From Desulfosoma sp. (GTDB lineage: Bacteria; Desulfobacterota; Syntrophobacteria; Syntrophobacterales; DSM-9756): a DNA stretch of 64,000 bases. Of the stretch, positions 1 through 64,000 are shown one piece after another. The notes beneath the pieces are model-generated. The model saw only the letters and a list, made by a program, of their open reading frames with translations, did not search any database and had not been told where the DNA came from. Position numbers and translations under genes: made by a program. The stretch lies in NCBI GenBank assembly GCA_037481875.1, contig JBBFKY010000009.1, positions 62,001 to 126,000 of the forward strand. The letters are read 5' to 3'. The first letter of the stretch is position 1, and every line of letters begins with the position of its first letter.

Positions 1-619
1 CACCGATGAGGTCTTCCATGTGAATCCAGGAAAACCATTGGCGTCCGTCGCCTAAAGGCCCCCCGACGAACCTTTTGAAAGCCGGAATCATCTGCCCCAA
101 AGCGCCTCCCGTTTTGCCCAACACGATGCCGAATCGTGGACATACCACACGGGCTCCTTTGGATCGCGCTGCTAAGGCAGCCGCCTCCCAGTCCACGCAA
201 AGGGATGCCAAAAAATCCGAACCGGGGGGCTCGTCTTCCGTCAGGCTGGCATCCCCTCTGGGGCCGTAGTAACCTACCGCGGACGTGCTCAGCAGGGTCA
301 GGGAGGTCCCATCGGGAATGGCCTGAACCAGATTTCGAGTGGTGAGAATGCGGGAATTGTAAATGATCTTTTTAGAATTGGGTGTCCAGCGCCGAAAGAT
401 GGAGGCTCCGGCCAAATTGATCAGGATATCCTGGGGAGCGACGGCTTCTTGCCATGATCCTGCCTGAGTGGTATCTGCCGAAATGTAGTCCACCTCGGGG
501 GGCAGAGCGTTCGGCCGAGGCCCCTGGGCCACGCCTGTGACCTGATGACCACGTTCCACCAATCGATGACACAACTGAGTGCCCACAAACCCTGAAGCTC
601 CGGTTATCAGAACCTTCAT
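1..619 (-). CDS. TIGR01777-type NAD(P)-dependent epimerase (SDR family), 3' part beyond window
   Basis: The gene starts at 619 and runs off the left edge, so about 206 N-terminal residues are visible. The protein opens MKVLITGASGFVGTQL, a Rossmann fold with the GxSGFVG dinucleotide-binding loop. Further on it has LINLAGASIFRRWT and LLSTSAVGYYG, the latter carrying the SDR-type YYG signature, then PRFGIVLG and WFSWIHMEDL. These are typical of the TIGR01777 (SulA-like, YfcH-like) epimerase family, whose substrate is generally unknown. The start follows an ATGAGGAGCACGCC leader read on the minus strand, with GAGGAG as a plausible ribosome site. The remaining C-terminal third lies outside the window. 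Family assignment is firm, substrate is not. Confidence 0.85.
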   Translation of the reverse strand, partial: MKVLITGASGFVGTQLCHRLVERGHQVTGVAQGPRPNALPPEVDYISADTTQAGSWQEAVAPQDILINLAGASIFRRWTPNSKKIIYNSRILTTRNLVQAIPDGTSLTLLSTSAVGYYGPRGDASLTEDEPPGSDFLASLCVDWEAAALAARSKGARVVCPRFGIVLGKTGGALGQMIPAFKRFVGGPLGDGRQWFSWIHMEDLIG

Positions 620-730
620 GGCGTGCTCCTCGTCTTATGGATTGGGCGATGGCGCCTCTATGGTTTTGAGAACCACAATAACCTAGAACCCTTGGGGTTC
701 CAAGGCCGACAAAGAAGGAAAGACACAAAA

Positions 731-757
731 AAACCCGCCCGGTGAAAAGGCGGGTTT
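731..757 (-). terminator. Rho-independent terminator downstream of the small Cys-rich gene
   Basis: AAACCCGCC and GGCGGGTTT form a perfect 9-bp stem around a short GGTGAAAA-type loop, with a T-rich run on the minus-strand exit side (the A-run at 726-733 on the plus strand). It sits 21 bases after the stop of the minus-strand gene at 778-963 and would also insulate the epimerase gene further down. Confidence 0.75.
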
Positions 758-777
758 GTTTGCGGCGTCTTTCAGAC

Positions 778-963
778 TTACTGAAAGTAAGCGCACTTTT
801 CGCACGTAAAGCCGCTCCACATCCCTTTTGCGGCCTTATCCAGGCAGTCGTCATAGTGCAGACAGTCAAAATTGCGCAATCCTTTGCCTTCTTTGCACTT
901 GACAGGGTTGGGAGTCGGCTGGGGCGTCGAAGGGACGCACCTTTGCGTTGACGGTCGCGTCAT
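778..963 (-). CDS. Small Cys-rich protein, 61 aa, unknown function
   Basis: A 61-residue protein whose C-terminal half is rich in Cys and aromatics: FDCLHYDDCLDKAA, then FTCEKCAYFQ. The CxxC near the end and the spaced cysteines suggest a small metal- or Fe-S-binding fold, but I do not recognise a named family. The gene is well supported: an AGGAGGT ribosome site lies six bases before the ATG and a clean hairpin terminator follows the stop. It is probably its own short transcript, perhaps together with the possible 26-aa membrane peptide just upstream at 1036-1116. No function is claimed. Confidence 0.7.
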   Translation of the reverse strand: MTRPSTQRCVPSTPQPTPNPVKCKEGKGLRNFDCLHYDDCLDKAAKGMWSGFTCEKCAYFQ

Positions 964-1035
964 GGCAACCTCCTGTGAAACTTCAAGGATTAGCCCTCAT
1001 TCGTTGGAATGTGATACACGCGCATGAGAAATTGT

Positions 1036-1116
1036 TTACCTGTTGGTGGAACTCTTGCACAACATGCCTAAAAGAAGAAAACCTGCAGCGGCGATGGCCC
1101 AGCACGCCATGTCCAT
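1036..1116 (-). CDS. Possible 26-aa single-span membrane peptide
   Basis: Reading minus from 1116, an ATG preceded by GGAGGGTTTT opens a 26-residue peptide whose core AIAAAGFLLLGML is a convincing single transmembrane helix followed by a polar Lys/Ser/Thr/Arg tail. An in-frame upstream ATG at 1140 would give 34 residues but lacks as good a ribosome site. It lies 72 bases upstream of the Cys-rich gene and in the same direction. Length alone makes this uncertain; only the ribosome site and the hydrophobic core support it. Confidence 0.3.
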   Translation of the reverse strand: MDMACWAIAAAGFLLLGMLCKSSTNR

Positions 1117-1140
1117 AAAACCCTCCATGGTTCCGGTCAT

Positions 1141-1782
1141 AACTTCGCCCTTTGGAAAGGCGCGGGTAGATAACTTAGGTCGGCAAAGAGGTCAAGAGTT
1201 TTTTGAGCAGAAAAAGGAAGGCACCGAAATTTTTGTTTCATGCCGTGCAATCCCATGCCCGTTCGGGTCGATCTTAGCCGCATCAACGTATCGCGCCTTT
1301 TTACACAATCGCGAGGACTTCGTCAAAGAAAAAATGTCGAAAGCCTTTCATCCCGGTTTGCAGCTCTTTCGTTTCCAGGAACAGCATGAAAATATCTTGG
1401 ACAAGTATCATTTTGTGGTTACATTGGCACGATTGATACCCAGGGGAGCGGCCTTAGCGGCGACACGGATCGATGGACGCCGTAAGGGGCATGACGTGGG
1501 GTTGAACGAAAGAGTGAAGGGGGTGTCGGATTCTTGGGGGCTTGTCCGAGAACGGTTTCCCCCTGGGAGCGCAGGCGCCCGCTCGGTTCAGATGGCGGGC
1601 CGGAGGTCCGCAGAAGCAGTCAATAGCCCGGTTTCGGGGTTGTAATGGCGAGGCGCCGCTCAGTCCTTACTTGAAACCCCATTAAAGACCTTGGTACTGC
1701 CGGTTTTCGGACAAGCTTCCAAGGGGTTTATATAGTTTTTGGCGCCGAACATGGCTTCAGCAACGGAGGGATGAGGAAACCC
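1141..1782. other. Intergenic stretch with a GGGAGCG-type palindromic repeat and leader of the efflux operon
   Basis: No convincing gene. At 1564-1600 there is an imperfect inverted repeat beginning TGGGAGCGCAGGCGCCCGC and closing with GGCGGGC. A close relative is at 9421-9460 (TGGGAGCGTAGGCGTCCCGC). The last 100 bases carry an AT-richer TTTATATAG segment at 1727-1735 that could hold the promoter of the efflux operon. An open frame covers much of the stretch but has no ribosome site and no protein-like composition. Confidence 0.5.
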
Positions 1783-3171
1783 ATGAGGTCTCTTAAACGG
1801 CGTATCGCAAAACTCTTCCTAACCTTATTGTGTCTGCCCGCCGTCGTGTTTCAGAGCGGTTGGATTCCTGCGGCTGCCGGCTCTGAAGCGACTCTAGGAG
1901 AAGTCCTGTCCCTTAAGGATGCTTTGCAGGAAGCCTTGGCGAACCACCACCTGATTCGAGAAGCCGAGGAATTGGAAAAGGCGGCCATGAACGAAGAGCA
2001 AAGTGCTCAGGCGGCCATGAAGCCGTCTCTCTCCACACACTACCAGTACTTTCGCCTTGAAGATCACCCTTACGCTATCTTTCGAACCAATCTAGGGGTT
2101 CAGCAAGTCAATATGGGTCATCGAGGAACCTACACGTGGGACGTGACCTTGACCCAACCTCTTTTTACCGGATTTGCTCTTTCCACCAAGAAAAAGATCG
2201 CCGGTTTGGATGTGGCGGTCTCTCAGGTTCGAAAGGAAGCGGCAATTCTGGATGTCATCAAGCATGTCAAGACCGCGTATTACCGAGTGCTTTTGGCACA
2301 ACGCTACCTTGACGTGGCTCGAGAGGAAGTGGATCTGCTGACAGCTCACCTTAAAGATGCGCAGCGCTTTTATGATCAGGGGCTTATCCCTTATAACGAT
2401 GTGTTGAAATCCAAGGTGGCTTTGGCTCAAGCCCAACAGGTGCTTGTGCGGCGACAAAAAGACCTGGAGGTGGCTTCGGCGGACTTGAACCGGCTTCTGG
2501 GTCGAGACTTGTCCCGGCCGCTTCGGCTGCAAGAGGCGGCTTCTTTTCAGCCACAGGCCCTCTCTTTGGAGGCTCTGATTGCAGAAGCCTTGAGAACACG
2601 GCCCGAACTGAGCCTTCTAAGGCTTGAAGTGGAAAAGGCCAAAGAAAGTGTTCGAATGGCAGCCAGCGAGCTTTATCCCAAACTCTATGCGGTGGGAGCC
2701 TACGAACGCACAGGCAAGGATCCGTTAGGGGAAGAAAACGATTATCGAAATCCGGAAACGGCTGCCGTCGGAGTACGCATGGACTGGTCTGTCTTTGAAT
2801 GGGGTCGAAGTCTGGCTCAGGTTCGTCGGCAACGCCATACCCTTGCGGCTCTGCAAGAAAAACTGGCGGATATTGAAACCAGTGTGGCCTTGGAAGTGAA
2901 AGCTGCCTTGGCTGATGTCCAGGTTGCGGAAGAAAATATTCAAACGGCTCAAAAGGCTCTGGAACAGGCCAAGGAAAATCTCAGAATCACGCGTTTACAG
3001 TATCAACAACAAGTGACCACCGTCACCGAAGTCCTGGATGCCAGAACTTACCTGACGCAGGCGGAGGCCAATTTCTATGCGGCTCATTATGGACGCCGCA
3101 TCGCTCAAGCGGAACTGGATCGGGCTGTCGGATTCCGTGCTCTGGATGAGGGGGATAAAGATGGGAGATAG
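1783..3171 (+). CDS. TolC-family outer membrane efflux channel
   Basis: Outer membrane factor of a tripartite efflux pump. After a signal peptide (basic MRSLKRRIAKLF, then a hydrophobic stretch) come two OEP domain repeats: LKDALQEALANHHLIREAEE near the start, and long amphipathic helices such as QVAEENIQTAQKALEQAKEN and RITRLQYQQQVTTVTEVLDA near the end, the typical TolC coiled coil. Length (462 aa) is normal. The ATG at 1771 is directly abutted by GGAGGG and too close to be used; the ATG at 1783 has a GAGG at proper spacing, so I start there. First gene of a four-gene operon with adaptor, pump and a small PII-like protein. Its end overlaps the adaptor start by 11 bases. Confidence 0.9.
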   Translation: MRSLKRRIAKLFLTLLCLPAVVFQSGWIPAAAGSEATLGEVLSLKDALQEALANHHLIREAEELEKAAMNEEQSAQAAMKPSLSTHYQYFRLEDHPYAIFRTNLGVQQVNMGHRGTYTWDVTLTQPLFTGFALSTKKKIAGLDVAVSQVRKEAAILDVIKHVKTAYYRVLLAQRYLDVAREEVDLLTAHLKDAQRFYDQGLIPYNDVLKSKVALAQAQQVLVRRQKDLEVASADLNRLLGRDLSRPLRLQEAASFQPQALSLEALIAEALRTRPELSLLRLEVEKAKESVRMAASELYPKLYAVGAYERTGKDPLGEENDYRNPETAAVGVRMDWSVFEWGRSLAQVRRQRHTLAALQEKLADIETSVALEVKAALADVQVAEENIQTAQKALEQAKENLRITRLQYQQQVTTVTEVLDARTYLTQAEANFYAAHYGRRIAQAELDRAVGFRALDEGDKDGR

Positions 3172-4303
3172 GTCCTTAGAGCAGGCAGCGGGACACAAGG
3201 CCAGATGGATTGTGTTCGCCGTGGCAGCGGTCCTTTTGATGGTCAGTGCCTTTAACGTGATGCGGTTTCGCACACGATCTTCGGAAACCAGGGAACTTCA
3301 GGTGGTGGTGCCTGTGGAAGTTCGAGAGGCGCGAAACGCTCTGGTGGAGGAATTCCTCAAAACCACCGGAGACCTTGTGCCGTTGCAAGATGTGTATCTT
3401 TACCCGGCCGTGCCTGGAAAGAAAATTCTGGAGGTCTTTTTTGAACGCGGTCAACTAGTTCCCAAAGGTGCTCTGGTTGTGCGCCTGGATGATGCCGAAG
3501 TGGCGGCCAGGCTTCGACAGGCTGAAGCGGCTGTGCACGCGGCGCGCACTCAGCTGGAACTGCTGGAAAAAGACAAGGCCAGATTGGAAAACTTGTATCG
3601 TCAAAACGCCGTGGCCAAGCAGAGGTTGGACCATATTCAAGCGGAATACCGAGCGGCCCGCGCGCGGCTCGACGAAGCTCAAGCCGCTCGAAAAGCCCTT
3701 GAAGAGATCCATGGGGATTTTTTTCTGCACGCGCCTTTGAGCGGCATACTGGCCGAACGCTATGTGGACCCGGGGAATCTTTCCGATGTCAAGAAGCCCA
3801 TCGTCCGTATTACCAATGAAACCGTTCTCAAGGTCGTCTTTCATGTGCCTGAAAAGGATTTCCCCCTCATAAGTCCAGGCATGAAAGGCTTGTGCCGCTC
3901 GGATGCCTTTCCCGATCGAACCTTTGAAGGAACGGTGGCCGTTCTTTCTCCGGTCCTGGATCCTCGCACCCGCACGGCTCTGGCCGAGCTCCATGTGCCC
4001 AATCCCGAACTGGTTTTGCGATCCGGTATGTTTGCCCATGTGACGTTGCCTCTAAAGACCCGTGAAACCCTGGTGGTGGACCGTGACGCTCTGGTGCGCG
4101 TTCCAGGAACAGGACAGCCCTATGTGTTTGTCGTGGAAGATGGAAGGGCACGGTTACGTAATGTGCGTCTTGGGGTGGAACAAGAAACCTATGTAGAAGT
4201 CGTCGAAGGGCTTCGGCTGCACGACCAAGTGATTGTGCGGGGTCAAAACCGTGTTGTGGATGGATCCCCGGTGGAAATGGTTGCGACAAAGGCCTCATCG
4301 TAA
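3161..4303 (+). CDS. RND efflux periplasmic adaptor (membrane fusion protein)
   Basis: 380-residue HlyD/AcrA-type adaptor linking the inner-membrane pump to the TolC channel. One N-terminal membrane anchor (WIVFAVAAVLLMVSAFNVM), a lipoyl-like half (GKKILEVFFERGQLVPKGAL), a helical hairpin (AEAAVHAARTQLELLEKDKA and following), the second lipoyl half (FLHAPLSGILAERYVDPGNL) and a beta-barrel ending. The ATG at 3161 has GAGGGGG six bases upstream and overlaps the preceding stop, a translational-coupling arrangement; a longer frame from 3077 would overlap far more. The transported substrate cannot be told from sequence. Confidence 0.9.
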   Translation: MGDRSLEQAAGHKARWIVFAVAAVLLMVSAFNVMRFRTRSSETRELQVVVPVEVREARNALVEEFLKTTGDLVPLQDVYLYPAVPGKKILEVFFERGQLVPKGALVVRLDDAEVAARLRQAEAAVHAARTQLELLEKDKARLENLYRQNAVAKQRLDHIQAEYRAARARLDEAQAARKALEEIHGDFFLHAPLSGILAERYVDPGNLSDVKKPIVRITNETVLKVVFHVPEKDFPLISPGMKGLCRSDAFPDRTFEGTVAVLSPVLDPRTRTALAELHVPNPELVLRSGMFAHVTLPLKTRETLVVDRDALVRVPGTGQPYVFVVEDGRARLRNVRLGVEQETYVEVVEGLRLHDQVIVRGQNRVVDGSPVEMVATKASS

Positions 4304-4355
4304 AGGCTCAAGCAAGCGACTCAAGATGTTTTAAGGAAGCTGAAAAGGGTTTCTC

Positions 4356-7300
4356 ATGCGACTGCCCGAATTCGCCGTGCGCCAACCTGTGGCCACCTTG
4401 ATGATGCTCTCCGCAGGCCTTTTGCTGGGCATCATGTCCCTGTTTCGCCTCAGTGTGGATATGTTTCCGGACATCAGTCCTCCCGTGGTGAGCATTCTGA
4501 CCACATGGCCAGGAGCCAGCGCCTCTGATGTGGAAACCGAGGTGACCAAGGTCATCGAAGACCAAGTCAACGCCGTCAATAACCTGGACACTTTAACCTC
4601 CAAATCCCTGGACAACCTTTCCGTGGTGGTCTGTCGTTTCGACTGGGGAACCGATCTTTCTGTAGCCACCAATGATATACGAGACTGGCTGGAAAGGGCC
4701 AAAAGGGATCTGCCCGCCGATGTGGAAGCCCCCATGCTTTATAAATTCAGCAGCGCTACGGCGCCTATTTTCTTTATCACGGTGACGGGCGAAAGCAGCT
4801 GGCCTCGTTTGTACCACCTGGTCGACAAACGTATTTCCGATGAACTGAAAAGGGTTCCGGGCGTTGGAGCCATTCAGCTCTACGGAGGTTTGCGGCGCCG
4901 TATCAATGTTTATTTCGACCTCGAAAAAGTCGAAGGATACCGGCTGTCTCTAGAACAGGTCAACCGTGTGCTGGCGGCGGAAAATGTCAATGTTCCGGCC
5001 GGAGCCATCAAAGCCGGCCAAAAAGAATATTTCGTGCGGGTTCCCGCACGATTTGCCGATGTTCATGAGATGGAAAACACGGTGGTGGGTTTTTATGAGG
5101 GTCGTCCTGTGTATCTCCGTGATATCGCGCGAGTGGAAGACGACTTTAAACCCATGGAACTGAACGGTTGGGGGGATGGAAAGCCTGCCATTGTGCTTAT
5201 TCTGCAAAAACAAACAGGTGAAAACACGGTGGAAGTTTCCCGCCGTGTGCGCGCCAAGATAGAAGAAATCCAAAAGAGTCTGCCCAGCGATGTACGCATT
5301 CACATTGTCATGGAAATGGCCGAAAATATTCTCACCTCCATCAAGAACCTTCGTGTCACTCTGTTCTACGGTATCGCCTTGGTGATTCTAGTCACATTGA
5401 TTTTTCTTCGTCAGATTCGTTCGGCGCTCATTATCGCTTTGAGCATTCCCTTTTCGCTGATTCTTTCTTTTATCTTTTTGTTTTTATTCGGTTATACGAT
5501 CAATTTGATTTCCCTCATGTCCCTGGCCATTGCTTCCGGTATGGTGGTGGACAATGGGATCGTGGTTTTGGAAAACATTGTTCGTTACATGGAGCGGGGT
5601 AGCCGAAGAACATCGGCGGCCATGTTCGGAGCCAGTGAAATGGGTTTGGCCATCACCGCATCCACCTTGACCACGGTGGTGGTCTTTGTCCCCCTCATGT
5701 TTCTGACGGGATTGCCTGGGATTCTTTTTAAGCAATTGGGTTTTACGGTGGTGGTCACTTTGGGAGCGTCCCTGGTGACGGCTCTCACGCTCACGCCCAT
5801 GCTCAGTTCCCAATGGTTGCATCGAAGGTATTTTTTGCCGGAACGCCATACAGGGATGTTGGGAAAGCTGTATCACTGGAGCGAGTCCGCCTTTCAGGCT
5901 TTGGAACGCAGCTATGAATGGACCTTACGGTGGGCTCTGCAACATGGAAAGACCACGCTCTTTTTGGCTTTTGCCATCTTTTTGAGCAGCCTTTCCTTGG
6001 TGCCGTTTCTTTCCACGTCTTTCATGCCGGAAGTGGACAGTGGGGATATTCTTATAGATTTTCGGCTTCCGGAAGGCACACGTGTAGAAGAAACCAATCG
6101 TGTCGTGGACGCGATTTTGGAAAACATCGATCGAGTGGTGAAGCCTGAGGAATTTCGCCATTCCTACGCCTTTGCGGGGCAGTCCGAGGAAGGTATCGGA
6201 GTGGCTTTGGGATTTGAGGAAGGGGCCAACACAGGTTCCATTGGATTTAAGCTCGTGGATCGGGACAAGAGGGATCGTAGCGCCCAGGAAATCGCAGCGC
6301 TTCTTCGTCAAGAAGTGCAAAAGATTCCCGGCATCAGCCGGATCATGGTCAGTGCTCAGGATCCCATCGCGCAGATCCTCAAAGGTCGTGGCAAAGCCGT
6401 GTCCCTAGAAATCCAGGGAGCGGACATGGATGTTTTGATGGATACGGCCCAGCGTGTGGAAAGAGTCTTTCTTTCCATGCCCGGCCTTGTGGATGTGGAA
6501 ATCAGTCAGAAGCCACCGCGTCCCGAATTATGGGTGATCATCGATCGAGAAAAAGCTGCGGCGCTCGGCCTACGCGTCGCCCAGGTAGCCGCGGTGCTTC
6601 GAAACTTTTTTTACGGCAAGGAAGCCAGTCAGTATCGGGATGCAGGGGATAGTTTCGACATATTTACACGACTGAAGGAAGAAGACAAAGATCGGTTGGA
6701 AAATCTTTTGCGTTCTCCTGTGCCCTTGCCGGACGGGCGCATGGTGCAGCTTAAAAATTTTGTGACATTGCGCGAAGGTTCAGGACCCATTGAGATCGAG
6801 CGCAAGAACAGGCAAAAGATCGTTCGCGTGGAAGCGGATCTTTTCGGTCGATCCTTAGGATCCGCCAGTGCCGAGATTCGGGAACGTCTTGCGGCCTTGG
6901 ACATTCCAGAAGGGGTGAGCGTGTCTTTTGGAGGCGATGTGGAAGAGCAGCAGAAAGCGTTCAGGGAACTGAGCGTTCTTTTCATTTTAGGCATTGTGTT
7001 GGTGTACATGGTGATGGCTTCTCTTTTCGGCAACCTGAGGGATCCTCTGATCATCATGTTTTCGGTACCTTTTGCCATTAGCGGGGTCCTGTATGCTTTT
7101 TACCTCACAGGGACGACCCTGGGCGTGGTCTCCTTCATGGGTGTCGTGATGTTGGTAGGCATTGTGGTCAATAACGCCATTGTCCTTTTGGACTATACGC
7201 ATCTTCTGGAAAAGAGAGGCTTGATGCTTTTTGAAGCGGTGACGCAGGCAGGACGCACCCGCCTGCGTCCGGTGCTTATGACCACGATGACCACCTTTTT

Positions 7301-7484
7301 CGGTATGTTACCCATGGCCGTTTCGCGCAGTGTAGGGGCGGAAACATGGAACCCTCTAGGGATCACTATGTTGGGGGGGCTGACCCTTTCAAGCACGGTC
7401 TCCCTTATTTTGGTGCCGACTTTTTATTATCTTCTGGAAAAACGCCGACAGGCCTTCAAGGCGGCACGCACCGGCGGAGCATAG
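4356..7484 (+). CDS. RND efflux pump, inner-membrane permease (HAE1-like)
   Basis: 1042 residues, the normal length for an AcrB/MdtB-type proton-driven pump. It begins MRLPEFAVRQPVATLMMLSA, the first membrane span, followed by periplasmic porter domain text such as PDISPPVVSILTTWPGASAS. The TM4 proton-relay region reads GMVVDNGIVVLEN, so one of the two adjacent acidic residues seen in AcrB is Asn here. The second half repeats the fold, with GVVMLVGIVVNNAIVLLDY in the equivalent helix. Ribosome site is weak (AAAAGGG, 8 bases away), consistent with coupling to the adaptor gene 52 bases upstream. Substrate unknown. Confidence 0.93.
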   Translation: MRLPEFAVRQPVATLMMLSAGLLLGIMSLFRLSVDMFPDISPPVVSILTTWPGASASDVETEVTKVIEDQVNAVNNLDTLTSKSLDNLSVVVCRFDWGTDLSVATNDIRDWLERAKRDLPADVEAPMLYKFSSATAPIFFITVTGESSWPRLYHLVDKRISDELKRVPGVGAIQLYGGLRRRINVYFDLEKVEGYRLSLEQVNRVLAAENVNVPAGAIKAGQKEYFVRVPARFADVHEMENTVVGFYEGRPVYLRDIARVEDDFKPMELNGWGDGKPAIVLILQKQTGENTVEVSRRVRAKIEEIQKSLPSDVRIHIVMEMAENILTSIKNLRVTLFYGIALVILVTLIFLRQIRSALIIALSIPFSLILSFIFLFLFGYTINLISLMSLAIASGMVVDNGIVVLENIVRYMERGSRRTSAAMFGASEMGLAITASTLTTVVVFVPLMFLTGLPGILFKQLGFTVVVTLGASLVTALTLTPMLSSQWLHRRYFLPERHTGMLGKLYHWSESAFQALERSYEWTLRWALQHGKTTLFLAFAIFLSSLSLVPFLSTSFMPEVDSGDILIDFRLPEGTRVEETNRVVDAILENIDRVVKPEEFRHSYAFAGQSEEGIGVALGFEEGANTGSIGFKLVDRDKRDRSAQEIAALLRQEVQKIPGISRIMVSAQDPIAQILKGRGKAVSLEIQGADMDVLMDTAQRVERVFLSMPGLVDVEISQKPPRPELWVIIDREKAAALGLRVAQVAAVLRNFFYGKEASQYRDAGDSFDIFTRLKEEDKDRLENLLRSPVPLPDGRMVQLKNFVTLREGSGPIEIERKNRQKIVRVEADLFGRSLGSASAEIRERLAALDIPEGVSVSFGGDVEEQQKAFRELSVLFILGIVLVYMVMASLFGNLRDPLIIMFSVPFAISGVLYAFYLTGTTLGVVSFMGVVMLVGIVVNNAIVLLDYTHLLEKRGLMLFEAVTQAGRTRLRPVLMTTMTTFFGMLPMAVSRSVGAETWNPLGITMLGGLTLSSTVSLILVPTFYYLLEKRRQAFKAARTGGA

Positions 7485-7494
7485 AGGTGAATTC

Positions 7495-7794
7495 ATGGAC
7501 ATGTATTGGATTTTTTACGACGCCTCCTATGATGAGGATGTGACGGAAACCCTGGAGCATTGTTGCGTGACGGGGTTTACCAAATGGGATCGAGTGTTGG
7601 GCAAAGGTCCTCACGCGGAGCCCAAGATGGATAATGCGGTGTGGCCTGGGTACAACGGTGCCGCGGTGGTGATCGTTCCGGACGAGCAAAGTCGTCGTTT
7701 GAGGGCGGCTCTGCTGGAATTGCGGAAAAAGCTTGGAGGACGAGGGATGGAGATTTTTGTGACTTCGGCACAACGTCTTACCGATGAGGCATAA
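7495..7794 (+). CDS. PG0541-like transporter-associated protein (PII-like fold)
   Basis: A 99-residue protein starting ten bases after the RND pump gene, with AGAGGTGA as ribosome site. It contains CVTGFTKWDRVLGKGPHAEP, a conserved block of the small PG0541-type proteins found beside RND pumps, and ends in KLGGRGMEIFVTSAQRLTD. The family resembles PII/CutA trimeric folds and is assumed to modulate the adjacent transporter, though I know of no defined mechanism. Its place as last gene of the operon supports that link. Confidence 0.75.
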   Translation: MDMYWIFYDASYDEDVTETLEHCCVTGFTKWDRVLGKGPHAEPKMDNAVWPGYNGAAVVIVPDEQSRRLRAALLELRKKLGGRGMEIFVTSAQRLTDEA

Positions 7795-7863
7795 AGGAAC
7801 GCGACCATCAACGAGCACGGAAGCGCCTCACGGTGCCTGGATGGCTCGAGCGCATCTGCATGC

Positions 7864-8616
7864 TCACGTCAACGCTGTCTTGGCCCCTAAGGCTTTTGGG
7901 GTGCAGGTGAACACTTGGGGATCAACGGCCATCATGTCCTGTAGGGGCGCCCCGGCGTGTGCGCCCCGTACCTCATCTAAATGGAATTGTTGTTCCTTGA
8001 TGCCTGTTTCATCCATTCGAATCAGGAAAAAAGGTGGAAGGGCGTCTTGGGTTTGGTGGGCGCGGCGTCGCAACAGATCTTCCATGAGATTTTGCACCGT
8101 GACGAGATCTTCCGGGGTTTCCGAAAGACGGCTTGCCCGCACTTCAAATCCCATGTGTCGAGGAATGGCCAGTGCGGATCCAACAGGGAGACGCTCCACG
8201 GGTGCTTCATGGGATTCGGCCCCCAGAAGCATCCAGTGGGCGGTGGGTGGATCGGATCTTAAGGAGATACCCGCTAGAAGGATGTAAAAACGTTCGAGAT
8301 CGGGATCCTTGGAACTGTTCAAAAACCCCAAGTGCTGACGCACCAGAGGCGCTTGGGCTCTGGCAAAAGGCAGCGCTTTGGGAAAGATGCTTTCCACGTC
8401 CCAAAGACCCTGGGAACGTACGGCATCGGCGAATTGATGGCTTAAGGCGAGGCCGACGCCGGATCCTCCTGCGATCACAAGGACCGATGGAGATAGATGG
8501 ACGAACTTGCGCACTGTCTTTCGATCCCAGCCACCCTGAGTGTCAGGGCAGAGAGCCAAACTGTCTGTAGCTAAAAGGATTGTATGTGCTGTATGATAGC
8601 CGAAAATTTGGGTCAT
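7864..8616 (-). CDS. Putative Ntn-hydrolase / proteasome-beta-like protein, 250 aa
   Basis: Not a named family to me, but the N-terminus MTQIFGYHTAHTILLATDSL resembles proteasome beta or HslV starts: a Thr directly after Met, and LLATDS where those enzymes have LAADSR with the conserved Asp17. KFVHLSPSVLVIAGGSG follows, where the family has its catalytic-Lys strand. This suggests an N-terminal-nucleophile hydrolase fold, by inference only. The ATG at 8616 has AAGGAGC at good spacing; an upstream extension is unlikely. The 3' end contains a copy of the dispersed TAGGGGC repeat (about 7940-7970), encoding RGAHAGAPLQD, so the natural C-terminus may have been replaced. Convergent with the efflux operon. 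Confidence 0.5.
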   Translation of the reverse strand: MTQIFGYHTAHTILLATDSLALCPDTQGGWDRKTVRKFVHLSPSVLVIAGGSGVGLALSHQFADAVRSQGLWDVESIFPKALPFARAQAPLVRQHLGFLNSSKDPDLERFYILLAGISLRSDPPTAHWMLLGAESHEAPVERLPVGSALAIPRHMGFEVRASRLSETPEDLVTVQNLMEDLLRRRAHQTQDALPPFFLIRMDETGIKEQQFHLDEVRGAHAGAPLQDMMAVDPQVFTCTPKALGAKTALT

Positions 8617-8699
8617 GGGACGCTCCTTGGTGCTTAAAGTCACTGCACGGTATGGGCCGAGCACGTGCAGCTGCATAACATGGTCGAGAAAGGAAAGTC

Positions 8700-9329
8700 A
8701 TGCCCTTCGCGCAGAAAATGGAAACGGACACCATAGGCTGCTTGGAATTTGAAGGCGGGAATGTTCTCGGCGTTTTGTTTCCTTGGTTTCAGTCCGGCGT
8801 GTGGGTTCTTCTCCCCGCGGAGTCCACCGTAGGTCTTCTTCTGACCCAAGAATGGGGGCTCGATCCAGAAAGCCTCGATGAAAAACTCGGGACCGTTTTT
8901 CTGAACGGCACACCCTTGGACGATATGGAATCGGCTTTTCTTTGCGATGGGGACGTTCTGGCCCTTTCCGGACCCATGCCTGGGCTGGCGGGGGCCATTC
9001 TTCGAAGAAACAGCCCCTTGGCGGTCTTGCGTCACGGTTGCAAGACCACGAGCTTTGAAACTTCACCAAAGGCGTCCGGACCGATTCTTGTGCGGGTCAA
9101 ACTCTTCAACCGGCTCATTGAGGATCTTGGACCGATCTTGCTTCGAAAGGGTATTCTTTTGGAAAAAGACGATGCGCTGCAGTGCCTGAGGACCTGGAAG
9201 TATTCCGAAAGAGCGAAACCCACAAGGGTATGGCTGAACCGAGAAGAGGTATCCTTTGAGAACCTTGAGCTTAGCCCAATCCACAGGTGTTCCTACGTGG
9301 AATTTCGCTTGGCGGATGGATCCGCTTAG
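8700..9329 (+). CDS. Hypothetical protein, 209 aa
   Basis: I recognise no family. The ATG at 8700 follows GAGAAAGGAAAGTC, a reasonable ribosome site. The protein starts MPFAQKMETDTIGCLEFEGG and has a compact central part with FLNGTPLDDMESAFLCDGDV and LALSGPMPGLAGAILRRNSP. That text looks like a beta-grasp-type small domain with a hydrophobic turn, but I would not name it. Two cysteines, no signal peptide, no membrane span. It is divergent from the Ntn-hydrolase-like gene, whose start lies 83 bases away, so the two may share a control region. Confidence 0.55.
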   Translation: MPFAQKMETDTIGCLEFEGGNVLGVLFPWFQSGVWVLLPAESTVGLLLTQEWGLDPESLDEKLGTVFLNGTPLDDMESAFLCDGDVLALSGPMPGLAGAILRRNSPLAVLRHGCKTTSFETSPKASGPILVRVKLFNRLIEDLGPILLRKGILLEKDDALQCLRTWKYSERAKPTRVWLNREEVSFENLELSPIHRCSYVEFRLADGSA

Positions 9330-9643
9330 GAGCTTGTTCGACAATTTAGGATCAGCCATTCCTTGTCACAACGTAGGGGCACGGCGTGCCGTGCCCCTAC
9401 GTCCCAAGCCATTTTTCCGCTGGGAGCGTAGGCGTCCCGCCTGAACAAAAGGCGGGCCCAAAAGGCCAGAGCTCCAAGAAAAAACACCGTTTTTGGCCTG
9501 ATGGGTGCGAGGCGCTTCCTCGCCCCCACCTTGAAAATCCGTCCAAGACTTAAGTTCTATAAATTCTTCCACAAGCTTCAGAGGGAATGGCTTTCGGCTT
9601 GCGCAGCCTACTGCGAAACAAAAACTTTGGCCTAGCGCCCGTT
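9330..9643. repeat. Intergenic stretch with two palindromic repeats
   Basis: No gene seen. At 9376-9401 lies a near-perfect palindrome built on AGGGGCACGGCGTGCCGTGC, which reads as a hairpin and could terminate the upstream gene. At 9421-9460 is a second element, TGGGAGCGTAGGCGTCCCGC then GGCGGGCCC, closely related to the one at 1564-1600. Both resemble extragenic palindromic elements rather than coding DNA. Confidence 0.6.
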
Positions 9644-11119
9644 TCACATGCTCGCGTATCGTGCCAGGTAGTTTTCCAGGCGAACCTTGCGAGCCGTGTT
9701 TTCTGAGGACATGTAACGAATCTTTCCAAACACAGGGCGTTCGGGGCCCCAAGGTCTGTCGTAGCGTCCGAGAACCCAAAAGATGCCCGTGTATGAATTG
9801 GGATCCCGGCCGTCCAACGCATATTTGTTGTTCAATTCAATCATGATCTCAAGAGCTTCCTGAGGGGAACGGCTCCAGTGGAGAATCTTTTTTCCCCATA
9901 ACATGCGAAGGTAATTGTGGATTCGCCCTTCGGTGACAAGCTGCCTTTGGGCGGCATTCCATAGAGGATCATGGGTTTCGGCTCTTTCAAAGTCCTCAAG
10001 CATATAGACGTAAGGTCTGGTATCTTTAGCATGGGCTTCCAAGGTTTCCCGGGCCCAGGAAGGCAGGGACGCATAGGTGTCGTAGTCGTCATGATAGCGG
10101 CACATATTGAATCCCAGCTCCCGCCATGTGATCAGCTGGTCCAGAAAGGCTTCCGCCCCTTCGCTCATCCCCCACCACCCGGAACGGGATCCGGTGGCCT
10201 TGGTGCCCAGCCTCTCAGAAGACCAACCTTCATGGCTACAGACTGCCTCAAATACTTCGTGAACACTCAGGTGCCCGAAATGCAGGTAGGGAGAAAGCCC
10301 ACTGGTGACCTCTTCATCCGGATGATTACGTTCTTCCGCATAGCGAGACAATAGATGTTCAAGGAACTGTCTCAGGCGTTTTTGACCCGCTGTTGTGCCT
10401 CCCCGGGTTGCACAGGCACCCACGTGATGATTCACGGGAAGGGCGGCGAGCAGATCCAAAGGGCGGAGGAGCTCTTTTTCCGTGCAGAGTGGCCACTTTT
10501 GAAAGATGTCCTCAAGAGCCACCCTGTCTGCGGTATAGGGTAATTGTTCCAAGGGATTTTTCGTCGGTTTCTGGTCCAGATGATTTCTCAGGACGCTTTG
10601 AAGGTAACGTCGAAAAGCATAAGCCGATGGAAAAGCCCTGCCGGGACTGTTGAGAGGAAGAAGTCCGTTGGAATCGACTTTTTCCAAAAGCACCGTCAGT
10701 TTTCGGCCTGCGGCTTCAATCATGAAAGGGATGAAAAAGGCGGGAAAATCGTCCGTAATCACAACACAGGCACGATGTCCCAAAGCGGTGAGCAACCCCT
10801 TTCCCTCCCCGTTGGATTTTTCCACGTAGGCATAATAGGTCACCGCCGTGTTTCGGCTTTGCGCTTCATTTTCTCGCATCCCTTCGAGGATAAAGGTATG
10901 AAAACGCTCACAAGCCCAGGGGTAATCCAAACGCAAGGCTTCGAGAATGACCAGAGGCTTTTGCAGTTCCAAAGCCCACTGAACGGACCGGTCCAAAGCA
11001 AAATTCCAGGAAAGACGCCGGTAGGCCGTCATCCAGTAGAGCACATAATCCCCTTGAGGGTTCACAGGATGTTGATTGACAAGGTGAATACGTTCCCGAG
11101 GCACTTGAAAGCCGGACAT
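9644..11119 (-). CDS. Class II CPD photolyase
   Basis: Light-driven repair of cyclobutane pyrimidine dimers using FAD. The 491-residue protein has the N-terminal antenna-binding half (GDYVLYWMTAYRRLSWNFAL, like other class II enzymes) and the FAD/DNA-binding half with SGLSPYLHFGHLSVHEVFEA, LDQLITWRELGFNMC, and near the end YLRMLWGKKILHWSRSPQEA and SYTGIFWVLGRYDRPWGPER, the class II hallmark. The ATG at 11119 has AAAAGGAAA at good spacing; the 11152 start does not. Single-gene unit, the stop followed by the repeat-bearing gap. A photolyase in an otherwise anaerobe-looking genome implies occasional light and surface exposure (inference). Confidence 0.9.
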   Translation of the reverse strand: MSGFQVPRERIHLVNQHPVNPQGDYVLYWMTAYRRLSWNFALDRSVQWALELQKPLVILEALRLDYPWACERFHTFILEGMRENEAQSRNTAVTYYAYVEKSNGEGKGLLTALGHRACVVITDDFPAFFIPFMIEAAGRKLTVLLEKVDSNGLLPLNSPGRAFPSAYAFRRYLQSVLRNHLDQKPTKNPLEQLPYTADRVALEDIFQKWPLCTEKELLRPLDLLAALPVNHHVGACATRGGTTAGQKRLRQFLEHLLSRYAEERNHPDEEVTSGLSPYLHFGHLSVHEVFEAVCSHEGWSSERLGTKATGSRSGWWGMSEGAEAFLDQLITWRELGFNMCRYHDDYDTYASLPSWARETLEAHAKDTRPYVYMLEDFERAETHDPLWNAAQRQLVTEGRIHNYLRMLWGKKILHWSRSPQEALEIMIELNNKYALDGRDPNSYTGIFWVLGRYDRPWGPERPVFGKIRYMSSENTARKVRLENYLARYASM

Positions 11120-11170
11120 GGGGATTTCCTTTTGACATGCTCTTAGGCACACCGCCTAAATTATATCGGG

Positions 11171-12486
11171 TCAGTAAAGCCACCACAATTTCGGCAGCCA
11201 GAGGCTCAAGGCCGGAAACACGGTCGCTAACAAGAGCGTTGATACCATGGCTGCAATGAAAGGCAAAGTGGCCAGGGATGCTTTTTCCAGGGAAACACCG
11301 GCAAAGTTTGGAGTCACACAGAGAACCACGGCCACAGGAGGCGTAAACTGCCTTATGGCCAGGTTCAGTGTGATGACGACGATGAACCACAGAGGATCCC
11401 AACCAAAATGAGACATGATTGGCATCAGAATGGGCTAGAACACATAATAGATGGAAATGGCATCCTAGAGCATGCCTGCTATGAAAATGAGAACATTGAC
11501 GTGCAGCAAAACAACACCAGGTTGCAAGCACACATGGAGGAGGGAACCGGCGACTTTTTCCATAACACCAAGGGTGGCTCCCGCCCAACTGTACAACCCG
11601 CCTAAGGCGACAGTTGGAAGTACTAAAGAAATGGAGGCATCGACGAGGATCTGACAAAAGCTTTGAAGGTTCAAAGTTCGATAAACGACAAGACCTAAAA
11701 GGACCACAATAAAACACGGCAACAATGGCAGCTTCCGTAGCCGTGAAGATCCCCCGTTAATGCCACCCAAAATCACCAACGGGTCCAGAAGGCCCCAAAA
11801 AGCGTCCCTAAAAACGGCAGCCACTTCCTTCAAACTTCCACGTTTTTCACCCATGTAGCCTCTGTGCTCTAAAATCCAATAAGCGGGCCAAATCAGGGAA
11901 AGACCGGCGAGGATACCGGGGAAGATGCCTGCCGCAAAAAGGGCTGGAACCGACGTGGTAGTGATCACCCCGTAAAGGATGAAAGCGATGCTGTGAGGCA
12001 CCACTATGGCTGCGGAACCTCCAGCAGCGATCAGGGCCGCACTGAAAAATCTTTAGCGTAATTTTTTCGAGCCATGGCAGGGATAAGCACCGCTCCCATG
12101 GCGGCGGCATCCGCTGGGCCGGAACCACTGACGCCGCCCAAAAACACACATAGACAAAGATTGATACAACGACCAATCCGCCGGGAAATGCCCTCAACGA
12201 GACTAGCCAGATGAACCAAACGTCAGGAGACACAGCAATGCTCTAAAATCATGCCGGCCAAAATGAAAAAGGGAACAGCCAAAAGGGGATACTTGGCGAT
12301 GCCCGCATAGAAATTGGAAGAAACCACCGGAATACCCAGCTGGAAATGTCCAAGGCTCAGGATAGTCACTCTTTTCAGAGCCACTGCAATGGGAACTCCC
12401 AGAAAATGCAGCGTCAGGAAAGAGAAAAAAGCCATATTGCCGAATCTATCAGAGGAACCCCATTCCAAAGCGATGGCGTAGATCAC
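11171..12486 (-). pseudogene. Decayed TRAP transporter large permease (DctM)
   Basis: Homology to the DctM 12-span permease continues across four pieces that no single frame joins. N-terminal: SFLTLHFLGVPIAVALKRVT to PFFILAGMILEHC (12223-12486). Next: LVEGISRRIG through SGSGPADAAAMGAVLIPAMA (12031-12219). Next: PHSIAFILYGVITTTSVPAL and onward (11465-12004). Last: HFGWDPLWFIVVITLNLAIR to the end (11171-11425). In-frame stops or shifts separate them near 12220, 12010 and 11430-11465. The gene is therefore inactive. It overlaps the DctQ stop by 4 bases, as in working TRAP operons. Sequence errors alone are unlikely to give this many breaks. Confidence 0.85.
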
Positions 12487-12950
12487 CCTTCATCACGCCA
12501 GAGGACACGAGTGCGTTCCAAAGCCCCTAGCATGATGAACACGCCGCCGATGGAAACCGCCAAGGTATAAATCCATCGAGGGACCTGCATGGCATAGGAA
12601 GTGATCGACAGAACGGCTTCCTCACGAATCTGCAAAATGCAGTAGTAGGTTAGATTGCCGAAGACGATGAAAACCAGGGTCATGGAGAGGACGAGCACCG
12701 CATGTCGCAGGAATCGAGGAAAGCGCACGAAAATGAAATGAAGCCCAAGATGCAGTCCTTTGCGAAAGGCAGCGGCGGCCCCAAACACGGTCAGATAAAC
12801 CAGAGCGCTCACTTCCACTTCTGAGATAAAGGCAAAGGAGTAATTGGTGCTGTAGCGAAGAACCACATTGACAAAAGCGATTATGGCCATCACCAGCAGG
12901 AATAGCGCACAGGCGGCTTCCTCAAAATGATCGCGAAGCCAGACAATCAT
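12483..12950 (-). CDS. dctQ: TRAP transporter small permease (DctQ), intact between broken partners
   Basis: 155 residues with four membrane spans: FEEAACALFLLVMAIIAFVN, a second near VSALVYLTVFGAAAAF, a third at HAVLVLSMTLVFIVFGNLTY, a fourth at IYTLAVSIGGVFIMLGALE. This matches the DctQ family in length and topology; its job is to join the solute-binding protein and the DctM permease in Na+- or H+-coupled uptake of organic acids. The frame is open from start to stop. Since both DctM and DctP are broken here, the protein probably has no partner at this locus, and it may be the last member to decay or may serve another TRAP system. Confidence 0.8.
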   Translation of the reverse strand: MIVWLRDHFEEAACALFLLVMAIIAFVNVVLRYSTNYSFAFISEVEVSALVYLTVFGAAAAFRKGLHLGLHFIFVRFPRFLRHAVLVLSMTLVFIVFGNLTYYCILQIREEAVLSITSYAMQVPRWIYTLAVSIGGVFIMLGALERTRVLWRDEG

Positions 12951-12997
12951 TCAGCGAAGCATCTTTTGGGATGCTTTTCCTGCGTTCATTCCTAGCG

Positions 12998-13565
12998 TCA
13001 GAGAAGTTTTTCCGCCTGAGTGACCAGATCGGTTCCGATCATTTCTTTCCATTCGTTATAGACGGCTCGGGTTTTTTCACGGACCGCGGCGCGCATCTCG
13101 GGTGTGAATACTGTGACCTCCATGCCGTTTTGCCGCAAGAGCTGCAAACCTGCCGTGTCACCCTCAAGACCCTGACGTGGTTGTTGAATCTCCCCTAACA
13201 TAGGCGTCCAGGGCGGCTTGGTTCACAATGGCCTGATCTTCCGGACAGAACGTTTTCCATGTTTCTTCTCTGGCACCTGGAATGAGCGGATCGATAGCGT
13301 AGTGCCAAATGCTGATGTATTTATGCACTTGCCAGAGCTGTTAAGGAATAATGACGTCATTCGCAGGGTTTTCTTGGCCGTCCACGGTCCCTTGCTGAAA
13401 CGCGGTTTGAGCTTCGCCCCAGTTCATGTTGATGGGATTGGTTTCAAAGGCTCGAAAGGTGTCGATAAAGAAGCCTACGTTAAAACATTTCCTGGGCTTG
13501 CCTGCGGTACGAACATAGAGCCGTCCCTTTGCCGGGTCTGATACGGTAAGCTTCCTCATTTCATA
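12998..13565 (-). pseudogene. Decayed TRAP solute-binding protein (DctP) fragment
   Basis: Clear DctP text appears in the minus frame near 13340-13560: TNPINMNWGEAQTAFQQGTV then DGQENPANDVIIP. A stop codon follows at 13341, but the same frame goes on with QVHKYISIWHYAIDPL and TWKTFCPEDQAIVNQAALDA, then a frameshift near 13200 leads into FTPEMRAAVREKTRAVYNEW to the C-terminus (12998-13201). The N-terminal third with its signal peptide is missing: nothing family-like is seen upstream of about 13565. At least one nonsense change, one frameshift and an N-terminal loss make this a pseudogene. Confidence 0.85.
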
Positions 13566-14184
13566 GGTTTCCTGTTGGACGCAGAATGTCAACCTAGTCG
13601 TTCGACACACCTCCTTCATCTCACTGACTGGGTGGCACAGATGGTTTATTGGGATGATGGGGAAGCTCTTTGGGGATCGCGTTGAGAGTCCTGAAGCAGC
13701 GACGATGATTCGGATCGAGCCCTGCGGGTTGATTTTCCACACTGTCGTCGGGCTTTGAGCCAAAAGGTAAGCTTTCGGGGAACCGCGCCTTCCCGGATCA
13801 GTCAGAATAGCCCATAGTGGTTGCGCACGGGATGTGATCTAAGCAAGGTCGATGATTCAGGCTAATTCCTTATCTATCGGGGAAGAGTCCAACAAAAGGG
13901 CGGCTTGGAACTGGATAGCCGGCTCGAGGTTGCGGGACCCATGGGGACTCATAATGGGAAAGTGCCCCGCAACGAGCAGCATCTCTGGTCTGCGTGGCAA
14001 AATTCATGGCATGGGCGAGAGGTTTCTGGATTTGCAGAAGGCGTTCCATCCTGGCAAGCTCGGAATGCTGGTGGACGCCGTTGAAGAGAAGGGGGTTGCG
14101 AGAGACAACCCGCGTGGCTTTACTGCGACTATCCGTCGGTAAGAGACACCGTGGAGAGGTTCCTGTGGCATAGGGGGCCGGATC
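13566..14184. other. Unassigned DNA between TRAP remnant and IS66 remnant
   Basis: I see no supportable gene here. Short frames exist on both strands, but none has a ribosome site with a recognisable protein. The context (pseudogenes on both sides) suggests this is degenerate DNA from past insertions or deletions. Confidence 0.5.
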
Positions 14185-14720
14185 CTACGCCGTGACGTTT
14201 TGAGGAAGCAGCCGGCGCCAATTCTCTTCCGTTTCCGCCAGGGGGACATGGTCAAGAAGAAAATGCAGATAACGGCTGGGGTTCAACCCGAGGACCTTGG
14301 CCGCGCTGGTGAGGGCCAAGGATCTTGCCGCCGTGTGCGCCCCGTTGGGATCTCCGGCAAAGAGCCGGTTTTTCCGATCCAGGGCCAGGGGCCGATCTCG
14401 TTTTCGATCCGGTTGTTGTTCGGGGTGATGGAGGAATGTTCCAGATACCGAACGATTTTCTTCCAGCCATTCAAGAAATAGCCCACGGCTTTACCCAGAT
14501 GGCTCTTGGGCGGGACTTCGGGTGCCACAGATGCCGCAGCGCGCCCGTGACGAAAGCGTTCGAACTCGGAAAAGGCCCTCTCCTTGCGGAAGGCATAGAA
14601 ATCCTCGGGGCTCAATTCCTGGCTGTAAGCTTTATTTCCAACGGCCTAGAGCCGCTGAAGGCAGCCCAAGGACACCTCGGTACGACCGGTTTTTCCCTTG
14701 GCGGATTGGGTTTGGAAGTC
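14185..14720 (-). pseudogene. IS66-family transposase (TnpC) C-terminal remnant
   Basis: Reading the minus strand, GYFLNGWKKIVRYLEHSSIT and PNNNRIENEIGPW are the IS66 TnpC signature (the region with the catalytic Glu, normally DNNRAERAIRP). After that the frame shifts: LNPSRYLHFLLDHVPLAETE, the usual C-terminal end, is found in another frame and ends at the stop at 14185. Upstream of about 14640 a stop interrupts the frame. No tnpA or tnpB companion and no terminal inverted repeat are visible. A dead insertion-sequence fragment. Confidence 0.75.
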
Positions 14721-14799
14721 AAGGAATTCTTAACCCACATTTGTAAGATCGGTGACCTCCGATGCCAGGAGGACATAAAAGGCGCAGGGAAGCATTATG

Positions 14800-15310
14800 G
14801 ATGTGTTCCTCCCCCGCGCAAGAACTTCCGTAGAACGAGGATTTCGGGTTCGCTCGACGGGATGTGGCGGATTTTGCTTGGCAGGAGAGGATGTGGCGGA
14901 TTTCGCTTCGCTTCATTCGCCCTACGGATACTACGGATACAGAGGCGGATTTCGCTTCGCTTCATCCGCCCTACTACAGGGTTACTGAGCCCGCTGACAT
15001 GCCAAGAGACAATCCGCCTAGGCTATTGTTCCTAATGTTCGCTCTCGTACTTACCGCCCCCTTGGTTCATTGATAGCCTCCTTTAGCTTTTCGGAGATCA
15101 TGAACGAAAAGGCTTCAGACCGGAAGGTAGGGTTGCCCGGAAGCTGACGAATCATCTGATAGGGAAAGTTTGGATCGATGAACGAAGCCGCCCTGGTCTT
15201 CTGTCCCCAAAAAGGCCTTCTGTAGCATCCGCTAGAGAAAGATGGATGTCGATCCCGTAGGGTTCTAAAAGAGCATGTGGGAAAGGGGGAGTGAAGGGAG
15301 GTGATGACTT
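14800..15310. repeat. Tandem GCGGATTTCGCTTCGC repeats and unassigned DNA
   Basis: Between about 14869 and 14975 the motif GGCGGATTT(C/T)GCTTCGCTTC followed by ATTCGCCCTAC or ATCCGCCCTAC recurs three times; each unit is an imperfect palindrome of a type common in proteobacterial intergenic DNA. Between the copies are short TACGGATAC repeats. From about 15000 to 15296 I see nothing I can name; it leads into the strong ribosome site of the next small gene. Confidence 0.6.
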
Positions 15311-15445
15311 ATGCCGAAATGCGGAATCTACGGAGGTGAGGCGTCGCGTCAAACGTGTATCACCGAGGACGGTCGATGCGATCTGTATGGCAGAAAAGGG
15401 GTGCTGGTCGAGGAAGAGACCAAGGAAAAGAAGGAGAAGAAGTGA
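15311..15445 (+). CDS. Small Cys-containing protein, 44 aa, upstream of the Crp/Fnr gene
   Basis: Starts MPKCGIYGGEASRQTCITED, continues GRCDLYGRKGVLVEE and ends in a Lys/Glu-rich tail. The three cysteines (one near the start, one in the middle, one after GR) suggest a metal site. The ribosome site GGAGGTGA lies six bases before the ATG and is an exact anti-16S match, so the frame is almost certainly translated. The stop TGA overlaps a possible GTG start (15442) of the downstream Crp/Fnr gene, implying coupled translation. No function known to me; given coupling, a role alongside the regulator is a fair guess. Confidence 0.6.
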   Translation: MPKCGIYGGEASRQTCITEDGRCDLYGRKGVLVEEETKEKKEKK

Positions 15446-16029
15446 GGCTTCCTGGAGGGGGTGCGAGCAGACCCCCTTCTGTGTCCCAAGCGCACCGGGC
15501 GGACCGCATGTTCCTGATCAAGGCCGGGCGGGTCAGGCTTACCAAAGTGCAGGAAGACGGCCACGAAATCACCTTGGACTTGCGCAAACCGGGAGATTTT
15601 CTCGGCGAGCAGATGCTGTCCGAAGAAGCGGATTACCCAGTGAGTGCTGTCTGCATGGAACGCACTCTCATCCGCGGGATTTCCAGGAAACGCTTCGAGG
15701 CTCTGGTGAGAGAGCGCCCTGACGTGGGGCTTCAGGTGATTCAAAACTAAAGCACTAGAATACATCTGTTGACGGATCGAGCTGAGAGTTTCTCCTTTTC
15801 CAATCTTGAAGAGCGCCTCTATCGGATCTTGGTCGCCGTGGCCAAAGAGCACGGAAAGCGCATGGCAAAGGGCCACGTTATCCATTTCCCGCTCACCCAC
15901 GAGGACCTTAGTTTCCTTGTGGGAGCGCACCGGGTGAGTATCACGCGGGCCATGGGAGAGCTTCGCAAAAGCCGGCGGATCTCTATTGAAGGCCGAAGAC
16001 TCCTTGTCTGCGCGGAACCTTTGTCTTAG
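15442..16029 (+). pseudogene. Crp/Fnr-family regulator, truncated and interrupted by a stop codon
   Basis: The sensor domain is recognisable from RMFLIKAGRVRLTKVQEDGH and TLDLRKPGDFLGEQMLSEEA. The frame then stops at TAA 15748-15750 inside VIQN, yet continues in the same frame with STRIHLLTDRAESFSFSNLE, the linker helix, and LTHEDLSFLVGAHRVSITRA, the helix-turn-helix. Only about two dozen odd residues precede the sensor barrel where some 50 are expected, so the N-terminus is also damaged. A single base change (TTA or CTA to TAA) would explain the stop. The gene sits beside hemerythrin and flavodiiron genes, a setting common for HcpR/Fnr-type stress regulators. Confidence 0.75.
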
Positions 16030-16629
16030 GACCTTGTCCGAAAACTCAGAATTACCCATTCTAGACAACGCAATTTCAAGCACTTAGCATTCCCAAGAAT
16101 GCCAAAAACGGTATTCCGGGAAAAGCCCCCAGTGCATTCCATGACGCTTTGGGCTTTCACCCTCAGGTCCCCGATCCATACGAGTCGCCAGCCCAGCAAA
16201 GGGCGAACAAGGAATTTTAGGCTTAGGCTTGAACCGCGCACGGGAACCTCAAATGAAAAAGACAAGGCACACAGAGCCCCGACCACGCGTTGGAGCCTTG
16301 CGGTGTGACTTGCCCGTAAAGTCCAGGTTTACAATGGAATGAACATTGACTCATGACACCCGTGCTTCGTTTTTAGAGGCGAGCGATCGGTTTTTCTGAA
16401 CATCAGACCTGTGCCATGCTTCCTAAGGTTCACAGACGCCGAAAATGCTCGGACGTCCTGATCCAATTGCACCGACGAGGATCTCTGAATTTCCCATTAC
16501 TGGGAGAGGCTGCGTTGTGTCTGAATGGTCGGATCGTGGTGAGTGGATCGACCTGGTTCAGATTTGCCGCCTCAAACACTTCGGGGTTCAGCTCCGTGCA
16601 GCGTTGTCACTCAGGGATCGGTTTGGGGC
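16030..16629. other. Intergenic region without recognisable features
   Basis: No supportable gene, RNA or repeat was found in these 600 bases; open frames on both strands lack ribosome sites and protein-like composition. It separates the broken regulator (plus) from the hemerythrin gene (minus), which converge here, so a transcription stop is expected but I could not pick out a clean hairpin. Confidence 0.4.
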
Positions 16630-17184
16630 TCAATGAAGATATTCTTTTTCGAGACGCTCCATCAGGCGGTGAAACTCTTCATGTTTTCCGTGGCCGATGC
16701 GTTCCTGCTCAAGCCGCTCAAAGGCCTGTAGGAGGTCATTGTCCGACCAAGGCTCCAGGTGAGACTCGGCCATAGGAAACAGGACGTTGTCCTCTTTGTC
16801 GATGTGGGTCCTCAAAAGTTCACCGTATTGGTTTGCGATCTCCTCAACTCTTGAATGTGCCTCGGGATCTCCCGCCCGCAAAAGGGCCGTAGCCTCTTCG
16901 AGCCTAGCCACAAGGGCTCTGCCTTTCTCATGTTCGGCCAGCATAACACCGATGGGACCGCCCTCGCGGAGCACGCCGACCGATTCCAAGGCTCGAAAGA
17001 GAAAATCCTCTTCTTTTCCGTGATGACAACGGTCCACAAAAACCTTCAGGAATTCTAGTACACCCTGCACATCCCTTTCAGGAACGTTTTCCCTTCGGCC
17101 GATCTTTTCGCTGAGCACCTTCAGGATCTCAAGCGTGCCCTTGATACTCTGGTGTTCCCTTTTCAATTCATCGATTGCTTTCAT
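16630..17184 (-). CDS. Hemerythrin-domain protein (di-iron, O2/NO-related)
   Basis: 184 residues forming a four-helix bundle with the hemerythrin-like ligands: IDELKREHQSIKGTLEIL (first His), VFVDRCHHGKEEDFLF (HHGKEE, the typical HxxxE pair), MLAEHEKGRALVARLEEA (third) and LLRTHIDKEDNVLFPMAE (HIDKED). Such proteins bind a di-iron centre and are linked to oxygen or nitric oxide sensing or detoxification and iron repair. The ATG at 17184 has GAGGAGG eight bases before it; the ATG at 17190 is too close. Next to a flavodiiron protein and ferredoxin on the same strand, 40 bases downstream, so likely co-transcribed. Confidence 0.85.
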   Translation of the reverse strand: MKAIDELKREHQSIKGTLEILKVLSEKIGRRENVPERDVQGVLEFLKVFVDRCHHGKEEDFLFRALESVGVLREGGPIGVMLAEHEKGRALVARLEEATALLRAGDPEAHSRVEEIANQYGELLRTHIDKEDNVLFPMAESHLEPWSDNDLLQAFERLEQERIGHGKHEEFHRLMERLEKEYLH

Positions 17185-17224
17185 GACCATGCCTCCTCAC
17201 GAGGTGTTTCGACGCCCACAACGT

Positions 17225-18403
17225 TCAGGGAAATCCGTTTTCGCGATGCTTCGACGCAATGGTGGCAGCCAGCCGGTCCAGAGCCTCGAAATCTTCCTTG
17301 GTGGGCAATCCCTTGCAAAGCACAGGATCCAGAACCTCCGCCTTCAAGTTGGTGAGCATGCCAGACAAGACTTTTACAGTCATCCCGCCCCATCCGTAGG
17401 AACCGATTACGGAGAGAAATTTCGCTTTGGGTCGAAGGGCGTTGGCAAGGAATGCCGCGTAGACGGCCAACGGGTGGGGACCACCCAGAACCGTCGGCGT
17501 AGCCAGAACGATAGTCGCCGCGTCCACCAGGGTCACGGCGAGCTTTCCAATGTCCACGACGGTCAGGTTGAAGGGTTCCACGGAAACGTCTCGAGCGATC
17601 AAAGAGGAAATGAAGCGGTCCACCATAAGCCTTGTGCTGTCATGCATGGACACGAAGGGAAGGACAACCAGACTCCTTGGATCTTCGGAAATCCAAGTTT
17701 CGTAGGCTTCCAGAATCGAAAAAGCATCCTCATGGATTTGACCATGGCTTGGGGCAATCATACGGATGTTTAAGGCTTTGAGCTTTGCCAGGTTCTTTGC
17801 GATCACCGAGCGATGCGGCATCATAATCTCGCCGAAATACCTTTTGCATAGCTCCAGAACCCGGCCTTTATCGACCACGAAAAGATCGCTGGAGGCGATG
17901 TGAGACCCGAAAAAGTCACAGCTGAATAGGATACCTTCCTCCTCCAAAAACGTTACCATTGTTTCCGGCCAGTGCACCCAGGGGGTGTGCAGGAACCGTA
18001 AGGTGCGATCCCCCAGGCTGAGGGTTTTGCCGTCCTCCACCGTCACGAACACGTTTTCCCGCAGGTGGAGCAGGTCTACCAGCATGCCCTTGGCCTTGGG
18101 AGTACAGATCACCTTCGCGTTTGGGAAGCGCTCTAAGACGAGCGGGATGGTTCCCGAGTGATCCTGTTCAGCATGGTGCGAGATGATGAAATCCAGATCC
18201 CGGATTCCGTCTAGCTGAGCGAGCAGTTTGGGAGCCATGTAGGGATCGACGCTGTCCAAAAGAGCCGTTTTTTCGCTTCCTCGAACCAGGTAAGCATTAT
18301 AGGAAGTGCCGTCGGGTAGCGGGATCAATGAATCAAAAAGACGCCGATCCCAATCCACCGCTCCCACCCAGAAAACGCTATCGGTAACTTTTCTTGGCTC
18401 CAT
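17225..18403 (-). CDS. Flavodiiron protein (FprA family, O2/NO reductase)
   Basis: 392 residues: an N-terminal metallo-beta-lactamase di-iron domain and a C-terminal flavodoxin domain. Ligand motifs are complete: SHHAEQDHSGT (HxExDH, residues about 76-82), HTPWVHWPETM, CDFFGSH and APSHGQIHED. The flavodoxin part contains LVDAATIVLATPTVLGGPHP and IGSYGWGGMTVKVL, which bind FMN. Such enzymes reduce O2 to water or NO to N2O in anaerobes. The start at 18403 has AAAGGACC before it; earlier ATGs in the same frame run into the ferredoxin gene and lack a ribosome site. A ferredoxin gene lies 97 bases upstream and could supply electrons through a rubredoxin-like relay. Confidence 0.92.
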   Translation of the reverse strand: MEPRKVTDSVFWVGAVDWDRRLFDSLIPLPDGTSYNAYLVRGSEKTALLDSVDPYMAPKLLAQLDGIRDLDFIISHHAEQDHSGTIPLVLERFPNAKVICTPKAKGMLVDLLHLRENVFVTVEDGKTLSLGDRTLRFLHTPWVHWPETMVTFLEEEGILFSCDFFGSHIASSDLFVVDKGRVLELCKRYFGEIMMPHRSVIAKNLAKLKALNIRMIAPSHGQIHEDAFSILEAYETWISEDPRSLVVLPFVSMHDSTRLMVDRFISSLIARDVSVEPFNLTVVDIGKLAVTLVDAATIVLATPTVLGGPHPLAVYAAFLANALRPKAKFLSVIGSYGWGGMTVKVLSGMLTNLKAEVLDPVLCKGLPTKEDFEALDRLAATIASKHRENGFP

Positions 18404-18500
18404 ATGCAGGTCCTTTACCCTTCGTTGTGGAACAATACTGTGGTGTCGCACTCGGCGCTTTAGTTGTGGGCCGAGCGCCGTTCCCATCTTCTTGCGTGAA

Positions 18501-18695
18501 TCAGTTTTCCCAGGAGATGCATTCGGCCGGGCAGGATGCCATCGCTTCTTCGATGCATTCCTCATCGCCTGCGACCTCACTCAGTACGTAAGCCTTCTCC
18601 TCTTCTGTATGCATGGCAAACACTTTGGGGCAGAGTTCCACGCAAGTGCCGCAACCCAAACAGCATTCCTCATCCAGAACGATTCGCTTTTCCAC
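18501..18695 (-). CDS. Small single-cluster ferredoxin
   Basis: A 64-residue ferredoxin starting at a GTG codon preceded by AAAAGGAGGTGCAAG, an ideal ribosome site; the in-frame ATG at 18767 would add an unlikely 24-residue leader. The cluster motif is CCLGCGTCVELCP with the remote Cys in ASCPAECISW, typical of monocluster [4Fe-4S] (or 3Fe/4Fe interconvertible) ferredoxins of sulfate reducers. The C-terminal half is very acidic. It heads the flavodiiron-hemerythrin set on the minus strand and likely serves as electron carrier to it. A perfect inverted repeat sits 45 bases upstream of the start. Confidence 0.88.
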   Translation of the reverse strand: MEKRIVLDEECCLGCGTCVELCPKVFAMHTEEEKAYVLSEVAGDEECIEEAMASCPAECISWEN

Positions 18696-18739
18696 CTTGC
18701 ACCTCCTTTTCTTGACTCCCTCAACCGAAAGAGACGTAT

Positions 18740-18755
18740 GTGAATGTTTATTCAC
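18740..18755. promoter_or_regulatory. GTGAA-N6-TTCAC operator-like inverted repeat (site 1)
   Basis: GTGAATGTTTATTCAC, a perfect inverted repeat, extending in fact to GTGAAT-N4-ATTCAC. It lies 45-60 bases upstream of the ferredoxin GTG start. The same GTGAA-N6-TTCAC layout recurs upstream of the CODH-like gene and of the HAO-like cytochrome operon, so it is a good candidate for a shared regulator site. Confidence 0.6.
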
Positions 18756-18767
18756 TGCGGTAATCAT

Positions 18768-19200
18768 ATAAGCCCTCTTGGAACAAGATCAAGATTTACA
18801 AAGATTTTCTAGAGAAGTTTTTCTCGGCTCTCAAGGAAACCTGAGGGGCTCTAAGGCTCTGAGATGGAAATTCATATTCACATTAAATCCTCAATAAATC
18901 TGTGGTTCACATGTGAAAAATCGCTGAACCTTGCGCTCTTTCGGGAAACCTGATGCCCAAAATGTGCCGCGGACCCGAGCTGGAAACGAATCCAGAAAAA
19001 TGCGGCTTTGAAACGGATCCCTAATACTGCGCGAGACTCGGAGTGGCCTTCAGCCTTCCCACGGTTTCAGGTTTTCTTGATCATTGCCTTTCCAGCTGTT
19101 TATAAGGACGTGAGCCAGTGAAACGACCGAGCTTCACGGACGACGCTCACACATACCCGTGGCCGTGCATGATCTCGGTGCTTGAAACATAGGATAAGTC
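18768..19200. promoter_or_regulatory. Divergent control region between ferredoxin and Mrp operon
   Basis: AT-richer than its surroundings and free of genes. It contains a perfect 12-base palindrome TTCACATGTGAA at 18906-18917, and a nearby ATTCATATTCAC at 18870-18881, which share half-sites with the GTGAA/TTCAC element at 18740 but in back-to-back orientation. Two transcripts, the ferredoxin gene leftward and the Mrp antiporter operon rightward, must start in or near this stretch. No clear -35/-10 pair stands out for either. Confidence 0.4.
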
Positions 19201-22023
19201 ATGAACATTTTGGTTTTTTTGGTGGGCTTTCCCGTGATGGGGGCGCTCCTTGTTTTTCTGGGAGCCAAACGCGGGCGCACCATGGCTACCTGGATGGCGG
19301 CGGTGTCCTTGGGATGTGCCTTGGGACTTTTGGCGAGCCTGTCTTTTTCTGTTTTCCAGGGACTGTCTCTGGAATTTCGCCTCGCTTGGATGCCTCATCT
19401 AGGACTGGAATTCGCCCTGCGCCTTGATGGATTGTCATTGATCTTTTGTGCCATCATTTTTGGCATCGGCCTTCTCATTGTTCTTTATGCTCACTACTAC
19501 ATGCCTCAACGGGACTCACTAGGCCGCTTTTTGGCTCTGTTGCTACTCTTTGCCGGTGCGATGACCGCCCTGGTGCTGGCCGATGATCTTGTGTTTTTGT
19601 TCGTTTTTTGGGAAGTAACAAGCTTGGTTTCCTTTTTTCTTGTGGCCTACGATGGCGCTTCTCGAGAGGCCCGGCATGGAGCCCGGTTGGCCTTGACCGT
19701 CACGGTTGGAGGCGGGTTAGCTCTTCTGGCCGGCTTTCTGCTCCTCGGGCATATGTGCGGCACCCACCGTCTCTCGTCTATCCTGCTTATGGGTCATGTG
19801 GTGCGCACCCATCCACTCTATGCGCCGGCTTTGATCTTGATCCTTTTCGGCGTGTTCACCAAATCGGCCCAGTTTCCCTTTCATTTTTGGCTCCCTGCAG
19901 CCATGGCGGCCCCGACGCCAGCCAGTGCCTATTTGCATTCGGCGACCATGGTGAAGGCCGGGGTTTTCCTGCTGGCTCGGCTCTTTCCTGTGTTCTCCGG
20001 CACCTCGTTGTGGTTTGGTCTTGTGGTCGGCGTGGGGCTTTGCACTCTTGCCGTGGGAGCCTACATCGCCCTTTTCAAACACGACCTGAAGGCCCTTCTG
20101 GCCTATTCCACGGTGAGCCATCTCGGGCTGATCACGTTGCTTCTGGGATTTGGGACACCTCTGGGCGCTGTAGCGGCCGTTTTCCACATGATCAACCATG
20201 CGACTTTCAAAGCTTCCCTTTTTATGGCCGCGGGGATCATCGATCATGAGGCGGGCACGAGGGACATGCGGCGTTTGAACGGGTTGTGGTTCTGCATGCC
20301 GTACACGGCTTTGCTGGCCACGGTTTCGGCGGCGGCCATGGCCGGCGTGCCGTTATTGAACGGGTTTTTGAGTAAGGAAATGTTTTTCGCGGAGCTCCTG
20401 CAGCAGGAGGTTTTGGGGCCTTTTCGACACTTTTTGACCTTTGCAGCGGCTTCGGCCGGAGTCTTTTCCGTGGCGTATTCGCTACGGTTTATTCACGATG
20501 TTTTCTTTGATCGGCCATGGTGCGAACTCCCGCAACGCCCCCATGAAGCTCCGGCATGGATGCGGGTGCCTGTGACCGTCCTTTCGGCTCTATGCCTCTT
20601 GGTGGGTGTGTTTCCTGACCAGAGCGTTCGGCCTTTATTGGAGGCGGCGTCTGCCTCCGTGCTCATGGGCCCGACGCCCGAGTATTCCCTTGCCCTGTGG
20701 CATGGTCTGACACCTCCCTTGATCCTGAGCCTGTGCGTGATGACAGGCGGCGTTGTGCTTTACGGGTTTCGAGAACGCCTTTTTCAGCTGCACGATGCGT
20801 ATTTTCCCCCATGGACCGGAGGCACGCTATTCGATGCCCTTATGGATAAACTCCTGTCCTTAGCTCGTAGCTTCCATAAGGTGTTGGACAATGGGTCTAT
20901 GACACGTGCTGTGGCACTGCTCATAGGTTCGGCGACGGTGCTGGGTGCGTGGGCCTTTATGGGTACCCGAAGTGTCCTTTTAGGTCCTTTGGGCCTTTCT
21001 TCGATGGACGGGCCGGCTCTTGTGGGAGCCGCGCTTCTTGTGGTTGCCACGTGGGCGGCGGTCATAGGACGCAGGCGTCCATTGCTGGCGATCGTTAACC
21101 TGGGCGTCACGGGGGTGGTGGTCACGCTGACTTTTGTGCGTTTTTCAGCCCCTGATTTGGCTTTGACCCAGATAGCCGTGGAAATGGTCTTCACAGTGCT
21201 GCTTCTTTTGATTTTGTTTTTCATGCCCCAGGAAATCCCTCCGCAATCTTCCCCTTGGCCACATGTTCAGAGCGCCTTTCTGGCCCTTCTGGCAGGGTTG
21301 GGCATGACTGCCGTGACCCTTGGCGTGCTGACCCGCCCCTATGCTCCTATTTCCGATTATTTTCTCAGGGTCGGGAAGCCTCTTGCCGGAGGTGCCAATG
21401 TGGTCAATGTGATTCTGGTGGATTTCCGAGGATTTGACACGCTGGGGGAAATCACGGTAATGGCCATTGCCGCCCTGGGTGTTTTTGGGCTGCTGGACAG
21501 TTTGCGCAGGCATCGAGTCTCTTCCGGGTTCACTTTGGAAAACCGGGCCATAGAAATTCATCCGCCGCTCCTGGCCCATATTGCCCGGCTGCTCATGCCT
21601 TTTGCGCTTCTGGTGGCTGTTTTCCTCTTCTTTAGAGGCCACAACCGGCCCGGGGGGGGATTCGTAGCCGGGCTTGTGGTGGCCACCGTGCTCATTTTGC
21701 AGCATATGGCCAGCGGGATTGAATGGACACAGATGCGACTGCGCTTTCGAATTTTGCCGTGGATCGCCGCAGGTCTTTTTACAGCCCTTTTGACGGGATT
21801 GGGAAGCCTCATCGTCGGCCGGCCTTTCCTCACATCGGCCTTGGTTCACGGACGGATTCCATGGATCGGTGAGTGGGAAATCACCACGGCCCTTGCTTTT
21901 GATCTGGGAGTCTTTTTCACCGTGGTGGGGACATTGCTCCTCATTCTCGTGGGATTAGGGCGCCTTAGCGTGGGACCGGACAAGGTGCCGCACCCAAAAG
22001 AAAGCCGAGGGGAGGCGAACTGA
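19201..22023 (+). CDS. mrpA: Mrp cation/proton antiporter subunit A fused to subunit B
   Basis: 940 residues, almost wholly membrane. The first two thirds is the NuoL-like MrpA channel (GRFLALLLLFAGAMTALVLA, HSATMVKAGVFLLARLFPVF, FKHDLKALLAYSTVSHLGLI with the conserved Lys). After about residue 600 comes the MrpA C-terminal extension with FVRFSAPDLALTQIAVEMVF, and after about residue 785 an MnhB domain, with FLFFRGHNRPGGGFVAGLVV. There is no separate mrpB gene, so A and B are fused. AGGATAAGTC precedes the ATG. The complex exchanges Na+ (or other cations) for protons; in anaerobes it may also couple to ferredoxin- or hydrogenase-type modules. Confidence 0.93.
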   Translation: MNILVFLVGFPVMGALLVFLGAKRGRTMATWMAAVSLGCALGLLASLSFSVFQGLSLEFRLAWMPHLGLEFALRLDGLSLIFCAIIFGIGLLIVLYAHYYMPQRDSLGRFLALLLLFAGAMTALVLADDLVFLFVFWEVTSLVSFFLVAYDGASREARHGARLALTVTVGGGLALLAGFLLLGHMCGTHRLSSILLMGHVVRTHPLYAPALILILFGVFTKSAQFPFHFWLPAAMAAPTPASAYLHSATMVKAGVFLLARLFPVFSGTSLWFGLVVGVGLCTLAVGAYIALFKHDLKALLAYSTVSHLGLITLLLGFGTPLGAVAAVFHMINHATFKASLFMAAGIIDHEAGTRDMRRLNGLWFCMPYTALLATVSAAAMAGVPLLNGFLSKEMFFAELLQQEVLGPFRHFLTFAAASAGVFSVAYSLRFIHDVFFDRPWCELPQRPHEAPAWMRVPVTVLSALCLLVGVFPDQSVRPLLEAASASVLMGPTPEYSLALWHGLTPPLILSLCVMTGGVVLYGFRERLFQLHDAYFPPWTGGTLFDALMDKLLSLARSFHKVLDNGSMTRAVALLIGSATVLGAWAFMGTRSVLLGPLGLSSMDGPALVGAALLVVATWAAVIGRRRPLLAIVNLGVTGVVVTLTFVRFSAPDLALTQIAVEMVFTVLLLLILFFMPQEIPPQSSPWPHVQSAFLALLAGLGMTAVTLGVLTRPYAPISDYFLRVGKPLAGGANVVNVILVDFRGFDTLGEITVMAIAALGVFGLLDSLRRHRVSSGFTLENRAIEIHPPLLAHIARLLMPFALLVAVFLFFRGHNRPGGGFVAGLVVATVLILQHMASGIEWTQMRLRFRILPWIAAGLFTALLTGLGSLIVGRPFLTSALVHGRIPWIGEWEITTALAFDLGVFFTVVGTLLLILVGLGRLSVGPDKVPHPKESRGEAN

Positions 22024-22355
22024 TGGAAGTCCTGTATGCTCTGAGTGTGGGAATGCTGACAGCTGCGGGGGTGTATCTGCTGCTGGAAAAGCGCAGTGTC
22101 TTCGTTGTCCTGGGTCTTATGATTCTATCCTACGCGGTGAACCTCTTTCTTTTTGCCATGGGACGCTTGCACACCAACAAGCCGCCTTTGGCGGATCTGG
22201 GAACACAGTTTGCCGACCCTTTGCCGCAGGCCTTGGTGCTCACGGCCATCGTCATAGGCTTTGCCATGACGGCCTTCGTGCTGGTCTTAGCCCTGCATGG
22301 GCGGGTAGTGTCCGAATCCGACCGGGTCGATGTTATTGAGGAGGAATCAGAGTGA
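22023..22355 (+). CDS. mrpC: Mrp antiporter subunit C (NuoK-like)
   Basis: 110 residues with three membrane spans (VLYALSVGMLTAAGVYLLLE, FVVLGLMILSYAVNLFLFAM, and ALVLTAIVIGFAMTAFVLVL), the usual MrpC/MnhC/NuoK arrangement. Its ATG overlaps the mrpA stop (ATGA-type overlap at 22021-22025), and its own stop overlaps the GTG start of mrpD, so the genes are tightly coupled. It forms part of the proton pathway of the antiporter complex. Confidence 0.92.
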   Translation: MEVLYALSVGMLTAAGVYLLLEKRSVFVVLGLMILSYAVNLFLFAMGRLHTNKPPLADLGTQFADPLPQALVLTAIVIGFAMTAFVLVLALHGRVVSESDRVDVIEEESE

Positions 22356-23869
22356 ACCATTGGATCGTAGCCCCCGTTGTGATTCCTCTCGCCGGCGGCG
22401 CCCTGCTGTTGGCCATGGCCCGCTCCAGCTTACCCTGGAAACGCGGCGTCAGTGCGGTTGCATGCGTCCTACAGCTTTTAGCAACCTGGAAGCTGGCCGT
22501 CGCGGTCGCTTCGGGGGGTCTCTGCGTTTACAGTGTGGGTCATTGGCCGGCACCGTTCGGGATCGTGTTGGTGGTGGATCGACTGGCCGTCGTCATGCTA
22601 GGGCTCACGGCGGTTGTAGCCCTCATGGTCCTTGGGTATGCCGCTTCGGGCGAGGATGCTCAAGGCCGTGGCTTTCATGCTCTGTATCAATTACAAGTGA
22701 TGGGCCTCTCTGGGACCTTTCTTGCGGGGGACCTGTTCAACCTTTTTGTGTTCATCGAAATTCTCCTCATCGCCTCCTATGGACTGCTCCTTCAAAATGC
22801 CGGCTCTGGGCGCAGTCGTGCGGCATTCCATTATGTCGTCATGAATCTGCTGGGCTCATCGCTCTTTCTTGTGGCTGTGGGCCTTTTTTACGGCATGCTC
22901 GGCACGTTGAACCTTGCCGACCTGTCGGTCAAAATGGCATCGGTGCGACCCGAAGACGCCGGTTTGGTGCGCACGGCCGCCGTTTTGTTGCTGACTGTCT
23001 TTGGGCTCAAGGGGGCTCTGGTCCCCCTTCATTTCTGGCTTCCGATCGCCTATACAGCGGCTCCTGGATCGGTGGCCGCTCTCTTTTCGCTTTTGACCAA
23101 AGCAGGGGCTTACGCGACGATGCGGGTCCTGCCTTTATTTTTCGGACCGGATACTGGCGGAGCGCCAAACGTGGCGATGCCATGGCTGGTGCCGACGGCC
23201 TTGGCCACGGTCTTGGTGGGGACAGCCGGTGCCCTGGCCGCCACAGACCTTCGCCGCTTGTTGTCTTATGCGGTGCTTGTGTCCATGGGAACCCTTTTTG
23301 CCGGTATCGGTCTTTTCAGCGTCCAGGCCATGGCGGCGTCCCTCTTTTACCTGGTTCACAGCACACTGGTCACGGCAGGGCTCTTTGTGCTCTCGGATGT
23401 CATAGCTAGCCAGCGGGATCGAGGAAGTGCACTGACGCCGGGAAGCCCCGTCCCTCAATCGGCGCTTCTAGGAACATGTTTTGTCACAGGTGGCATGACC
23501 CTGGCGGGGATGCCTCCCCTTAGCGGGTTTGCAGCCAAGGTTCTCCTTCTTCAGGCCGCATGGGGCCGAGGAGCCGTCACCGTCGGGGTTTGGACGATTC
23601 TCCTCCTGTCCGGGTTGGCTCTTTTGGTGGCATTGCAGCGTGCCGGCAGTGTGATCTTTTGGAAGGCCGAGCCTTTGGAAGGGATCGTGAGGGGCAGGGC
23701 AGAGCATCCACGGTGGCCGGTTGTGATGCTTTTGGCCATGAGCCCGGCTTTGGTGGTGCTGGCCGGTCCTTTCAGCGCCATTTGCCTGGAAACGGCGGTG
23801 CAGATCATGGATCCCAGCTCTTATGTTTCCGGGGTTTTGGAACTCGGCCTTATGGGGAGGAGACCATGA
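22352..23869 (+). CDS. mrpD: Mrp antiporter subunit D (NuoM/NuoN-like)
   Basis: 505 residues, about 14 membrane spans, homologous to the antiporter-like subunits of complex I. Motifs include LSGTFLAGDLFNLFVFIEIL (conserved Glu of the NuoM family), LLTVFGLKGALVPLHFWLPI (conserved Lys and His) and LLTKAGAYATMRVLPLFFG. Start is GTG at 22352, with GAGGAGGAATCAGA in front, overlapping the mrpC stop. Forms, with MrpA, the ion-translocating core. Confidence 0.93.
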   Translation: MNHWIVAPVVIPLAGGALLLAMARSSLPWKRGVSAVACVLQLLATWKLAVAVASGGLCVYSVGHWPAPFGIVLVVDRLAVVMLGLTAVVALMVLGYAASGEDAQGRGFHALYQLQVMGLSGTFLAGDLFNLFVFIEILLIASYGLLLQNAGSGRSRAAFHYVVMNLLGSSLFLVAVGLFYGMLGTLNLADLSVKMASVRPEDAGLVRTAAVLLLTVFGLKGALVPLHFWLPIAYTAAPGSVAALFSLLTKAGAYATMRVLPLFFGPDTGGAPNVAMPWLVPTALATVLVGTAGALAATDLRRLLSYAVLVSMGTLFAGIGLFSVQAMAASLFYLVHSTLVTAGLFVLSDVIASQRDRGSALTPGSPVPQSALLGTCFVTGGMTLAGMPPLSGFAAKVLLLQAAWGRGAVTVGVWTILLLSGLALLVALQRAGSVIFWKAEPLEGIVRGRAEHPRWPVVMLLAMSPALVVLAGPFSAICLETAVQIMDPSSYVSGVLELGLMGRRP

Positions 23870-24348
23870 GACGTTGGGTTCCTCAGCCGCTGCTGACAGG
23901 AGTCTTATGGGCCACATGGGTGCTACTTTCAAACGAGCTGGAGATCACGTCGGTGGTTGTGGGCGCCTTTTGGGGTTTCATGATTCCCCACGTCACGCGG
24001 GCTTTTTGGCCTCGCGTGCAGGTTCGAAATCCCATGCAAATCCTCAAGTATGTGGCACGGCTTTTGTGGGATATAGCCGTGGCGAACCTGGAGGTGGCCA
24101 TGGTTGTGCTGGGCCCTCGGAAGCGCATGAGACCCGCTTTTGTGATTTACCCTTTGGAACTGACTCATGAATTTGCGGTCATCGTGTTGGCCTGTACCAT
24201 ATCCCTTACCCCTGGCACTGTGACGGTGGACGTGGACAAAGCCCATCGCCGCCTGCTTATTCATTGTCTCAACGCCCCGGACCCATCGACCTTGGTGCGG
24301 CGGCTGCGGGAAAGATACGAAGCCCCTTTAAAGGAGATTTTTCCATGA
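23866..24348 (+). CDS. mrpE: Mrp antiporter subunit E
   Basis: 160 residues. Two or three N-terminal spans (LLTGVLWATWVLLSNELEIT, VVVGAFWGFMIPHVTRAFW) and then a soluble domain with AVIVLACTISLTPGTVTVDV, the MrpE family signature, and a C-terminal helix ending at EIFP. The ATG at 23866 overlaps the mrpD stop and has GGGGAGGAGACC directly before it. A longer open frame from 23560 runs inside mrpD and is not the start. Confidence 0.92.
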   Translation: MRRWVPQPLLTGVLWATWVLLSNELEITSVVVGAFWGFMIPHVTRAFWPRVQVRNPMQILKYVARLLWDIAVANLEVAMVVLGPRKRMRPAFVIYPLELTHEFAVIVLACTISLTPGTVTVDVDKAHRRLLIHCLNAPDPSTLVRRLRERYEAPLKEIFP

Positions 24349-24617
24349 TCTTATCCATGGCTTTTCTTGTGGCTCTTTTCATGATGTGCACCGCTTTGGT
24401 GTTGTGCCTATGGCGTTTGGTGCTGGGCCCTGACATGCCGGACCGCGTTCTGGCATTGGATACCCTGTACATCAACACGATCGCCCTTTTGGTGCTCCTG
24501 GGTGTTTATTATCCGAGCCAGGTTTATTTTGAGAGCGCTGTGGTGCTGGCCATGTGCGGGTTCATTTCGACGACGGCTTTTCTTAAGTACTTGCTGCGAG
24601 GAGACATTATCGAATGA
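24345..24617 (+). CDS. mrpF: Mrp antiporter subunit F
   Basis: 90 residues with three spans, including LVALFMMCTALVLCLWRLVL, the characteristic GPDMPDRVLALDTL loop, and FISTTAFLKYLLRGDIIE at the end. ATG overlaps the mrpE stop, AAAGGAGATTTTTCC lies in front. The GPxxxDRVxAxD motif is diagnostic of MrpF/MnhF. Confidence 0.92.
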   Translation: MILSMAFLVALFMMCTALVLCLWRLVLGPDMPDRVLALDTLYINTIALLVLLGVYYPSQVYFESAVVLAMCGFISTTAFLKYLLRGDIIE

Positions 24618-24961
24618 TCCCGTGGAATCTGATGGGTGAGATCGTCATCGCTTTTTTCCTGGTTCTGGGAGCCTCCCTGGCGCTGGTCGGTTCCATCGGC
24701 TTGGTACGCATGCCGGACTTTTTCATGCGTCTTCACGGACCTACCAAGGCCACCACGTTGGGGATCGGAAGTATGCTCACAGCCTCCTTTCTTTGCTTTC
24801 TTCTTCGTGAACATACCTGGAGCTTGCACGAGATTCTGATCACTTTTTTTCTTTTTATTACGGCTCCAGTAAGCGCTCACATGCTGGGTAAGGCGGCATT
24901 GCACCTTAAAGTTCAAAAAAATGCGGATTCATACGGTGCGGACCAACGTGTCCGCCCCTAA
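24614..24961 (+). CDS. mrpG: Mrp antiporter subunit G with repeat-derived C-terminus
   Basis: 115 residues, the last gene of the operon, overlapping the mrpF stop. Three spans and the family motif LVGSIGLVRMPDFFMRLHGP with TKATTLGIG mark MrpG/MnhG. The final dozen or so residues (NADSYGADQRVRP) and the stop codon lie within a GCGGACCAACGTGTCCGC element, a member of the dispersed palindromic repeat family, so the native C-terminus was probably overwritten by a repeat insertion. The conserved core is intact, so function is likely kept. Confidence 0.88.
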   Translation: MIPWNLMGEIVIAFFLVLGASLALVGSIGLVRMPDFFMRLHGPTKATTLGIGSMLTASFLCFLLREHTWSLHEILITFFLFITAPVSAHMLGKAALHLKVQKNADSYGADQRVRP

Positions 24962-25180
24962 AAAAGACGCTTGCAAAGGGACCAACGCATTTGTCCATAA
25001 CCCGACCTTCGTAGGCGCGGACCGATGTGTCCACCCCAAAACACCGACCCTGGCAAACAGGCCAGCATGTCCAACCATGAGCAGATCCCCGTAGGGGCGG
25101 TTTGATGAGTCGGCCCCAAAACACTTCCGCATGCCATCCAGATCCGCGTTGCATACAACGGTACGCCCCTAAAGAAATGC
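24935..25180. repeat. Cluster of dispersed GCGGACC...TGTCCGC repeats
   Basis: Several imperfect palindromes in a row: GCGGACCAACGTGTCCGCCC at 24939-24958, a diverged GGGACCAACGCATTTGTCC at about 24978, GCGGACCGATGTGTCCACCC near 25017, GTAGGGGCGGTTTGATGAGT near 25091, and a GTACGCCCC end near 25160. They match the palindromic hinge of the mosaic repeat seen in full at 31.4-31.9, 38.4-38.8 and 41.8-42.1 kb. Confidence 0.75.
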
Positions 25181-25311
25181 ATCGGAAAGCTTCCAATCGC
25201 AACAAGCTGCCTTGAGGCTTTGACGGCTCTGCGCTATGGGGATTATCGGGATTGCTGTCTGCTCAAGACCTTAAAAACCATGCGTTCACCAAAAGGAAAG
25301 GACGAACCGGT

Positions 25312-25752
25312 ATGCTGGAAAAGATGATCGCCTTGCTCAAGTCCCAGGATATGTGCGTCTTGGCGACCTGCCGAGATCACAAGCCCCATTGTTCTCTCAT
25401 GGCTTACGTGACCGATCAGGAGGGCCTCACGGTGTATATGGCCACACTGAGGAACACAACCAAGTTTCATAACATTTTGCAAAACGGACATGTAAGCCTT
25501 CTTGTGGATACTCGACAAAACACTCCAGACCGCTCACACATTTTGTCCCTTACCGTGGAAGGATGGGCTGCACCGCTAACCGATGCGTCCCGCGAAATGG
25601 ATGTGCGTCGCCTTCTTCAAGAAAAGCACCCTCAAATTCGAGGACTCTTGAATCACGAGCAATCGGCAGTGCTTGAAGTGAAGGTTCGGGCTTTGCTCTT
25701 GCTGGAGGGACCCGAAAAAGCCACCCATGTTCAGGTGCAGCGGTCGAGCTGA
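25312..25752 (+). CDS. Pyridoxamine 5'-phosphate oxidase-like FMN-binding protein
   Basis: 146 residues with the split-barrel flavin-binding fold: MCVLATCRDHKPHCSLMAYV, VYMATLRNTTKFHNILQNGH (the TxKxxNI element) and VSLLVDTRQNTPDRSHILSL. This matches PPOX-type proteins that bind FMN or F420; the exact substrate cannot be told. The ATG at 25312 has AAAGGACGAACCGG in front; the frame upstream to 25252 looks like leader. Stands alone between the repeat cluster and a methyltransferase gene. Confidence 0.78.
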   Translation: MLEKMIALLKSQDMCVLATCRDHKPHCSLMAYVTDQEGLTVYMATLRNTTKFHNILQNGHVSLLVDTRQNTPDRSHILSLTVEGWAAPLTDASREMDVRRLLQEKHPQIRGLLNHEQSAVLEVKVRALLLLEGPEKATHVQVQRSS

Positions 25753-25871
25753 AATTCGACCCTGCTCACGTTTTTCTGCTGTCACCTCTTGCCTTGCCTT
25801 CATGGAATGATTTTGTTCAGGTGTGGACAAACCCCGACAGGTTGCTGTCCGCATACAGAAAGGAGCAAGGC

Positions 25872-26927
25872 ATGGCCGAAAGAAACACATTGCAGCAAAA
25901 GGTACAACAATGGATCTACACGGAGGACGCTTTTCAAAGACTCGACGAAACGGATGATACGGTTTTCTACAGCACGGACCGGTTTGTGTCGCACCTAGAC
26001 CGCGCAGCTTTGGAAACCGTGGAGCAGATCATCGGCACTTTGATCATTGAAGATCATCCGGTGATTTTGGACCTGATGGCGGGATGGGATTCTCATATTC
26101 CCGACACTGTCCAGGCTGCGGAGGTGGTCGGGTTGGGACTCAATGAAAACGAACTTAAGGCCAACAAGGCGCTCACACGCCATGTCCTTCATGACCTCAA
26201 CCGGGATCCTCGGCTTCCTTTCCCCGACAACACCTTTGATGTGGTCCTGAACACGGTGTCCGTCGACTATATGACGCAGCCTTTTCGTGTTTTTGCGGAA
26301 GTGGCTCGTATTCTCAAACCGGGCGGCATGTTTCTGGTCATCTTCTCCAACCGTATGTTCCCTCAAAAAGCCGTCAAGATATGGAGACAGAGCAGCGAAG
26401 AAGAACGCATTATGCTTGTGGAAGATTTCTTTACCAGCGTGCCGGACTTTGAACAGCCGCGCCTTGTGATTTCCAAGGGGAAACCTCGCCCTGCCGACGA
26501 TAAGTACGCCCATCTGGGTATTCCCAGCGATCCTATTTACGCCATGTGGGCGGAAAAGAAAGGGGCTCCCAAGGGTAGGCGTGCGAGACCGATGGTGAAC
26601 TTAAGTGCCGGGGAAGCAAAGTCCTCGGAAGAGGTGGAAGAAAGAAAGCGTCACGTGGCGAAAACCCTGCAATGCCCTCACTGTGGGGAGCGAATGAAAA
26701 AGTGGAGGGTTCCGCAGACACCCTTTACGGAATGGGATAACGAGTTCATGTACATCTGCTTCAACGACGCTTGTCCATACCTGGTGAGGGGTTGGAGCGT
26801 CATGGAGTGCCAAGGGAACCGAGGCTTTTCCTATCGCATGATGTACAATCCGGACCGGAACATTCTCCTGCCTGTTCCCGTACCCTGTCTTCGAGCCCTG
26901 AAGGAGAGCATCGTGGACGAAGAGTAA
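25872..26927 (+). CDS. SAM-dependent methyltransferase-like protein with C-terminal zinc finger
   Basis: 351 residues. The N-terminal two thirds contains a class I methyltransferase core: PVILDLMAGWDSHIP (motif I, unusual in having AGWDS in place of GxGxG), LPFPDNTFDVVLNTVSVDYM and VARILKPGGMFLVIFSNRMF. The C-terminal part holds an Ogr/Delta-like zinc-finger: LQCPHCGERMKKW, then MYICFNDACPYLVRGW. The fusion suggests a DNA- or protein-associated methyltransferase, but no target is evident. The start at 25872 follows AAAGGAGCAAGGC. Ends just before a strong bidirectional terminator. Confidence 0.7.
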   Translation: MAERNTLQQKVQQWIYTEDAFQRLDETDDTVFYSTDRFVSHLDRAALETVEQIIGTLIIEDHPVILDLMAGWDSHIPDTVQAAEVVGLGLNENELKANKALTRHVLHDLNRDPRLPFPDNTFDVVLNTVSVDYMTQPFRVFAEVARILKPGGMFLVIFSNRMFPQKAVKIWRQSSEEERIMLVEDFFTSVPDFEQPRLVISKGKPRPADDKYAHLGIPSDPIYAMWAEKKGAPKGRRARPMVNLSAGEAKSSEEVEERKRHVAKTLQCPHCGERMKKWRVPQTPFTEWDNEFMYICFNDACPYLVRGWSVMECQGNRGFSYRMMYNPDRNILLPVPVPCLRALKESIVDEE

Positions 26928-26950
26928 GCTTGAGCTAAAGACTCCATGAA

Positions 26951-26982
26951 GAAAGGGCCGCCGTGAAAACGGCGGCCCTTTC
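26951..26982. terminator. Bidirectional terminator between convergent genes
   Basis: A perfect 14-bp stem, GAAAGGGCCGCCGT with ACGGCGGCCCTTTC, around a GAAA tetraloop. It lies between the stops of the methyltransferase (plus) and TetR regulator (minus) genes and can end both transcripts. Confidence 0.88.
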
Positions 26983-26984
26983 GT

Positions 26985-27623
26985 TTAGGGTGTGAGGCAC
27001 TGACGGTAAAGTTTCCAGGCCGTGCGAGCGTGTTCCAAAAAATCAAATCGGCCTCCGCTCGCATGCCATAAAATGGCTGCAGGCTGCACAATGCCCAAAA
27101 ACATGACGGCGGCGGCTTCAGGCGGCACATCGGAACGCAATTCACCTTCCTGTTGTCCTTCACGAATAATGGCTGCAATGCGCATGACATGAGCGTGAAT
27201 GATTTCGCCCAGCCGAACCCGCCTTCGATCTGCATCCCCGATGATTTCTTCCGAAAAAAGGATACGAGGAAGAGCCTGATGGGAAGTGATGAAAAAGACG
27301 TGCCGAGCCAGCAAGGCGTCCAGACGGGCTAAGGAAGAAAAATGTTCCTGGCGCACCTTTTCCACGTGCTCCGCCAGCCGCTGCCCCACCAGTTCCAAGA
27401 CCGCATCCAAAACGGCGTCTTTGTTGGGGTAATGCCGATAGAGGGCCGAAGGCACCACGCCCACCTCTTGCGCCAGCCGTGAGACACTCAGACGCTTCAA
27501 CCCCTCTCGATTCACAATCCGTAAAGCCGCCTCGGCAATCTCCGCTCGACGCCCTATAAGCTCAGTGGGTGATTGAGAAGCGTGTTTTCCATGAGAATTT
27601 TCTTTCACTTTTCGTGCTGCCAT
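26985..27623 (-). CDS. TetR/AcrR-family transcriptional regulator
   Basis: 212 residues. The N-terminal helix-turn-helix is typical: IAEAALRIVNREGLKRLSVS then RLAQEVGVVPSALYRHYPNK and DAVLDAVLE. The C-terminal ligand domain is variable as usual. It is divergent from the CODH-like gene at 27916, with a 293-base gap holding the GTGAA/TTCAC element, so it could control that gene, itself, or both. The ligand is not predictable. Confidence 0.88.
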   Translation of the reverse strand: MAARKVKENSHGKHASQSPTELIGRRAEIAEAALRIVNREGLKRLSVSRLAQEVGVVPSALYRHYPNKDAVLDAVLELVGQRLAEHVEKVRQEHFSSLARLDALLARHVFFITSHQALPRILFSEEIIGDADRRRVRLGEIIHAHVMRIAAIIREGQQEGELRSDVPPEAAAVMFLGIVQPAAILWHASGGRFDFLEHARTAWKLYRQCLTP

Positions 27624-27834
27624 GCCCGGGCCTCAGGATGTCTGGATTTTTCGAAAACATTGGGGTCCTGGGAACGCACTGAAGCGTGCGCCCTCATGTT
27701 CGAGCCGTAGCTAAGGATTTTGGGACAGATACCATGGGCCGCCCTTTACAGAAAAAGGACTTGAATCGTGGGTGAACACTTGTTCGTCCCCCTCTTGACC
27801 TTTGAGCCCTCATGGGCTCCAATGTGTCCAGTAG

Positions 27835-27850
27835 GTGAAAAAATATTCAC
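27835..27850. promoter_or_regulatory. GTGAA-N6-TTCAC operator-like inverted repeat (site 2)
   Basis: GTGAAAAAATATTCAC, a perfect inverted repeat of the same layout as those at 18740 and 34111. It lies 66-81 bases upstream of the CODH-like ATG at 27916, the usual place for an operator or activator site near the promoter. Confidence 0.6.
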
Positions 27851-27915
27851 TTCATGCCGGGGCTTTGGTTCAGGAACGCCCCACAACAGGAACTTTCATA
27901 CCATGGAGGATACGT

Positions 27916-29820
27916 ATGGAAAAAGAACGATTGTCCTACCACGAATCGGTGCAGACCATGGTGGAGCGCATTCGCCGCGACGGCATGACCAACATTTGGG
28001 ATCGCTATGCGGCTCAGGGACTTGGCAGCGATCCTGATAAACGTTGTCCCTTTTGCATGGGCGGTGTGCGATGTGATCTGTGTTCCAACGGGCCCTGTCG
28101 AGCCGATGCGGAAAAGGACAAACGGGGTGTATGCGGGATTAAAGCGGACGGCATGGCCATGCGCATGATGGTTTTGCGCAATATTATGGGAACATCCACG
28201 TATCATTATCATACGGAACAGACCTTACGCACGCTTCGTGCCACGGCTCGAGGTCAAAGCCCTTTTCGCATTGCGGAGCCGCAGAAGTTGAAAAGTTTTG
28301 CGCAACGCCTTGGTGTGGACACATCGGGTTCCGTGGAAGACACGGCTTTGCGTCTGTGCGATTTCGCCCAGAAAGATTTCAACCGACCCGCTCATGAACC
28401 CAGCGAAATCGTCTCAAGGTTGGCGCCGGCGGATCGGCAGGCTTTGTGGAAAAAGTTGGATATTTTTCCCGGAGGTGTTTACGGGGAGATGCTTCGTGCG
28501 TGCAGTTCTTGCCTGACCAATGTGGACGGTTACTACGTCAGTTTGGCGCTGAAAGCCATGCGTATGGCCGTCGCCATGGCGTACCAGAGCCAAATCGTCA
28601 ATGAGTACTGCCAAGACGTGCTCTTTGGTGTTCCCAGACCGCACCGTATGCGCGTGGATTTGGGAGTGTTGGATCCTGACTACGTGAATGTGCTCCCGAA
28701 CGGTCATGAACCTTTTTTGGGTTTTGCCATGGTGCAGCTGGCTCGCCGACCCGAGTGGCAAGAGAAGGCCAAAGCTGTGGGTGCCAAGGGGCTTCGTGTC
28801 ATTGCGTGCATTGAAACAGGGCAGGAAATGATTCAGCGTTGGACCATGGACGATGCCTTTTACGGCTTTACGGGCAACTGGATCATGCAGGAAGCCGTCT
28901 TGGCGAGCGGCTGCGTGGATCTTTTTGCCTGCGACATGAATTGTTCCATGCCCATTGACCCGCTCTATGCCCAAAAATATCAGTTTAAACTTATTCCGGT
29001 AAGTGACCTCGTGGCCTTTGAAGGCATTACGGATCGTTTGGATTATGTACCGGAACAAGCGGCTGAACAGGCGGCTGCACTTTTAACCATGGCCATCGAG
29101 AATTTTCCAAAAAGGCGTAAGGCCGTCGAACCTGTCACTGGATTACGGCTCGGAGAAGCGGTGGTGGGCTTTTCTACGGAAAGTATTGTAGACGCCTTGG
29201 GAGGATCCTTGGATCCCTTGCTTAAAGCCATCAAGGATGGAGCCATTCGAGGGGTGGCCGGGTTTGTTTCCTGCACCACGTTGAGGGATTCCGGCCAGGA
29301 TGTGCATAGTGTGCGTATGGCCAAGGAATTGATTCGTCGAGATATTCTCGTGTTGTCTATGGGCTGTGGGAATGCAGCCTTGCAGGTGGCGGGACTGTGT
29401 CTGCCCGAGGCCAAGGATTTGGCCGGGCCGGGTCTTAAGGCGGTCTGTGAGGCTTTAGGGGTTCCACCGGTGCTCAGTTACGGCACGTGCACGGATGTGG
29501 GCCGATGTGCGGACCTGGTGGCCGCCGTGTCGCAGGCTTTGGGAGGCGTGCCCATTCCCGATCTGCCCGTGGTGGCATGCGCACCGGAGTACATGGAACA
29601 AAAGGCCACCATTGATGCCATCTTTGCTCTGGCTTTTGGGTTGTACACCTATGTGAATCCCGTGCCTAATGTGACAGGGGCGCCCAATCTGGTGAAGCTT
29701 CTCACCGAGGATCTCGTCAACGTTACCGGTGGGCTGCTGAATGTCAATCCCAACGCTCAGGAAGCCGCCGATGCGCTTCTAGCGCATATTGAAAAAAATC
29801 GTCAGAAACTCGGCCTTTAA
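27916..29820 (+). CDS. cooS: Nickel CO dehydrogenase catalytic subunit (CooS-like) with altered C-cluster motif
   Basis: 634 residues, the usual CooS length. Cluster motifs: Cys44 and Cys47 (CPFC, D-cluster position with atypical spacing), Cys53, Cys56, Cys61 and Cys73 (B-cluster). C-cluster candidates: His264 (NGHEP), Cys343, Cys453, Cys484, Cys525, and the acid/base Lys563 (APEYMEQK). Where canonical enzymes have CCTGNE, this protein has VIACIETGQEM, so the ligand Cys is Glu300, with a Cys two residues earlier. The His-rich channel helix is also reduced (STYHYHTEQT). The ATG has GGAGGATACGT before it. There is no cooF, cooC or ACS gene nearby. It may be a variant CODH or a related redox enzyme; its GTGAA/TTCAC site links it to nitrogen-oxide or oxygen stress genes. 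Confidence 0.82.
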   Translation: MEKERLSYHESVQTMVERIRRDGMTNIWDRYAAQGLGSDPDKRCPFCMGGVRCDLCSNGPCRADAEKDKRGVCGIKADGMAMRMMVLRNIMGTSTYHYHTEQTLRTLRATARGQSPFRIAEPQKLKSFAQRLGVDTSGSVEDTALRLCDFAQKDFNRPAHEPSEIVSRLAPADRQALWKKLDIFPGGVYGEMLRACSSCLTNVDGYYVSLALKAMRMAVAMAYQSQIVNEYCQDVLFGVPRPHRMRVDLGVLDPDYVNVLPNGHEPFLGFAMVQLARRPEWQEKAKAVGAKGLRVIACIETGQEMIQRWTMDDAFYGFTGNWIMQEAVLASGCVDLFACDMNCSMPIDPLYAQKYQFKLIPVSDLVAFEGITDRLDYVPEQAAEQAAALLTMAIENFPKRRKAVEPVTGLRLGEAVVGFSTESIVDALGGSLDPLLKAIKDGAIRGVAGFVSCTTLRDSGQDVHSVRMAKELIRRDILVLSMGCGNAALQVAGLCLPEAKDLAGPGLKAVCEALGVPPVLSYGTCTDVGRCADLVAAVSQALGGVPIPDLPVVACAPEYMEQKATIDAIFALAFGLYTYVNPVPNVTGAPNLVKLLTEDLVNVTGGLLNVNPNAQEAADALLAHIEKNRQKLGL

Positions 29821-30473
29821 AACGGCAGAGGGTGCTGGGATTCCCAGCGCCCTTCATAAAGCCCGATGGTGCCGTGAAAGTGAAAGGTGCACGAAAGAAT
29901 TCGAAGGCCTGCGGCCTCAAGCAGTGCTTGGGTGGCGCCTCGCTTCATAAAGTCGCGAAAAGCTTTGTAATGGTTTCGACCCGCCATACATTCCACCATG
30001 TTCAAAAGGTTCATAAACATTCGAGCAGACCCGTGGGTGGGGCAAGCATAGTCCAGCACGAAGACAGTGCCGCCAGGTTTTAAGACACGATACCCTTCGG
30101 CCAGCATGGCAAGGCGTTTTCCATGCGGTTTTTCATGAAGGGAAAGAGAATAGATGAGGCCGTCAAATACCTTGGCGGGAAAAGGAAGGAGGCAACCGTT
30201 GCCTCGAACAAAAAATCCTGCGTGCCGCACCTCGCGCCCAACACGTCGAAGCATAGGCCACGAAATATCGATCCCCACGGCGGCTGATCCAGCAGCTCGA
30301 AGCCTGATCACTTGTGTGCCCGTGCCACAGCCCATATCAAGGATTCTGGAAAGGTTGTGCTTTTGAACCGCCTCGGTGACACTCTGGCGACAGGAGTGAA
30401 GCGCTCTGTCCACCCAGGGATAGAGGACGGCAATCAGGGCGTAGTCATTCCCGGTTCGATCAGCTCTTTTCAT
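29817..30473 (-). CDS. Class I SAM-dependent methyltransferase
   Basis: 218 residues with SRILDMGCGTGTQVIRLRAA (motif I), VGIDISWPMLRRVGREVRH, LLPFPAKVFDGLIYSLSLHE and YRVLKPGGTVFVLDYACPTH, the standard Rossmann methyltransferase order. The C-terminus resembles UbiE-like or demethylmenaquinone-type proteins, but the substrate is uncertain. It ends convergent with the CODH-like gene (4-base overlap of stops) and its start overlaps the IF-2-like gene stop, so it is second in that minus-strand operon. Confidence 0.8.
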   Translation of the reverse strand: MKRADRTGNDYALIAVLYPWVDRALHSCRQSVTEAVQKHNLSRILDMGCGTGTQVIRLRAAGSAAVGIDISWPMLRRVGREVRHAGFFVRGNGCLLPFPAKVFDGLIYSLSLHEKPHGKRLAMLAEGYRVLKPGGTVFVLDYACPTHGSARMFMNLLNMVECMAGRNHYKAFRDFMKRGATQALLEAAGLRILSCTFHFHGTIGLYEGRWESQHPLPF

Positions 30474-31152
30474 ACACTTCCACCAGATCTCCCAAGTGAG
30501 CCTCTTTCCAGTCGGGAATTTTAATGCCCACCTGCTTGCCTTTGCCGGCTTCTTTGACGGGGTTTCGATCGATTTGCATGGATTGAATCACCCCTGCATA
30601 CACCGGTCCCATGGCGGAAAAGATACGAAAGGGAGCCCCCAGTCGAAAAATGCCCTCTGTGATCTCACATCCGATAATGATGCCGTGCCGGCTGCTCTTG
30701 AAAAGGGCAATGATTTTGCCTTGCCCAAGAATCTTTTCCGGCTCTGCGGTTTGGCTCTGAACTTGTCTGGTCTGAAAAATGCGAGCGGTGACGGCGTCCA
30801 CCAGATCATGAATGACATCAAAGAGAAAAATTTCCACTCCCATGTCTCGAGCGATTGCCGCCACCTTGGGACCCAAATCCACACCCAATGCCAGCACCAG
30901 GCGGCTTCCGGTAGCCGCCATCAGGATATCGGACTTGGAGACCGTACCCACGCCTCGATGAATGATGCGAATGGAGTGGCCTTTCGCGGTGAGGTTTTCC
31001 AAGGCCTTTTCGATGGCTTCACAGGTTCCCACCGTATCGGCCTTGATCACCACTTCAAGGGTCTCTTTCGACGAAAGAGTCTTTTTCGGGGTTGAGAGGC
31101 TTTCTTTTGAAATTTTGGACTTGGAAGACTTCTGTTCTTTGGGGTCGGCCAT
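30460..31152 (-). CDS. Free-standing IF-2 C-terminal half (domains III-IV) homologue, no GTPase
   Basis: 230 residues. After a Lys/Ser-rich N-terminal tail it reads ETLEVVIKADTVGTCEAIEK, IRIIHRGVGTVSKSDILMAA and FLFDVIHDLVDAVTARIF, which is the IF-2 domain III pattern (KADVQGS..EAI and RIIHSGVGAI), then a domain IV-like barrel with ILGQGKIIALFKSSRHGIII and QVGIKIPDWKEAHLGDLVEV. The G domain and domain II are entirely missing. It might bind the ribosome or fMet-tRNA-like ligands without GTP; a real role is unknown. The start ATG at 31152 has GGAGCACAAAC before it and is preferred over 31188. First gene of a two-gene minus operon with the methyltransferase. Confidence 0.78.
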   Translation of the reverse strand: MADPKEQKSSKSKISKESLSTPKKTLSSKETLEVVIKADTVGTCEAIEKALENLTAKGHSIRIIHRGVGTVSKSDILMAATGSRLVLALGVDLGPKVAAIARDMGVEIFLFDVIHDLVDAVTARIFQTRQVQSQTAEPEKILGQGKIIALFKSSRHGIIIGCEITEGIFRLGAPFRIFSAMGPVYAGVIQSMQIDRNPVKEAGKGKQVGIKIPDWKEAHLGDLVEVYEKS

Positions 31153-31199
31153 GTTTGTGCTCCAGGTGTTGGGATCGTCGTAGGCCATGGGGCTTTGAA

Positions 31200-32013
31200 A
31201 GCTTTTTCCAGAAAACTCGCGGCTTGGCTTATGGTTCCGCTAAGGCGTTTTTAACTTCGATTTGTGTAGAGTCAATCAATGGAGGCAAGGATGTCGGGAA
31301 AGTCAACAAAATTTTGCGGTGCATAGGCACTGGATATTCAGAAAGAATTCGAGAGGTCGAAATCCAGCGTTCGCTTGGGAACCTGAATCTATCACGTTAT
31401 TCGCCCTGCAGGGGCGTACCGGTGTGTGCGCCCCTACGAAAGGGTTTTGCAGGCGTACGGGTATTTCACGCAAAACCCAGAATGTGTTGGAAAGGGCCCA
31501 TGGTGCATCGGTCGGTGGACGGCACGCAGAGTGTTTTCGGAAATGTCACCGATATACCCAGGAGTGCCTCTGTCGGGGTTGATCGATGTGTCAGCCCCTG
31601 AACCTGCGCCAAGGGGCTGACTTTCGGGCGGACACGTCGGTCCGCCCCTCGGAATCCCCAAATCGATCCCGTGTGTAGACCTGCAGGAAATCCCCGCTGT
31701 TTCGTGCCACGGGAAACCCAGAAAAGCCGCAGTCGGCATCAAAAACCCTGTAGGGGCCAACCCATGTGTCCGCCCCAAATGCGCCGCCACGGCCTTAGTG
31801 CCCAGGCCCATCCACCAATTCCCGCCCACGGACCATAAGGTAGGGGCGGACCGATGTGTCCGCCCCAAAACCCACCGGGAACGGGAAGTCCAGGGCGCAT
31901 ACATCGGTGCGCCTCTTCAGAAAAGGCAAATGGGTCTTTTGGGACGGGGTGCTAGGCGCTTTCCCGTCCCTTATGCCGGCATTGTCGCGTCCTTTACGCC
32001 CTTGATGTGTCAG
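31200..32013. repeat. Mosaic repeat (reverse copy) and repeat cluster
   Basis: No gene. Read on the minus strand, about 31590-31880 forms a near-complete copy of a mosaic repeat: a palindromic hinge of the GGGCGGACACATCGGTCCGC type at 31845-31866, a spacer with GGCGGCGCATTTGG, a second hinge near 31760, the GGGTTTTTGATGCCGACTGC module at 31720-31755, and the CGGACCGACGTGTCCGCCCG hinge near 31635, closed by AGCCCCTTGGCGCAGGTTCA. Separate hinges occur at 31405-31432 (GGGGCGTACCGGTGTGTGCG) and 31889-31915. The same modules in the same order occur at 38.4-38.7 kb, and in part at 41.8-42.1 kb. Confidence 0.8.
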
Positions 32014-33411
32014 CTAGGGGCCGAACACCTCTTTGGGACGTTCCGTGCTTCCCGTGGCGTTTGGAAAATCGGTGGCCTTATAAGCCTTTTGGTTCGTTTC
32101 CAGCAGATGACGTGCCTCTTCCATGAAATTGTTGTAACGCTTTTTGCATTCGTAAAAACCATGCCACCAGGAATAATCGGGCGCCATCATGGCCGCCCCC
32201 ATACGGGCTCGCCGTCCTTCGTGGTGCCACAGCTCGTAGTATTCCACTTCCAATCGCTCGTCAAAAAACTTGGTTTTGTCCAGAAGGCCTTTAGCGTAAA
32301 GATCATCCAACATCGCCTTGGCCGGTTTGAAATAAACCTGGTTGTACTCTTCTATCACCTTGTCAAGTTTTACATAGTGATCTTGAACCCAGGTCTTGCC
32401 GTGGCATTGCATGCAGATAACCTGCATTTTCTCCCTTTCCACCTGCCAGTTCGTCTGAGCCGGAAAGGCCGCAAATTCGGAAGGGCGAATGGTCAAGGGC
32501 GCCTGGGTTTCCCAGGAGAGGCGTTCCGTCACGTCATGGGAAGTGAGCACAGTGCCGGCCCCTGACATGTGGCAGGATGCGCAGGTAGGGGCGCGATAAT
32601 CCACACCCGGAGTCCATGTGCCCCCAGCGGCGGTCCAATTGTATTGATCGCCGAAGGCGGTGTAGATGTCTCCGTGCTTGGACTCCATGTAAATCTCAAT
32701 TTGCGGATGGTCCGGACCCAGATGACACTGGCCGCAGGCTTCGGGTTTGCGAGCTTCCATGACCGAAAAACGATGGCGGGTATGACAGCTGGTGCAGCTC
32801 CCTTTACTCCCGTCCAGGTTGACCCTTCCCACGCCCACGTTAGGCCAGGTGGCCGGATCCAGGACGCCGTCCTTAATACGAAGCACCGTGCCGTGACAAT
32901 GGAAACAGCCGGCTTCCCGTTCGGTGTCGCTGTTCATGCCCAACTGAAGCCATGGGTCGATTTTCCACATGATTTCCACCGTATTGGCGTGTTTGCTTCG
33001 ACTGTACTGTTTGGCTTCGTCCGGATGGCATCGGGAACAATCCTTAGGGGTCACCACAGCCGCCACTGGAACCCGGTATTCTTTGTTCCCATAAGGCACA
33101 TCGTTTCTTTCGTATTGCTTGTAATGCTCTTGGCTTACGTCCGGATCAAACGCTTCCGCTTGATGGCAGTCCAGGCACGTAATGTTGGCACTGGCGTGGC
33201 GGCTATAAGCCCAATCGGCGAAAATACCAGGACTCTCCCTGCGGTGGCACTCAAGGCAAGCGACAGCTTCCTTGGGCATGCTGCGTTCGATGCGGAATTC
33301 CTTGACCTTGGGCGTATTCAACGCCGTTTGAGCTAAAGCCACGGCCCCAAGGACGACGGCCATCAACAAAGCACCTGCCAAAACCTTTCCCAGCCGATGT
33401 CCTTCCTTCAC
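32014..33411 (-). CDS. Octaheme c-type cytochrome, hydroxylamine oxidoreductase (HAO)-like reductase
   Basis: 465 residues with eight CxxCH heme sites: CLECH, CLDCH, CSRCH, CFHCH, CTSCH, CGQCH, CASCH and CMQCH. An N-terminal signal segment (LAGALLMAVVLGAVALAQT) sends it to the periplasm. The C-terminal APDYSWWHGFYECKKRY matches the conserved helix of the HAO family. Paired with a NapC/NrfH-type cytochrome, the arrangement fits the reductive HaoA/HaoC systems, where nitrite, NO or hydroxylamine are reduced, rather than nitrifier HAO. The GTG at 33411 has AAAGGAGGGTG before it; the TTG at 33435 has none. Reduction as the working direction is inference from partner and host type. Confidence 0.82.
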   Translation of the reverse strand: MKEGHRLGKVLAGALLMAVVLGAVALAQTALNTPKVKEFRIERSMPKEAVACLECHRRESPGIFADWAYSRHASANITCLDCHQAEAFDPDVSQEHYKQYERNDVPYGNKEYRVPVAAVVTPKDCSRCHPDEAKQYSRSKHANTVEIMWKIDPWLQLGMNSDTEREAGCFHCHGTVLRIKDGVLDPATWPNVGVGRVNLDGSKGSCTSCHTRHRFSVMEARKPEACGQCHLGPDHPQIEIYMESKHGDIYTAFGDQYNWTAAGGTWTPGVDYRAPTCASCHMSGAGTVLTSHDVTERLSWETQAPLTIRPSEFAAFPAQTNWQVEREKMQVICMQCHGKTWVQDHYVKLDKVIEEYNQVYFKPAKAMLDDLYAKGLLDKTKFFDERLEVEYYELWHHEGRRARMGAAMMAPDYSWWHGFYECKKRYNNFMEEARHLLETNQKAYKATDFPNATGSTERPKEVFGP

Positions 33412-33450
33412 GGCACACCCTCCTTTCAAACCCAAGAGCCTCTCGTCTTT

Positions 33451-34008
33451 TTACATGCCCAAACCCCTGTAATTGCCCTCCAACTGCTTGTACCCAAAGC
33501 GATCCCGTGCCACGTGCACCAAATTGCGATGACAATCGACACAACGTTTTTCATAACCCGGTCGAGGATACAGCACAGACCGATGAGCCAGCATGGCACC
33601 CCTTTTTTCAGGCATATAAAGAATGTTTCGATGGCACTTCTGGCATTGGTTGTTCTTGAAAGACGCATACGCTGCTTCTCGAGCCTTGGCCCGGTCATAA
33701 GCGTCGGGGCCCTGAGCGAAATGAACCACGATGTCCTTAATACCGTGCATGGTCTTGGCGTAAAAGAATTCCACAGTGTCGTGAGGGGCCGGCAGATGAC
33801 AATCCATGCAGTCGGCCACAAAGCCTTGGGCATTGTTGGTATGGGTCGATGTTTTCCAGGTGTTGTAGGCGAAGCGAATCTCATGGCAAGAAGCACAAAA
33901 CTGAGGGGTCGAGGTGCGGACCATGGTGTAGTAGGTCATGGAAAAAAGAGGGAAAGCCAGCACAACCCCCACGGCGATCCATAATGAAGCCTTCACCCAA
34001 CGCTTCAT
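33451..34008 (-). CDS. NapC/NirT/NrfH-type tetraheme cytochrome (HaoC-like quinol dehydrogenase)
   Basis: 185 residues: an N-terminal membrane anchor (SLWIAVGVVLAFPLFSMTYY) then four CxxCH hemes (FCASCH, CMDCH, CQKCH, CVDCH). This is the layout of NrfH and NapC, which take electrons from menaquinol to a periplasmic reductase, here the octaheme protein whose gene follows 39 bases downstream. The ATG at 34008 with GAGGGAAAATCC before it is preferred to longer frames reaching 34077. The GTGAA/TTCAC element lies about 103-118 bases upstream of this start. Confidence 0.88.
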   Translation of the reverse strand: MKRWVKASLWIAVGVVLAFPLFSMTYYTMVRTSTPQFCASCHEIRFAYNTWKTSTHTNNAQGFVADCMDCHLPAPHDTVEFFYAKTMHGIKDIVVHFAQGPDAYDRAKAREAAYASFKNNQCQKCHRNILYMPEKRGAMLAHRSVLYPRPGYEKRCVDCHRNLVHVARDRFGYKQLEGNYRGLGM

Positions 34009-34110
34009 GGATTTTCCCTCCGGCGCGGGTTTACACGGATACGTTCCACCCCCAGGACCTTTACGGGCGGTTGCCACTTCCTTCGTTAGATCCCAAAGAC
34101 CGCAGAGAAT

Positions 34111-34126
34111 GTGAATGTGTTTTCAC
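34111..34126. promoter_or_regulatory. GTGAA-N6-TTCAC operator-like inverted repeat (site 3)
   Basis: GTGAATGTGTTTTCAC, third perfect occurrence of the GTGAA-N6-TTCAC layout, upstream of the two-gene cytochrome operon. The gap to the start (about 100 bases) leaves room for a leader. It is also upstream, at 700 bases, of nothing on the plus strand, so the cytochrome operon is the likely target. Confidence 0.6.
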
Positions 34127-34255
34127 GGTAAAGGAAGCTTCAATGCCTGTCAAGCGGAAATGTTTCTTCCCTCACCCAGCCAATTCCTCAGCTATTGAAT
34201 ACTCATATGGATCGGCGGAAGGAAGATGAAAGGGTTTTAGCATGTGACTTTGATT

Positions 34256-34858
34256 TCACTTGTTCGGCTGTTCCAACGATTCCAGGGCCAGGACGGTTTC
34301 CGGGTCTTTAGAGACGTTTCTTTGGCGAAGGTAGGCGGCGAGAGCCTTTCGATCTTCGAGGGATTTGTACTGCCATAGATCAAACTTGGCCGAAATCTTT
34401 TCCGGAATGATTTCAATGACGGCGCATGCCCGAACTCCGGGAAGATCTTCGGTGACTTCAGGGACCGAATGTCCTTTTTCATGGGCGGCCACCAGGGCGT
34501 TTAAGGCTTCGGTTTTTTGGGTCACATCTTCCACCAGGCGCGCTCGGCCGCGAATCACGACGCTCTTGTAAAGCTGGTGAAGCCGGCATGGTCCTTGACA
34601 AGGGCGGAATCGGGAGTCCACATAGGCCAGAGGGATATCCACTTGAAAGCCCACGCGATCGTCGCGACGAATATTGTCGATTTTTTCTCCTTCCGGTGCC
34701 GAATGGACATAGATTCGCCCAGCTCGAAAAACGTAATTCACGGGGGTCACATAAGGATATCCGTCTCGATCGGTGGTTGCCAGACGACCGATGGTACAGG
34801 ATTCGAGAAGGTCGCGAATAGCTTCGGAATCCATAACTTCACACTGTTTCCTTCGCAT
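34256..34858 (-). CDS. NimA-like pyridoxamine 5'-phosphate oxidase family protein
   Basis: 200 residues with the split-barrel flavin-binding pattern of the Nim/PPOX family: LESCTIGRLATTDRDGYPYV, TPVNYVFRAGRIYVHSAPEG and KIDNIRRDDRVGFQVDIPLA. NimA-type proteins are linked to 5-nitroimidazole reduction or to flavin/F420-dependent oxidation; the real substrate here is unknown. Start ATG at 34858 follows AGAGGAAACCTC. It is divergent from the MoxR gene, whose start is 130 bases away, sharing a control region. Confidence 0.78.
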   Translation of the reverse strand: MRRKQCEVMDSEAIRDLLESCTIGRLATTDRDGYPYVTPVNYVFRAGRIYVHSAPEGEKIDNIRRDDRVGFQVDIPLAYVDSRFRPCQGPCRLHQLYKSVVIRGRARLVEDVTQKTEALNALVAAHEKGHSVPEVTEDLPGVRACAVIEIIPEKISAKFDLWQYKSLEDRKALAAYLRQRNVSKDPETVLALESLEQPNK

Positions 34859-34988
34859 GAGGTTTCCTCTTGAATGGGTTCCATTTTCATTGCGAGAGCG
34901 CCTGACTCGTGGCATTTTCCTTGACGCACTCAGCCTACGGGGCCTCAAGTAGGCTTCATTGAATCGTGAACAATCAAGGTGAAAGAAG

Positions 34989-35927
34989 ATGAACGACGGT
35001 AACATGACTTCTGTGGAAGCCTTGCGTCAAGCCTTTCTTAATCAAGGCTACGTTTGTTCGGTGGAAGTGGCGACGACCCTGTTTCTGGCGGATCGTTTGG
35101 AAAAGCCCCTTTTGGTGGAAGGCCCTGCGGGCGTCGGCAAGACCGAAATCGCCAAAACGGCAGCCCGTGTCTTCGGTCGTCCTCTCGTTCGTCTTCAGTG
35201 CTACGAGGGCTTGGACGAATCCAAGGCACTTTACGAATGGCAGTACGGAAAACAGCTCTTATATTCGCAAATTCTCAAAGACCGCATGGACGCCGTGCTT
35301 CGGGAAGCCCGGGATCTGCACGAAGCGGTGGGGCGGCTGCATGGTGTGAAGGACCTTTTCTTTTCCGAGCATTTTCTCGAACCTCGCCCTCTGCTTCGAG
35401 CCATTCGCCAAGAGGGGGGCGCGGTGCTTCTCATTGACGAAGTGGATAAGGCCGATGAAGAATTTGAAGCCTTTCTGCTGGAAGTGCTGTCGGATTTTCA
35501 GGTTTCGGTCCCGGAACTGGGAACGATTCACGCCCTTCTAAGTCCTTTTGTGGTCATAACCAGCAACAGCACCCGCGAACTCGGGGAAGCTCTTAAAAGG
35601 CGCTGCCTTTATCTCTATTTAGATTTTCCATCCCCCGAACTGGAACAGGAAATTCTCAGAGTCCATGTGCCTGATCTGCCGGTCAAGCTGAGCGCTCAGC
35701 TCGTTGCCTTCATGCAGCGTGTGCGCCGCTTGGAACTGCGAAAGGTGCCTTCGGTCAGTGAAACCATCGATTGGGCTAAGGTGCTCCTGCTGCTCAATGT
35801 GGGGACACTCTCTCGAGAGTTTGTGACACAAACCCTGAACATCTTTCTCAAGCATGAAGAGGATCTGCGCACTCTGAGACCGCTGGTTTCGGAACTTCTT
35901 GCGGCCGTGCGTAGCGAGGCGCCCTGA
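34989..35927 (+). CDS. MoxR-family AAA+ ATPase
   Basis: 312 residues: Walker A GPAGVGKTE (near residue 42), Walker B AVLLIDEVDKADEEFEAFLL and sensor text VITSNSTRELGEALKRR, all typical of MoxR chaperone-like ATPases that work with a VWA-domain partner to insert metal cofactors or mature protein complexes. The ATG follows AGGTGAAAGAAG. The VWA gene starts right at its stop (ATGA-type junction at 35926-35929), confirming the pair. In other genomes such pairs sit next to CODH, methanol dehydrogenase or gas vesicle loci; here the target is not evident. Confidence 0.9.
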   Translation: MNDGNMTSVEALRQAFLNQGYVCSVEVATTLFLADRLEKPLLVEGPAGVGKTEIAKTAARVFGRPLVRLQCYEGLDESKALYEWQYGKQLLYSQILKDRMDAVLREARDLHEAVGRLHGVKDLFFSEHFLEPRPLLRAIRQEGGAVLLIDEVDKADEEFEAFLLEVLSDFQVSVPELGTIHALLSPFVVITSNSTRELGEALKRRCLYLYLDFPSPELEQEILRVHVPDLPVKLSAQLVAFMQRVRRLELRKVPSVSETIDWAKVLLLLNVGTLSREFVTQTLNIFLKHEEDLRTLRPLVSELLAAVRSEAP

Positions 35928-37276
35928 TGGACCGCGTGATCGCCGATTTTGTGAGGGTTTTAAGACGAGCCGGCGTTTTGGTTTCCCCGGCCGAACACAT
36001 GGACGCTTTGCAGGCCGCCGAGGCCGCCGGCCTTGCCGATCGATCGGTGCTCAAAGCGGCTCTCCGATCCTGTCTTGCCAAAACACCCGCTCATAGGCGG
36101 GTCTTTGACAGGTGTTTTGATGGATTTTTTACGGTTGGCCCTTGGCTGCGTAGGACAGCGTGGCACGAGCATGCCGAAGAAGGGGTTCCGGAAGGTTTGT
36201 CGCCTTTGGCGGCCATGCTTCTTTCTGGAGATCAGGCCGATCTGGCGGTGGCCGTAGCGGATGCCATGCGCCAAGTGTGTCTGGAGGGAGCGCGGTCCAT
36301 GATTCAGAGAGGGCTCTATGTGCAGGATGTCTTGAGGCGTTTGAATGTGGATCGGCTGAACCAGGACGTGGATGTGTTGCGCAGTTCCGGAGGGTCCGCC
36401 GCCAAGAGCCAGTATTTGGAGGAGGCCAAGGAAGCTCTGGTGGACATGGTTCGATCCTATGTGGACAGCCGCTTGCGCCTTCAGGGGACGGAATCGCCTG
36501 CCGTCGCCTTAAACGGTGTTGATGGGGATAGGGTGCGGCTTTCCGGTTCGGAATGGCGGGATGTGGAAGACATGCATCGTCTGGTTTCAGCCTTGGTTCG
36601 AAAGATTCATGCGCGCCATGGACGAAGGAAAAAACAGGAAAGGCTCGGATACTTGGATTTCAAGAGAAGCCTTCGCCAAAGCCTGGGGACTCAAGGACTT
36701 ATTTTTGTTCCTCGATGGAAAAAGGCTCGTCCCCATCGACCAGAAATCGTGGCCCTTTGTGATGTGAGCCGGTCGGTGCGGCATGTGACACGCTTTTTTC
36801 TCTTTTTCCTTCACAACCTGAACCAGTTGGTTTTACGCCTTCGTTCTTTCGTGTTCTGTTCAAACCTGGTGGAAGTTACAGATATTTTTCGTAAGGAACC
36901 CTTGGAACGGGCTCTGGCCCGTATCGAAACGGGTCAAGGTCTGCCTCTGATCATGGGCCTTACCGATTACGGACGAACCTTTGAAGACTTTGCTTCGCAG
37001 GAGCTCAAAACCATCTCGCGCCGCACAGTGCTCGTGGTGCTTGGGGATGCCCGCAACAATCATGATGATCCCGCCGAAGGCGTCTTTCGGCGCCTTAGGG
37101 ATCATGTCCGTCGAATCGTATGGCTGAACCCAGAACCCGAACCCCTATGGGACACAGGGGATTCGGTCATGCGTGTGTACCGGCCCTATTGCCATGTTGT
37201 TTTGCCGTGTCATTCCATGAAGGATCTGGAACGTCTTGTCGATGTGATCGCTTCCCCTTCCTTTTCAAAGGCATAA
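35927..37276 (+). CDS. VWA-domain protein, CoxE family, partner of MoxR
   Basis: 449 residues. N-terminal helical part with VRVLRRAGVLVSPAEHMDAL and DRCFDGFFTVGPWLRR. The C-terminal von Willebrand A domain has IVALCDVSRSVRHVTRFFLF with the MIDAS DxSxS motif and later MGLTDYGRTFEDFASQ. Members (CoxE-like) bind a metal ion and act with the MoxR ATPase encoded just before. Stops 22 bases before the convergent GalT-like gene. No strong terminator seen in the short gap. Confidence 0.87.
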   Translation: MDRVIADFVRVLRRAGVLVSPAEHMDALQAAEAAGLADRSVLKAALRSCLAKTPAHRRVFDRCFDGFFTVGPWLRRTAWHEHAEEGVPEGLSPLAAMLLSGDQADLAVAVADAMRQVCLEGARSMIQRGLYVQDVLRRLNVDRLNQDVDVLRSSGGSAAKSQYLEEAKEALVDMVRSYVDSRLRLQGTESPAVALNGVDGDRVRLSGSEWRDVEDMHRLVSALVRKIHARHGRRKKQERLGYLDFKRSLRQSLGTQGLIFVPRWKKARPHRPEIVALCDVSRSVRHVTRFFLFFLHNLNQLVLRLRSFVFCSNLVEVTDIFRKEPLERALARIETGQGLPLIMGLTDYGRTFEDFASQELKTISRRTVLVVLGDARNNHDDPAEGVFRRLRDHVRRIVWLNPEPEPLWDTGDSVMRVYRPYCHVVLPCHSMKDLERLVDVIASPSFSKA

Positions 37277-37298
37277 CCCTTCTCCGGCATTCCTTCGT

Positions 37299-38342
37299 TC
37301 AGAAAAAGCCGCGCATGTGTTCGGCGAGTTTTTCCGGACGGATGATCATGATCTCGTTTTGAAGCAGCTTCTGAAAGTAATAGTCGTCCGTGCGGTAATG
37401 GGGAGTCACGTTTTGACGGACTACGATGCGAAGCAGGCAGGTAAAGGATTCGTCATCCTGGAGCAAGGGCGCGCTGAAGCAGGAAAAATTGAAAGTGGAA
37501 AAGCCCAGGGTGTGGTAAGCGCTGAGCACGCGGCTGAGTCCTTGAGCCGCGGCGCAAATGTGAGTGTCCTTCCACTGGAGAAAGCTCGGGGTGTTGGAAA
37601 ACACGGCCAGGATTTCGTTAACCCCCATAGGTGAATAGGCCGCCATCCAGTGGGTCTCGTCGATCTGCGCGATATAACGTTTGTTTTCCTGACGTTCCGA
37701 CGCCACCAGGTCGTCCCAGTAGCGAATCCCCGTCCGCTCCTTGTAATCCCTGGAAGTATTCAAGAGCAGTCGATGATGGGTTCCCGGCTGAGTGGTCCCG
37801 AGAATTTGCAGATGTGGGTGGGTTACACTGGCGCCGGCGGGGAACAAGTAATTGGCGTTGATGGTAAAGAAAGGAATGTTTGGTGTTTTCTCGGCGCAGA
37901 TTCTGACGAAATCCACGGCAAGCGTCAAAGCGTCTGCAAGAAGACCTTCGGGAAAATCGTTCAAAGGCCGGTAATGTTGGTTCCCCACCATGACCACGGC
38001 ATGGTAGGCGGATAGCGGAAACAGGTTGGGGAATAAGACGGCCTCACCTCGAACCAGCCTTCCTTCGGAAATGAAATCCTTTGGGTAAGATGGGGTCATG
38101 GAGCGCCATTTTTCGTCGCACAAAAAGCAAGTGGCCTTGGTGGCGGCGGCGCGTTCCTCAAGGTAGTCTTCATCCGTGGCTGGGAAAAGAATGGACGCCT
38201 TGCCTTCCAAAGCGGCGTTGTAGATGCTTTGGTGGCCTGTGAGGGGGTCTTGTCGAACCTCGATGGTTTGCTCGTCCAGGTTTCCGTTGTGAAGAGGACT
38301 GTGAAAGCGAGCGTTTTCGGTCCAGGATACCCACTGAAGCAT
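37299..38342 (-). CDS. GalT-like HIT-superfamily nucleotidyltransferase/hydrolase
   Basis: 347 residues. The His-triad motif THPHLQILG (HxHxQ, the catalytic His of galactose-1-phosphate uridylyltransferase) is present, preceded by NANYLFPAGASV. A CFLCDEKW CxxC upstream recalls the zinc-binding region of GalT. The rest is divergent, so it may act on another UDP-sugar or nucleotide. The ATG at 38342 has CAGAGGAGAAAACAG before it; the 38465 extension lies in repeat DNA. Single gene facing the MoxR/VWA pair. Confidence 0.65.
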   Translation of the reverse strand: MLQWVSWTENARFHSPLHNGNLDEQTIEVRQDPLTGHQSIYNAALEGKASILFPATDEDYLEERAAATKATCFLCDEKWRSMTPSYPKDFISEGRLVRGEAVLFPNLFPLSAYHAVVMVGNQHYRPLNDFPEGLLADALTLAVDFVRICAEKTPNIPFFTINANYLFPAGASVTHPHLQILGTTQPGTHHRLLLNTSRDYKERTGIRYWDDLVASERQENKRYIAQIDETHWMAAYSPMGVNEILAVFSNTPSFLQWKDTHICAAAQGLSRVLSAYHTLGFSTFNFSCFSAPLLQDDESFTCLLRIVVRQNVTPHYRTDDYYFQKLLQNEIMIIRPEKLAEHMRGFF

Positions 38343-38891
38343 AGCTGTTTTCTCCTCTGTTGCCTGTGCCCATGAAGCCAGGAGATATTTCAGGAAAAGC
38401 CCGGCCTTTGTCAATGGTGATGGTGTCGGGGGGGCACATGGGTCCGCCCGTACCCATTGGTCCATGGGCGGGGATTTGGTTGATGGACCCGGGTATTAAC
38501 CTTATGGCGGAGAATTTTGGGGTGGACAGAGATGGATATGCCCGTACAGGTTTTTTGATGCCGGCGGAGGTTTTTGTGGGTTTCCCGTGGTAGGAAACAC
38601 CGGGGATGACCTGCAGGTGTGCCTACGGCGTGGATTTGCAGGGGCGAACCTGTGTGTCCGCCCGAAAATCGGCCCCTTGCGCGGGTTCAGGGGCGGACAC
38701 ATGGGCCCGCCCGTACAGGGTTTCCGTGGGTCCGATGCTATTCTGGGTCGGCATGACGGCCATTGGGTCCGCCCCTACATGGGTTATGATGACGGACGAA
38801 GGAATCAAAGCGCCGCTTTCCATTAAAGAAGTCCCTATTCTATGCCGACTAGTAAAGCAGGTGAAGCGTCGAAAAAAGGAGGGACGAAAAG
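38343..38891. repeat. Mosaic repeat, forward copy A
   Basis: From about 38425 to 38790 the repeat runs in the forward direction. Hinge GCACATGGGTCCGCCCGTAC; spacer with CCATGGGCGGGGATTTGG and GGCGGAGAATTTTGGG; a diverged hinge; GGTTTTTTGATGCCGGCGGA with TTTCCCGTGG and GGGGATGACCTGCAGGTGTG; hinge GGGCGAACCTGTGTGTCCGC; CGGCCCCTTGCGCGGGTTCA; hinge GGGCGGACACATGGGCCCGC; then a further GGGTCCGCCCCTAC near 38765. No gene is seen. The last 60 bases hold the ribosome site (GGAGGG) of the next gene. Confidence 0.82.
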
Positions 38892-40095
38892 GTGGCGTGG
38901 CAGATTGTTTTTGTGGATGACGAGCCCAACGTCTTGGAAGGACTTCGTCGCATGCTACGGCCCATGCGCAGGGAATGGACCATGTATTTCTGTGCGGATG
39001 CTCGAGAAGCCCTGAACCTTCTGGATCGAGAACCGGTGGATGTGGTCGTTTGGACATGCGTATGCCGGGGATCGACGGAGCCCAATTTCTTCTGCAAGTC
39101 AAAAAGCAGTATCCAGACATCATTCGCATTGCTCTGTCCGGGTATTCGGAACAAGATCTTATCTTACGAGCGGTTCGATCTGCACATCAGTACCTTGCCA
39201 AGCCATGTGATGCAGAGAAATTGAAAAGCACCATCGAACGAGTCAAGACCCTTCGGACACTTTTGAACAAAAAACCGCTTCGAGCCCTGGTGTCCAGCAT
39301 TGACACTTTGCCCAGTCTGCCGTCTCTGTATCGACAGATTATGGAAGAGCTGGAATCCGAAGATCCAAGCGTCAAAAAGGTAGGGGAGATTATCGCTCGA
39401 GACGTGGCATGACGGCCAAGATTCTGCAATTGGTCAATTCGGCTTTTTTTGGGCTGAGCCGGCATGTGAGCAGCCCGGAGCAGGCGGTGGTGCTCTTGGG
39501 ACTCAACACCATCAAAACTTTGGTCATATCCACCCAGATCTTCAGTGACTTTCAAGAAAAGGGTGCGCCCGCGGACCGTCTCGACCAACTCTGGACCCAC
39601 AGTCTGAACACCGCTGTTTGTGCCAAGACGGTGGCGCAAAAAGCCGAAGCGGATTCCATAATTGTGGATGATGCGTTTATGGCCGGCATGCTTCACGATG
39701 TGGGCAAGCTCATTCTCTTTCAGGCTTGGCCCGACAAGGCCGATGCCGTGCTGAAGCGGAGCGAGGAAACGGGAGATCCGGTCTGGAAAAGTGAAGAGGC
39801 TGTCCTAGGGACCACTCATGGGGAATTGGGAGGCTATCTGTTAGGGGTGTGGGGGCTTCCGGACAACATTGTCGAAGCCGTGGCTTTTCACCACTTTCCA
39901 GACCGCTGCCCGCATCGGGAATTCAGTGCCCTGACGGCGGTCCATGCCGCCGATCTGCTGGATTACGCCATTCATGGAGGACCACCCTATCAGGGACCGA
40001 ACCTGGTGGATTCGACTTACCTGCAGCAGTTGCAATGCCTTGGGCGCCTCAAGGAATGGAAAGACGCCTGCAAGACTGTCCTTTGTGGACAATAG
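38892..40095 (+). pseudogene. Response regulator-HDOD protein split by two single-base deletions
   Basis: The first frame starts with GTG at 38892 (GGAGGG upstream): AWQIVFVDDEPNVLEGLRRM and REALNLLDREPVDVVV. Near 39053 one base is missing (GTTTGGACATG where GTTTCGGACATG would restore SDMRMPG, the phospho-acceptor Asp), and the text goes on one frame over as MRMPGIDGAQFLLQVKKQYP to VKKVGEIIARDVA. Near 39409 a second base is lost, and the HDOD domain continues as MTAKILQLVNSAFFGLSRHV and AFMAGMLHDVGKLILFQAWP. With both repaired it is a normal ~400-aa receiver-HDOD protein. Either a young pseudogene or two sequencing errors in homopolymer-poor sequence; I lean to real decay but cannot decide. 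Confidence 0.75.
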
Positions 40096-40104
40096 AGACG
40101 CATC

Positions 40105-41247
40105 ATGGCCGAAAGAATCCTTTTCGTGGACGATGATCCGAATATTCTATCGTCCTTAAAAAGAAGCTTGAGAAAGCACTATGACATCGAGACGGCGGTA
40201 GGCCCGGAAGAGGGCCTGCAGGCGGTTCGAGACAACCGTTCTTTAGCCCTTGTCATCTCGGATCTGCGCATGCCCGTCATGGACGGCATACAGTTTCTAA
40301 CCAAGGTCCGCGAAATCAGCCCGGACACGGTGCGCATGATTTTGACCGGAAATGCGGATTTACAGGCGGCCATGGATGCGGTGAACCAAGGCAACATTTT
40401 TCGGTTTCTCACCAAACCGTGCGCACCTGAAACCCTCCTTCTGGCCATTCAGGCAGGGCTGCAACAGTATCGGCTGGTCAGAGCCGAAAAGGAGCTGTTG
40501 GAAAAAACCCTGCGCGGAGCCATTCAAGTCATGGCCGACGTGCTGAGTCTGGTGAATCCCGAAGCCTTTGGAAGGGCATCTCGAATCCGCCGTTACGCCG
40601 TGGAAGTAGGTCGACGGCTCAGGTTGCCCAAACTGTGGCAGCTGGAAACCGCCGCCATGTTAAGCCAGATTGGGTGTGTGATTCTTCCTGTAGAAGCCCT
40701 GCACAAGATCTACACCGGGGAAGCGCTGACGGCCGAAGAACAGCAGCTCTTTTCCATGCATCCTTCGGTGGGAGCCGGTCTCATTGCCAAGGTTCCCAGG
40801 CTCCAAGATGTCAGCGAAATCATCGCTTACCAGGAAAAACACTTTGACGGTTCCGGTATTCCCAAAGACGACCGTTTCGGTGAAGCCATTCCCTTGGGGG
40901 CTCGAATCCTCAAGGTGGTGTTGGACTTCGATGCTCTGGAATCGGCAGGGCTGCCTCGAGCCGCAGCCCTGCTGCAGATGAAAAAACGCTCGGGCTGGTA
41001 CGATCCACTTGTGCTCAAAGCCCTGGAAGCCGCTTTGGGTGATGAAGCCAGGTTCCAGGTGCGGGAAATGACCGTCCAGGATTTGAACCTGGGCATGATC
41101 GTCGGCCAGGATGTGATGAGTTCCAAAGGGGTGCTGCTCATCAAGAAGGGTCAGGAGATTACGCCGGCCCTGTTGGAAAGGCTCAAAAATTTCGCCAAAA
41201 CGGTGGGCGTGCAGGAGCCGGTTCGTGTGCTGCTGCCCATCCAGTGA
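40105..41247 (+). CDS. Response regulator with degenerate HD-GYP-like output domain
   Basis: 380 residues. The receiver has RILFVDDDPNILSSLKRSLR, the acceptor Asp in LVISDLRMPVMDG, and FLTKPCAPETLLLA. The output half resembles HD-GYP: AAMLSQIGCVILPVEALHK replaces the usual LHDIGK, so the metal-binding His-Asp pair is Ser-Gln, and HFDGSGIPKDDRFGEAIPLG replaces the HHExxDGxGYP segment. The enzymatic cyclic-di-GMP activity is therefore probably lost and the protein may act by binding. The ATG follows a weak AGAGACGCATC. It is nine bases after the frameshifted gene and its stop overlaps the region of the next regulator. Confidence 0.82.
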   Translation: MAERILFVDDDPNILSSLKRSLRKHYDIETAVGPEEGLQAVRDNRSLALVISDLRMPVMDGIQFLTKVREISPDTVRMILTGNADLQAAMDAVNQGNIFRFLTKPCAPETLLLAIQAGLQQYRLVRAEKELLEKTLRGAIQVMADVLSLVNPEAFGRASRIRRYAVEVGRRLRLPKLWQLETAAMLSQIGCVILPVEALHKIYTGEALTAEEQQLFSMHPSVGAGLIAKVPRLQDVSEIIAYQEKHFDGSGIPKDDRFGEAIPLGARILKVVLDFDALESAGLPRAAALLQMKKRSGWYDPLVLKALEAALGDEARFQVREMTVQDLNLGMIVGQDVMSSKGVLLIKKGQEITPALLERLKNFAKTVGVQEPVRVLLPIQ

Positions 41248-41261
41248 AGAGAGTGCCTCCC

Positions 41262-41825
41262 ATGAGAAAGACCGTGCTTTTCGTGGACGATGAGCCCAAT
41301 TTCACCAGCGCTGTCAAGAGGGCGTTGCGCCATGAGCCGTACAGGATTCTCACGGCCAACTCCGCCGCGGAAGCTCTGCGCCTCTTGAGCGAAGTCCCGG
41401 TGGATGTGGTGGTTTCCGATGAAAGAATGCCCGGAATGAGGGGCTCGGAGTTTCTGGCTTTGGTTCGAGAACGACATCCTCATACCACACGGATCATGCT
41501 CACGGGATATGCCACGCTGGAGGCGGCCATACGGGCCATCAACGAGGGGGAAATCTACAGGTTTCTCACCAAGCCGTGTCAGACTCAGGACCTGAGCCAG
41601 ATCATTCGCCAAGCTCTGGCGTACCGGGAAGCTTTGGAGCGCTCGGCTGAGCGAGAAGGACGGAGTGCAGCGTCCAGCGAAGCCGAAGCGCTTATGCATG
41701 AACTGGAACGCAACCACCCCGGTATCACAAGCCTCAAAATGGACGAAACCGGAGCCATCCTGTTGGATGATGTGGACCTGGGGCTCATGGAACCTGCGGG
41801 AACGATCCCACGCTCCCACACGTAA
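41262..41825 (+). CDS. Single-receiver response regulator with short C-terminal extension
   Basis: 187 residues: MRKTVLFVDDEPNFTSAVKR, VDVVVSDERMPGMRGSEFLA with the acceptor Asp, RIMLTGYATLEAAIRAINEG and YRFLTKPCQTQDLSQIIRQA give a complete receiver. The remaining 60 residues form a helix and an acidic stretch with no recognised output domain. The ATG at 41262 is preferred; a GTG at 41244 overlaps the previous stop and has no better ribosome site. Last of three receivers on this strand. The tail ends at the edge of a repeat (AACGATCCCACGCTCCCACA), so its C-terminus may be repeat-derived. Confidence 0.8.
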   Translation: MRKTVLFVDDEPNFTSAVKRALRHEPYRILTANSAAEALRLLSEVPVDVVVSDERMPGMRGSEFLALVRERHPHTTRIMLTGYATLEAAIRAINEGEIYRFLTKPCQTQDLSQIIRQALAYREALERSAEREGRSAASSEAEALMHELERNHPGITSLKMDETGAILLDDVDLGLMEPAGTIPRSHT

Positions 41826-42151
41826 CCGGCCGGAGCGGACACATGGGTCCGCTCTTACAGGGTTTTTGATGCCGGCGGCGGTTTTCGTGGATTTCCCCTG
41901 GCAAAAATCGGTGGGGATGACCTCTGGGTGTACGGGTGGTAATTTAGGGGCGGACCTGTGTATCCGCCCGAAAAACGGTCCCATGGCGCGGGTTCAGGGG
42001 CGGAGACGTGCATCCGCCCTTACGTATGTTTTGATGGCTCATGGGCTGGGCTTTATGGGTAGGCGCGGGAAATGGCCCATGGCGGCGAATTTGGAGCGGA
42101 CACATGGGTCCGCCCCCGCGAATATTTACAAGGCCGGTAGGGGTGAACCTG
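41826..42151. repeat. Mosaic repeat, forward copy B (rearranged)
   Basis: GAGCGGACACATGGGTCCGC at 41834, GGGTTTTTGATGCCGGCGGC at 41860, TTTCCCCTGG, GGGGATGACCTCTGGGTGTA, hinge GGGCGGACCTGTGTATCCGC at 41949, GGTCCCATGGCGCGGGTTCA, hinge GGGCGGAGACGTGCATCCGC at 41997, then a segment with GGCCCATGGCGGCGAATTTG and the hinge GAGCGGACACATGGGTCCGC at 42093. Compared with copy A the spacer module that leads there is moved to the end. No gene is seen. Confidence 0.82.
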
Positions 42152-43849
42152 TTACGGCTCGGAGAAAGTCTTCAAGGGTTCATCGCCAAGAATCTCTCGA
42201 ATCTTCAAGGCGATGGCATCACGCGTGAAAGGCTTTTGAATGAACGGTGTGCGCGGGTCCAGCACCCCGTAGGACACGATGGCGTTGTCCGTATAGCCCG
42301 ACATGTAGAGCACCTTAAGGTCGGGTATGGTTCGCATGAGTCGATCGATCAGCTGTTTTCCGCTCATTTTGGGCATCACCACATCGGTGAGAATAAGATC
42401 AGGTTTCAGCCCGGATTCCTCGACCAGGAGCAAAGCTTCGCCGGCATTGGCCGCCAGGGTCACCTTGTAGCCCAGCTCGTATAGAAGGCTTCCTATCATT
42501 TTGCGCAGCGTCTCGTCGTCTTCCACCACCAGAATATGTTGGCCTCGGCCTGCAGGGTGCATGACCATGTGTCTCTCTACCTTAGCCTGTACCTTGGCTT
42601 CGCTCGCCGGAAGATAGATCTTAAAAGTAGTGCCCCGCTGCGGTTCGGAATAAACCCGGATATGGCCGCCCGATTGCTTTACGATGCCGTATACCGTCGA
42701 CAATCCCAGCCCGGTTCCTCGACCTCGCTCCTTGGTGGTGAAAAAAGGCTCAAAAATGCGATCCAAAATCTCCTTGGTCATGCCGCAGCCTGTATCAGTG
42801 ACGGCAAGCCGCACATAAGCTCCGGGACTCACTCCGGAATGTGTGGACGCGTAGGCCTCATCCAAAACCACGTTGTTGGTTTCCATAAGAAGTGTCCCGC
42901 CTTGGGGCATGGCGTCGCGAGCGTTGACCGCCAAATTCATGATTACCTGCTCGATCTGCCCCGGGTCCACCAGGACGGGGGCAAGGTCCTCCGCCAACGC
43001 CATCTCCAGAGAAACATCTTCTCCGATAAGCCGGCGAAGCATTTTTTCAAGGTCACGCAGCACATCGTTCAGGTTCAAAATCACAGGTTGCAAGGTTTGC
43101 TTGCGGCTGAAGGCTAAAAGCTGACGAGTCAGTCCCGCCGCTCGGTTGGCGGCATTCAAAATTTCCTTCACATAACTGCGCAGAGGATCCTCTGGATAAA
43201 GCTTGTTGAGCACCATTTCGCCGTAGCCCAAAATGATGATCAGCAGGTTATTGAAATCATGGGCCACACCGCCCGCCAAACGTCCGACGGATTCCAGTCT
43301 TTGCGCCTGCTGCAGCTGTTCCTGAAGCTCAACCCTCTCATCCTCCGCGCTCTTGCGTTCGGTGATGTCCTGCATCACATGCACCGCCCCGAGAAGGCGG
43401 TGGTCTTCGCTCAGAATAGGGTCTACCGTGACATTGTACCAGCGGTCCTTGATCTGTATTTCCAGGCTTTCCCGCTTCAGACTGTGGCGCATGCGTCCCA
43501 GAGGGCAATCGGGAACGGGTTTCGGAGTTCCATGGGTGATTTCCCAGCATGGCTTTCCGATCATGGCTTCATCGTCGTGGGCAAGGATCCGTTCCGCCGC
43601 CTTGTTGCAACGCATCACGCGATGGTCGGCATCCAGAATGAAAACGGCGTCGCTGAGGGCATCAAAGGTCGTCTTCCACTCTTGGACCAACCGCTCGTTT
43701 TCTTCCACAAGAGACCGGAAGCGCACCACCAGAGGCGCATCCAGTCCGATCACCAGATCCACTTCCCCGCGCCGCAAGGCTTCCAAAGCGGCTTCGGCCT
43801 TGGCAAGCCTTTCCCGCAGATCATCATCGAAAGCTCCGGTCTCGCTCAT
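42152..43849 (-). CDS. Hybrid PAS histidine kinase with C-terminal receiver
   Basis: 565 residues. Order: N-terminal helix and PAS domain (WKTTFDALSDAVFILDADHR, LLGAVHVMQDITERK), HisKA with GRLAGGVAHDFNNLLIIILG (phospho-acceptor His), HATPase with NLAVNARDAMPQGGTLLMET, GCGMTKEILDRIFEPFFTTK and GRGTGLGLSTVYGIV, then a receiver (HILVVEDDETLRKMIGSLLY, DLILTDVVMPKMSGKQLIDR). Cytoplasmic, no membrane span. Its start overlaps the kaiB stop by 4 bases, so it belongs to the kaiC-kaiB operon as third gene. In other bacteria Kai-linked kinases convert KaiC state into output; that role here is inference. Confidence 0.9.
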   Translation of the reverse strand: MSETGAFDDDLRERLAKAEAALEALRRGEVDLVIGLDAPLVVRFRSLVEENERLVQEWKTTFDALSDAVFILDADHRVMRCNKAAERILAHDDEAMIGKPCWEITHGTPKPVPDCPLGRMRHSLKRESLEIQIKDRWYNVTVDPILSEDHRLLGAVHVMQDITERKSAEDERVELQEQLQQAQRLESVGRLAGGVAHDFNNLLIIILGYGEMVLNKLYPEDPLRSYVKEILNAANRAAGLTRQLLAFSRKQTLQPVILNLNDVLRDLEKMLRRLIGEDVSLEMALAEDLAPVLVDPGQIEQVIMNLAVNARDAMPQGGTLLMETNNVVLDEAYASTHSGVSPGAYVRLAVTDTGCGMTKEILDRIFEPFFTTKERGRGTGLGLSTVYGIVKQSGGHIRVYSEPQRGTTFKIYLPASEAKVQAKVERHMVMHPAGRGQHILVVEDDETLRKMIGSLLYELGYKVTLAANAGEALLLVEESGLKPDLILTDVVMPKMSGKQLIDRLMRTIPDLKVLYMSGYTDNAIVSYGVLDPRTPFIQKPFTRDAIALKIREILGDEPLKTFSEP

Positions 43850-44181
43850 GACGGATCCCCATCTTTTGTAAGACCCAAGGCCGCTAAAACTTTTTCCTCA
43901 TCGGTTAGGGACCCCAAAATGCTTCGCACAGGAGGCGGCCATTCCACGATCAAAGTGGGCACAACCATCACCTGGTGCTCAATGGCCGCCTTGTAGTCCT
44001 GGAGTACATCCACGATCATAATCTTGCAGTTTTCAAGCAAATACTTTTCGCACAGCCGGTTCAGCATCGCTTTGGCCTTGGCCGAATTAGGTTCATCGCC
44101 GGCCACAAAAAGCCGCAGCCGATACTTTGGCTTTGATTCGTGGATCGGGACGTTTTGCCTTTCATGCGCCTGTATCGTCAT
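43846..44181 (-). CDS. kaiB: KaiB-like thioredoxin-fold protein
   Basis: 111 residues. The core LRLFVAGDEPNSAKAKAMLN, LENCKIMIVDVLQDYKAAIE and VMVVPTLIVEWPPPVRSILG is the KaiB domain (the cyanobacterial counterpart has YVAGNTPNSVRALKTL and VLATPTLAKVLPPPVRRIIG). It lies between kaiC and a hybrid kinase, overlapping kaiC by 20 bases and the kinase by 4. The ATG at 44181 has CAGGAGGAAGTC before it. In cyanobacteria KaiB binds KaiC rhythmically; outside them such pairs are linked to stress response or timing without KaiA. A kaiA gene is not present here. Confidence 0.85.
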   Translation of the reverse strand: MTIQAHERQNVPIHESKPKYRLRLFVAGDEPNSAKAKAMLNRLCEKYLLENCKIMIVDVLQDYKAAIEHQVMVVPTLIVEWPPPVRSILGSLTDEEKVLAALGLTKDGDPS

Positions 44182-45856
44182 GACTTCCTCCTGATTCTTC
44201 TCCATCGCCGATCGGCGAAGGTCCCGGCATGGAAGACTTGGCCCGATCTACGGTCGCGGTTCGATTAGCCAAAGCTTGTTGGACTTCTTTCTGCGCAAGC
44301 CGCAATCGTTTAAGTTCCAGTTCTTTCAATTGAATATCGAAGTCGAGGCGCTGGGCTTTCAGTCGATCCTTGAGTTCCTGGCGTTGGCGAAGCGTGCCTG
44401 TCAGCACATCGCCTTCGCCAACATACGGGTCGAGAATGTGAATGCCGTCGTCGCTGATGACATATTCGTGTTTGACGTTGGAATGTCTGGAGCCTCTGGA
44501 CTTGAGCACGTGAAGGATCCGGTTGGTTTCGCCGGGACACGGCTGGTAGTGCAGAAAGAGTACCGTATCCACCATGGAGGAGATTTCGTTCCCGGAAATT
44601 TCCACATAGCCCGTAGATCCCGAGAGCTGATTGATCAAAAAAACCGTGATCCCTCGCTCCTTACAGGCATTGAGCAGCCTCATCAGATATTCGTAAGCGG
44701 CTTGTTTTCCGCCCATACGCTCACATGCGGAAATGGCATCCACCACTACGTGGGCCGGAGACAATGCCTCAATGCGTTCCATGGCTCGGAAAAAGTGATC
44801 TTCCGCCCCCATGGCTTCTGGATAATGGACCAGGAAAGCGAGAAGTTCCGAGCGGGCATGGTCTCTGAGGTCCAAACCTGCACTTCGAACGTTTTCCAGC
44901 ATTGCTTCCTGGGATTCCTCGAACCCGATATAAAGAACACGTTCTCCACGATCGCAGGCTTGAGCCACAAAGGTGCTCGCAAGAATGGTTTTTCCCGTCC
45001 CAGGCAGTCCGGCGAAAAGAATACAGGCTCCTCGTCGATAGCCTCCACCCAGCATGTCGTCCAAACGAGGAATGCCCGTGGTCATTCGTTCCCCCAAAGG
45101 TTTATGGCGAAGTCCCACGGTGGATATAGGGGCCAAGCGAAGGCCGCCCATGCCGATGGTATAAGGATACTCGTTACGGCCGAAATCGGAACCACGATAC
45201 TTGATGACGCGAAGCCGCCGTGTGGTGATCTGAGCATCGACCCTTGCGTCCATGCGAATGAGGCAATCGGACAGGGAATCGAAAAACTCTTCATAAACCG
45301 ATGGGCCACCACGGGTTTGGCGAATGGTCAAAATGGCCGAAAGGCCCCCAGCCTGAAGCCAGTCATGGAGGGCATGGAGTTCATTGCGCATGGTCTGAGG
45401 GGAATCAAAAAGGCGTAAAGCCACTTCAAGGGCGTCGATAACGACACGTCGAGCGTTCATTTCACGCTGTTTTCCGGAGGTTATGGCCAAGAGTCCTCTC
45501 AGGCTGAAATCGCCGCTTATAAAAGTTTCCGGCCTGATGCGCCCATCCAGCAAAACAAGCCGGTTCCGTTCCACGAGGCTCTCCAGGTTCCAGCCCAAAA
45601 CGGAGGCGTTTTCTCGAAGCTGAAGCGACGATTCTTCAAAACCGACAAAGATGCCCGGCTCTCCATGCAAGGCGCCGCGGTAGAGAAATTCCAGGCCCAA
45701 AAGGGTTTTTCCGGATCCCACACCACCACTCACCACGGTCGTTCGGCCTCGAGGAAGACCTCCTTCCAGAATGTGGTCCAATCCTTCGATGTAGGTAGGC
45801 GCCTTGTCCAAAACAGCGTTTCGGCCGGTCTTTTCAGTGTCCACAAAGATTGCCAT
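44162..45856 (-). CDS. kaiC: KaiC-family double-domain RecA-like ATPase
   Basis: 564 residues in two RecA-like halves. CI has Walker A GGVGSGKT (44-51) and the catalytic glutamate pair in GFEESS (74-75). CII has GLPGTGKT (283-290) and GFEESQ (313-314). At the CII phosphorylation segment this protein reads EISSMVDT, with two adjacent serines (426-427) where cyanobacterial KaiC has Ser431-Thr432, so autokinase sites are probably kept. A long charged helix follows (about 480-540), unlike cyanobacterial KaiC. The ATG at 45856 has GGAG eight bases before it. It may act as an ATP-driven timer or scaffold with KaiB and the following kinase. Confidence 0.88.
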   Translation of the reverse strand: MAIFVDTEKTGRNAVLDKAPTYIEGLDHILEGGLPRGRTTVVSGGVGSGKTLLGLEFLYRGALHGEPGIFVGFEESSLQLRENASVLGWNLESLVERNRLVLLDGRIRPETFISGDFSLRGLLAITSGKQREMNARRVVIDALEVALRLFDSPQTMRNELHALHDWLQAGGLSAILTIRQTRGGPSVYEEFFDSLSDCLIRMDARVDAQITTRRLRVIKYRGSDFGRNEYPYTIGMGGLRLAPISTVGLRHKPLGERMTTGIPRLDDMLGGGYRRGACILFAGLPGTGKTILASTFVAQACDRGERVLYIGFEESQEAMLENVRSAGLDLRDHARSELLAFLVHYPEAMGAEDHFFRAMERIEALSPAHVVVDAISACERMGGKQAAYEYLMRLLNACKERGITVFLINQLSGSTGYVEISGNEISSMVDTVLFLHYQPCPGETNRILHVLKSRGSRHSNVKHEYVISDDGIHILDPYVGEGDVLTGTLRQRQELKDRLKAQRLDFDIQLKELELKRLRLAQKEVQQALANRTATVDRAKSSMPGPSPIGDGEESGGSHDDTGA

Positions 45857-45891
45857 TACCTTGACTCCGTCTTTGATTCCCTTCAGTCTTT

Positions 45892-46128
45892 TCATGCGCC
45901 AAAACACGCGGGTCGGTCCGGCGCCCCGACGTGTCTTTCACTCCAGGCATCGGCTTTGGCTTCCAAGACGGTAAAGCCGCCCCAATCCTTTACGGCTTGC
46001 CTTCGGCGTTGGTTGCGAGAATGAAACAACCTGTGACTAACATTTTTTCGAATCGTGAGCCAGCCGAAACTCCTCACCGGTTTTCTAAGAAAAATTGCCC
46101 CCAAAAGACGTTGAACCTTGCTGTGCAT
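45892..46128 (-). CDS. Small basic protein, 78 aa, upstream of kaiC
   Basis: Starts MHSKVQRLLGAIFLRKPVRS with a perfect AAAGGAGATTC ribosome site seven bases before the ATG. Basic and without cysteine clusters except near the end, with a hydrophobic patch early. I recognise no family. It ends 36 bases before the kaiC start, so it is probably the first gene of the kaiC-kaiB-kinase operon. Coding potential rests on the ribosome site and position; composition is only moderately protein-like. Confidence 0.4.
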   Translation of the reverse strand: MHSKVQRLLGAIFLRKPVRSFGWLTIRKNVSHRLFHSRNQRRRQAVKDWGGFTVLEAKADAWSERHVGAPDRPACFGA

Positions 46129-47054
46129 GAATCTCCTTTCTCGCTTACACTTTTCTTACGAAGCTAATTTTATTCTTGAACCCAGACGCGGTGTGTATAG
46201 AAAAAAATAAGGTGCATGAAATTCGGCCTTATGTCCTGAGGTGAACGAAAGCCCCGCCATGATGGAAATCATGACCGATGGATCTTCCCAGGTTTTATGG
46301 ATAGAACCTGATAGAGAATAGGTGAGAAGACTCAAACGGGGCTACAGGATCGGTGCGACGTTTCTCATCTTTCTCGTGATTGGGTATCCCTTACTTATTC
46401 ATTATGTTAGAGCCTTCGCTCGAAATGCTGTCTCTGTTTTTGCGCCACATCCCTTATGGTGTCTTGTGACACTATCCATGTGGTTAGAGTACAACACATT
46501 AGACAATCGTCTAGTGACGGATGGAAAAAAATCTACCCGGCGGACTATAAGGGTAAATTCTGGACCGGGGGCCCAACGCATCTCGTCTATACGGAGAAAA
46601 TGCCGGCGCATGTGGACATTAGAATTATGCTCAGAGACAAATTTTTGAGCCCTATTTACAAAGAATGTGAAGTAGACGATATTGTATGACGAAGTAACAA
46701 AATCTCTCAATTCAAATACTAATGTATTTATATGCCCAAACATAATAAATGGCTTATTTTCATTTACTTTTTCTGCACGCCTTTCTTGGTTTTCTTTTCC
46801 GTACATGCATTCCTTAATCAGAGACCTCCCTTCTGACGGCAGGTTTTGTGGCACGGAAACAGGAGCCGGCAGAAAATCGCCCGTAAAGAAATGATGTGCC
46901 TCTGTCGCGGACGCCGGCCCTGCGTGAATTGCCAAGAACGGGCGTCAAAAAGATGCGGTATGGAAGGATTTTATTGACATCTTAACATTTGATATACAAA
47001 ATATTAGCGCACTAACTGAATGTGCCGCATCAACCCGAGCCCAGGAGAGAGCCC
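46129..47054. other. AT-rich region without recognisable gene; promoter before the Fe-S gene
   Basis: From about 46300 to 46800 the DNA is much richer in A and T than any neighbour (long ATT/TTT-rich strings such as TTTATATGCCCAAACATAAT). Open frames on both strands lack ribosome sites and family resemblance. Such composition suggests foreign DNA or a remnant. At its right end, TTGACA (46974-46979) and CAAAAT (46997-47002) lie 17 bases apart and form a good promoter for the Fe-S protein gene starting at 47055. Confidence 0.45.
46974..47002 (+). promoter_or_regulatory. Sigma-70-type promoter upstream of the Fe-S protein
   Basis: TTGACA (exact consensus -35) followed after 17 bases by CAAAAT (four of six consensus -10 positions). 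The first base of the downstream ATG is 53 bases further on, leaving a leader of about 45 bases. The region around it is AT-rich, as expected of a promoter. Confidence 0.5.
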
Positions 47055-47801
47055 ATGAAAGACGATGTCCAGAAACTTCGGGTTTATCTAGATCATATGC
47101 AGATTCCCTTTTACGGCACCGGAGAAGTTCGATGGTTGGAAAGCGAACCGCCAGGGTATCGGCCTTCGGATCTTCTCTCGGGTGCTCGAAGCGTTTTCTG
47201 CTTGGGGGTTCCGGTGCCAAAGGGGGTTTTTCGATCTGGAGGGCGCTCAGAGACCACCTACTGGCGCACGGCAAGTGTGATCTACCGTTTCTTGGATGCT
47301 GTTCTTGTGCGTTGTGCAGCGATCTTGGAGGAGGCTGGGGAAACGGCCGTTCCGGTTTTCGGCTGTTTTCCTTATGAGGTGAAAGGGAAAGGGGATTTCT
47401 GGGGATATCTCAACTTGGTCAAGGCTGCCGAAGCGGCGGGACTTGGAAAGATAGGCAAGAACGGAGTGTTGTTCCATCCCAAGGTCGGATGCCGCCTGTT
47501 GCTCGGCGGTATGGTGACTTCGGCGGCTCTTCCCTCGTGGCGTCTGCCGGGAGAAGCGAGAGGGTGTCCGGATAATTGTTTCGCATGCCGAGAAGCTTGC
47601 CCTGTCCAGGCCATAGACGCGCAGGGATCCGTGGATCGGCTGCGCTGTGTGCGGCATTCCATGAGGAGTCCCTTATTTATCCACCTTATGAAGAGCGGGG
47701 AAGTGGCGGATTCCGAAGCCGCTTTGATCAATCACATCAGTGCGGTGGACGATCATTCCATGTACACATGCATCGCCTGTGTGGCTGCCTGCCCTTATTG
47801 A
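47055..47801 (+). CDS. QueG-like 4Fe-4S protein
   Basis: 248 residues. It resembles the epoxyqueuosine reductase fold in part: SDLLSGARSVFCLGVPVPKG, YLNLVKAAEAAGLGKIGKNG (typical of QueG-like proteins) and a double-cluster ferredoxin part GCPDNCFACREACPVQAID. The second cluster motif is CIACVAACPY at the very C-terminus. QueG itself is longer with a corrinoid-binding part, so this is a shortened relative rather than QueG. The ATG at 47055 follows AGGAGAGAGCCC. First gene of a set with a MarR regulator (33 bases on) and another Fe-S protein. Confidence 0.68.
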   Translation: MKDDVQKLRVYLDHMQIPFYGTGEVRWLESEPPGYRPSDLLSGARSVFCLGVPVPKGVFRSGGRSETTYWRTASVIYRFLDAVLVRCAAILEEAGETAVPVFGCFPYEVKGKGDFWGYLNLVKAAEAAGLGKIGKNGVLFHPKVGCRLLLGGMVTSAALPSWRLPGEARGCPDNCFACREACPVQAIDAQGSVDRLRCVRHSMRSPLFIHLMKSGEVADSEAALINHISAVDDHSMYTCIACVAACPY

Positions 47802-47833
47802 CCTTTCTTTTTCATAACGAAAAGGAGGTCCTT

Positions 47834-48259
47834 TTGGCTGACGACAGACTGATTTTTCTCTTATCCCGAGCGCACCACAAACTTCAGAATCACATTAAGG
47901 AACGGCTGGCCGCAGCAGGCGTTCGCCTCACCGTGGCTCAGGCCGGGATTCTTTTTCTCCTGAAGCACTTCGACGGGCGCACCATGACGGAGCTCAGCGG
48001 GGCGCTTTCCACGGACAACTCAGCGGTCACAGGCCTTGTGGATCGGCTTGAAAAACTGGGGTTCATTGTTCGACGCCCATGCCCCAAGGACCGTCGGGTT
48101 TATCGAATCCACATAACGCCGGAAGGAATCCAGGAGGTCAACAAGGCCAAGGATGTCATTCGGGCCGTCAATAAAGAAATCAAGGAAGGATTCAGCCCGG
48201 AAGAAATCGATGTTTTTCGAGCCGTTCTCAATGAAATTTTTACCAAGTTTTCGAAATGA
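47834..48259 (+). CDS. MarR-family transcriptional regulator
   Basis: 141 residues beginning at a TTG codon (47834) behind AGGAGGTCC; there is no ATG in a suitable place. The winged helix is clear: LTVAQAGILFLLKHFDGRTM, TELSGALSTDNSAVTGLVDR and LEKLGFIVRRPCPKDRRVYR, the MarR signature with DxRxxR. Lies between two iron-sulfur proteins on the same strand, suggesting it controls them and itself. Ligand unknown; oxidative or phenolic signals are usual for this family. Confidence 0.85.
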   Translation: MADDRLIFLLSRAHHKLQNHIKERLAAAGVRLTVAQAGILFLLKHFDGRTMTELSGALSTDNSAVTGLVDRLEKLGFIVRRPCPKDRRVYRIHITPEGIQEVNKAKDVIRAVNKEIKEGFSPEEIDVFRAVLNEIFTKFSK

Positions 48260-48413
48260 ACAAAATCTTCCATGGGATGATGGATCGGGTTGTGAGGTTT
48301 TATGACGGGAGCGGTAAGTGAGGGCCGCAGGCAACAGAGGCGCCTTTCCGTGTTTTGATGCGGACGATGATCGAAGTGGCATGGGTTTAAGTGAAAAGAA
48401 GGGAGAAGTTAAA

Positions 48414-49520
48414 ATGGCGACCAGGGTTTACGAAAACTTGCTGGAAGTGATGCAAGGCCGTGGAGGCCCTTACGCAGGGTTGAATATTCCTGAGTTTTTT
48501 GCGCTGGTGCAGGAACTGTTTGATCCTGAGGAAGCCGAGATCAACAACGTTTTGAGCCGAAAACCGGCCTCCGTGGCGGAGATTGCCGAGCGGGCCGCAA
48601 AGAGTCCCGAAAGGGTCGTCCATATTCTGGAAAGGATGGCTCGAAAAGGCCTCTGTGGGATCGTCAAAACATCCGACGGCGTGCTTTATCGAGGAGTCCC
48701 GTTCATGCCCGGAATTTTTGAGTTCACCTTTGTCGGAGGTGGGGAAACCGAACGAGAGAAGAGAATCGCACAATTGATACACGCTTACAAAAAAGCGTAT
48801 GTGGCAGCCAAAGGCATGGAAAGGATCACATATCCCGTAACGCGGGTCATCCCCGTGTTGCGAACCATCAAGGCCGGCAATATCGTTCACACGTACCATC
48901 AAGTAATCTCGTATATCGAAAAGTACGACGTCATCGGCGTTGGGGCCTGTTACTGCCGCCATGCGGCGGGGCTTCGTGGAGAGGATCTTCATGGAATGCC
49001 CGTGGATGTGTGCATGTGGTTTGGAGAGATGGCGGAAAACATCACCGAACGATTGGAAGGAAGGCGAATCAGCAAGGAGGAAGCAAAAGAAATTGTGAAT
49101 CGATGTGAAGAAGCGGGACTGATTCATATGAGCCGCAACACCAGTGAGGACATCGACTTCATGTGCCACTGTGACCGCTGGCATTGTGAAGTCGTCCGTC
49201 AGGTTCTCAAACAGCCGAAGCCCGGACTTGTTTTCAATTCTGGATTTGAGCCCTCTTTTAATGCTGAAGCGTGCCTTGCCTGCGGTACATGTTTGGAACG
49301 ATGCCCGGCGGAAGCCCTGACGATGGCCGAGCAAAGCGTGCCCGCGGTGGACAAGGATCGATGTTTTGGGTGCGGTGCTTGTGCTACCGGATGTCCGGAA
49401 GGGGCCATCGGTTTGGTCAACAAGCCGGCTTTTCCTGCGCCGCCGAAAACCACCAAAGACCTGGCCAAAGCCTTGAAAAAAGCGCTGGAAAGGGATGAAG
49501 CAGCTTCTCAAGGCTCATAA
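48414..49520 (+). CDS. 4Fe-4S dicluster protein with N-terminal winged-helix-like part
   Basis: 368 residues. The N-terminal part reads VSRKPAS-like winged-helix text (EINNVLSRKPASVAEIAERA, RVVHILERMARKGLCGIVKT). The middle has a Cys/His cluster GVGACYCRHAAG and MCHCDRWHCE. Near the C-terminus are two ferredoxin clusters, CLACGTCLERCP and CFGCGACATGCP. The family is common in Desulfobacterota and archaea but I know of no assigned role; the combination suggests a redox-sensing or electron-transfer protein. ATG at 48414 follows GGGAGAAGTTAAA. A hairpin terminator lies 18 bases after the stop. Confidence 0.75.
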   Translation: MATRVYENLLEVMQGRGGPYAGLNIPEFFALVQELFDPEEAEINNVLSRKPASVAEIAERAAKSPERVVHILERMARKGLCGIVKTSDGVLYRGVPFMPGIFEFTFVGGGETEREKRIAQLIHAYKKAYVAAKGMERITYPVTRVIPVLRTIKAGNIVHTYHQVISYIEKYDVIGVGACYCRHAAGLRGEDLHGMPVDVCMWFGEMAENITERLEGRRISKEEAKEIVNRCEEAGLIHMSRNTSEDIDFMCHCDRWHCEVVRQVLKQPKPGLVFNSGFEPSFNAEACLACGTCLERCPAEALTMAEQSVPAVDKDRCFGCGACATGCPEGAIGLVNKPAFPAPPKTTKDLAKALKKALERDEAASQGS

Positions 49521-49537
49521 TATGGCCATAAAAAAAA

Positions 49538-49563
49538 GGGATGAGGCCATCGGGCCTCATCCC
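49538..49563. terminator. Bidirectional terminator between Fe-S gene and tRNA-Trp
   Basis: GGGATGAGGCC and GGCCTCATCCC form a perfect 11-bp stem around ATCG. On the plus side it follows the Fe-S gene stop by 18 bases; on the minus side it is preceded by an A-run (T-run in that transcript), so it also ends the tRNA-Trp transcript. Confidence 0.85.
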
Positions 49564-49575
49564 CTTGATTTTCCG

Positions 49576-49652
49576 TGGCAGGCCAGGAGGGATTCGAACC
49601 CCCAACCCCCGGATTTGGAGTCCGGTGCTCTAGCCGTTCGAGCTACTGGCCT
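49576..49652 (-). tRNA. tRNA-Trp (CCA anticodon)
   Basis: On the minus strand the sequence starts AGGCCAGTAGCTC and ends CTGGCCTGCCA, giving a full 7-bp acceptor stem with discriminator G and encoded CCA. The anticodon stem CCGGA/TCCGG encloses the loop CTCCAAA, anticodon CCA, reading UGG (Trp). The T loop has GGTTCGAATCC. Single isolated gene followed by the terminator at 49538. The tryptophanyl-tRNA synthetase gene lies 8 kb to the right. Confidence 0.97.
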
Positions 49653-49842
49653 GCACGCCCGGACCTTATAGCGAGTCCCTTGAGGCTTGTAAAGGAAAAT
49701 GTGGCCATTGGGGCCTGCAGAGCGCGGGCCGGCTGAAGCGTGAAGAAAAAAACAGGGAGCCCCGTTGCCTTCGGCACGCTTTGTGCTTAAAATAACTTAA
49801 AATTGCAAAGGAAATCCCTTAGAGGGATGGAAGGAGGGTGTG

Positions 49843-50106
49843 ATGAAGATTAAGTACTGTAAAAAATACGAAAAGTACGTGAGCCAGCAGCATTGTGAAT
49901 TTTTCAATGAAGGGGCTTCCTGTGAATTTTACAGCCCTGTGACATGGAGCAGTATCAAGGAACTGCTTCAGGACGTGAATCGTCCCAAGTGGGAAGTGAG
50001 CGAAGTCATCAAACCCTTTAAGTGCCATCTTTTGGATCGGCAATATCTGAACCAGATGAGCCGAAGGCGGCGGGAACAGCGAAAGAGGCCGACGGTCCGC
50101 GCCTAG
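49843..50106 (+). CDS. Small conserved-looking Cys/Lys-rich protein, 87 aa
   Basis: Starts MKIKYCKKYEKYVSQQHCEF and contains a second Cys region GASCEFYS; ends in a basic tail (RRRREQRKRP). The ribosome site AAGGAGGGTGTG lies directly before the ATG, so translation is likely. Cysteine spacing (C..12..C..9..C) suggests a small metal site, perhaps with a later Cys (KCHLL). I recognise no named family. Stands alone between tRNA-Trp and the biotin carboxylase gene. Confidence 0.65.
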   Translation: MKIKYCKKYEKYVSQQHCEFFNEGASCEFYSPVTWSSIKELLQDVNRPKWEVSEVIKPFKCHLLDRQYLNQMSRRRREQRKRPTVRA

Positions 50107-50372
50107 CCCGGTTCTTTTCATTTTGCTGAAACACAAGGCTTTCTTCCATCGAAACTCCCCCCTTGATCCCCGTGTTGGGCTCATGATACGAGCATCAGGT
50201 GACGCGGCGGAATTTTAGAGGCGCCGCGGTCCGAGCCGAGGATTCTTGGAATGGGCCGTGAAGCGTCATCATGTCGGCGTGGCATGTCAAAGGAGACCGC
50301 ATCGGCAAAGGGTGAAGTTTTGCCGCCGGTGCCATCCGTCAGGTCCGTGGAACGTCAGAAGGATGACCCCCT

Positions 50373-51818
50373 ATGTTCCGAAAGCTTCTTGTGGCCAATC
50401 GTGGTGAGATCGCCATTCGAATCATGCGATCCGCTCAGGAATTAGGCATTCGCACGGTGGCGATCTATGAAGAAACGGACAAAACCGCCATGCACATCAT
50501 GAAAAGTGATGAAGCGGTGTGCATCGGCGCCGGGCCTCGCAAAGATTATCTGGACATTGACCGCATCATTCAGGCGGCCAAGGCCACGGGAGCCGACGCC
50601 GTGCATCCCGGGTACGGTTTTTTGGCGGAAAATCCTTTATTTTCCAAGTGCTGCACAGATAACGGGCTGCTCTTTGTGGGCCCTCCTCCCGAAGTCATCG
50701 CCGATATGGGCAGCAAGGTCGTGGCTCGCCGCATCATGATGGAGGCGGGAATTCCCGTGATTCCAGGAACCCCTGTGCTTTCGCAAGGTGAAGCGGGAGA
50801 GAGACAGGCGGTTCGGTTTGCCGAAGAGCATGGATTTCCCGTGATGATCAAGGCGGTGGCCGGTGGAGGAGGCCGTGGAATTCGTGCGGCGCATAACCTG
50901 GATGAGCTTGTCACGGGACTGAAGCTGGCCCGGTCGGAAGCACGCATGGCCTTTGGAGACGAAAGCATTTATCTGGAAAAGGGATTGAAGAATCCTCGGC
51001 ATGTGGAAGTCCAGATCCTTGCCGATCGTTTCGGATCGGTCATCCATTTAGGAACACGTAACTGTTCCATTCAACGGCGTCACCAAAAACTGGTGGAGAT
51101 CGCTCCCGCCAACCTTCCTGCTCGGATTCTGGAAAGAATTTGTGCGGATGCGGTGCGCGCCGCCAAAGCGGCGCGTTATGTCAATGCCGGCACAGTGGAG
51201 TTCCTCGTTGACGAAAAGGATCAGTATTATTTCCTTGAGGTGAACACCCGTATTCAGGTGGAACACACGGTGACGGAAATGGTCACCGGTGTGGACATCG
51301 TACGGGAACAGTTGCGCATTGCCGCCGGAGAACCTTTGTCTCTAAGGCAGGAAGACATTCAGATTCGAGGCTGGTCCATCGAGTTGCGGATCAATGCGGA
51401 GGATCCTAAAAATAATTTTATGCCAAGTCCGGGACTCATTCGCGTGTATCAGTCCCCCGGAGGCCACGGTGTGCGCTTGGATGGCGCCATTTACCAGGGT
51501 TATGAAATTCCGAGGTTTTACGATTCCATGCTGGTCAAGTTGACGGTCTACGGCTTCACATGGAGGGAAGCCGTGGATCGCTTGCGTCGAGCTCTGGACG
51601 GATTCAGCATTGTGGGAGTGCCGACCACCATTCCCTTTTACAAGCAGATCGTGCAGGACCCTGATTTCATCGAACAGCGCTTCGATACCTCTTATATCGA
51701 CACCCACCCGCACTTGTTGTCCTATCGCGAAGAGACCCCCCCGATGCATCGATTGGCGCGATTGATCGCCGAAATCAATGCTTACGGGTACAATCCCTAT
51801 GCCCAAGATAAACCGTGA
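50373..51818 (+). CDS. accC: Biotin carboxylase (acetyl-CoA/pyruvate carboxylase subunit A type)
   Basis: 481 residues, the normal length. The ATP-grasp core is complete: KLLVANRGEIAIRIMRSAQE, AVHPGYGFLAENPLF, FPVMIKAVAGGGGRGIRAAH (glycine loop), FGDESIYLEKGLKNPRHVEV and YFLEVNTRIQVEHTVTEMVT. It adds CO2 from bicarbonate to biotin on a carrier protein. The gene is followed 16 bases on by a carboxyltransferase-like gene, as in two-subunit pyruvate or 2-oxoacid carboxylases. AAGGATG precedes the ATG. No biotin carrier gene is visible in the window. Confidence 0.93.
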   Translation: MFRKLLVANRGEIAIRIMRSAQELGIRTVAIYEETDKTAMHIMKSDEAVCIGAGPRKDYLDIDRIIQAAKATGADAVHPGYGFLAENPLFSKCCTDNGLLFVGPPPEVIADMGSKVVARRIMMEAGIPVIPGTPVLSQGEAGERQAVRFAEEHGFPVMIKAVAGGGGRGIRAAHNLDELVTGLKLARSEARMAFGDESIYLEKGLKNPRHVEVQILADRFGSVIHLGTRNCSIQRRHQKLVEIAPANLPARILERICADAVRAAKAARYVNAGTVEFLVDEKDQYYFLEVNTRIQVEHTVTEMVTGVDIVREQLRIAAGEPLSLRQEDIQIRGWSIELRINAEDPKNNFMPSPGLIRVYQSPGGHGVRLDGAIYQGYEIPRFYDSMLVKLTVYGFTWREAVDRLRRALDGFSIVGVPTTIPFYKQIVQDPDFIEQRFDTSYIDTHPHLLSYREETPPMHRLARLIAEINAYGYNPYAQDKP

Positions 51819-51834
51819 AGGACGGAGTTTTTTC

Positions 51835-53484
51835 ATGGCCGAACGAGAACGCATCACCCCATCCATGAGCCCCCCGGAAATCCTCGCTTTTCTGCGGGAA
51901 ACACCCGGCTACTTTCTGACCAACAACGAAAGGGACGTATCCCAATCGGATTTCAAATGCCGCATTCTTCCGTGGACCACGCTGCGCGTGGCCCCCTACC
52001 GGGACGATACCGGTTATTTCGCCTTTGAAATCAGCGGCGGGGCTTCGGTGCACGTGGATCTCTTGGCCAAGCAGATCAATCCCTTTGAAAAGCTGCGCCT
52101 GGTACGCCGGCGCATGCCGAACACCCTGATTCAAACCGTGTGTCGAGGGCGCAACCTGTTCGGGTACCGACCCTATCCCGACAATGTGCTGACCATGGCG
52201 GTGTCACTTTTCAGTCGCTACGTGGATGTGTGGCGTGTTTATGATTTTCTTAATCATGTTCCCAACCTGGAAGTGGTCGGGCGTGCCGTCCAAAAAGCCG
52301 GAAAACTGCTCATGCCTTCCCTTTGTTTCAGCATCGGCATCGGGCACACGGACGAGTACTACGTGAACAAAGCCCAGGAGATCGTCGAGACTTTCGGTGA
52401 AGAGATTATTTTGGGCATCAAGAACCATTCGGCTTTGGGGACACCCAGGCGCATCGCATCTCTCGTGCAGTCCCTGCGCAAGCGTTTTCCAAACCTGGTA
52501 TTGGCCTATCACGGCCACAACACGGACGGCAACGATTTGGGGCGTATGGTGGCGGCCGTGGAAAGCGGTGTCAAGATCGTGGAAGTGGCCGACCACGGTT
52601 TTGGAGGAATGTTTTCTCAAGCGCCTGCCTTGAGCCTCATTCAAACTTTGCACGATTACGGCTATAAGGCTCCGGGCCTCAAGATTCAGCCCATTGTGGA
52701 TGCCTCCGACCTCTTACGACGAGAACGACGTTACTACGAACGCTTTGAAACGCCGTTTCGAGGTTTCGACCCTACGGTCAAAAGACACCGCCTTACAGGA
52801 GGAGCGGCTTCCATAGCTTTTGAACAGGCGGAAAAACTGGGGCTTTTGGAACGTATTCATGAAGTTTTCAGCGAACTCATGAACGTCAACAAAGAACTGG
52901 GCAACATCTGGTCCGTGACTCCTGGAAGCCAAATCCTGTGGACTACAGCGGTGAGCAACGTGCTTCACGGCCGCTACGAGCAACCCAGTGATGATTTGAA
53001 GAATCTGCTTCTCGGCCGATACGGTCCTTTTCCTTTTTATGACCCTCAGGAATGGATTTACGAAAAGGTTCTGGAACACAAAAGACGCGATGGCAAGAAA
53101 TGGTACCAAATTCTGGCAGACGAGGCGGGTCTTCAGAAACTGCCTGATGTGGACGTGGAACAAAAGAGACAGGAACTTGAGGCGCGGCTCAAAAGGCCGG
53201 TGGACGATGAAGACTTGTGCCTTTATCTTCAATTTCCCAAGGACGCTCTGGAATACTTTCGCTTTGAGGAATCCTTTGGAAAGACCTGGCTGTTGCCGCC
53301 CCAAGTTTGGTACCGGCGCGGAGGATTTCAGGACGGTGAAAAGATTCTCATTCCCGATGAACAGGGAAAGACTCACGAGATCGACATCCTGTCGACCATG
53401 CGGAAAGAAGGCGTCGTCGAAACATCCCTGTTGGTGGATTTTCATTTTCATACCTACGCCGTGCCCGTGGGCACCAAGGCTTAA
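51835..53484 (+). CDS. Pyruvate/2-oxoacid carboxylase carboxyltransferase-like protein with altered metal site, no biotinyl domain
   Basis: 549 residues. It aligns with the pyruvate carboxylase CT barrel: YFAFEISGGASVHVDLL, TVCRGRNLFGYRPYPDNVLT and LVLAYHGHNTDGNDLGRMVA (HxH of the metal site). However the usual TFRDAHQ start is TTLRVAPYR, so the metal-binding Asp and the DAHQ motif are absent, and the carbamylated-Lys segment reads GIKNHSALG instead of IKDMAG. No C-terminal biotinyl (AMKM-type) domain is present. Either an atypical carboxyltransferase using a separate carrier, or a paralogue with another activity. Coupled to the biotin carboxylase gene. Confidence 0.72.
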   Translation: MAERERITPSMSPPEILAFLRETPGYFLTNNERDVSQSDFKCRILPWTTLRVAPYRDDTGYFAFEISGGASVHVDLLAKQINPFEKLRLVRRRMPNTLIQTVCRGRNLFGYRPYPDNVLTMAVSLFSRYVDVWRVYDFLNHVPNLEVVGRAVQKAGKLLMPSLCFSIGIGHTDEYYVNKAQEIVETFGEEIILGIKNHSALGTPRRIASLVQSLRKRFPNLVLAYHGHNTDGNDLGRMVAAVESGVKIVEVADHGFGGMFSQAPALSLIQTLHDYGYKAPGLKIQPIVDASDLLRRERRYYERFETPFRGFDPTVKRHRLTGGAASIAFEQAEKLGLLERIHEVFSELMNVNKELGNIWSVTPGSQILWTTAVSNVLHGRYEQPSDDLKNLLLGRYGPFPFYDPQEWIYEKVLEHKRRDGKKWYQILADEAGLQKLPDVDVEQKRQELEARLKRPVDDEDLCLYLQFPKDALEYFRFEESFGKTWLLPPQVWYRRGGFQDGEKILIPDEQGKTHEIDILSTMRKEGVVETSLLVDFHFHTYAVPVGTKA

Positions 53485-53555
53485 AAGGCTGACCGACAAG
53501 CGGTGCGTTGGCTTGTCCGGCCCACGTGGGGTTTCAAGGCTTGGGGATTCAAGGT

Positions 53556-54440
53556 ATGCGGGAATATGTGGATCTTTTCTTGGAATATCTTGTGGCGGAA
53601 AGACGTATGAGCCGTCACACGGTTTCGGCCTACGCCACGGATCTACGCATTCTCATGGATTTTTTGACCACGAAAGGCAGAGTTTCCTGGATAGAGGTGA
53701 CCCCCCTGGATCTGGAGGCCTACCTCGTCGCGTGTGCCTCCAAAACGGCTCCCAAGACTCGATCGCGCCGGTTAGCCTCCATGCGCTCTTTTTTTCGGTT
53801 CCTTGAAGCAAGGTCCATGCTTCCCAGCAACCCGGCAGTACCCCTGTCTTTTCCCAAGACCCCGAAATCTTTGCCCAAGACACTTTCTGCGCGTCAAGTG
53901 GAAAGCTTGCTGAACGCTCCCATGACCGGGACACCCCTGGGACTTCGAGACAAAGCCATCTTGGAGCTGCTTTACGCGACAGGAATGCGCGTGGCCGAAC
54001 TGACGGCCCTTACCTTCCATCAATTGAATCTCAAGGCGGGCTTTCTTGTCATTCGAGGGAAAGGAGACAAGGAACGACTTGTTCCCATGGGCCAGTGGGC
54101 TGTGGAAGCCTTGGAAACGTACTTGGAGCGCGGACGCCCTCATTTGGTGGCGGGTCGGGATACGGGGCGGGTTTTTCTAAACCATCGCGGCAAGCCCCTT
54201 TCGCGTCAAGGGATCTGGAAAATGATTCGCTCTTACGCCCGCCGCGTTGGCATTTCCGTAGATGTCAGCCCTCATGTGCTACGCCATTCTTTTGCCACGC
54301 ATCTTTTACAAAACGGAGCCGACCTTAGGTCCCTGCAGATGCTGCTCGGCCATGCGGATATCAGCACCACGCAGATTTATACGCATGTGGCGCGGGAACG
54401 CTTAAAGCTCATTCATCAGCAATACCATCCTCGAGCCTGA
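53556..54440 (+). CDS. Tyrosine recombinase XerC/XerD-like
   Basis: 294 residues. The N-terminal SAM-like DNA-binding part reads DLFLEYLVAERRMSRHTVSA; the catalytic domain has LLYATGMRVAELTAL (first Arg), VIRGKGDKERLVPM (Lys), SPHVLRHSFATHLL (HxLRH) and LLGHADISTTQIYTHVARER with the nucleophilic Tyr. Complete R-K-H-R-H-Y set, chromosomal dimer-resolution type rather than a phage integrase, judging from length and the absence of att-like neighbours. The ATG at 53556 is favoured over 53508. Confidence 0.9.
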   Translation: MREYVDLFLEYLVAERRMSRHTVSAYATDLRILMDFLTTKGRVSWIEVTPLDLEAYLVACASKTAPKTRSRRLASMRSFFRFLEARSMLPSNPAVPLSFPKTPKSLPKTLSARQVESLLNAPMTGTPLGLRDKAILELLYATGMRVAELTALTFHQLNLKAGFLVIRGKGDKERLVPMGQWAVEALETYLERGRPHLVAGRDTGRVFLNHRGKPLSRQGIWKMIRSYARRVGISVDVSPHVLRHSFATHLLQNGADLRSLQMLLGHADISTTQIYTHVARERLKLIHQQYHPRA

Positions 54441-54691
54441 CCTGTGGCATTTATGGGCGCATGTCTGGGGTGGTCCTTTGGACGGGGGGAGATTTCCACC
54501 CCCTTGTGCACCACCGCCCAGTCCCTGCATGGCCGGCTCTTAGCCCGAAGCAACAGAAATTTTGCTAGGACACACCGGTGTGTCCGCCCGTGTGTCAAGA
54601 ATCAACTTGGCCTTTTGGCACAGCCCCGTTAACATCCTTGAGCGACATTCAAGAACAAAGATTTCTCGATAATCGGCATCGGAGCTCATGC
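54441..54691. repeat. Intergenic gap with a single palindromic hinge element
   Basis: No gene. At 54568-54585 the perfect 18-base palindrome GGACACACCGGTGTGTCC occurs, followed by GCCCG, a solo copy of the hinge of the mosaic repeat. The last bases hold the ribosome site GGAGCTCATGC of the next gene. Confidence 0.65.
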
Positions 54692-57355
54692 ATGGAAGTG
54701 ATCACCACCCATCTTAACGCCGATTTCGACGCCATGGCTTCCATGGTGGCGGCGAAAAAGCTCTATCCCGAGGCCCTTTTGGTTTTTCCCGGGTCCCAGG
54801 AAAAAAACCTGCGCGATTTTTTCGTCAACACAGCGGGCTATCTTTTTGATTTCACTAAACTCAAAGGGTTGGATCTAAACGGCATACGACGCCTCATTCT
54901 GGTGGATACACGCCAGGCTTCACGCATCGGCAAGTTTCAGGAAATCGCCCATCGCCCTGAGGTGGAGGTGCATATTTACGATCACCATCCTCAGGCGGAA
55001 GATGACATTCGAGGCTCCCTGGAAGTCATTCAGCCGGTGGGAGCGACGGTGACCCTTCTGACCCGCATCCTTCAAGAACGCGATGTGCCCATCACACCGG
55101 AAGAGGCCACCATCCTGATCCTCGGTATTTTTGAAGACACCGGCTCCTTCACCTTTTCTTCCACAACCCCGGAAGATTTTCGGGCTGCAGCCTTTCTCCT
55201 GGAACGGGGGGCTGACCTCAATCTGGTAGCCGACCTGGTCACTCGAGAACTCACCGCCGAACAGGTAGCCCTTTTGCATGAACTGCTGCATTCCGCTCGC
55301 ACCTACAACATTCAGGGTGTGGAGGTGTGCATCGCCACAGTTTCCGTGGATCGTTATGTGGGTGATTTCGCCGTCCTCGTGCATAAACTCAAAGATATGG
55401 AAAATCTGGATGTGGTCTTTGCCCTGGCCCGTATGGAAGATCGCATTTATCTCGTGGCCAGAAGCCGAATTCCGGATGTGAACGTGGGGGAAATCGCCGC
55501 TTATTTCGGCGGCGGAGGCCATGCCACGGCGGCATCGGCCACGATTAAGGAACTCACGCTGATTCAGGCCGAAGACCGACTGTTTGAACTCTTGCAAAGC
55601 ACCATCAAGCCTGCTGTGACAGCTCGAACCCTCATGAGTTCTCCCGTCATCACTATCGAGGCTCATGCCGACCTGGCCCAGGCGGAAGAACTTATGGTTC
55701 GGTACAATATCAATGCCATGCCCGTGCTGGAAAACGGCCGCATTGTGGGACTCATCAACCGCCAGGTGCTGGAAAAAGCCATCTACCATGGCTTGCAGGA
55801 AGAAAAAGTCAGCGAATACATGAATCCTGAATTTGCCGTCATTGATGTGAACGGTCCTCTGGTGGAAATCCAAAAGCATCTTGTGGAGCATCAGCAGCGC
55901 ATTCTTCCCGTCATGGACGGAGAAAATCTGGTAGGCGTCATCACACGTCGCGACCTTCTGAACCATTTGATCACGGATCGTTCCAGAGAACCGACAGCGC
56001 TTAAGGACGATTTGGGAACCGGTTCTTGGGGCAGACAGAAGAATATTGTTGGAATTATGGCCGAGCAGTTGCCCAAGGAGATCATCGAACTGCTGCGATC
56101 CTTGGGGGAACATGCTCAGGCCATGGGGTATAAGGTCTACGCGGTCGGAGGGTTCATACGGGACCTTCTATTGCGCCGTCCTAATCTGGACATCGATGTG
56201 GTGGTGGAAGGGGATGGCATTTCCTTTGCCCGCACGTTTGCTGAAAAGGAGGGCATTCGAGCTCGTTGCCACAAGAAATTCAACACGGCGGTATTGATCT
56301 TTCCCAACGACTTGAAAGTGGACGTGGCCACCGCCCGCCTAGAGTACTATCAATATCCCGCCGCCTTGCCCATCGTGCAGTTCGGATCCCTCAAGATGGA
56401 TCTCTACCGGCGCGACTTTACCATCAACACCCTGGCTGTGGCCCTCAACCCCAAGGAGTTTGGAACCCTCATCGATTTCTTCGGAGGCCAAAAAGACCTG
56501 AAGGAAAAGGCCATTCGTGTGCTGCATAACCTCAGTTTTGTGGAAGATCCCACGCGGATTCTTCGAGCCATTCGATTTGAACAGCGCTTTGGGTTTCGTG
56601 TCGGCAAACAGACGGCCAGTCTTATGCGCAATGCCGTGAAGATGGGGCTGATCGACCGACTGGGCGGACAACGACTCTTTCACGAATTGCAACACATCTT
56701 CATGGAAGAAGACCCGCTGCCGGCTTTACGTCGTCTAGGGGAATTCGGGGTCATGGAGGCCTTATGCCCCAGAGCCTGCTTTGATGCCAAAGGGGAACAA
56801 CTCTTTATCAGGATCAAGGAAGTCATTCTCTGGTATAAACTCAGCTTTTTGGACGAACCTTTGGAAGCGTGGCGAGTGTACTTTTTAGGCTTTTTGTCCC
56901 GCGTCAAACCCGCCGACTTGCCGAGCGTGCTGGCCCGGCTGGATCTGCCTCAGAATGCCAGGGAAAGAATAGTCTGGGCATTTCAAAAAGTTAACGATGT
57001 GCTCAACGACTTTTTGCGTTTGCCTGCCATGCGTCCCAGTGATATCTATCGGGCGCTTCAGCCGTATGGTGCGGAGGAACTGCTGTTCATGATGGCGAGG
57101 ACCACCCGTGAAGAGGTGAAGCGTGCGGTCAGTTATTATCTGCATCGATACCGCTATGTGAAGCCCCATATTGGAGGCAAGGACCTCAAGGCCATGGGGC
57201 TTCCTCCGGGACCTCTTTACACGAAGATTCTTACGGCCGTACGGGACGCCAAACTCAACGGAGAGGTGAAGACGCTGGAAGACGAATATCGTTTGGCTCG
57301 AACCATGGCGGCGGCAGAAGAAGCAAAGGAAAGGCAAAGTGCAGGAAATTCTTAA
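54692..57355 (+). CDS. DHH-CBS-CBS-tRNA nucleotidyltransferase (CCA- or A-adding type)
   Basis: 887 residues in order: DHH phosphoesterase (THLNADFDAMASMVAAKKLY, LVDTRQASRIG, YDHHPQAEDD), DHHA1 (GGGGHATAASATIKE), two CBS domains (near residues 310-365 and 375-430: MNPEFAVIDVNGPLVEIQKH), then a class II nucleotidyltransferase (VYAVGGFIRDLLLRRPNLDI, DVVVEGDG) and an RNA-binding helical domain (FVEDPTRILRAIRFEQRFGF). This architecture is typical of deltaproteobacterial A-adding or CCA-adding enzymes that finish the 3' end of tRNAs. Which nucleotides it adds cannot be read off. The ATG at 54692 has GGAG at good spacing; earlier frames run into the repeat. Confidence 0.9.
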   Translation: MEVITTHLNADFDAMASMVAAKKLYPEALLVFPGSQEKNLRDFFVNTAGYLFDFTKLKGLDLNGIRRLILVDTRQASRIGKFQEIAHRPEVEVHIYDHHPQAEDDIRGSLEVIQPVGATVTLLTRILQERDVPITPEEATILILGIFEDTGSFTFSSTTPEDFRAAAFLLERGADLNLVADLVTRELTAEQVALLHELLHSARTYNIQGVEVCIATVSVDRYVGDFAVLVHKLKDMENLDVVFALARMEDRIYLVARSRIPDVNVGEIAAYFGGGGHATAASATIKELTLIQAEDRLFELLQSTIKPAVTARTLMSSPVITIEAHADLAQAEELMVRYNINAMPVLENGRIVGLINRQVLEKAIYHGLQEEKVSEYMNPEFAVIDVNGPLVEIQKHLVEHQQRILPVMDGENLVGVITRRDLLNHLITDRSREPTALKDDLGTGSWGRQKNIVGIMAEQLPKEIIELLRSLGEHAQAMGYKVYAVGGFIRDLLLRRPNLDIDVVVEGDGISFARTFAEKEGIRARCHKKFNTAVLIFPNDLKVDVATARLEYYQYPAALPIVQFGSLKMDLYRRDFTINTLAVALNPKEFGTLIDFFGGQKDLKEKAIRVLHNLSFVEDPTRILRAIRFEQRFGFRVGKQTASLMRNAVKMGLIDRLGGQRLFHELQHIFMEEDPLPALRRLGEFGVMEALCPRACFDAKGEQLFIRIKEVILWYKLSFLDEPLEAWRVYFLGFLSRVKPADLPSVLARLDLPQNARERIVWAFQKVNDVLNDFLRLPAMRPSDIYRALQPYGAEELLFMMARTTREEVKRAVSYYLHRYRYVKPHIGGKDLKAMGLPPGPLYTKILTAVRDAKLNGEVKTLEDEYRLARTMAAAEEAKERQSAGNS

Positions 57356-57992
57356 GGACATTTGTATCTATGCTGTGCCGCTGCTCTTGGCGGTGGTGAG
57401 TCATGAAGTGGCTCACGGGTGGGTGGCGGAAAAACTGGGGGATCCCACGGCTCGGCTTCTGGGACGCATATCCCTGAATCCCTTGGTGCACATCGATCTG
57501 GTAGGCACCGTGATCCTTCCCCTGGTCCTGCTGGTCACGAACGCTCCGTTTCTTTTTGGATGGGCGAAGCCTGTGCCGGTGCAGTTCCACCGCCTGCATG
57601 GAGGCCGCAAAGCGATGGCCTGGGTGGCTCTGGCCGGACCTTTAACCAACCTCATGTTGGCGGCTGCCAGCGCTTTGGTGTATCGAATCGTGGTTTTGCT
57701 TTTCAGCACAGGGTTGGGCTCGGGCTTTTGGGGCCTTCTTTTGCATCCTTTGTTTCACATGGCCCGATTTTCCGTGGTGTTTAATCTCGTGCTCATGGCG
57801 GTCAATCTGTTTCCGGTGCCACCTTTGGACGGCGGGCGGGTGTTGACGGGGCTTTTGCCCCGCAGTCTGGCGCTTCAGGTGGCTCGTCTGGAACGCTACG
57901 GCATGATCATCGTCATGATTTTTGTCATCACCGGTTGGTGGGGATATATGCTGCGGCCGGTGGTCAATCTTTTCGCAAGAATTTTGCTCTAG
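57339..57992 (+). CDS. Site-2 protease (M50) family membrane metalloprotease
   Basis: 217 residues, starting at GTG 57339 inside the end of the previous gene (17-base overlap), with AAAGGAAAGGCAAA as ribosome site. Motifs: LLAVVSHEVAHGWVAEKLG (HExxH) and NLFPVPPLDGGRVLTGLLPR (the third metal ligand, NxxPxPPLDG), with about four membrane spans. These rhomboid-unrelated intramembrane proteases cut membrane proteins in signalling; the target is unknown. Between the nucleotidyltransferase and trpS genes, an arrangement common in this phylum. Confidence 0.9.
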   Translation: MQEILKDICIYAVPLLLAVVSHEVAHGWVAEKLGDPTARLLGRISLNPLVHIDLVGTVILPLVLLVTNAPFLFGWAKPVPVQFHRLHGGRKAMAWVALAGPLTNLMLAAASALVYRIVVLLFSTGLGSGFWGLLLHPLFHMARFSVVFNLVLMAVNLFPVPPLDGGRVLTGLLPRSLALQVARLERYGMIIVMIFVITGWWGYMLRPVVNLFARILL

Positions 57993-58090
57993 ACCGAAGC
58001 CCGTCGCCGGCGGGCGTGAAGCGTTTTGAGAGACATTGGGCGTAGGAGATCAATCAAAAAAGCCGATCAACGCAGGAGGTGAAAGGTTTG

Positions 58091-59092
58091 ATGAACAAGG
58101 ACAAGCGGATTCTGAGCGGCATGCGTCCCACGGGGCGTCTACACTTGGGAAACCTTCACGGGGCGTTGAAAAATTGGATTCAGCTTCAGGATCAGTATGA
58201 TTGCTATTTTTTCGTAGCGGATTGGCATGCTTTGACCACGGATTATGCAGACCCGGGAGCGATTCGCCAGAACACGTGGGACATGATTTTGGATTGGTTC
58301 GCCGCCGGATTGGATCCGCACAAGGCCGTGGTTTTCATTCAATCTCGGGTCAAGGAACATGCGGAACTGTATCTGCTTCTGGGTATGATCACACCGCTGG
58401 CTTGGTTGGAACGGAACCCCACCTACAAGGAACTGCAGCAACAACTGGACACAAAAGATCTTTCCACCTACGGCTTTCTGGGATATCCGGTACTGCAGGC
58501 GGCGGACATCATCATTTACAGGGCTCACGGGGTCCCCGTGGGCAAAGACCAGCTGCCTCATGTGGAATTGACTCGGGAGATCGCCAGAAGGTTCAATTTT
58601 ATTTACAATCGAGAAGTCTTTCCTATTCCGGACGCTTTGCTCACGGAAGCTCCAGTCTTGCCGGGAACCGACGGGCGAAAGATGAGCAAGAGTTATGGGA
58701 ACTGCATCTATATCTCGGAACCCGAGGAATCCATTCGTCGAAAAATTCTGCAGATGATGACGGATCCGGCTCGAGCCCGTCGCACAGACCCAGGAGATCC
58801 TGAAAAGTGCCCTGTGTTTGATTACCATAAGCTCTATTCCACACCCGAAGAAATCGCTCAGGTGACACAAGGATGCCGCACGGCCGGCATCGGATGTGTT
58901 GACTGCAAGAAAATCCTTCTAGTTCACGTCCTGGATCAGTTGGCTCCCATTTGGGAAAAAAGGCAAGCTTTGGAAAAGGACATGGACGCCGTCAAGGCCT
59001 CCGTCCAGGAAGGCATCGAAAAGGCGGCTCAAGAAGCTCGAAAAACCATGGAACTCGTGCTGGAGACGGTCGGATTAGGAAACCATGCCTAA
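58091..59092 (+). CDS. trpS: Tryptophanyl-tRNA synthetase
   Basis: 333 residues, class I aminoacyl-tRNA synthetase. The HIGH motif is HLGN (GRLHLGNLHGALKNWIQLQD) and the KMSKS motif is GRKMSKSYGN. Others: WLERNPTYKELQQQL, QAADIIIYRAHGVPVGKDQ. AGGAGGTGA sits eight bases before ATG 58091; a TTG three bases earlier and a GTG at 58079 are possible but less likely. Translationally coupled to the downstream pseudouridine synthase gene (8-base overlap). tRNA-Trp is also encoded in the window. Confidence 0.95.
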   Translation: MNKDKRILSGMRPTGRLHLGNLHGALKNWIQLQDQYDCYFFVADWHALTTDYADPGAIRQNTWDMILDWFAAGLDPHKAVVFIQSRVKEHAELYLLLGMITPLAWLERNPTYKELQQQLDTKDLSTYGFLGYPVLQAADIIIYRAHGVPVGKDQLPHVELTREIARRFNFIYNREVFPIPDALLTEAPVLPGTDGRKMSKSYGNCIYISEPEESIRRKILQMMTDPARARRTDPGDPEKCPVFDYHKLYSTPEEIAQVTQGCRTAGIGCVDCKKILLVHVLDQLAPIWEKRQALEKDMDAVKASVQEGIEKAAQEARKTMELVLETVGLGNHA

Positions 59093-59882
59093 CACTCGGC
59101 CACCGAACACATCATCGTCTCCCATGCGGTTGCACAAATTTATCGCGCAGGCAGGTCTTGCATCACGACGCAAGGCGGAGACCTGGATCGCTCAAGGGCG
59201 TGTTTGGGTCAACGGGGAGATGGTTACCGTTCCGGGCATCTCAGTGGACCCACATCGAGATGAGGTGTGTGTGGACGGGCATGTGGTGAAGCTTCCGGAA
59301 ACCAGGGAGGTTCTTCTCTTTCACAAGCCCAGATGGTGTCTGACCACGGCCAAGGATCCTCGAGGACGCCCGACGGTCATGGATTACCTTCAGGGACTTT
59401 CAGTGCGAGTCTTTCCCGTAGGGCGCTTGGACTGGGATGCTTCCGGCGCCCTGATTTTGACCAATGACGGGGATTTGGCGAACCGACTGATGCATCCGCG
59501 ATATGGAGTGCCCAAGGTGTATCGGGTTGAGGTTCACGGAACCCCTACGGAAGAACAATTGGAAGCATTACGGCGCGGTGTTCGCTTAAGAGAAGGGGTG
59601 ACGGCTCCGGCACACGTTCAACTTATGAGGCGTTTTTCGGAATCTGCATGGTTGGAAATCACGCTGCATCAAGGATGGTACCGGCAGATCAAACGCATGG
59701 GCGAAGCCGTGGGACTCCCTGTTTTGAAAATTCATCGAACGGCCTATGGTCCGATTCGTTTGGGCCGTTTGCCTGCCGGACACTGGAGGCGGCTCTCGGA
59801 CCAGGAACTTTATCTTCTGCGAAAAGCGGTGCAACGGTCATCCTTAGATAGACTGGAAGACGGGCTCGCTCATGATGTTTAG
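59085..59882 (+). CDS. RNA pseudouridine synthase (RsuA/RluB family)
   Basis: 265 residues. N-terminal S4 domain (MRLHKFIAQAGLASRRKAET), then the catalytic RluB-type domain with RVFPVGRLDWDASGALILTN (catalytic Asp in GRLDxxxxG), NRLMHPRYGVPKVYRVEVHG and HQGWYRQIKRMGEAVG. It isomerises a uridine of ribosomal RNA, most likely 23S U2605 by homology to RluB; RsuA or RluE cannot be excluded from sequence. Overlaps trpS by 8 bases and the TPR gene by 11. Confidence 0.9.
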   Translation: MPNTRPPNTSSSPMRLHKFIAQAGLASRRKAETWIAQGRVWVNGEMVTVPGISVDPHRDEVCVDGHVVKLPETREVLLFHKPRWCLTTAKDPRGRPTVMDYLQGLSVRVFPVGRLDWDASGALILTNDGDLANRLMHPRYGVPKVYRVEVHGTPTEEQLEALRRGVRLREGVTAPAHVQLMRRFSESAWLEITLHQGWYRQIKRMGEAVGLPVLKIHRTAYGPIRLGRLPAGHWRRLSDQELYLLRKAVQRSSLDRLEDGLAHDV

Positions 59883-61782
59883 AAAACACACTCAAAGCCG
59901 TTCCGAAAAAACGGCATCCCTTTTCAGGCCTCGCAGGAAAAAGTCTGGAAGTTCAGCGACGTTCAAGGTGATGGCGGCCTCCCTTGCAGGGCTTGCCATT
60001 CTTGTTTCGGCGGGCAGCTATTGGAATCTGCTGGATCCTGTTTTGGCCAAGCTTCCTGTCCCTCATCGACTGCAGGCCATCGAGTTGGAAGTCAACGGGA
60101 ATCTGGAAGAAATGCTTGCAGACACGGAAAAGGTGTTCAATCCGCGTGATGCCGTGCGACTTCTCGGTGTGAAAACCGACGGCTGGTTTTCCTGGGGTGT
60201 CAAGGTGGTGAGTGCCGATGTGGACTTTCGGCAATGGACGAAAAAGCCTGAAGTCTTAAGGGACCTCATGCCGGAAGAAAGCTTTGAAACCCCGAAGAGG
60301 CTGAATTTAGAAGTCATTTGGATGGGAAAATCTCTGGGAGGGGTTCGGCTTCTGGTCCAATTGGATGCGAAAGATTGGCTGTCCAAGGCTCAGGAAGCGG
60401 GAAGCAGGGAAGAAAGGATTCGTTACTTGGAAAGAGTATTGGAAGCCGATCCGCGCAACGTGCTTGTCAAGACCCAATTGGCCGGTTTGTATGCGGAAGC
60501 CGGCCGTGACGGCGATGCGGAAAGACTCTACGAAGAGGTGTTGGAACTTGGGCGTTCCCGACCCGTTCTGGAAAGGCTTATCGCCGTTTACAAGAAAGAG
60601 AAGAAATATGCGAACGCCGTGGAAGCCTCTCTGGATTTGTTAGAGCTCGCCAATGACCCGCAGGTGTTTCAGGATGTGGTGCGTTACCTGCAAAACCAGG
60701 TGCCCACGAAGGAAGCCTTGAAGCTTCTCAAGCAGTATACGTCCAAGGTGCCCGGTGCCTATCGTGGTTCATGGCATTTGGTGCGAGCGGATTTGGCCAC
60801 CAAGGCCGAAAGCTGGGCGGAAGCCGCTCAGGCTTACGAAAGCGCCATGGCGGCCGGGGTTCGAGATCCCAATATTCACTACAATCTTTCCGTGGTTCGA
60901 ACGAAATCGGGCGATCTGGATCAAGCGGCCCAAGATTTGGAAAAATACTTGAAAGCCAATCCCGGCGATGTAACCAATTGGTTAAAGCTTGCCGCCATGT
61001 ACGAAAAAGCCGGCGAGGAGTCCAAAGCCTTGAAGGTTTATCAGGACCTAGTGGCCAAGAACCCTTCAGAAAAACGAGCCCTGGTTCGGCTGGCAGCCCT
61101 TTTGGAAAAATCCGGGGACAAAAACGAACTGCTCAAGGTGTACCAAAACCTGGCGCAGCTGGAGCCTCAGGACCGAGTGATTCAATGGAACCTGGCCATG
61201 CTGCTTTACGACACCAAACAATGGGACAAGGCCACAGCGGCTTTTGAAAAATGCGCGGCTCTTTCGCCGGATGATCCCAAGCCTTTGAAATACCTTCTGG
61301 ATCTTTATCAAAAGAGTAAGAATGCATCCAAGCAGATGGAAGTGCTACAAAAGCTTATTGCCTTGGATAAGGATAACCTAGCTTACTATGATGCTTTGTT
61401 TGTTTTGTATGATCAGGCCAAGAACTACGATGCCATCATCAAGGTCTTTGAAGAAGCGTCAAAAAAGTATCCTAAAGTGACGGCTTTTCACCAGTACCTT
61501 CTCTACGGAGCCCTCAAGAAGGGCCAAAAACAAAAGGCGTTGGAGGCTTTGGAAGAACTGTGCCGTCTGGAACCCAAGGAAGTCAAATACTTCAAGCAGG
61601 CGGCGCAGATTCATGAAAGCCTTGGGCAATTCAGCAAAGCCTTGGAAAAGATTAAACGCGTGTTGGAAATCAATCCCAACGATGCAGCGGCCAAGGACGA
61701 TTACATTCGCCTGCGGCTTCTCCTGGCGGCGCCCAAGAAGACCGGCTTTTTCTATTGCACGGAAAAGCCGATTCGTGTATAA
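59872..61782 (+). CDS. Tetratricopeptide-repeat protein, membrane anchored
   Basis: 636 residues. A basic N-terminus and one membrane span (VMAASLAGLAILVSAGSYWN), a short domain with LLGVKTDGWFSWGVKVVSAD, then at least eight TPR-like helix pairs, e.g. LLVQLDAKDWLSKAQEAGSR, AGLYAEAGRDGDAERLYEEV, NLSVVRTKSGDLDQAAQDLE and AAMYEKAGEESKALKVYQDL. TPR proteins act as scaffolds, often in envelope or secretion systems; no more exact role is visible. Starts in the end of the pseudouridine synthase gene without a strong ribosome site, hence coupling. Followed directly by tRNA-Val. Confidence 0.82.
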   Translation: MMFRKHTQSRSEKTASLFRPRRKKSGSSATFKVMAASLAGLAILVSAGSYWNLLDPVLAKLPVPHRLQAIELEVNGNLEEMLADTEKVFNPRDAVRLLGVKTDGWFSWGVKVVSADVDFRQWTKKPEVLRDLMPEESFETPKRLNLEVIWMGKSLGGVRLLVQLDAKDWLSKAQEAGSREERIRYLERVLEADPRNVLVKTQLAGLYAEAGRDGDAERLYEEVLELGRSRPVLERLIAVYKKEKKYANAVEASLDLLELANDPQVFQDVVRYLQNQVPTKEALKLLKQYTSKVPGAYRGSWHLVRADLATKAESWAEAAQAYESAMAAGVRDPNIHYNLSVVRTKSGDLDQAAQDLEKYLKANPGDVTNWLKLAAMYEKAGEESKALKVYQDLVAKNPSEKRALVRLAALLEKSGDKNELLKVYQNLAQLEPQDRVIQWNLAMLLYDTKQWDKATAAFEKCAALSPDDPKPLKYLLDLYQKSKNASKQMEVLQKLIALDKDNLAYYDALFVLYDQAKNYDAIIKVFEEASKKYPKVTAFHQYLLYGALKKGQKQKALEALEELCRLEPKEVKYFKQAAQIHESLGQFSKALEKIKRVLEINPNDAAAKDDYIRLRLLLAAPKKTGFFYCTEKPIRV

Positions 61783-61794
61783 GGGCTGGAAATT

Positions 61795-61870
61795 GGGCGG
61801 GTAACTCAGCGGTGAGAGTGCCATCCTCACACGGTGGAAGTCGAGGGTTCGAATCCCCCCCCGCCCACCA
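61795..61870 (+). tRNA. tRNA-Val (CAC anticodon)
   Basis: GGGCGGG at the 5' end pairs with CCCGCCC, followed by ACCA. The D arm is TAACTCAGCGGTGAGAGT; the anticodon stem CCATC/GGTGG encloses CTCACAC, anticodon CAC, reading GUG (Val). T loop GGTTCGAATCC. 76 bases with encoded CCA. It lies 12 bases after the TPR gene stop and is followed by a hairpin terminator at 61887. Confidence 0.95.
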
Positions 61871-61886
61871 CGCATGAAACGTCCTG

Positions 61887-61912
61887 GCTTCGGCGTCGCC
61901 GAGGCTTTTTTT
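61887..61912 (+). terminator. Terminator after tRNA-Val
   Basis: GCTTCGGC and GCCGAGGC form an 8-bp stem (one G-U pair) around GTC, followed by seven T residues: a standard intrinsic terminator for the tRNA transcript. Confidence 0.85.
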
Positions 61913-61975
61913 ATGCGCTATGGCTGGAGAAGCTTCAAGGGCACCTTGTGACAACAAACGACGAGGAGCCGACAT

Positions 61976-62134
61976 ATGCATGGGGGACGAAGCTTTGGCA
62001 GGGTGTGGGCTTGGTTGTTGGCCTTGAGCCTTTTCTTGGGGGCTGCCACGGGTTGCAACACGGTCAAGGGCATCGGGAAGGACATTCGGTCTTTGGGGGG
62101 AGCCATCGAAAGATCGGCGGATGGCGCCAAGTAA
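61976..62134 (+). CDS. Entericidin-like small lipoprotein, 52 aa
   Basis: 52 residues starting MHGGRSFGRVWAWLLALSLF, then LGAATGCNTVKGIGKDIRSL and GGAIERSADGAK. The block CNTVKGIGKDI followed by GGAIE is characteristic of entericidin A/B lipoproteins. The Cys at about residue 27 ends a lipobox (AATGC) after a hydrophobic signal, so the protein is lipidated at the cell envelope. GAGGAGCCGACAT precedes the ATG. Entericidins are linked to envelope stress and bacteriolysis in enterics; here only the family is certain. Confidence 0.88.
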   Translation: MHGGRSFGRVWAWLLALSLFLGAATGCNTVKGIGKDIRSLGGAIERSADGAK

Positions 62135-62159
62135 ACCATCTCTTGCGGTTAGGCCATAA

Positions 62160-62396
62160 CAAAGCCCTTACGTTGTTTTTTGTAGGAGGGTGTGTGCGCC
62201 TCGAAAACATGCCCTTGTGGTGTGATTTGGGGCGAACCCATAGGTCCGATCCTACGGGTTCCGGGGTGGCCCATGGCCTATGGGGTTGGCATGACCGAGG
62301 GGATGGATATGAAGGGCGGACACAGAGGTCCGCCCCTCGAGGATGGAAAAGGGAAGGTGGTTGGGTGATCAAGGCCGCTCGGCTCTCGACAAAAAG
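62160..62396. repeat. Palindromic hinge repeats
   Basis: Two diverged hinge elements: GGGGCGAACCCATAGGTCCG at 62229-62248, and GGGCGGACACAGAGGTCCGC at about 62315-62334, with GGCCCATGGCCTATGGGG between them. The inner text matches a part of the mosaic repeat also seen near 42050. No gene. Confidence 0.7.
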
Positions 62397-63188
62397 CTAG
62401 CGAGGGCCGGTGGGAAGAAAACTTTCTTCACCCAGCATGGTAAACGGTGATTTGCCGTCCGGAACACCTGTCTTGTAGTCAAAGATTCCTTCCACCAAAC
62501 TGTTCACATGCTTGTAGAGCACCCTCAAGGGGATGTTCGACGGGCATGTTTCCTCACACATTCCACAATCAATGCATCGACCGGCCATGTGCACCGCTCG
62601 AACCAAATGAAAGGATGTATCCGGAGGCAGTTTTCCTGCGGGAATGAGTTCCTTGTGTTCCAGGCTGCATTCGGTGCAGAAGCACACAGGGCACACGTCT
62701 CGGCATCCATAACAGCGAATGCAGCGGTTGAAATGGCCCAGCCACCAGGCCAGCCTTTCTGTGTCGGGCATGGCTTCCAGTTCCTGAAGCCGCCGGCTCT
62801 GTGACACGGGCTTGGGAGCTTCCCCATAATCCAAGTGATCCGGGTAGGGCTTGGAACACTCGCACGAAAAGGCGAGATCCTGCGGGCAAGCATGCCCTAC
62901 GATCACCACCTTGTCAGGTTGAAGCTGGTTCCATTTGAAGAGTTCGTAAAGAGACCTTTCCTCGCAGCCACGAACCAGCACACCGAAAGTTTTGTCCGGA
63001 TATTGTCGTGCCTGGGCCAACAGAAGCTTAGTGACGGGATAACGAGCCTTGAACGGCTGCCACGTTTCCAAGGTGTTCAGGTCGTCCTTGGTAAAAACAG
63101 CGGGGAAAGGCAGCCCGTGGACCGTTTTGTAAGCGATAAAGGCGTCCACGCGACCTTCTTCCAGTAATTGTCGAACTTTGGTCTTCAT
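62397..63188 (-). CDS. FdhB/FrhB-type ferredoxin-like subunit with two [4Fe-4S] motifs
   Basis: 263 residues. N-terminal half with LVRGCEERSLYELFKWNQLQ and VVIVGHACPQDLAFSCECSK; C-terminal half with RCIRCYGCRDVCPVCFCTEC and CIDCGMCEETCPSNIPLRVL, two 4Fe-4S clusters. This layout resembles the short FrhB/FdhB-related subunits seen next to HdrA and MvhD in anaerobes, and would carry electrons between the Hdr module and its donor. The ATG at 63188 has AGGA eight bases before it. Third gene of a minus-strand operon after hdrA and mvhD. Confidence 0.75.
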   Translation of the reverse strand: MKTKVRQLLEEGRVDAFIAYKTVHGLPFPAVFTKDDLNTLETWQPFKARYPVTKLLLAQARQYPDKTFGVLVRGCEERSLYELFKWNQLQPDKVVIVGHACPQDLAFSCECSKPYPDHLDYGEAPKPVSQSRRLQELEAMPDTERLAWWLGHFNRCIRCYGCRDVCPVCFCTECSLEHKELIPAGKLPPDTSFHLVRAVHMAGRCIDCGMCEETCPSNIPLRVLYKHVNSLVEGIFDYKTGVPDGKSPFTMLGEESFLPTGPR

Positions 63189-63223
63189 GAGATCCATCCT
63201 GTGCGCTGAACGTGTGGTATCGT

Positions 63224-63664
63224 CTAAAGGCCCAATGCCAGCCGCGGACTCGCTTCAAAGGACGGCGCAGGTCCCAAGGAGCGTATTTTCTCGGTAAAAT
63301 CCCGCACCACTTCAGCGAATTTGATGCCTTCGGCCGAGGAGATCCATTCCAGACGGAACCTTTCCGGATTGTAGCCGGAAAATCGAATCAGTTCCTGCAC
63401 GAATTTCATGCGTTTCAAGGTCATGTAGTTCCCTTTGAGATAGTGGCAGTCGCCGATATGGCATCCTGCCACCAGAACACCGTCGGCACCACGTTGAAAG
63501 GCATGAATGACGTGATGAGGGGACACGGTGCCGGAACACATCACGCGCACGACACGCACGTTCGGCGGGTATTGAAACCGACTCACCCCCGCCAGGTCCG
63601 CCCCGGCGTAGCTGCACCAGTTGCACAAGATTGCCAAAATTCTCGGTTCAAAGCGTTCCGCCAT
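63224..63664 (-). CDS. mvhD: MvhD-like hydrogenase iron-sulfur subunit
   Basis: 146 residues. ILAILCNWCSYAGADLAGVS and VRVMCSGTVSPHHVIHAF, then GVLVAGCHIGDCHYLKGN are the three MvhD Cys motifs, binding one [2Fe-2S] cluster. The protein hands electrons to HdrA for flavin-based bifurcation. The next gene downstream supplies two further clusters. Start at 63664 is 22 bases downstream of the hdrA stop. Confidence 0.92.
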   Translation of the reverse strand: MAERFEPRILAILCNWCSYAGADLAGVSRFQYPPNVRVVRVMCSGTVSPHHVIHAFQRGADGVLVAGCHIGDCHYLKGNYMTLKRMKFVQELIRFSGYNPERFRLEWISSAEGIKFAEVVRDFTEKIRSLGPAPSFEASPRLALGL

Positions 63665-63686
63665 GATTCCGTCTCCTGCCTACGGT

Positions 63687-64000
63687 CTAGGCGCTGAGGG
63701 CCTCGTCGATTTGGGTATAGAGCTGCAGGTGCGAAAATCCCAGCAGCGTGATGGCTTCCGAAGGACATGTGGCCGCACAGGTGCCGCAGCCTTTGCACAG
63801 AGCCTGGTTCACTTCGCATTTAGCTTCCTGTTCCAGGTAACTGATGGCACCGAAAGGACAGCACTGCACACAACCCTGACAGCCGCAGCACAGATCCTTG
63901 TTGACCACCGCCACCACACCTCCTGCCAGGATCGAGTCCTTGGCCAGCACGGTGGCGGCTCGAGCCGCTGCCGCTTTCGCCTGCGCGATGCATTCTTCGG
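63687..64000 (-). CDS. hdrA: Heterodisulfide reductase subunit A (HdrA), C-terminal part; rest beyond window
   Basis: Only the last 103 residues are inside the window. They show the C-terminal two-cluster ferredoxin domain: CCGCQGCVQCCPFGAISYLE and CKGCGTCAATCPSEAITLLG, followed by a short tail (YTQIDEALSA). This is the normal end of HdrA, whose flavin part lies upstream, beyond 64000. HdrA with MvhD and the following subunit forms an electron-transfer module, in anaerobes often linked to sulfate reduction or heterodisulfide chemistry. Confidence 0.88.
   Translation of the reverse strand, partial: EECIAQAKAAAARAATVLAKDSILAGGVVAVVNKDLCCGCQGCVQCCPFGAISYLEQEAKCEVNQALCKGCGTCAATCPSEAITLLGFSHLQLYTQIDEALSA

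Follow-up and report, generated by a model that had tools for sequence, protein, structure and literature searches.

Three promoters in the 64-kb stretch of DNA analysed here (the window) carry the same inverted repeat, GTGAA-N6-TTCAC, which raises the questions of which protein reads it and to what signal that protein responds. A first, sequence-only reading had taken the repeat as the mark of three redox/stress promoters, had left the regulator open while pointing to a broken Crp/Fnr gene nearby, and had called for a scan of the whole genome and for footprinting in relatives. We consider it likely that the palindrome is the operator of a TetR-family repressor encoded between the first and the third site, and that a nitrogen-oxide stress signal derepresses the three operons. 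The features concerned are collected in Table 1.

Table 1. Candidate operators and associated genes in the 64-kb window
Feature	Position	Strand	Evidence and remarks
Putative operator 1	18740-18755	-	Exact, GTGAATGTTTATTCAC; coding orientation GTGAATAAACATTCAC; upstream of ferredoxin-flavodiiron-hemerythrin operon
Putative operator 2	27835-27850	+	Exact, GTGAAAAAATATTCAC; between divergent TetR and CODH-like genes
Putative operator 3	34111-34126	-	Exact, GTGAATGTGTTTTCAC; upstream of NrfH-like/HAO-like operon
Probable decayed autoregulatory operator	27593-27608	-	GTGAAAGAAAATTCTC, one mismatch; overlaps listed 5' end of tetR ORF, read as KVKENS
TetR-family repressor, proposed regulator	26985-27623	-	PF00440 TetR_N; divergent from CODH gene
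Ferredoxin, first gene of operon	18501-18695	-	ORF and Shine-Dalgarno; start GTG at 18695
Flavodiiron protein (NO/O2 reductase family)	17225-18460	-	ODP domain
Hemerythrin-domain protein	16630-17190	-	PF01814; weak similarity to RIC/YtfE
NapC/NrfH-type tetraheme quinol dehydrogenase	33451-34077	-	PF03264; four CxxCH
HAO-like octaheme cytochrome c	32014-33435	-	PF13447; eight CxxCH
CooS-V-type 'CO dehydrogenase' (deviant, hybrid-cluster type)	27916-29820	+	TIGR01702; predicted regulon member
Crp/Fnr gene, interrupted	15355-16029	+	PF00027, PF13545; in-frame TAA at 15748-15750

Number and position of the palindromes

The window holds three exact matches to GTGAA-N6-TTCAC against a mean of 0.08 expected from dinucleotide-preserving shuffles, none of which gave three, confirming both the location of the sites and the initial impression that they are far above chance. 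When one mismatch was allowed, the same search returned six matches against 2.8 expected, so that the exact sites alone are individually significant; the one-mismatch sites at 18496 and 34244 were not separable from background in this search, and the latter adjoins no good promoter. The segment 18878-18912, between the ferredoxin promoter and an Mrp-type antiporter operon, contains a number of TTCAC half-sites, an everted TTCACATGTGAA among them, in a geometry other than that of the operator.

Across all 19 contigs of the genome (3.40 Mb), a scan for exact patterns only found five copies of GTGAA-N6-TTCAC, about the number predicted by composition. Three of the five lie within 15.4 kb and are the sole intergenic, promoter-proximal copies. 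The other two are inside ORFs of 623 and 592 aa and, because of this position within coding sequence, were taken as chance occurrences rather than operators. The probability of finding three of five sites in one such stretch is at most 6e-4, a rough upper bound that leaves conservation in relatives out of account. The genome count alone is unremarkable, and the argument for real sites is carried by position and conservation. That the palindromes arose by chance, as a genomic count close to the prediction from composition would allow, is contradicted by their clustering, their promoter position and their conservation in five relatives, and we find it hardly credible; the three are very likely real binding sites of a repressor encoded in the cluster.

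The distances to genes and promoters are short throughout. Operator 1 is 44 bp from the likely ferredoxin start (a GTG preceded by AAGGAGG; the G001 orthologue has ATG at the same position) and lies 7 bp behind a promoter-like TTGATC-N18-TATGAT (18763-18792). Operator 2 is 65 bp from the CODH ATG at 27916 and 11 bp behind TTGACC-N17-TCCAAT (27795-27823), while operator 3, at 33 or about 99 bp from the NapC/NrfH-like start depending on the true start codon, overlaps the -10 element of TTGACA-N17-TACCGT (34125-34153). This arrangement of operator and promoter was found again in the relatives, and placement over or just after the -10 element is the position where a repressor would be expected to bind.

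The half-site GTGAA is identical to that of Rex, the NADH-sensing regulator, whose sites have N4 spacing (GTGAA-N4-TTCAC). That the palindromes are Rex sites with altered spacing is exceedingly unlikely, however, as every operator found has N6 spacing, genomic N4 sites are at background (five, against six for a control pattern) and the N6 site follows the distribution of a TetR gene. The N6 spacing of all three window sites, together with the background-level N4 counts, led us to reject Rex as the regulator.

Conservation in related genomes

Orthologues of the flavodiiron protein (FDP), the CODH and the HAO-like cytochrome were sought in 60 relatives and the surrounding regions compared. In G001, G004, G006, G007 and G008, sites again precede the corresponding gene sets. 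Exact copies were found upstream of the ferredoxin (Fd) and of CODH/TetR in G001, where the operator 3 position holds a one-mismatch site; before the CODH and before TetR-NrfH-HAO in both G004 and G006; before the CODH, TetR-NrfH-HAO and Fd-FDP-hemerythrin (Hr) in G007; and before TetR-NrfH-HAO in G008, a member of another family with a one-mismatch site before CODH-Fd-Hr-FDP. Operator 1 is conserved in G001 and G007, and operator 2 in G001, G004, G006 and G007, with one mismatch in G008. Gene order differs among these genomes: TetR, NrfH and HAO form one operon in four of the five relatives, and in G000 and G001 the HAO operon is detached from TetR and has its own site.

In genomes that lack the TetR and keep CODH, FDP or HAO orthologues, the stretches compared held no exact site. 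Likewise, CooS-V orthologues outside the TetR-bearing genomes (16 further orthologues from the phylum, G003 and G041) had no site in the 150 bp upstream, suggesting that the CODH belongs to the regulon only in genomes that have the TetR. The cluster accounts for both genome-wide exact sites in G001 and both in G006, for three of five in G007, two of five in G004 and one of three in G008; pooled over six genomes, 13 of 22 exact sites fall in the cluster, where 0.12 would be expected in a stretch of 20 kb. Genome scan and footprinting, together with promoter position, thus support the idea that a shared inverted repeat marks three redox/stress promoters.

A TetR-family protein that co-occurs with the operator

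Comparative evidence now points to a regulator that the sequence-only reading had not mentioned, the TetR-family protein encoded divergently from the CODH gene, which co-varies with the motif and, in different phyla, has the site at the beginning of its own gene. It combines a TetR_N helix-turn-helix (PF00440, 42.6 bits against a cut-off of 24) with an all-helical C-terminal domain, as members of the TetR family do; the AF2 model is all-helical, with a pLDDT of 91 and low values over the first ~20 residues. Orthologues (at least 58% identity) occur in six of 56 class genomes, namely the motif-bearing ones only.

An exact operator is found at the tetR start in G004, G006, G007 and G008. In the window and in G001 this site has one or two mismatches, and its remnant encodes KVK(E/D)N in the 5'-terminal part of the listed ORF. 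Because the decayed operator overlaps this end of the ORF, where AF2 confidence is also low, the true tetR start is probably downstream of 27593; given the one-mismatch site, autoregulation of the window's tetR may have been lost.

An operator at its own promoter is a feature of the family, and the copy at the window's tetR has one mismatch. Among TetRs at 37-47% identity, the palindrome at the start is exact in G027 (two copies) and G015, where it closely follows a TTGAC-type promoter, and has one end base changed in G013. Two variant palindromes, CTGAA-N6-TTCAG in G034 and GCGAA-N6-TTCGC in G025, belong to TetRs whose recognition helices are also changed (PSAIYHH and GVSSLYRH against PSAxYRH), a covariation that, with so few independent events, is no more than suggestive. 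Among the 20 best new TetR homologues from a sample of 395 phylum genomes, the site, sought in the 150 bp before the matched start, was present in all 20 with at most one mismatch and exact in 18, while the operator was not found at three weaker homologues with a SEA-x-YRH helix. The start palindromes of such weaker homologues, whose helix is SlmA-like, read GTGAGTGTTCAC (G132), TGTGAATATATGCTCACA (G204) and ATGTAAG...CTTACAT (G331). Overall, 27 of 34 family loci had the exact site, against none of 29 other TetR loci taken as controls from ten of the phylum genomes (Fisher P 1e-11). The family consensus of the palindrome is (A)TGTGAAT-N4-ATTCACA(T). In other phyla, TGTGAA-N6-TTCACA stands just behind a TTGAC-type promoter in at least a member of the Vicinamibacteraceae, another Acidobacteria MAG, a Planctomycetota MAG and Candidatus Brocadia sapporoensis, a spread of the TetR and operator pairing that, among the matches listed, is a lower bound.

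A Crp/Fnr-family protein using the motif, whether the product of the broken gene near operator 1 or an HcpR-type protein, would agree with the presence of that gene beside the cluster and with the control of hcp by HcpR in other deltaproteobacteria (PMC1274295). We nevertheless consider this very unlikely: the motif-bearing genomes G001 and G008 lack the gene, and G003 and G005, which have it intact, are motif-free near the orthologues; the HcpR motifs, wTGTGAnnnnnnTCACAw, TTGACnnnnGTCAA or GTAACnnnnGTTAC, have a different spacing (PMC1274295); and sites on or after -10 elements would be unusual for an activator. The neighbouring Crp/Fnr protein was therefore rejected as the regulator on its phyletic distribution, and the link first drawn to it does not hold, while the separation of the repeat from CRP/HcpR and Rex patterns by its geometry is borne out by the spacing. 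Orthologues of the Crp/Fnr gene in G003-G007 have longer open frames; the single TAA at 15748 may be a nonsense mutation or an assembly error.

Gene neighbourhoods and the likely signal

Across the TetR family, NorB adjoins the regulator in G330 and G426 (TetR-NorB) and lies divergent from it in G075. TetR-NrfH-HAO recurs in G212 and TetR-Fd-FDP in G262, hybrid cluster protein (HCP) is the neighbour in G013, G023, G025 and G032, and hemerythrin in G101, G136, G193 and G349. With neighbour queries drawn partly from the window cluster and from family members themselves, NorB, HCP, HAO/NrfH, Hr, CODH or Fd was found within 1.5 kb at 21 of 34 family loci and at none of 29 control TetR loci, and still at 15 of 28 against 0 of 29 with the six syntenic genomes removed. 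The theme shared by these neighbours is the removal of NO and hydroxylamine, and their recurrence makes derepression of NO/hydroxylamine detoxification the likely role of the regulator. Further genes at family loci include a second HCP gene in G013 (L150 8445-10205), divergent from the TetR-HCP-hemerythrin operon, and a gene for a DUF6448 protein, possibly another regulon member, downstream of TetR in G027 (L148 6017-6655) and G193 (L289 1329-1994).

Many other family members adjoin genes for HlyD-type or RND-like efflux systems or for ABC transporters. Given these efflux-linked members, the family is not uniformly nitrosative, and its ancestral ligand may have been something other than an NO/hydroxylamine stress signal. 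The TetR could then regulate the three operons in response to a xenobiotic, a fatty acyl-CoA or membrane stress, with the redox enzymes as an offshoot of a general stress response; the occurrence of HlyD-type membrane-fusion genes next to several members of the family and the presence of FadR and SlmA among the nearest solved structures would agree with this, but we judge it rather unlikely, as NorB, HCP, HAO, FDP and Hr neighbours recur across families and phyla and have NO/hydroxylamine chemistry in common.

Under the nitrosative reading that we favour, a TetR dimer would sit on the operator, at each promoter over the -10 element or close behind it, and block RNA polymerase. A signal to which nitrogen-oxide stress gives rise (NO, hydroxylamine or a damage product) would bind or modify the repressor, and its release would open three operons at once, those of the ferredoxin-flavodiiron-hemerythrin set, the CooS-V-type enzyme and the NrfH-like/HAO-like cytochrome. 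Binding and repression by TetR, like the nitrosative nature of the signal, are what we infer, the last from the company that the genes keep.

Enzymes of the predicted regulon

The flavodiiron protein resembles flavorubredoxin models, with scores below cut-off. The octaheme cytochrome has HAO-type PDB relatives (4qo5 and HAO) in addition to its eight CxxCH motifs, and its NrfH-like partner hints that it may run in the reductive direction (nitrite/hydroxylamine).

The gene first described as 'CODH-like' does match the CO dehydrogenase family, scoring as a catalytic subunit (TIGR01702), but as judged from its active-site residues the product is more aptly called a CooS-V-type hybrid-cluster protein. 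Its best PDB match is 7b7q (E 1e-198), which we take to be CooS-V of Carboxydothermus, and Glu in place of Cys295 is consistent with that assignment. In HMMER alignments, the Glu of IETGQE in the window CODH lies opposite IESGQE of 7b7q and opposite the second Cys of CCTGNE (Cys295) in the canonical CODH 6t7j, so that, as in clade D/CooS-V-type enzymes, Glu replaces this cluster-C Cys while the other ligands are kept; IETGQE is present in all CODH orthologues resolved by pattern search. In CooS-V, the Cys-to-Glu exchange is reported to give rise to an Fe/S/O hybrid cluster; the enzyme neither oxidizes CO nor reduces CO2 and turns over hydroxylamine as a slow substrate, and its reduction of NO did not exceed background (PMC9311411). 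The replacement of the active-site Cys thus fits the window CODH to the predicted regulon and not to CO metabolism, and together with CooS-V chemistry it groups the enzyme with HCP, which occupies the corresponding place beside TetR in the four genomes named above (G013, G023, G025 and G032). A second association of a CODH with an HAO-like protein, without the TetR, is seen in G066, a genome of another family that has no operator, where a CooS-V-type CODH (L335 1501-4202) lies beside a weak HAO-like match (31% identity).

Relation to known regulatory systems

Regulons for nitrosative stress in anaerobes have so far been described under HcpR, NsrR, NorR and related regulators, and here a TetR repressor whose operator is sharply defined would join the same enzyme classes. 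The literature searched, mostly outside subscription papers, contained no earlier description of a TetR regulator of NO genes or of the operator string. More tentatively, and as a possibility that we rate a little short of probable, the TetR with a TGTGAAT-N4-ATTCACA operator in at least three phyla may be a dedicated sensor of NO/hydroxylamine stress in anaerobes, and clade D (CooS-V-type) CODHs may be nitrosative-stress enzymes standing in for HCP. If true, a TetR protein would do the NO/hydroxylamine sensing that has until now been attributed to Crp/Fnr, Rrf2 and NorR proteins. For the clade D CODHs, the operator makes their role directly testable, as it predicts an inducing signal and partner enzymes.

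Among TetR-family proteins, the closest PDB fold match of the window TetR is SlmA (4gct, ~24% identity, TM 0.7-0.8), a nucleoid occlusion factor that has a recognition helix of the SEAAxYRH type and binds the GTGA-containing palindrome GTGAGTACTCAC. The window TetR differs in its N6-spaced GTGAA halves at promoters and in its helix, VPSAxYRH, and scores 66.9 bits with the NCBIfam SlmA model against a cut-off of 120. The string GTGAGTACTCAC occurs in PMC3116907. FadR of Bacillus, likewise a TetR-family protein, is a close match in sequence profile and fold (1vi0, 3whb), but the neighbours of the window TetR are not fatty-acid genes and its NCBIfam FadR score is 54.7 against a cut-off of 200.

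With respect to function, the NsrR and NorR regulons are alike in that flavorubredoxin, hcp, ytfE-type and nor genes respond in them to NO or nitrite, but unlike the window regulator neither NsrR, an Rrf2-family protein, nor NorR belongs to the TetR family. The NsrR motif is gATGyAT-N5-ATrCATc, and the sites of NorR, a sigma-54 activator, have the pattern GT-N7-AC (PMC1274295). The HcpR (Crp/Fnr) regulon of deltaproteobacteria likewise governs HCP and N-oxide detoxification genes in anaerobes, but its protein family and motifs differ from those of the window TetR system (PMC1274295), and the Crp/Fnr gene beside the cluster does not co-vary with the sites. The best solved relative of the window CODH, CooS-V(Ch) of clade D, shares with it the Glu in place of Cys295. 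A 2026 survey of clade D CODHs found no clear pattern of gene context, with proof of a stress role missing (PMC13056359); in contrast to the lack of any common context described there, the window CODH would belong to a defined regulon.
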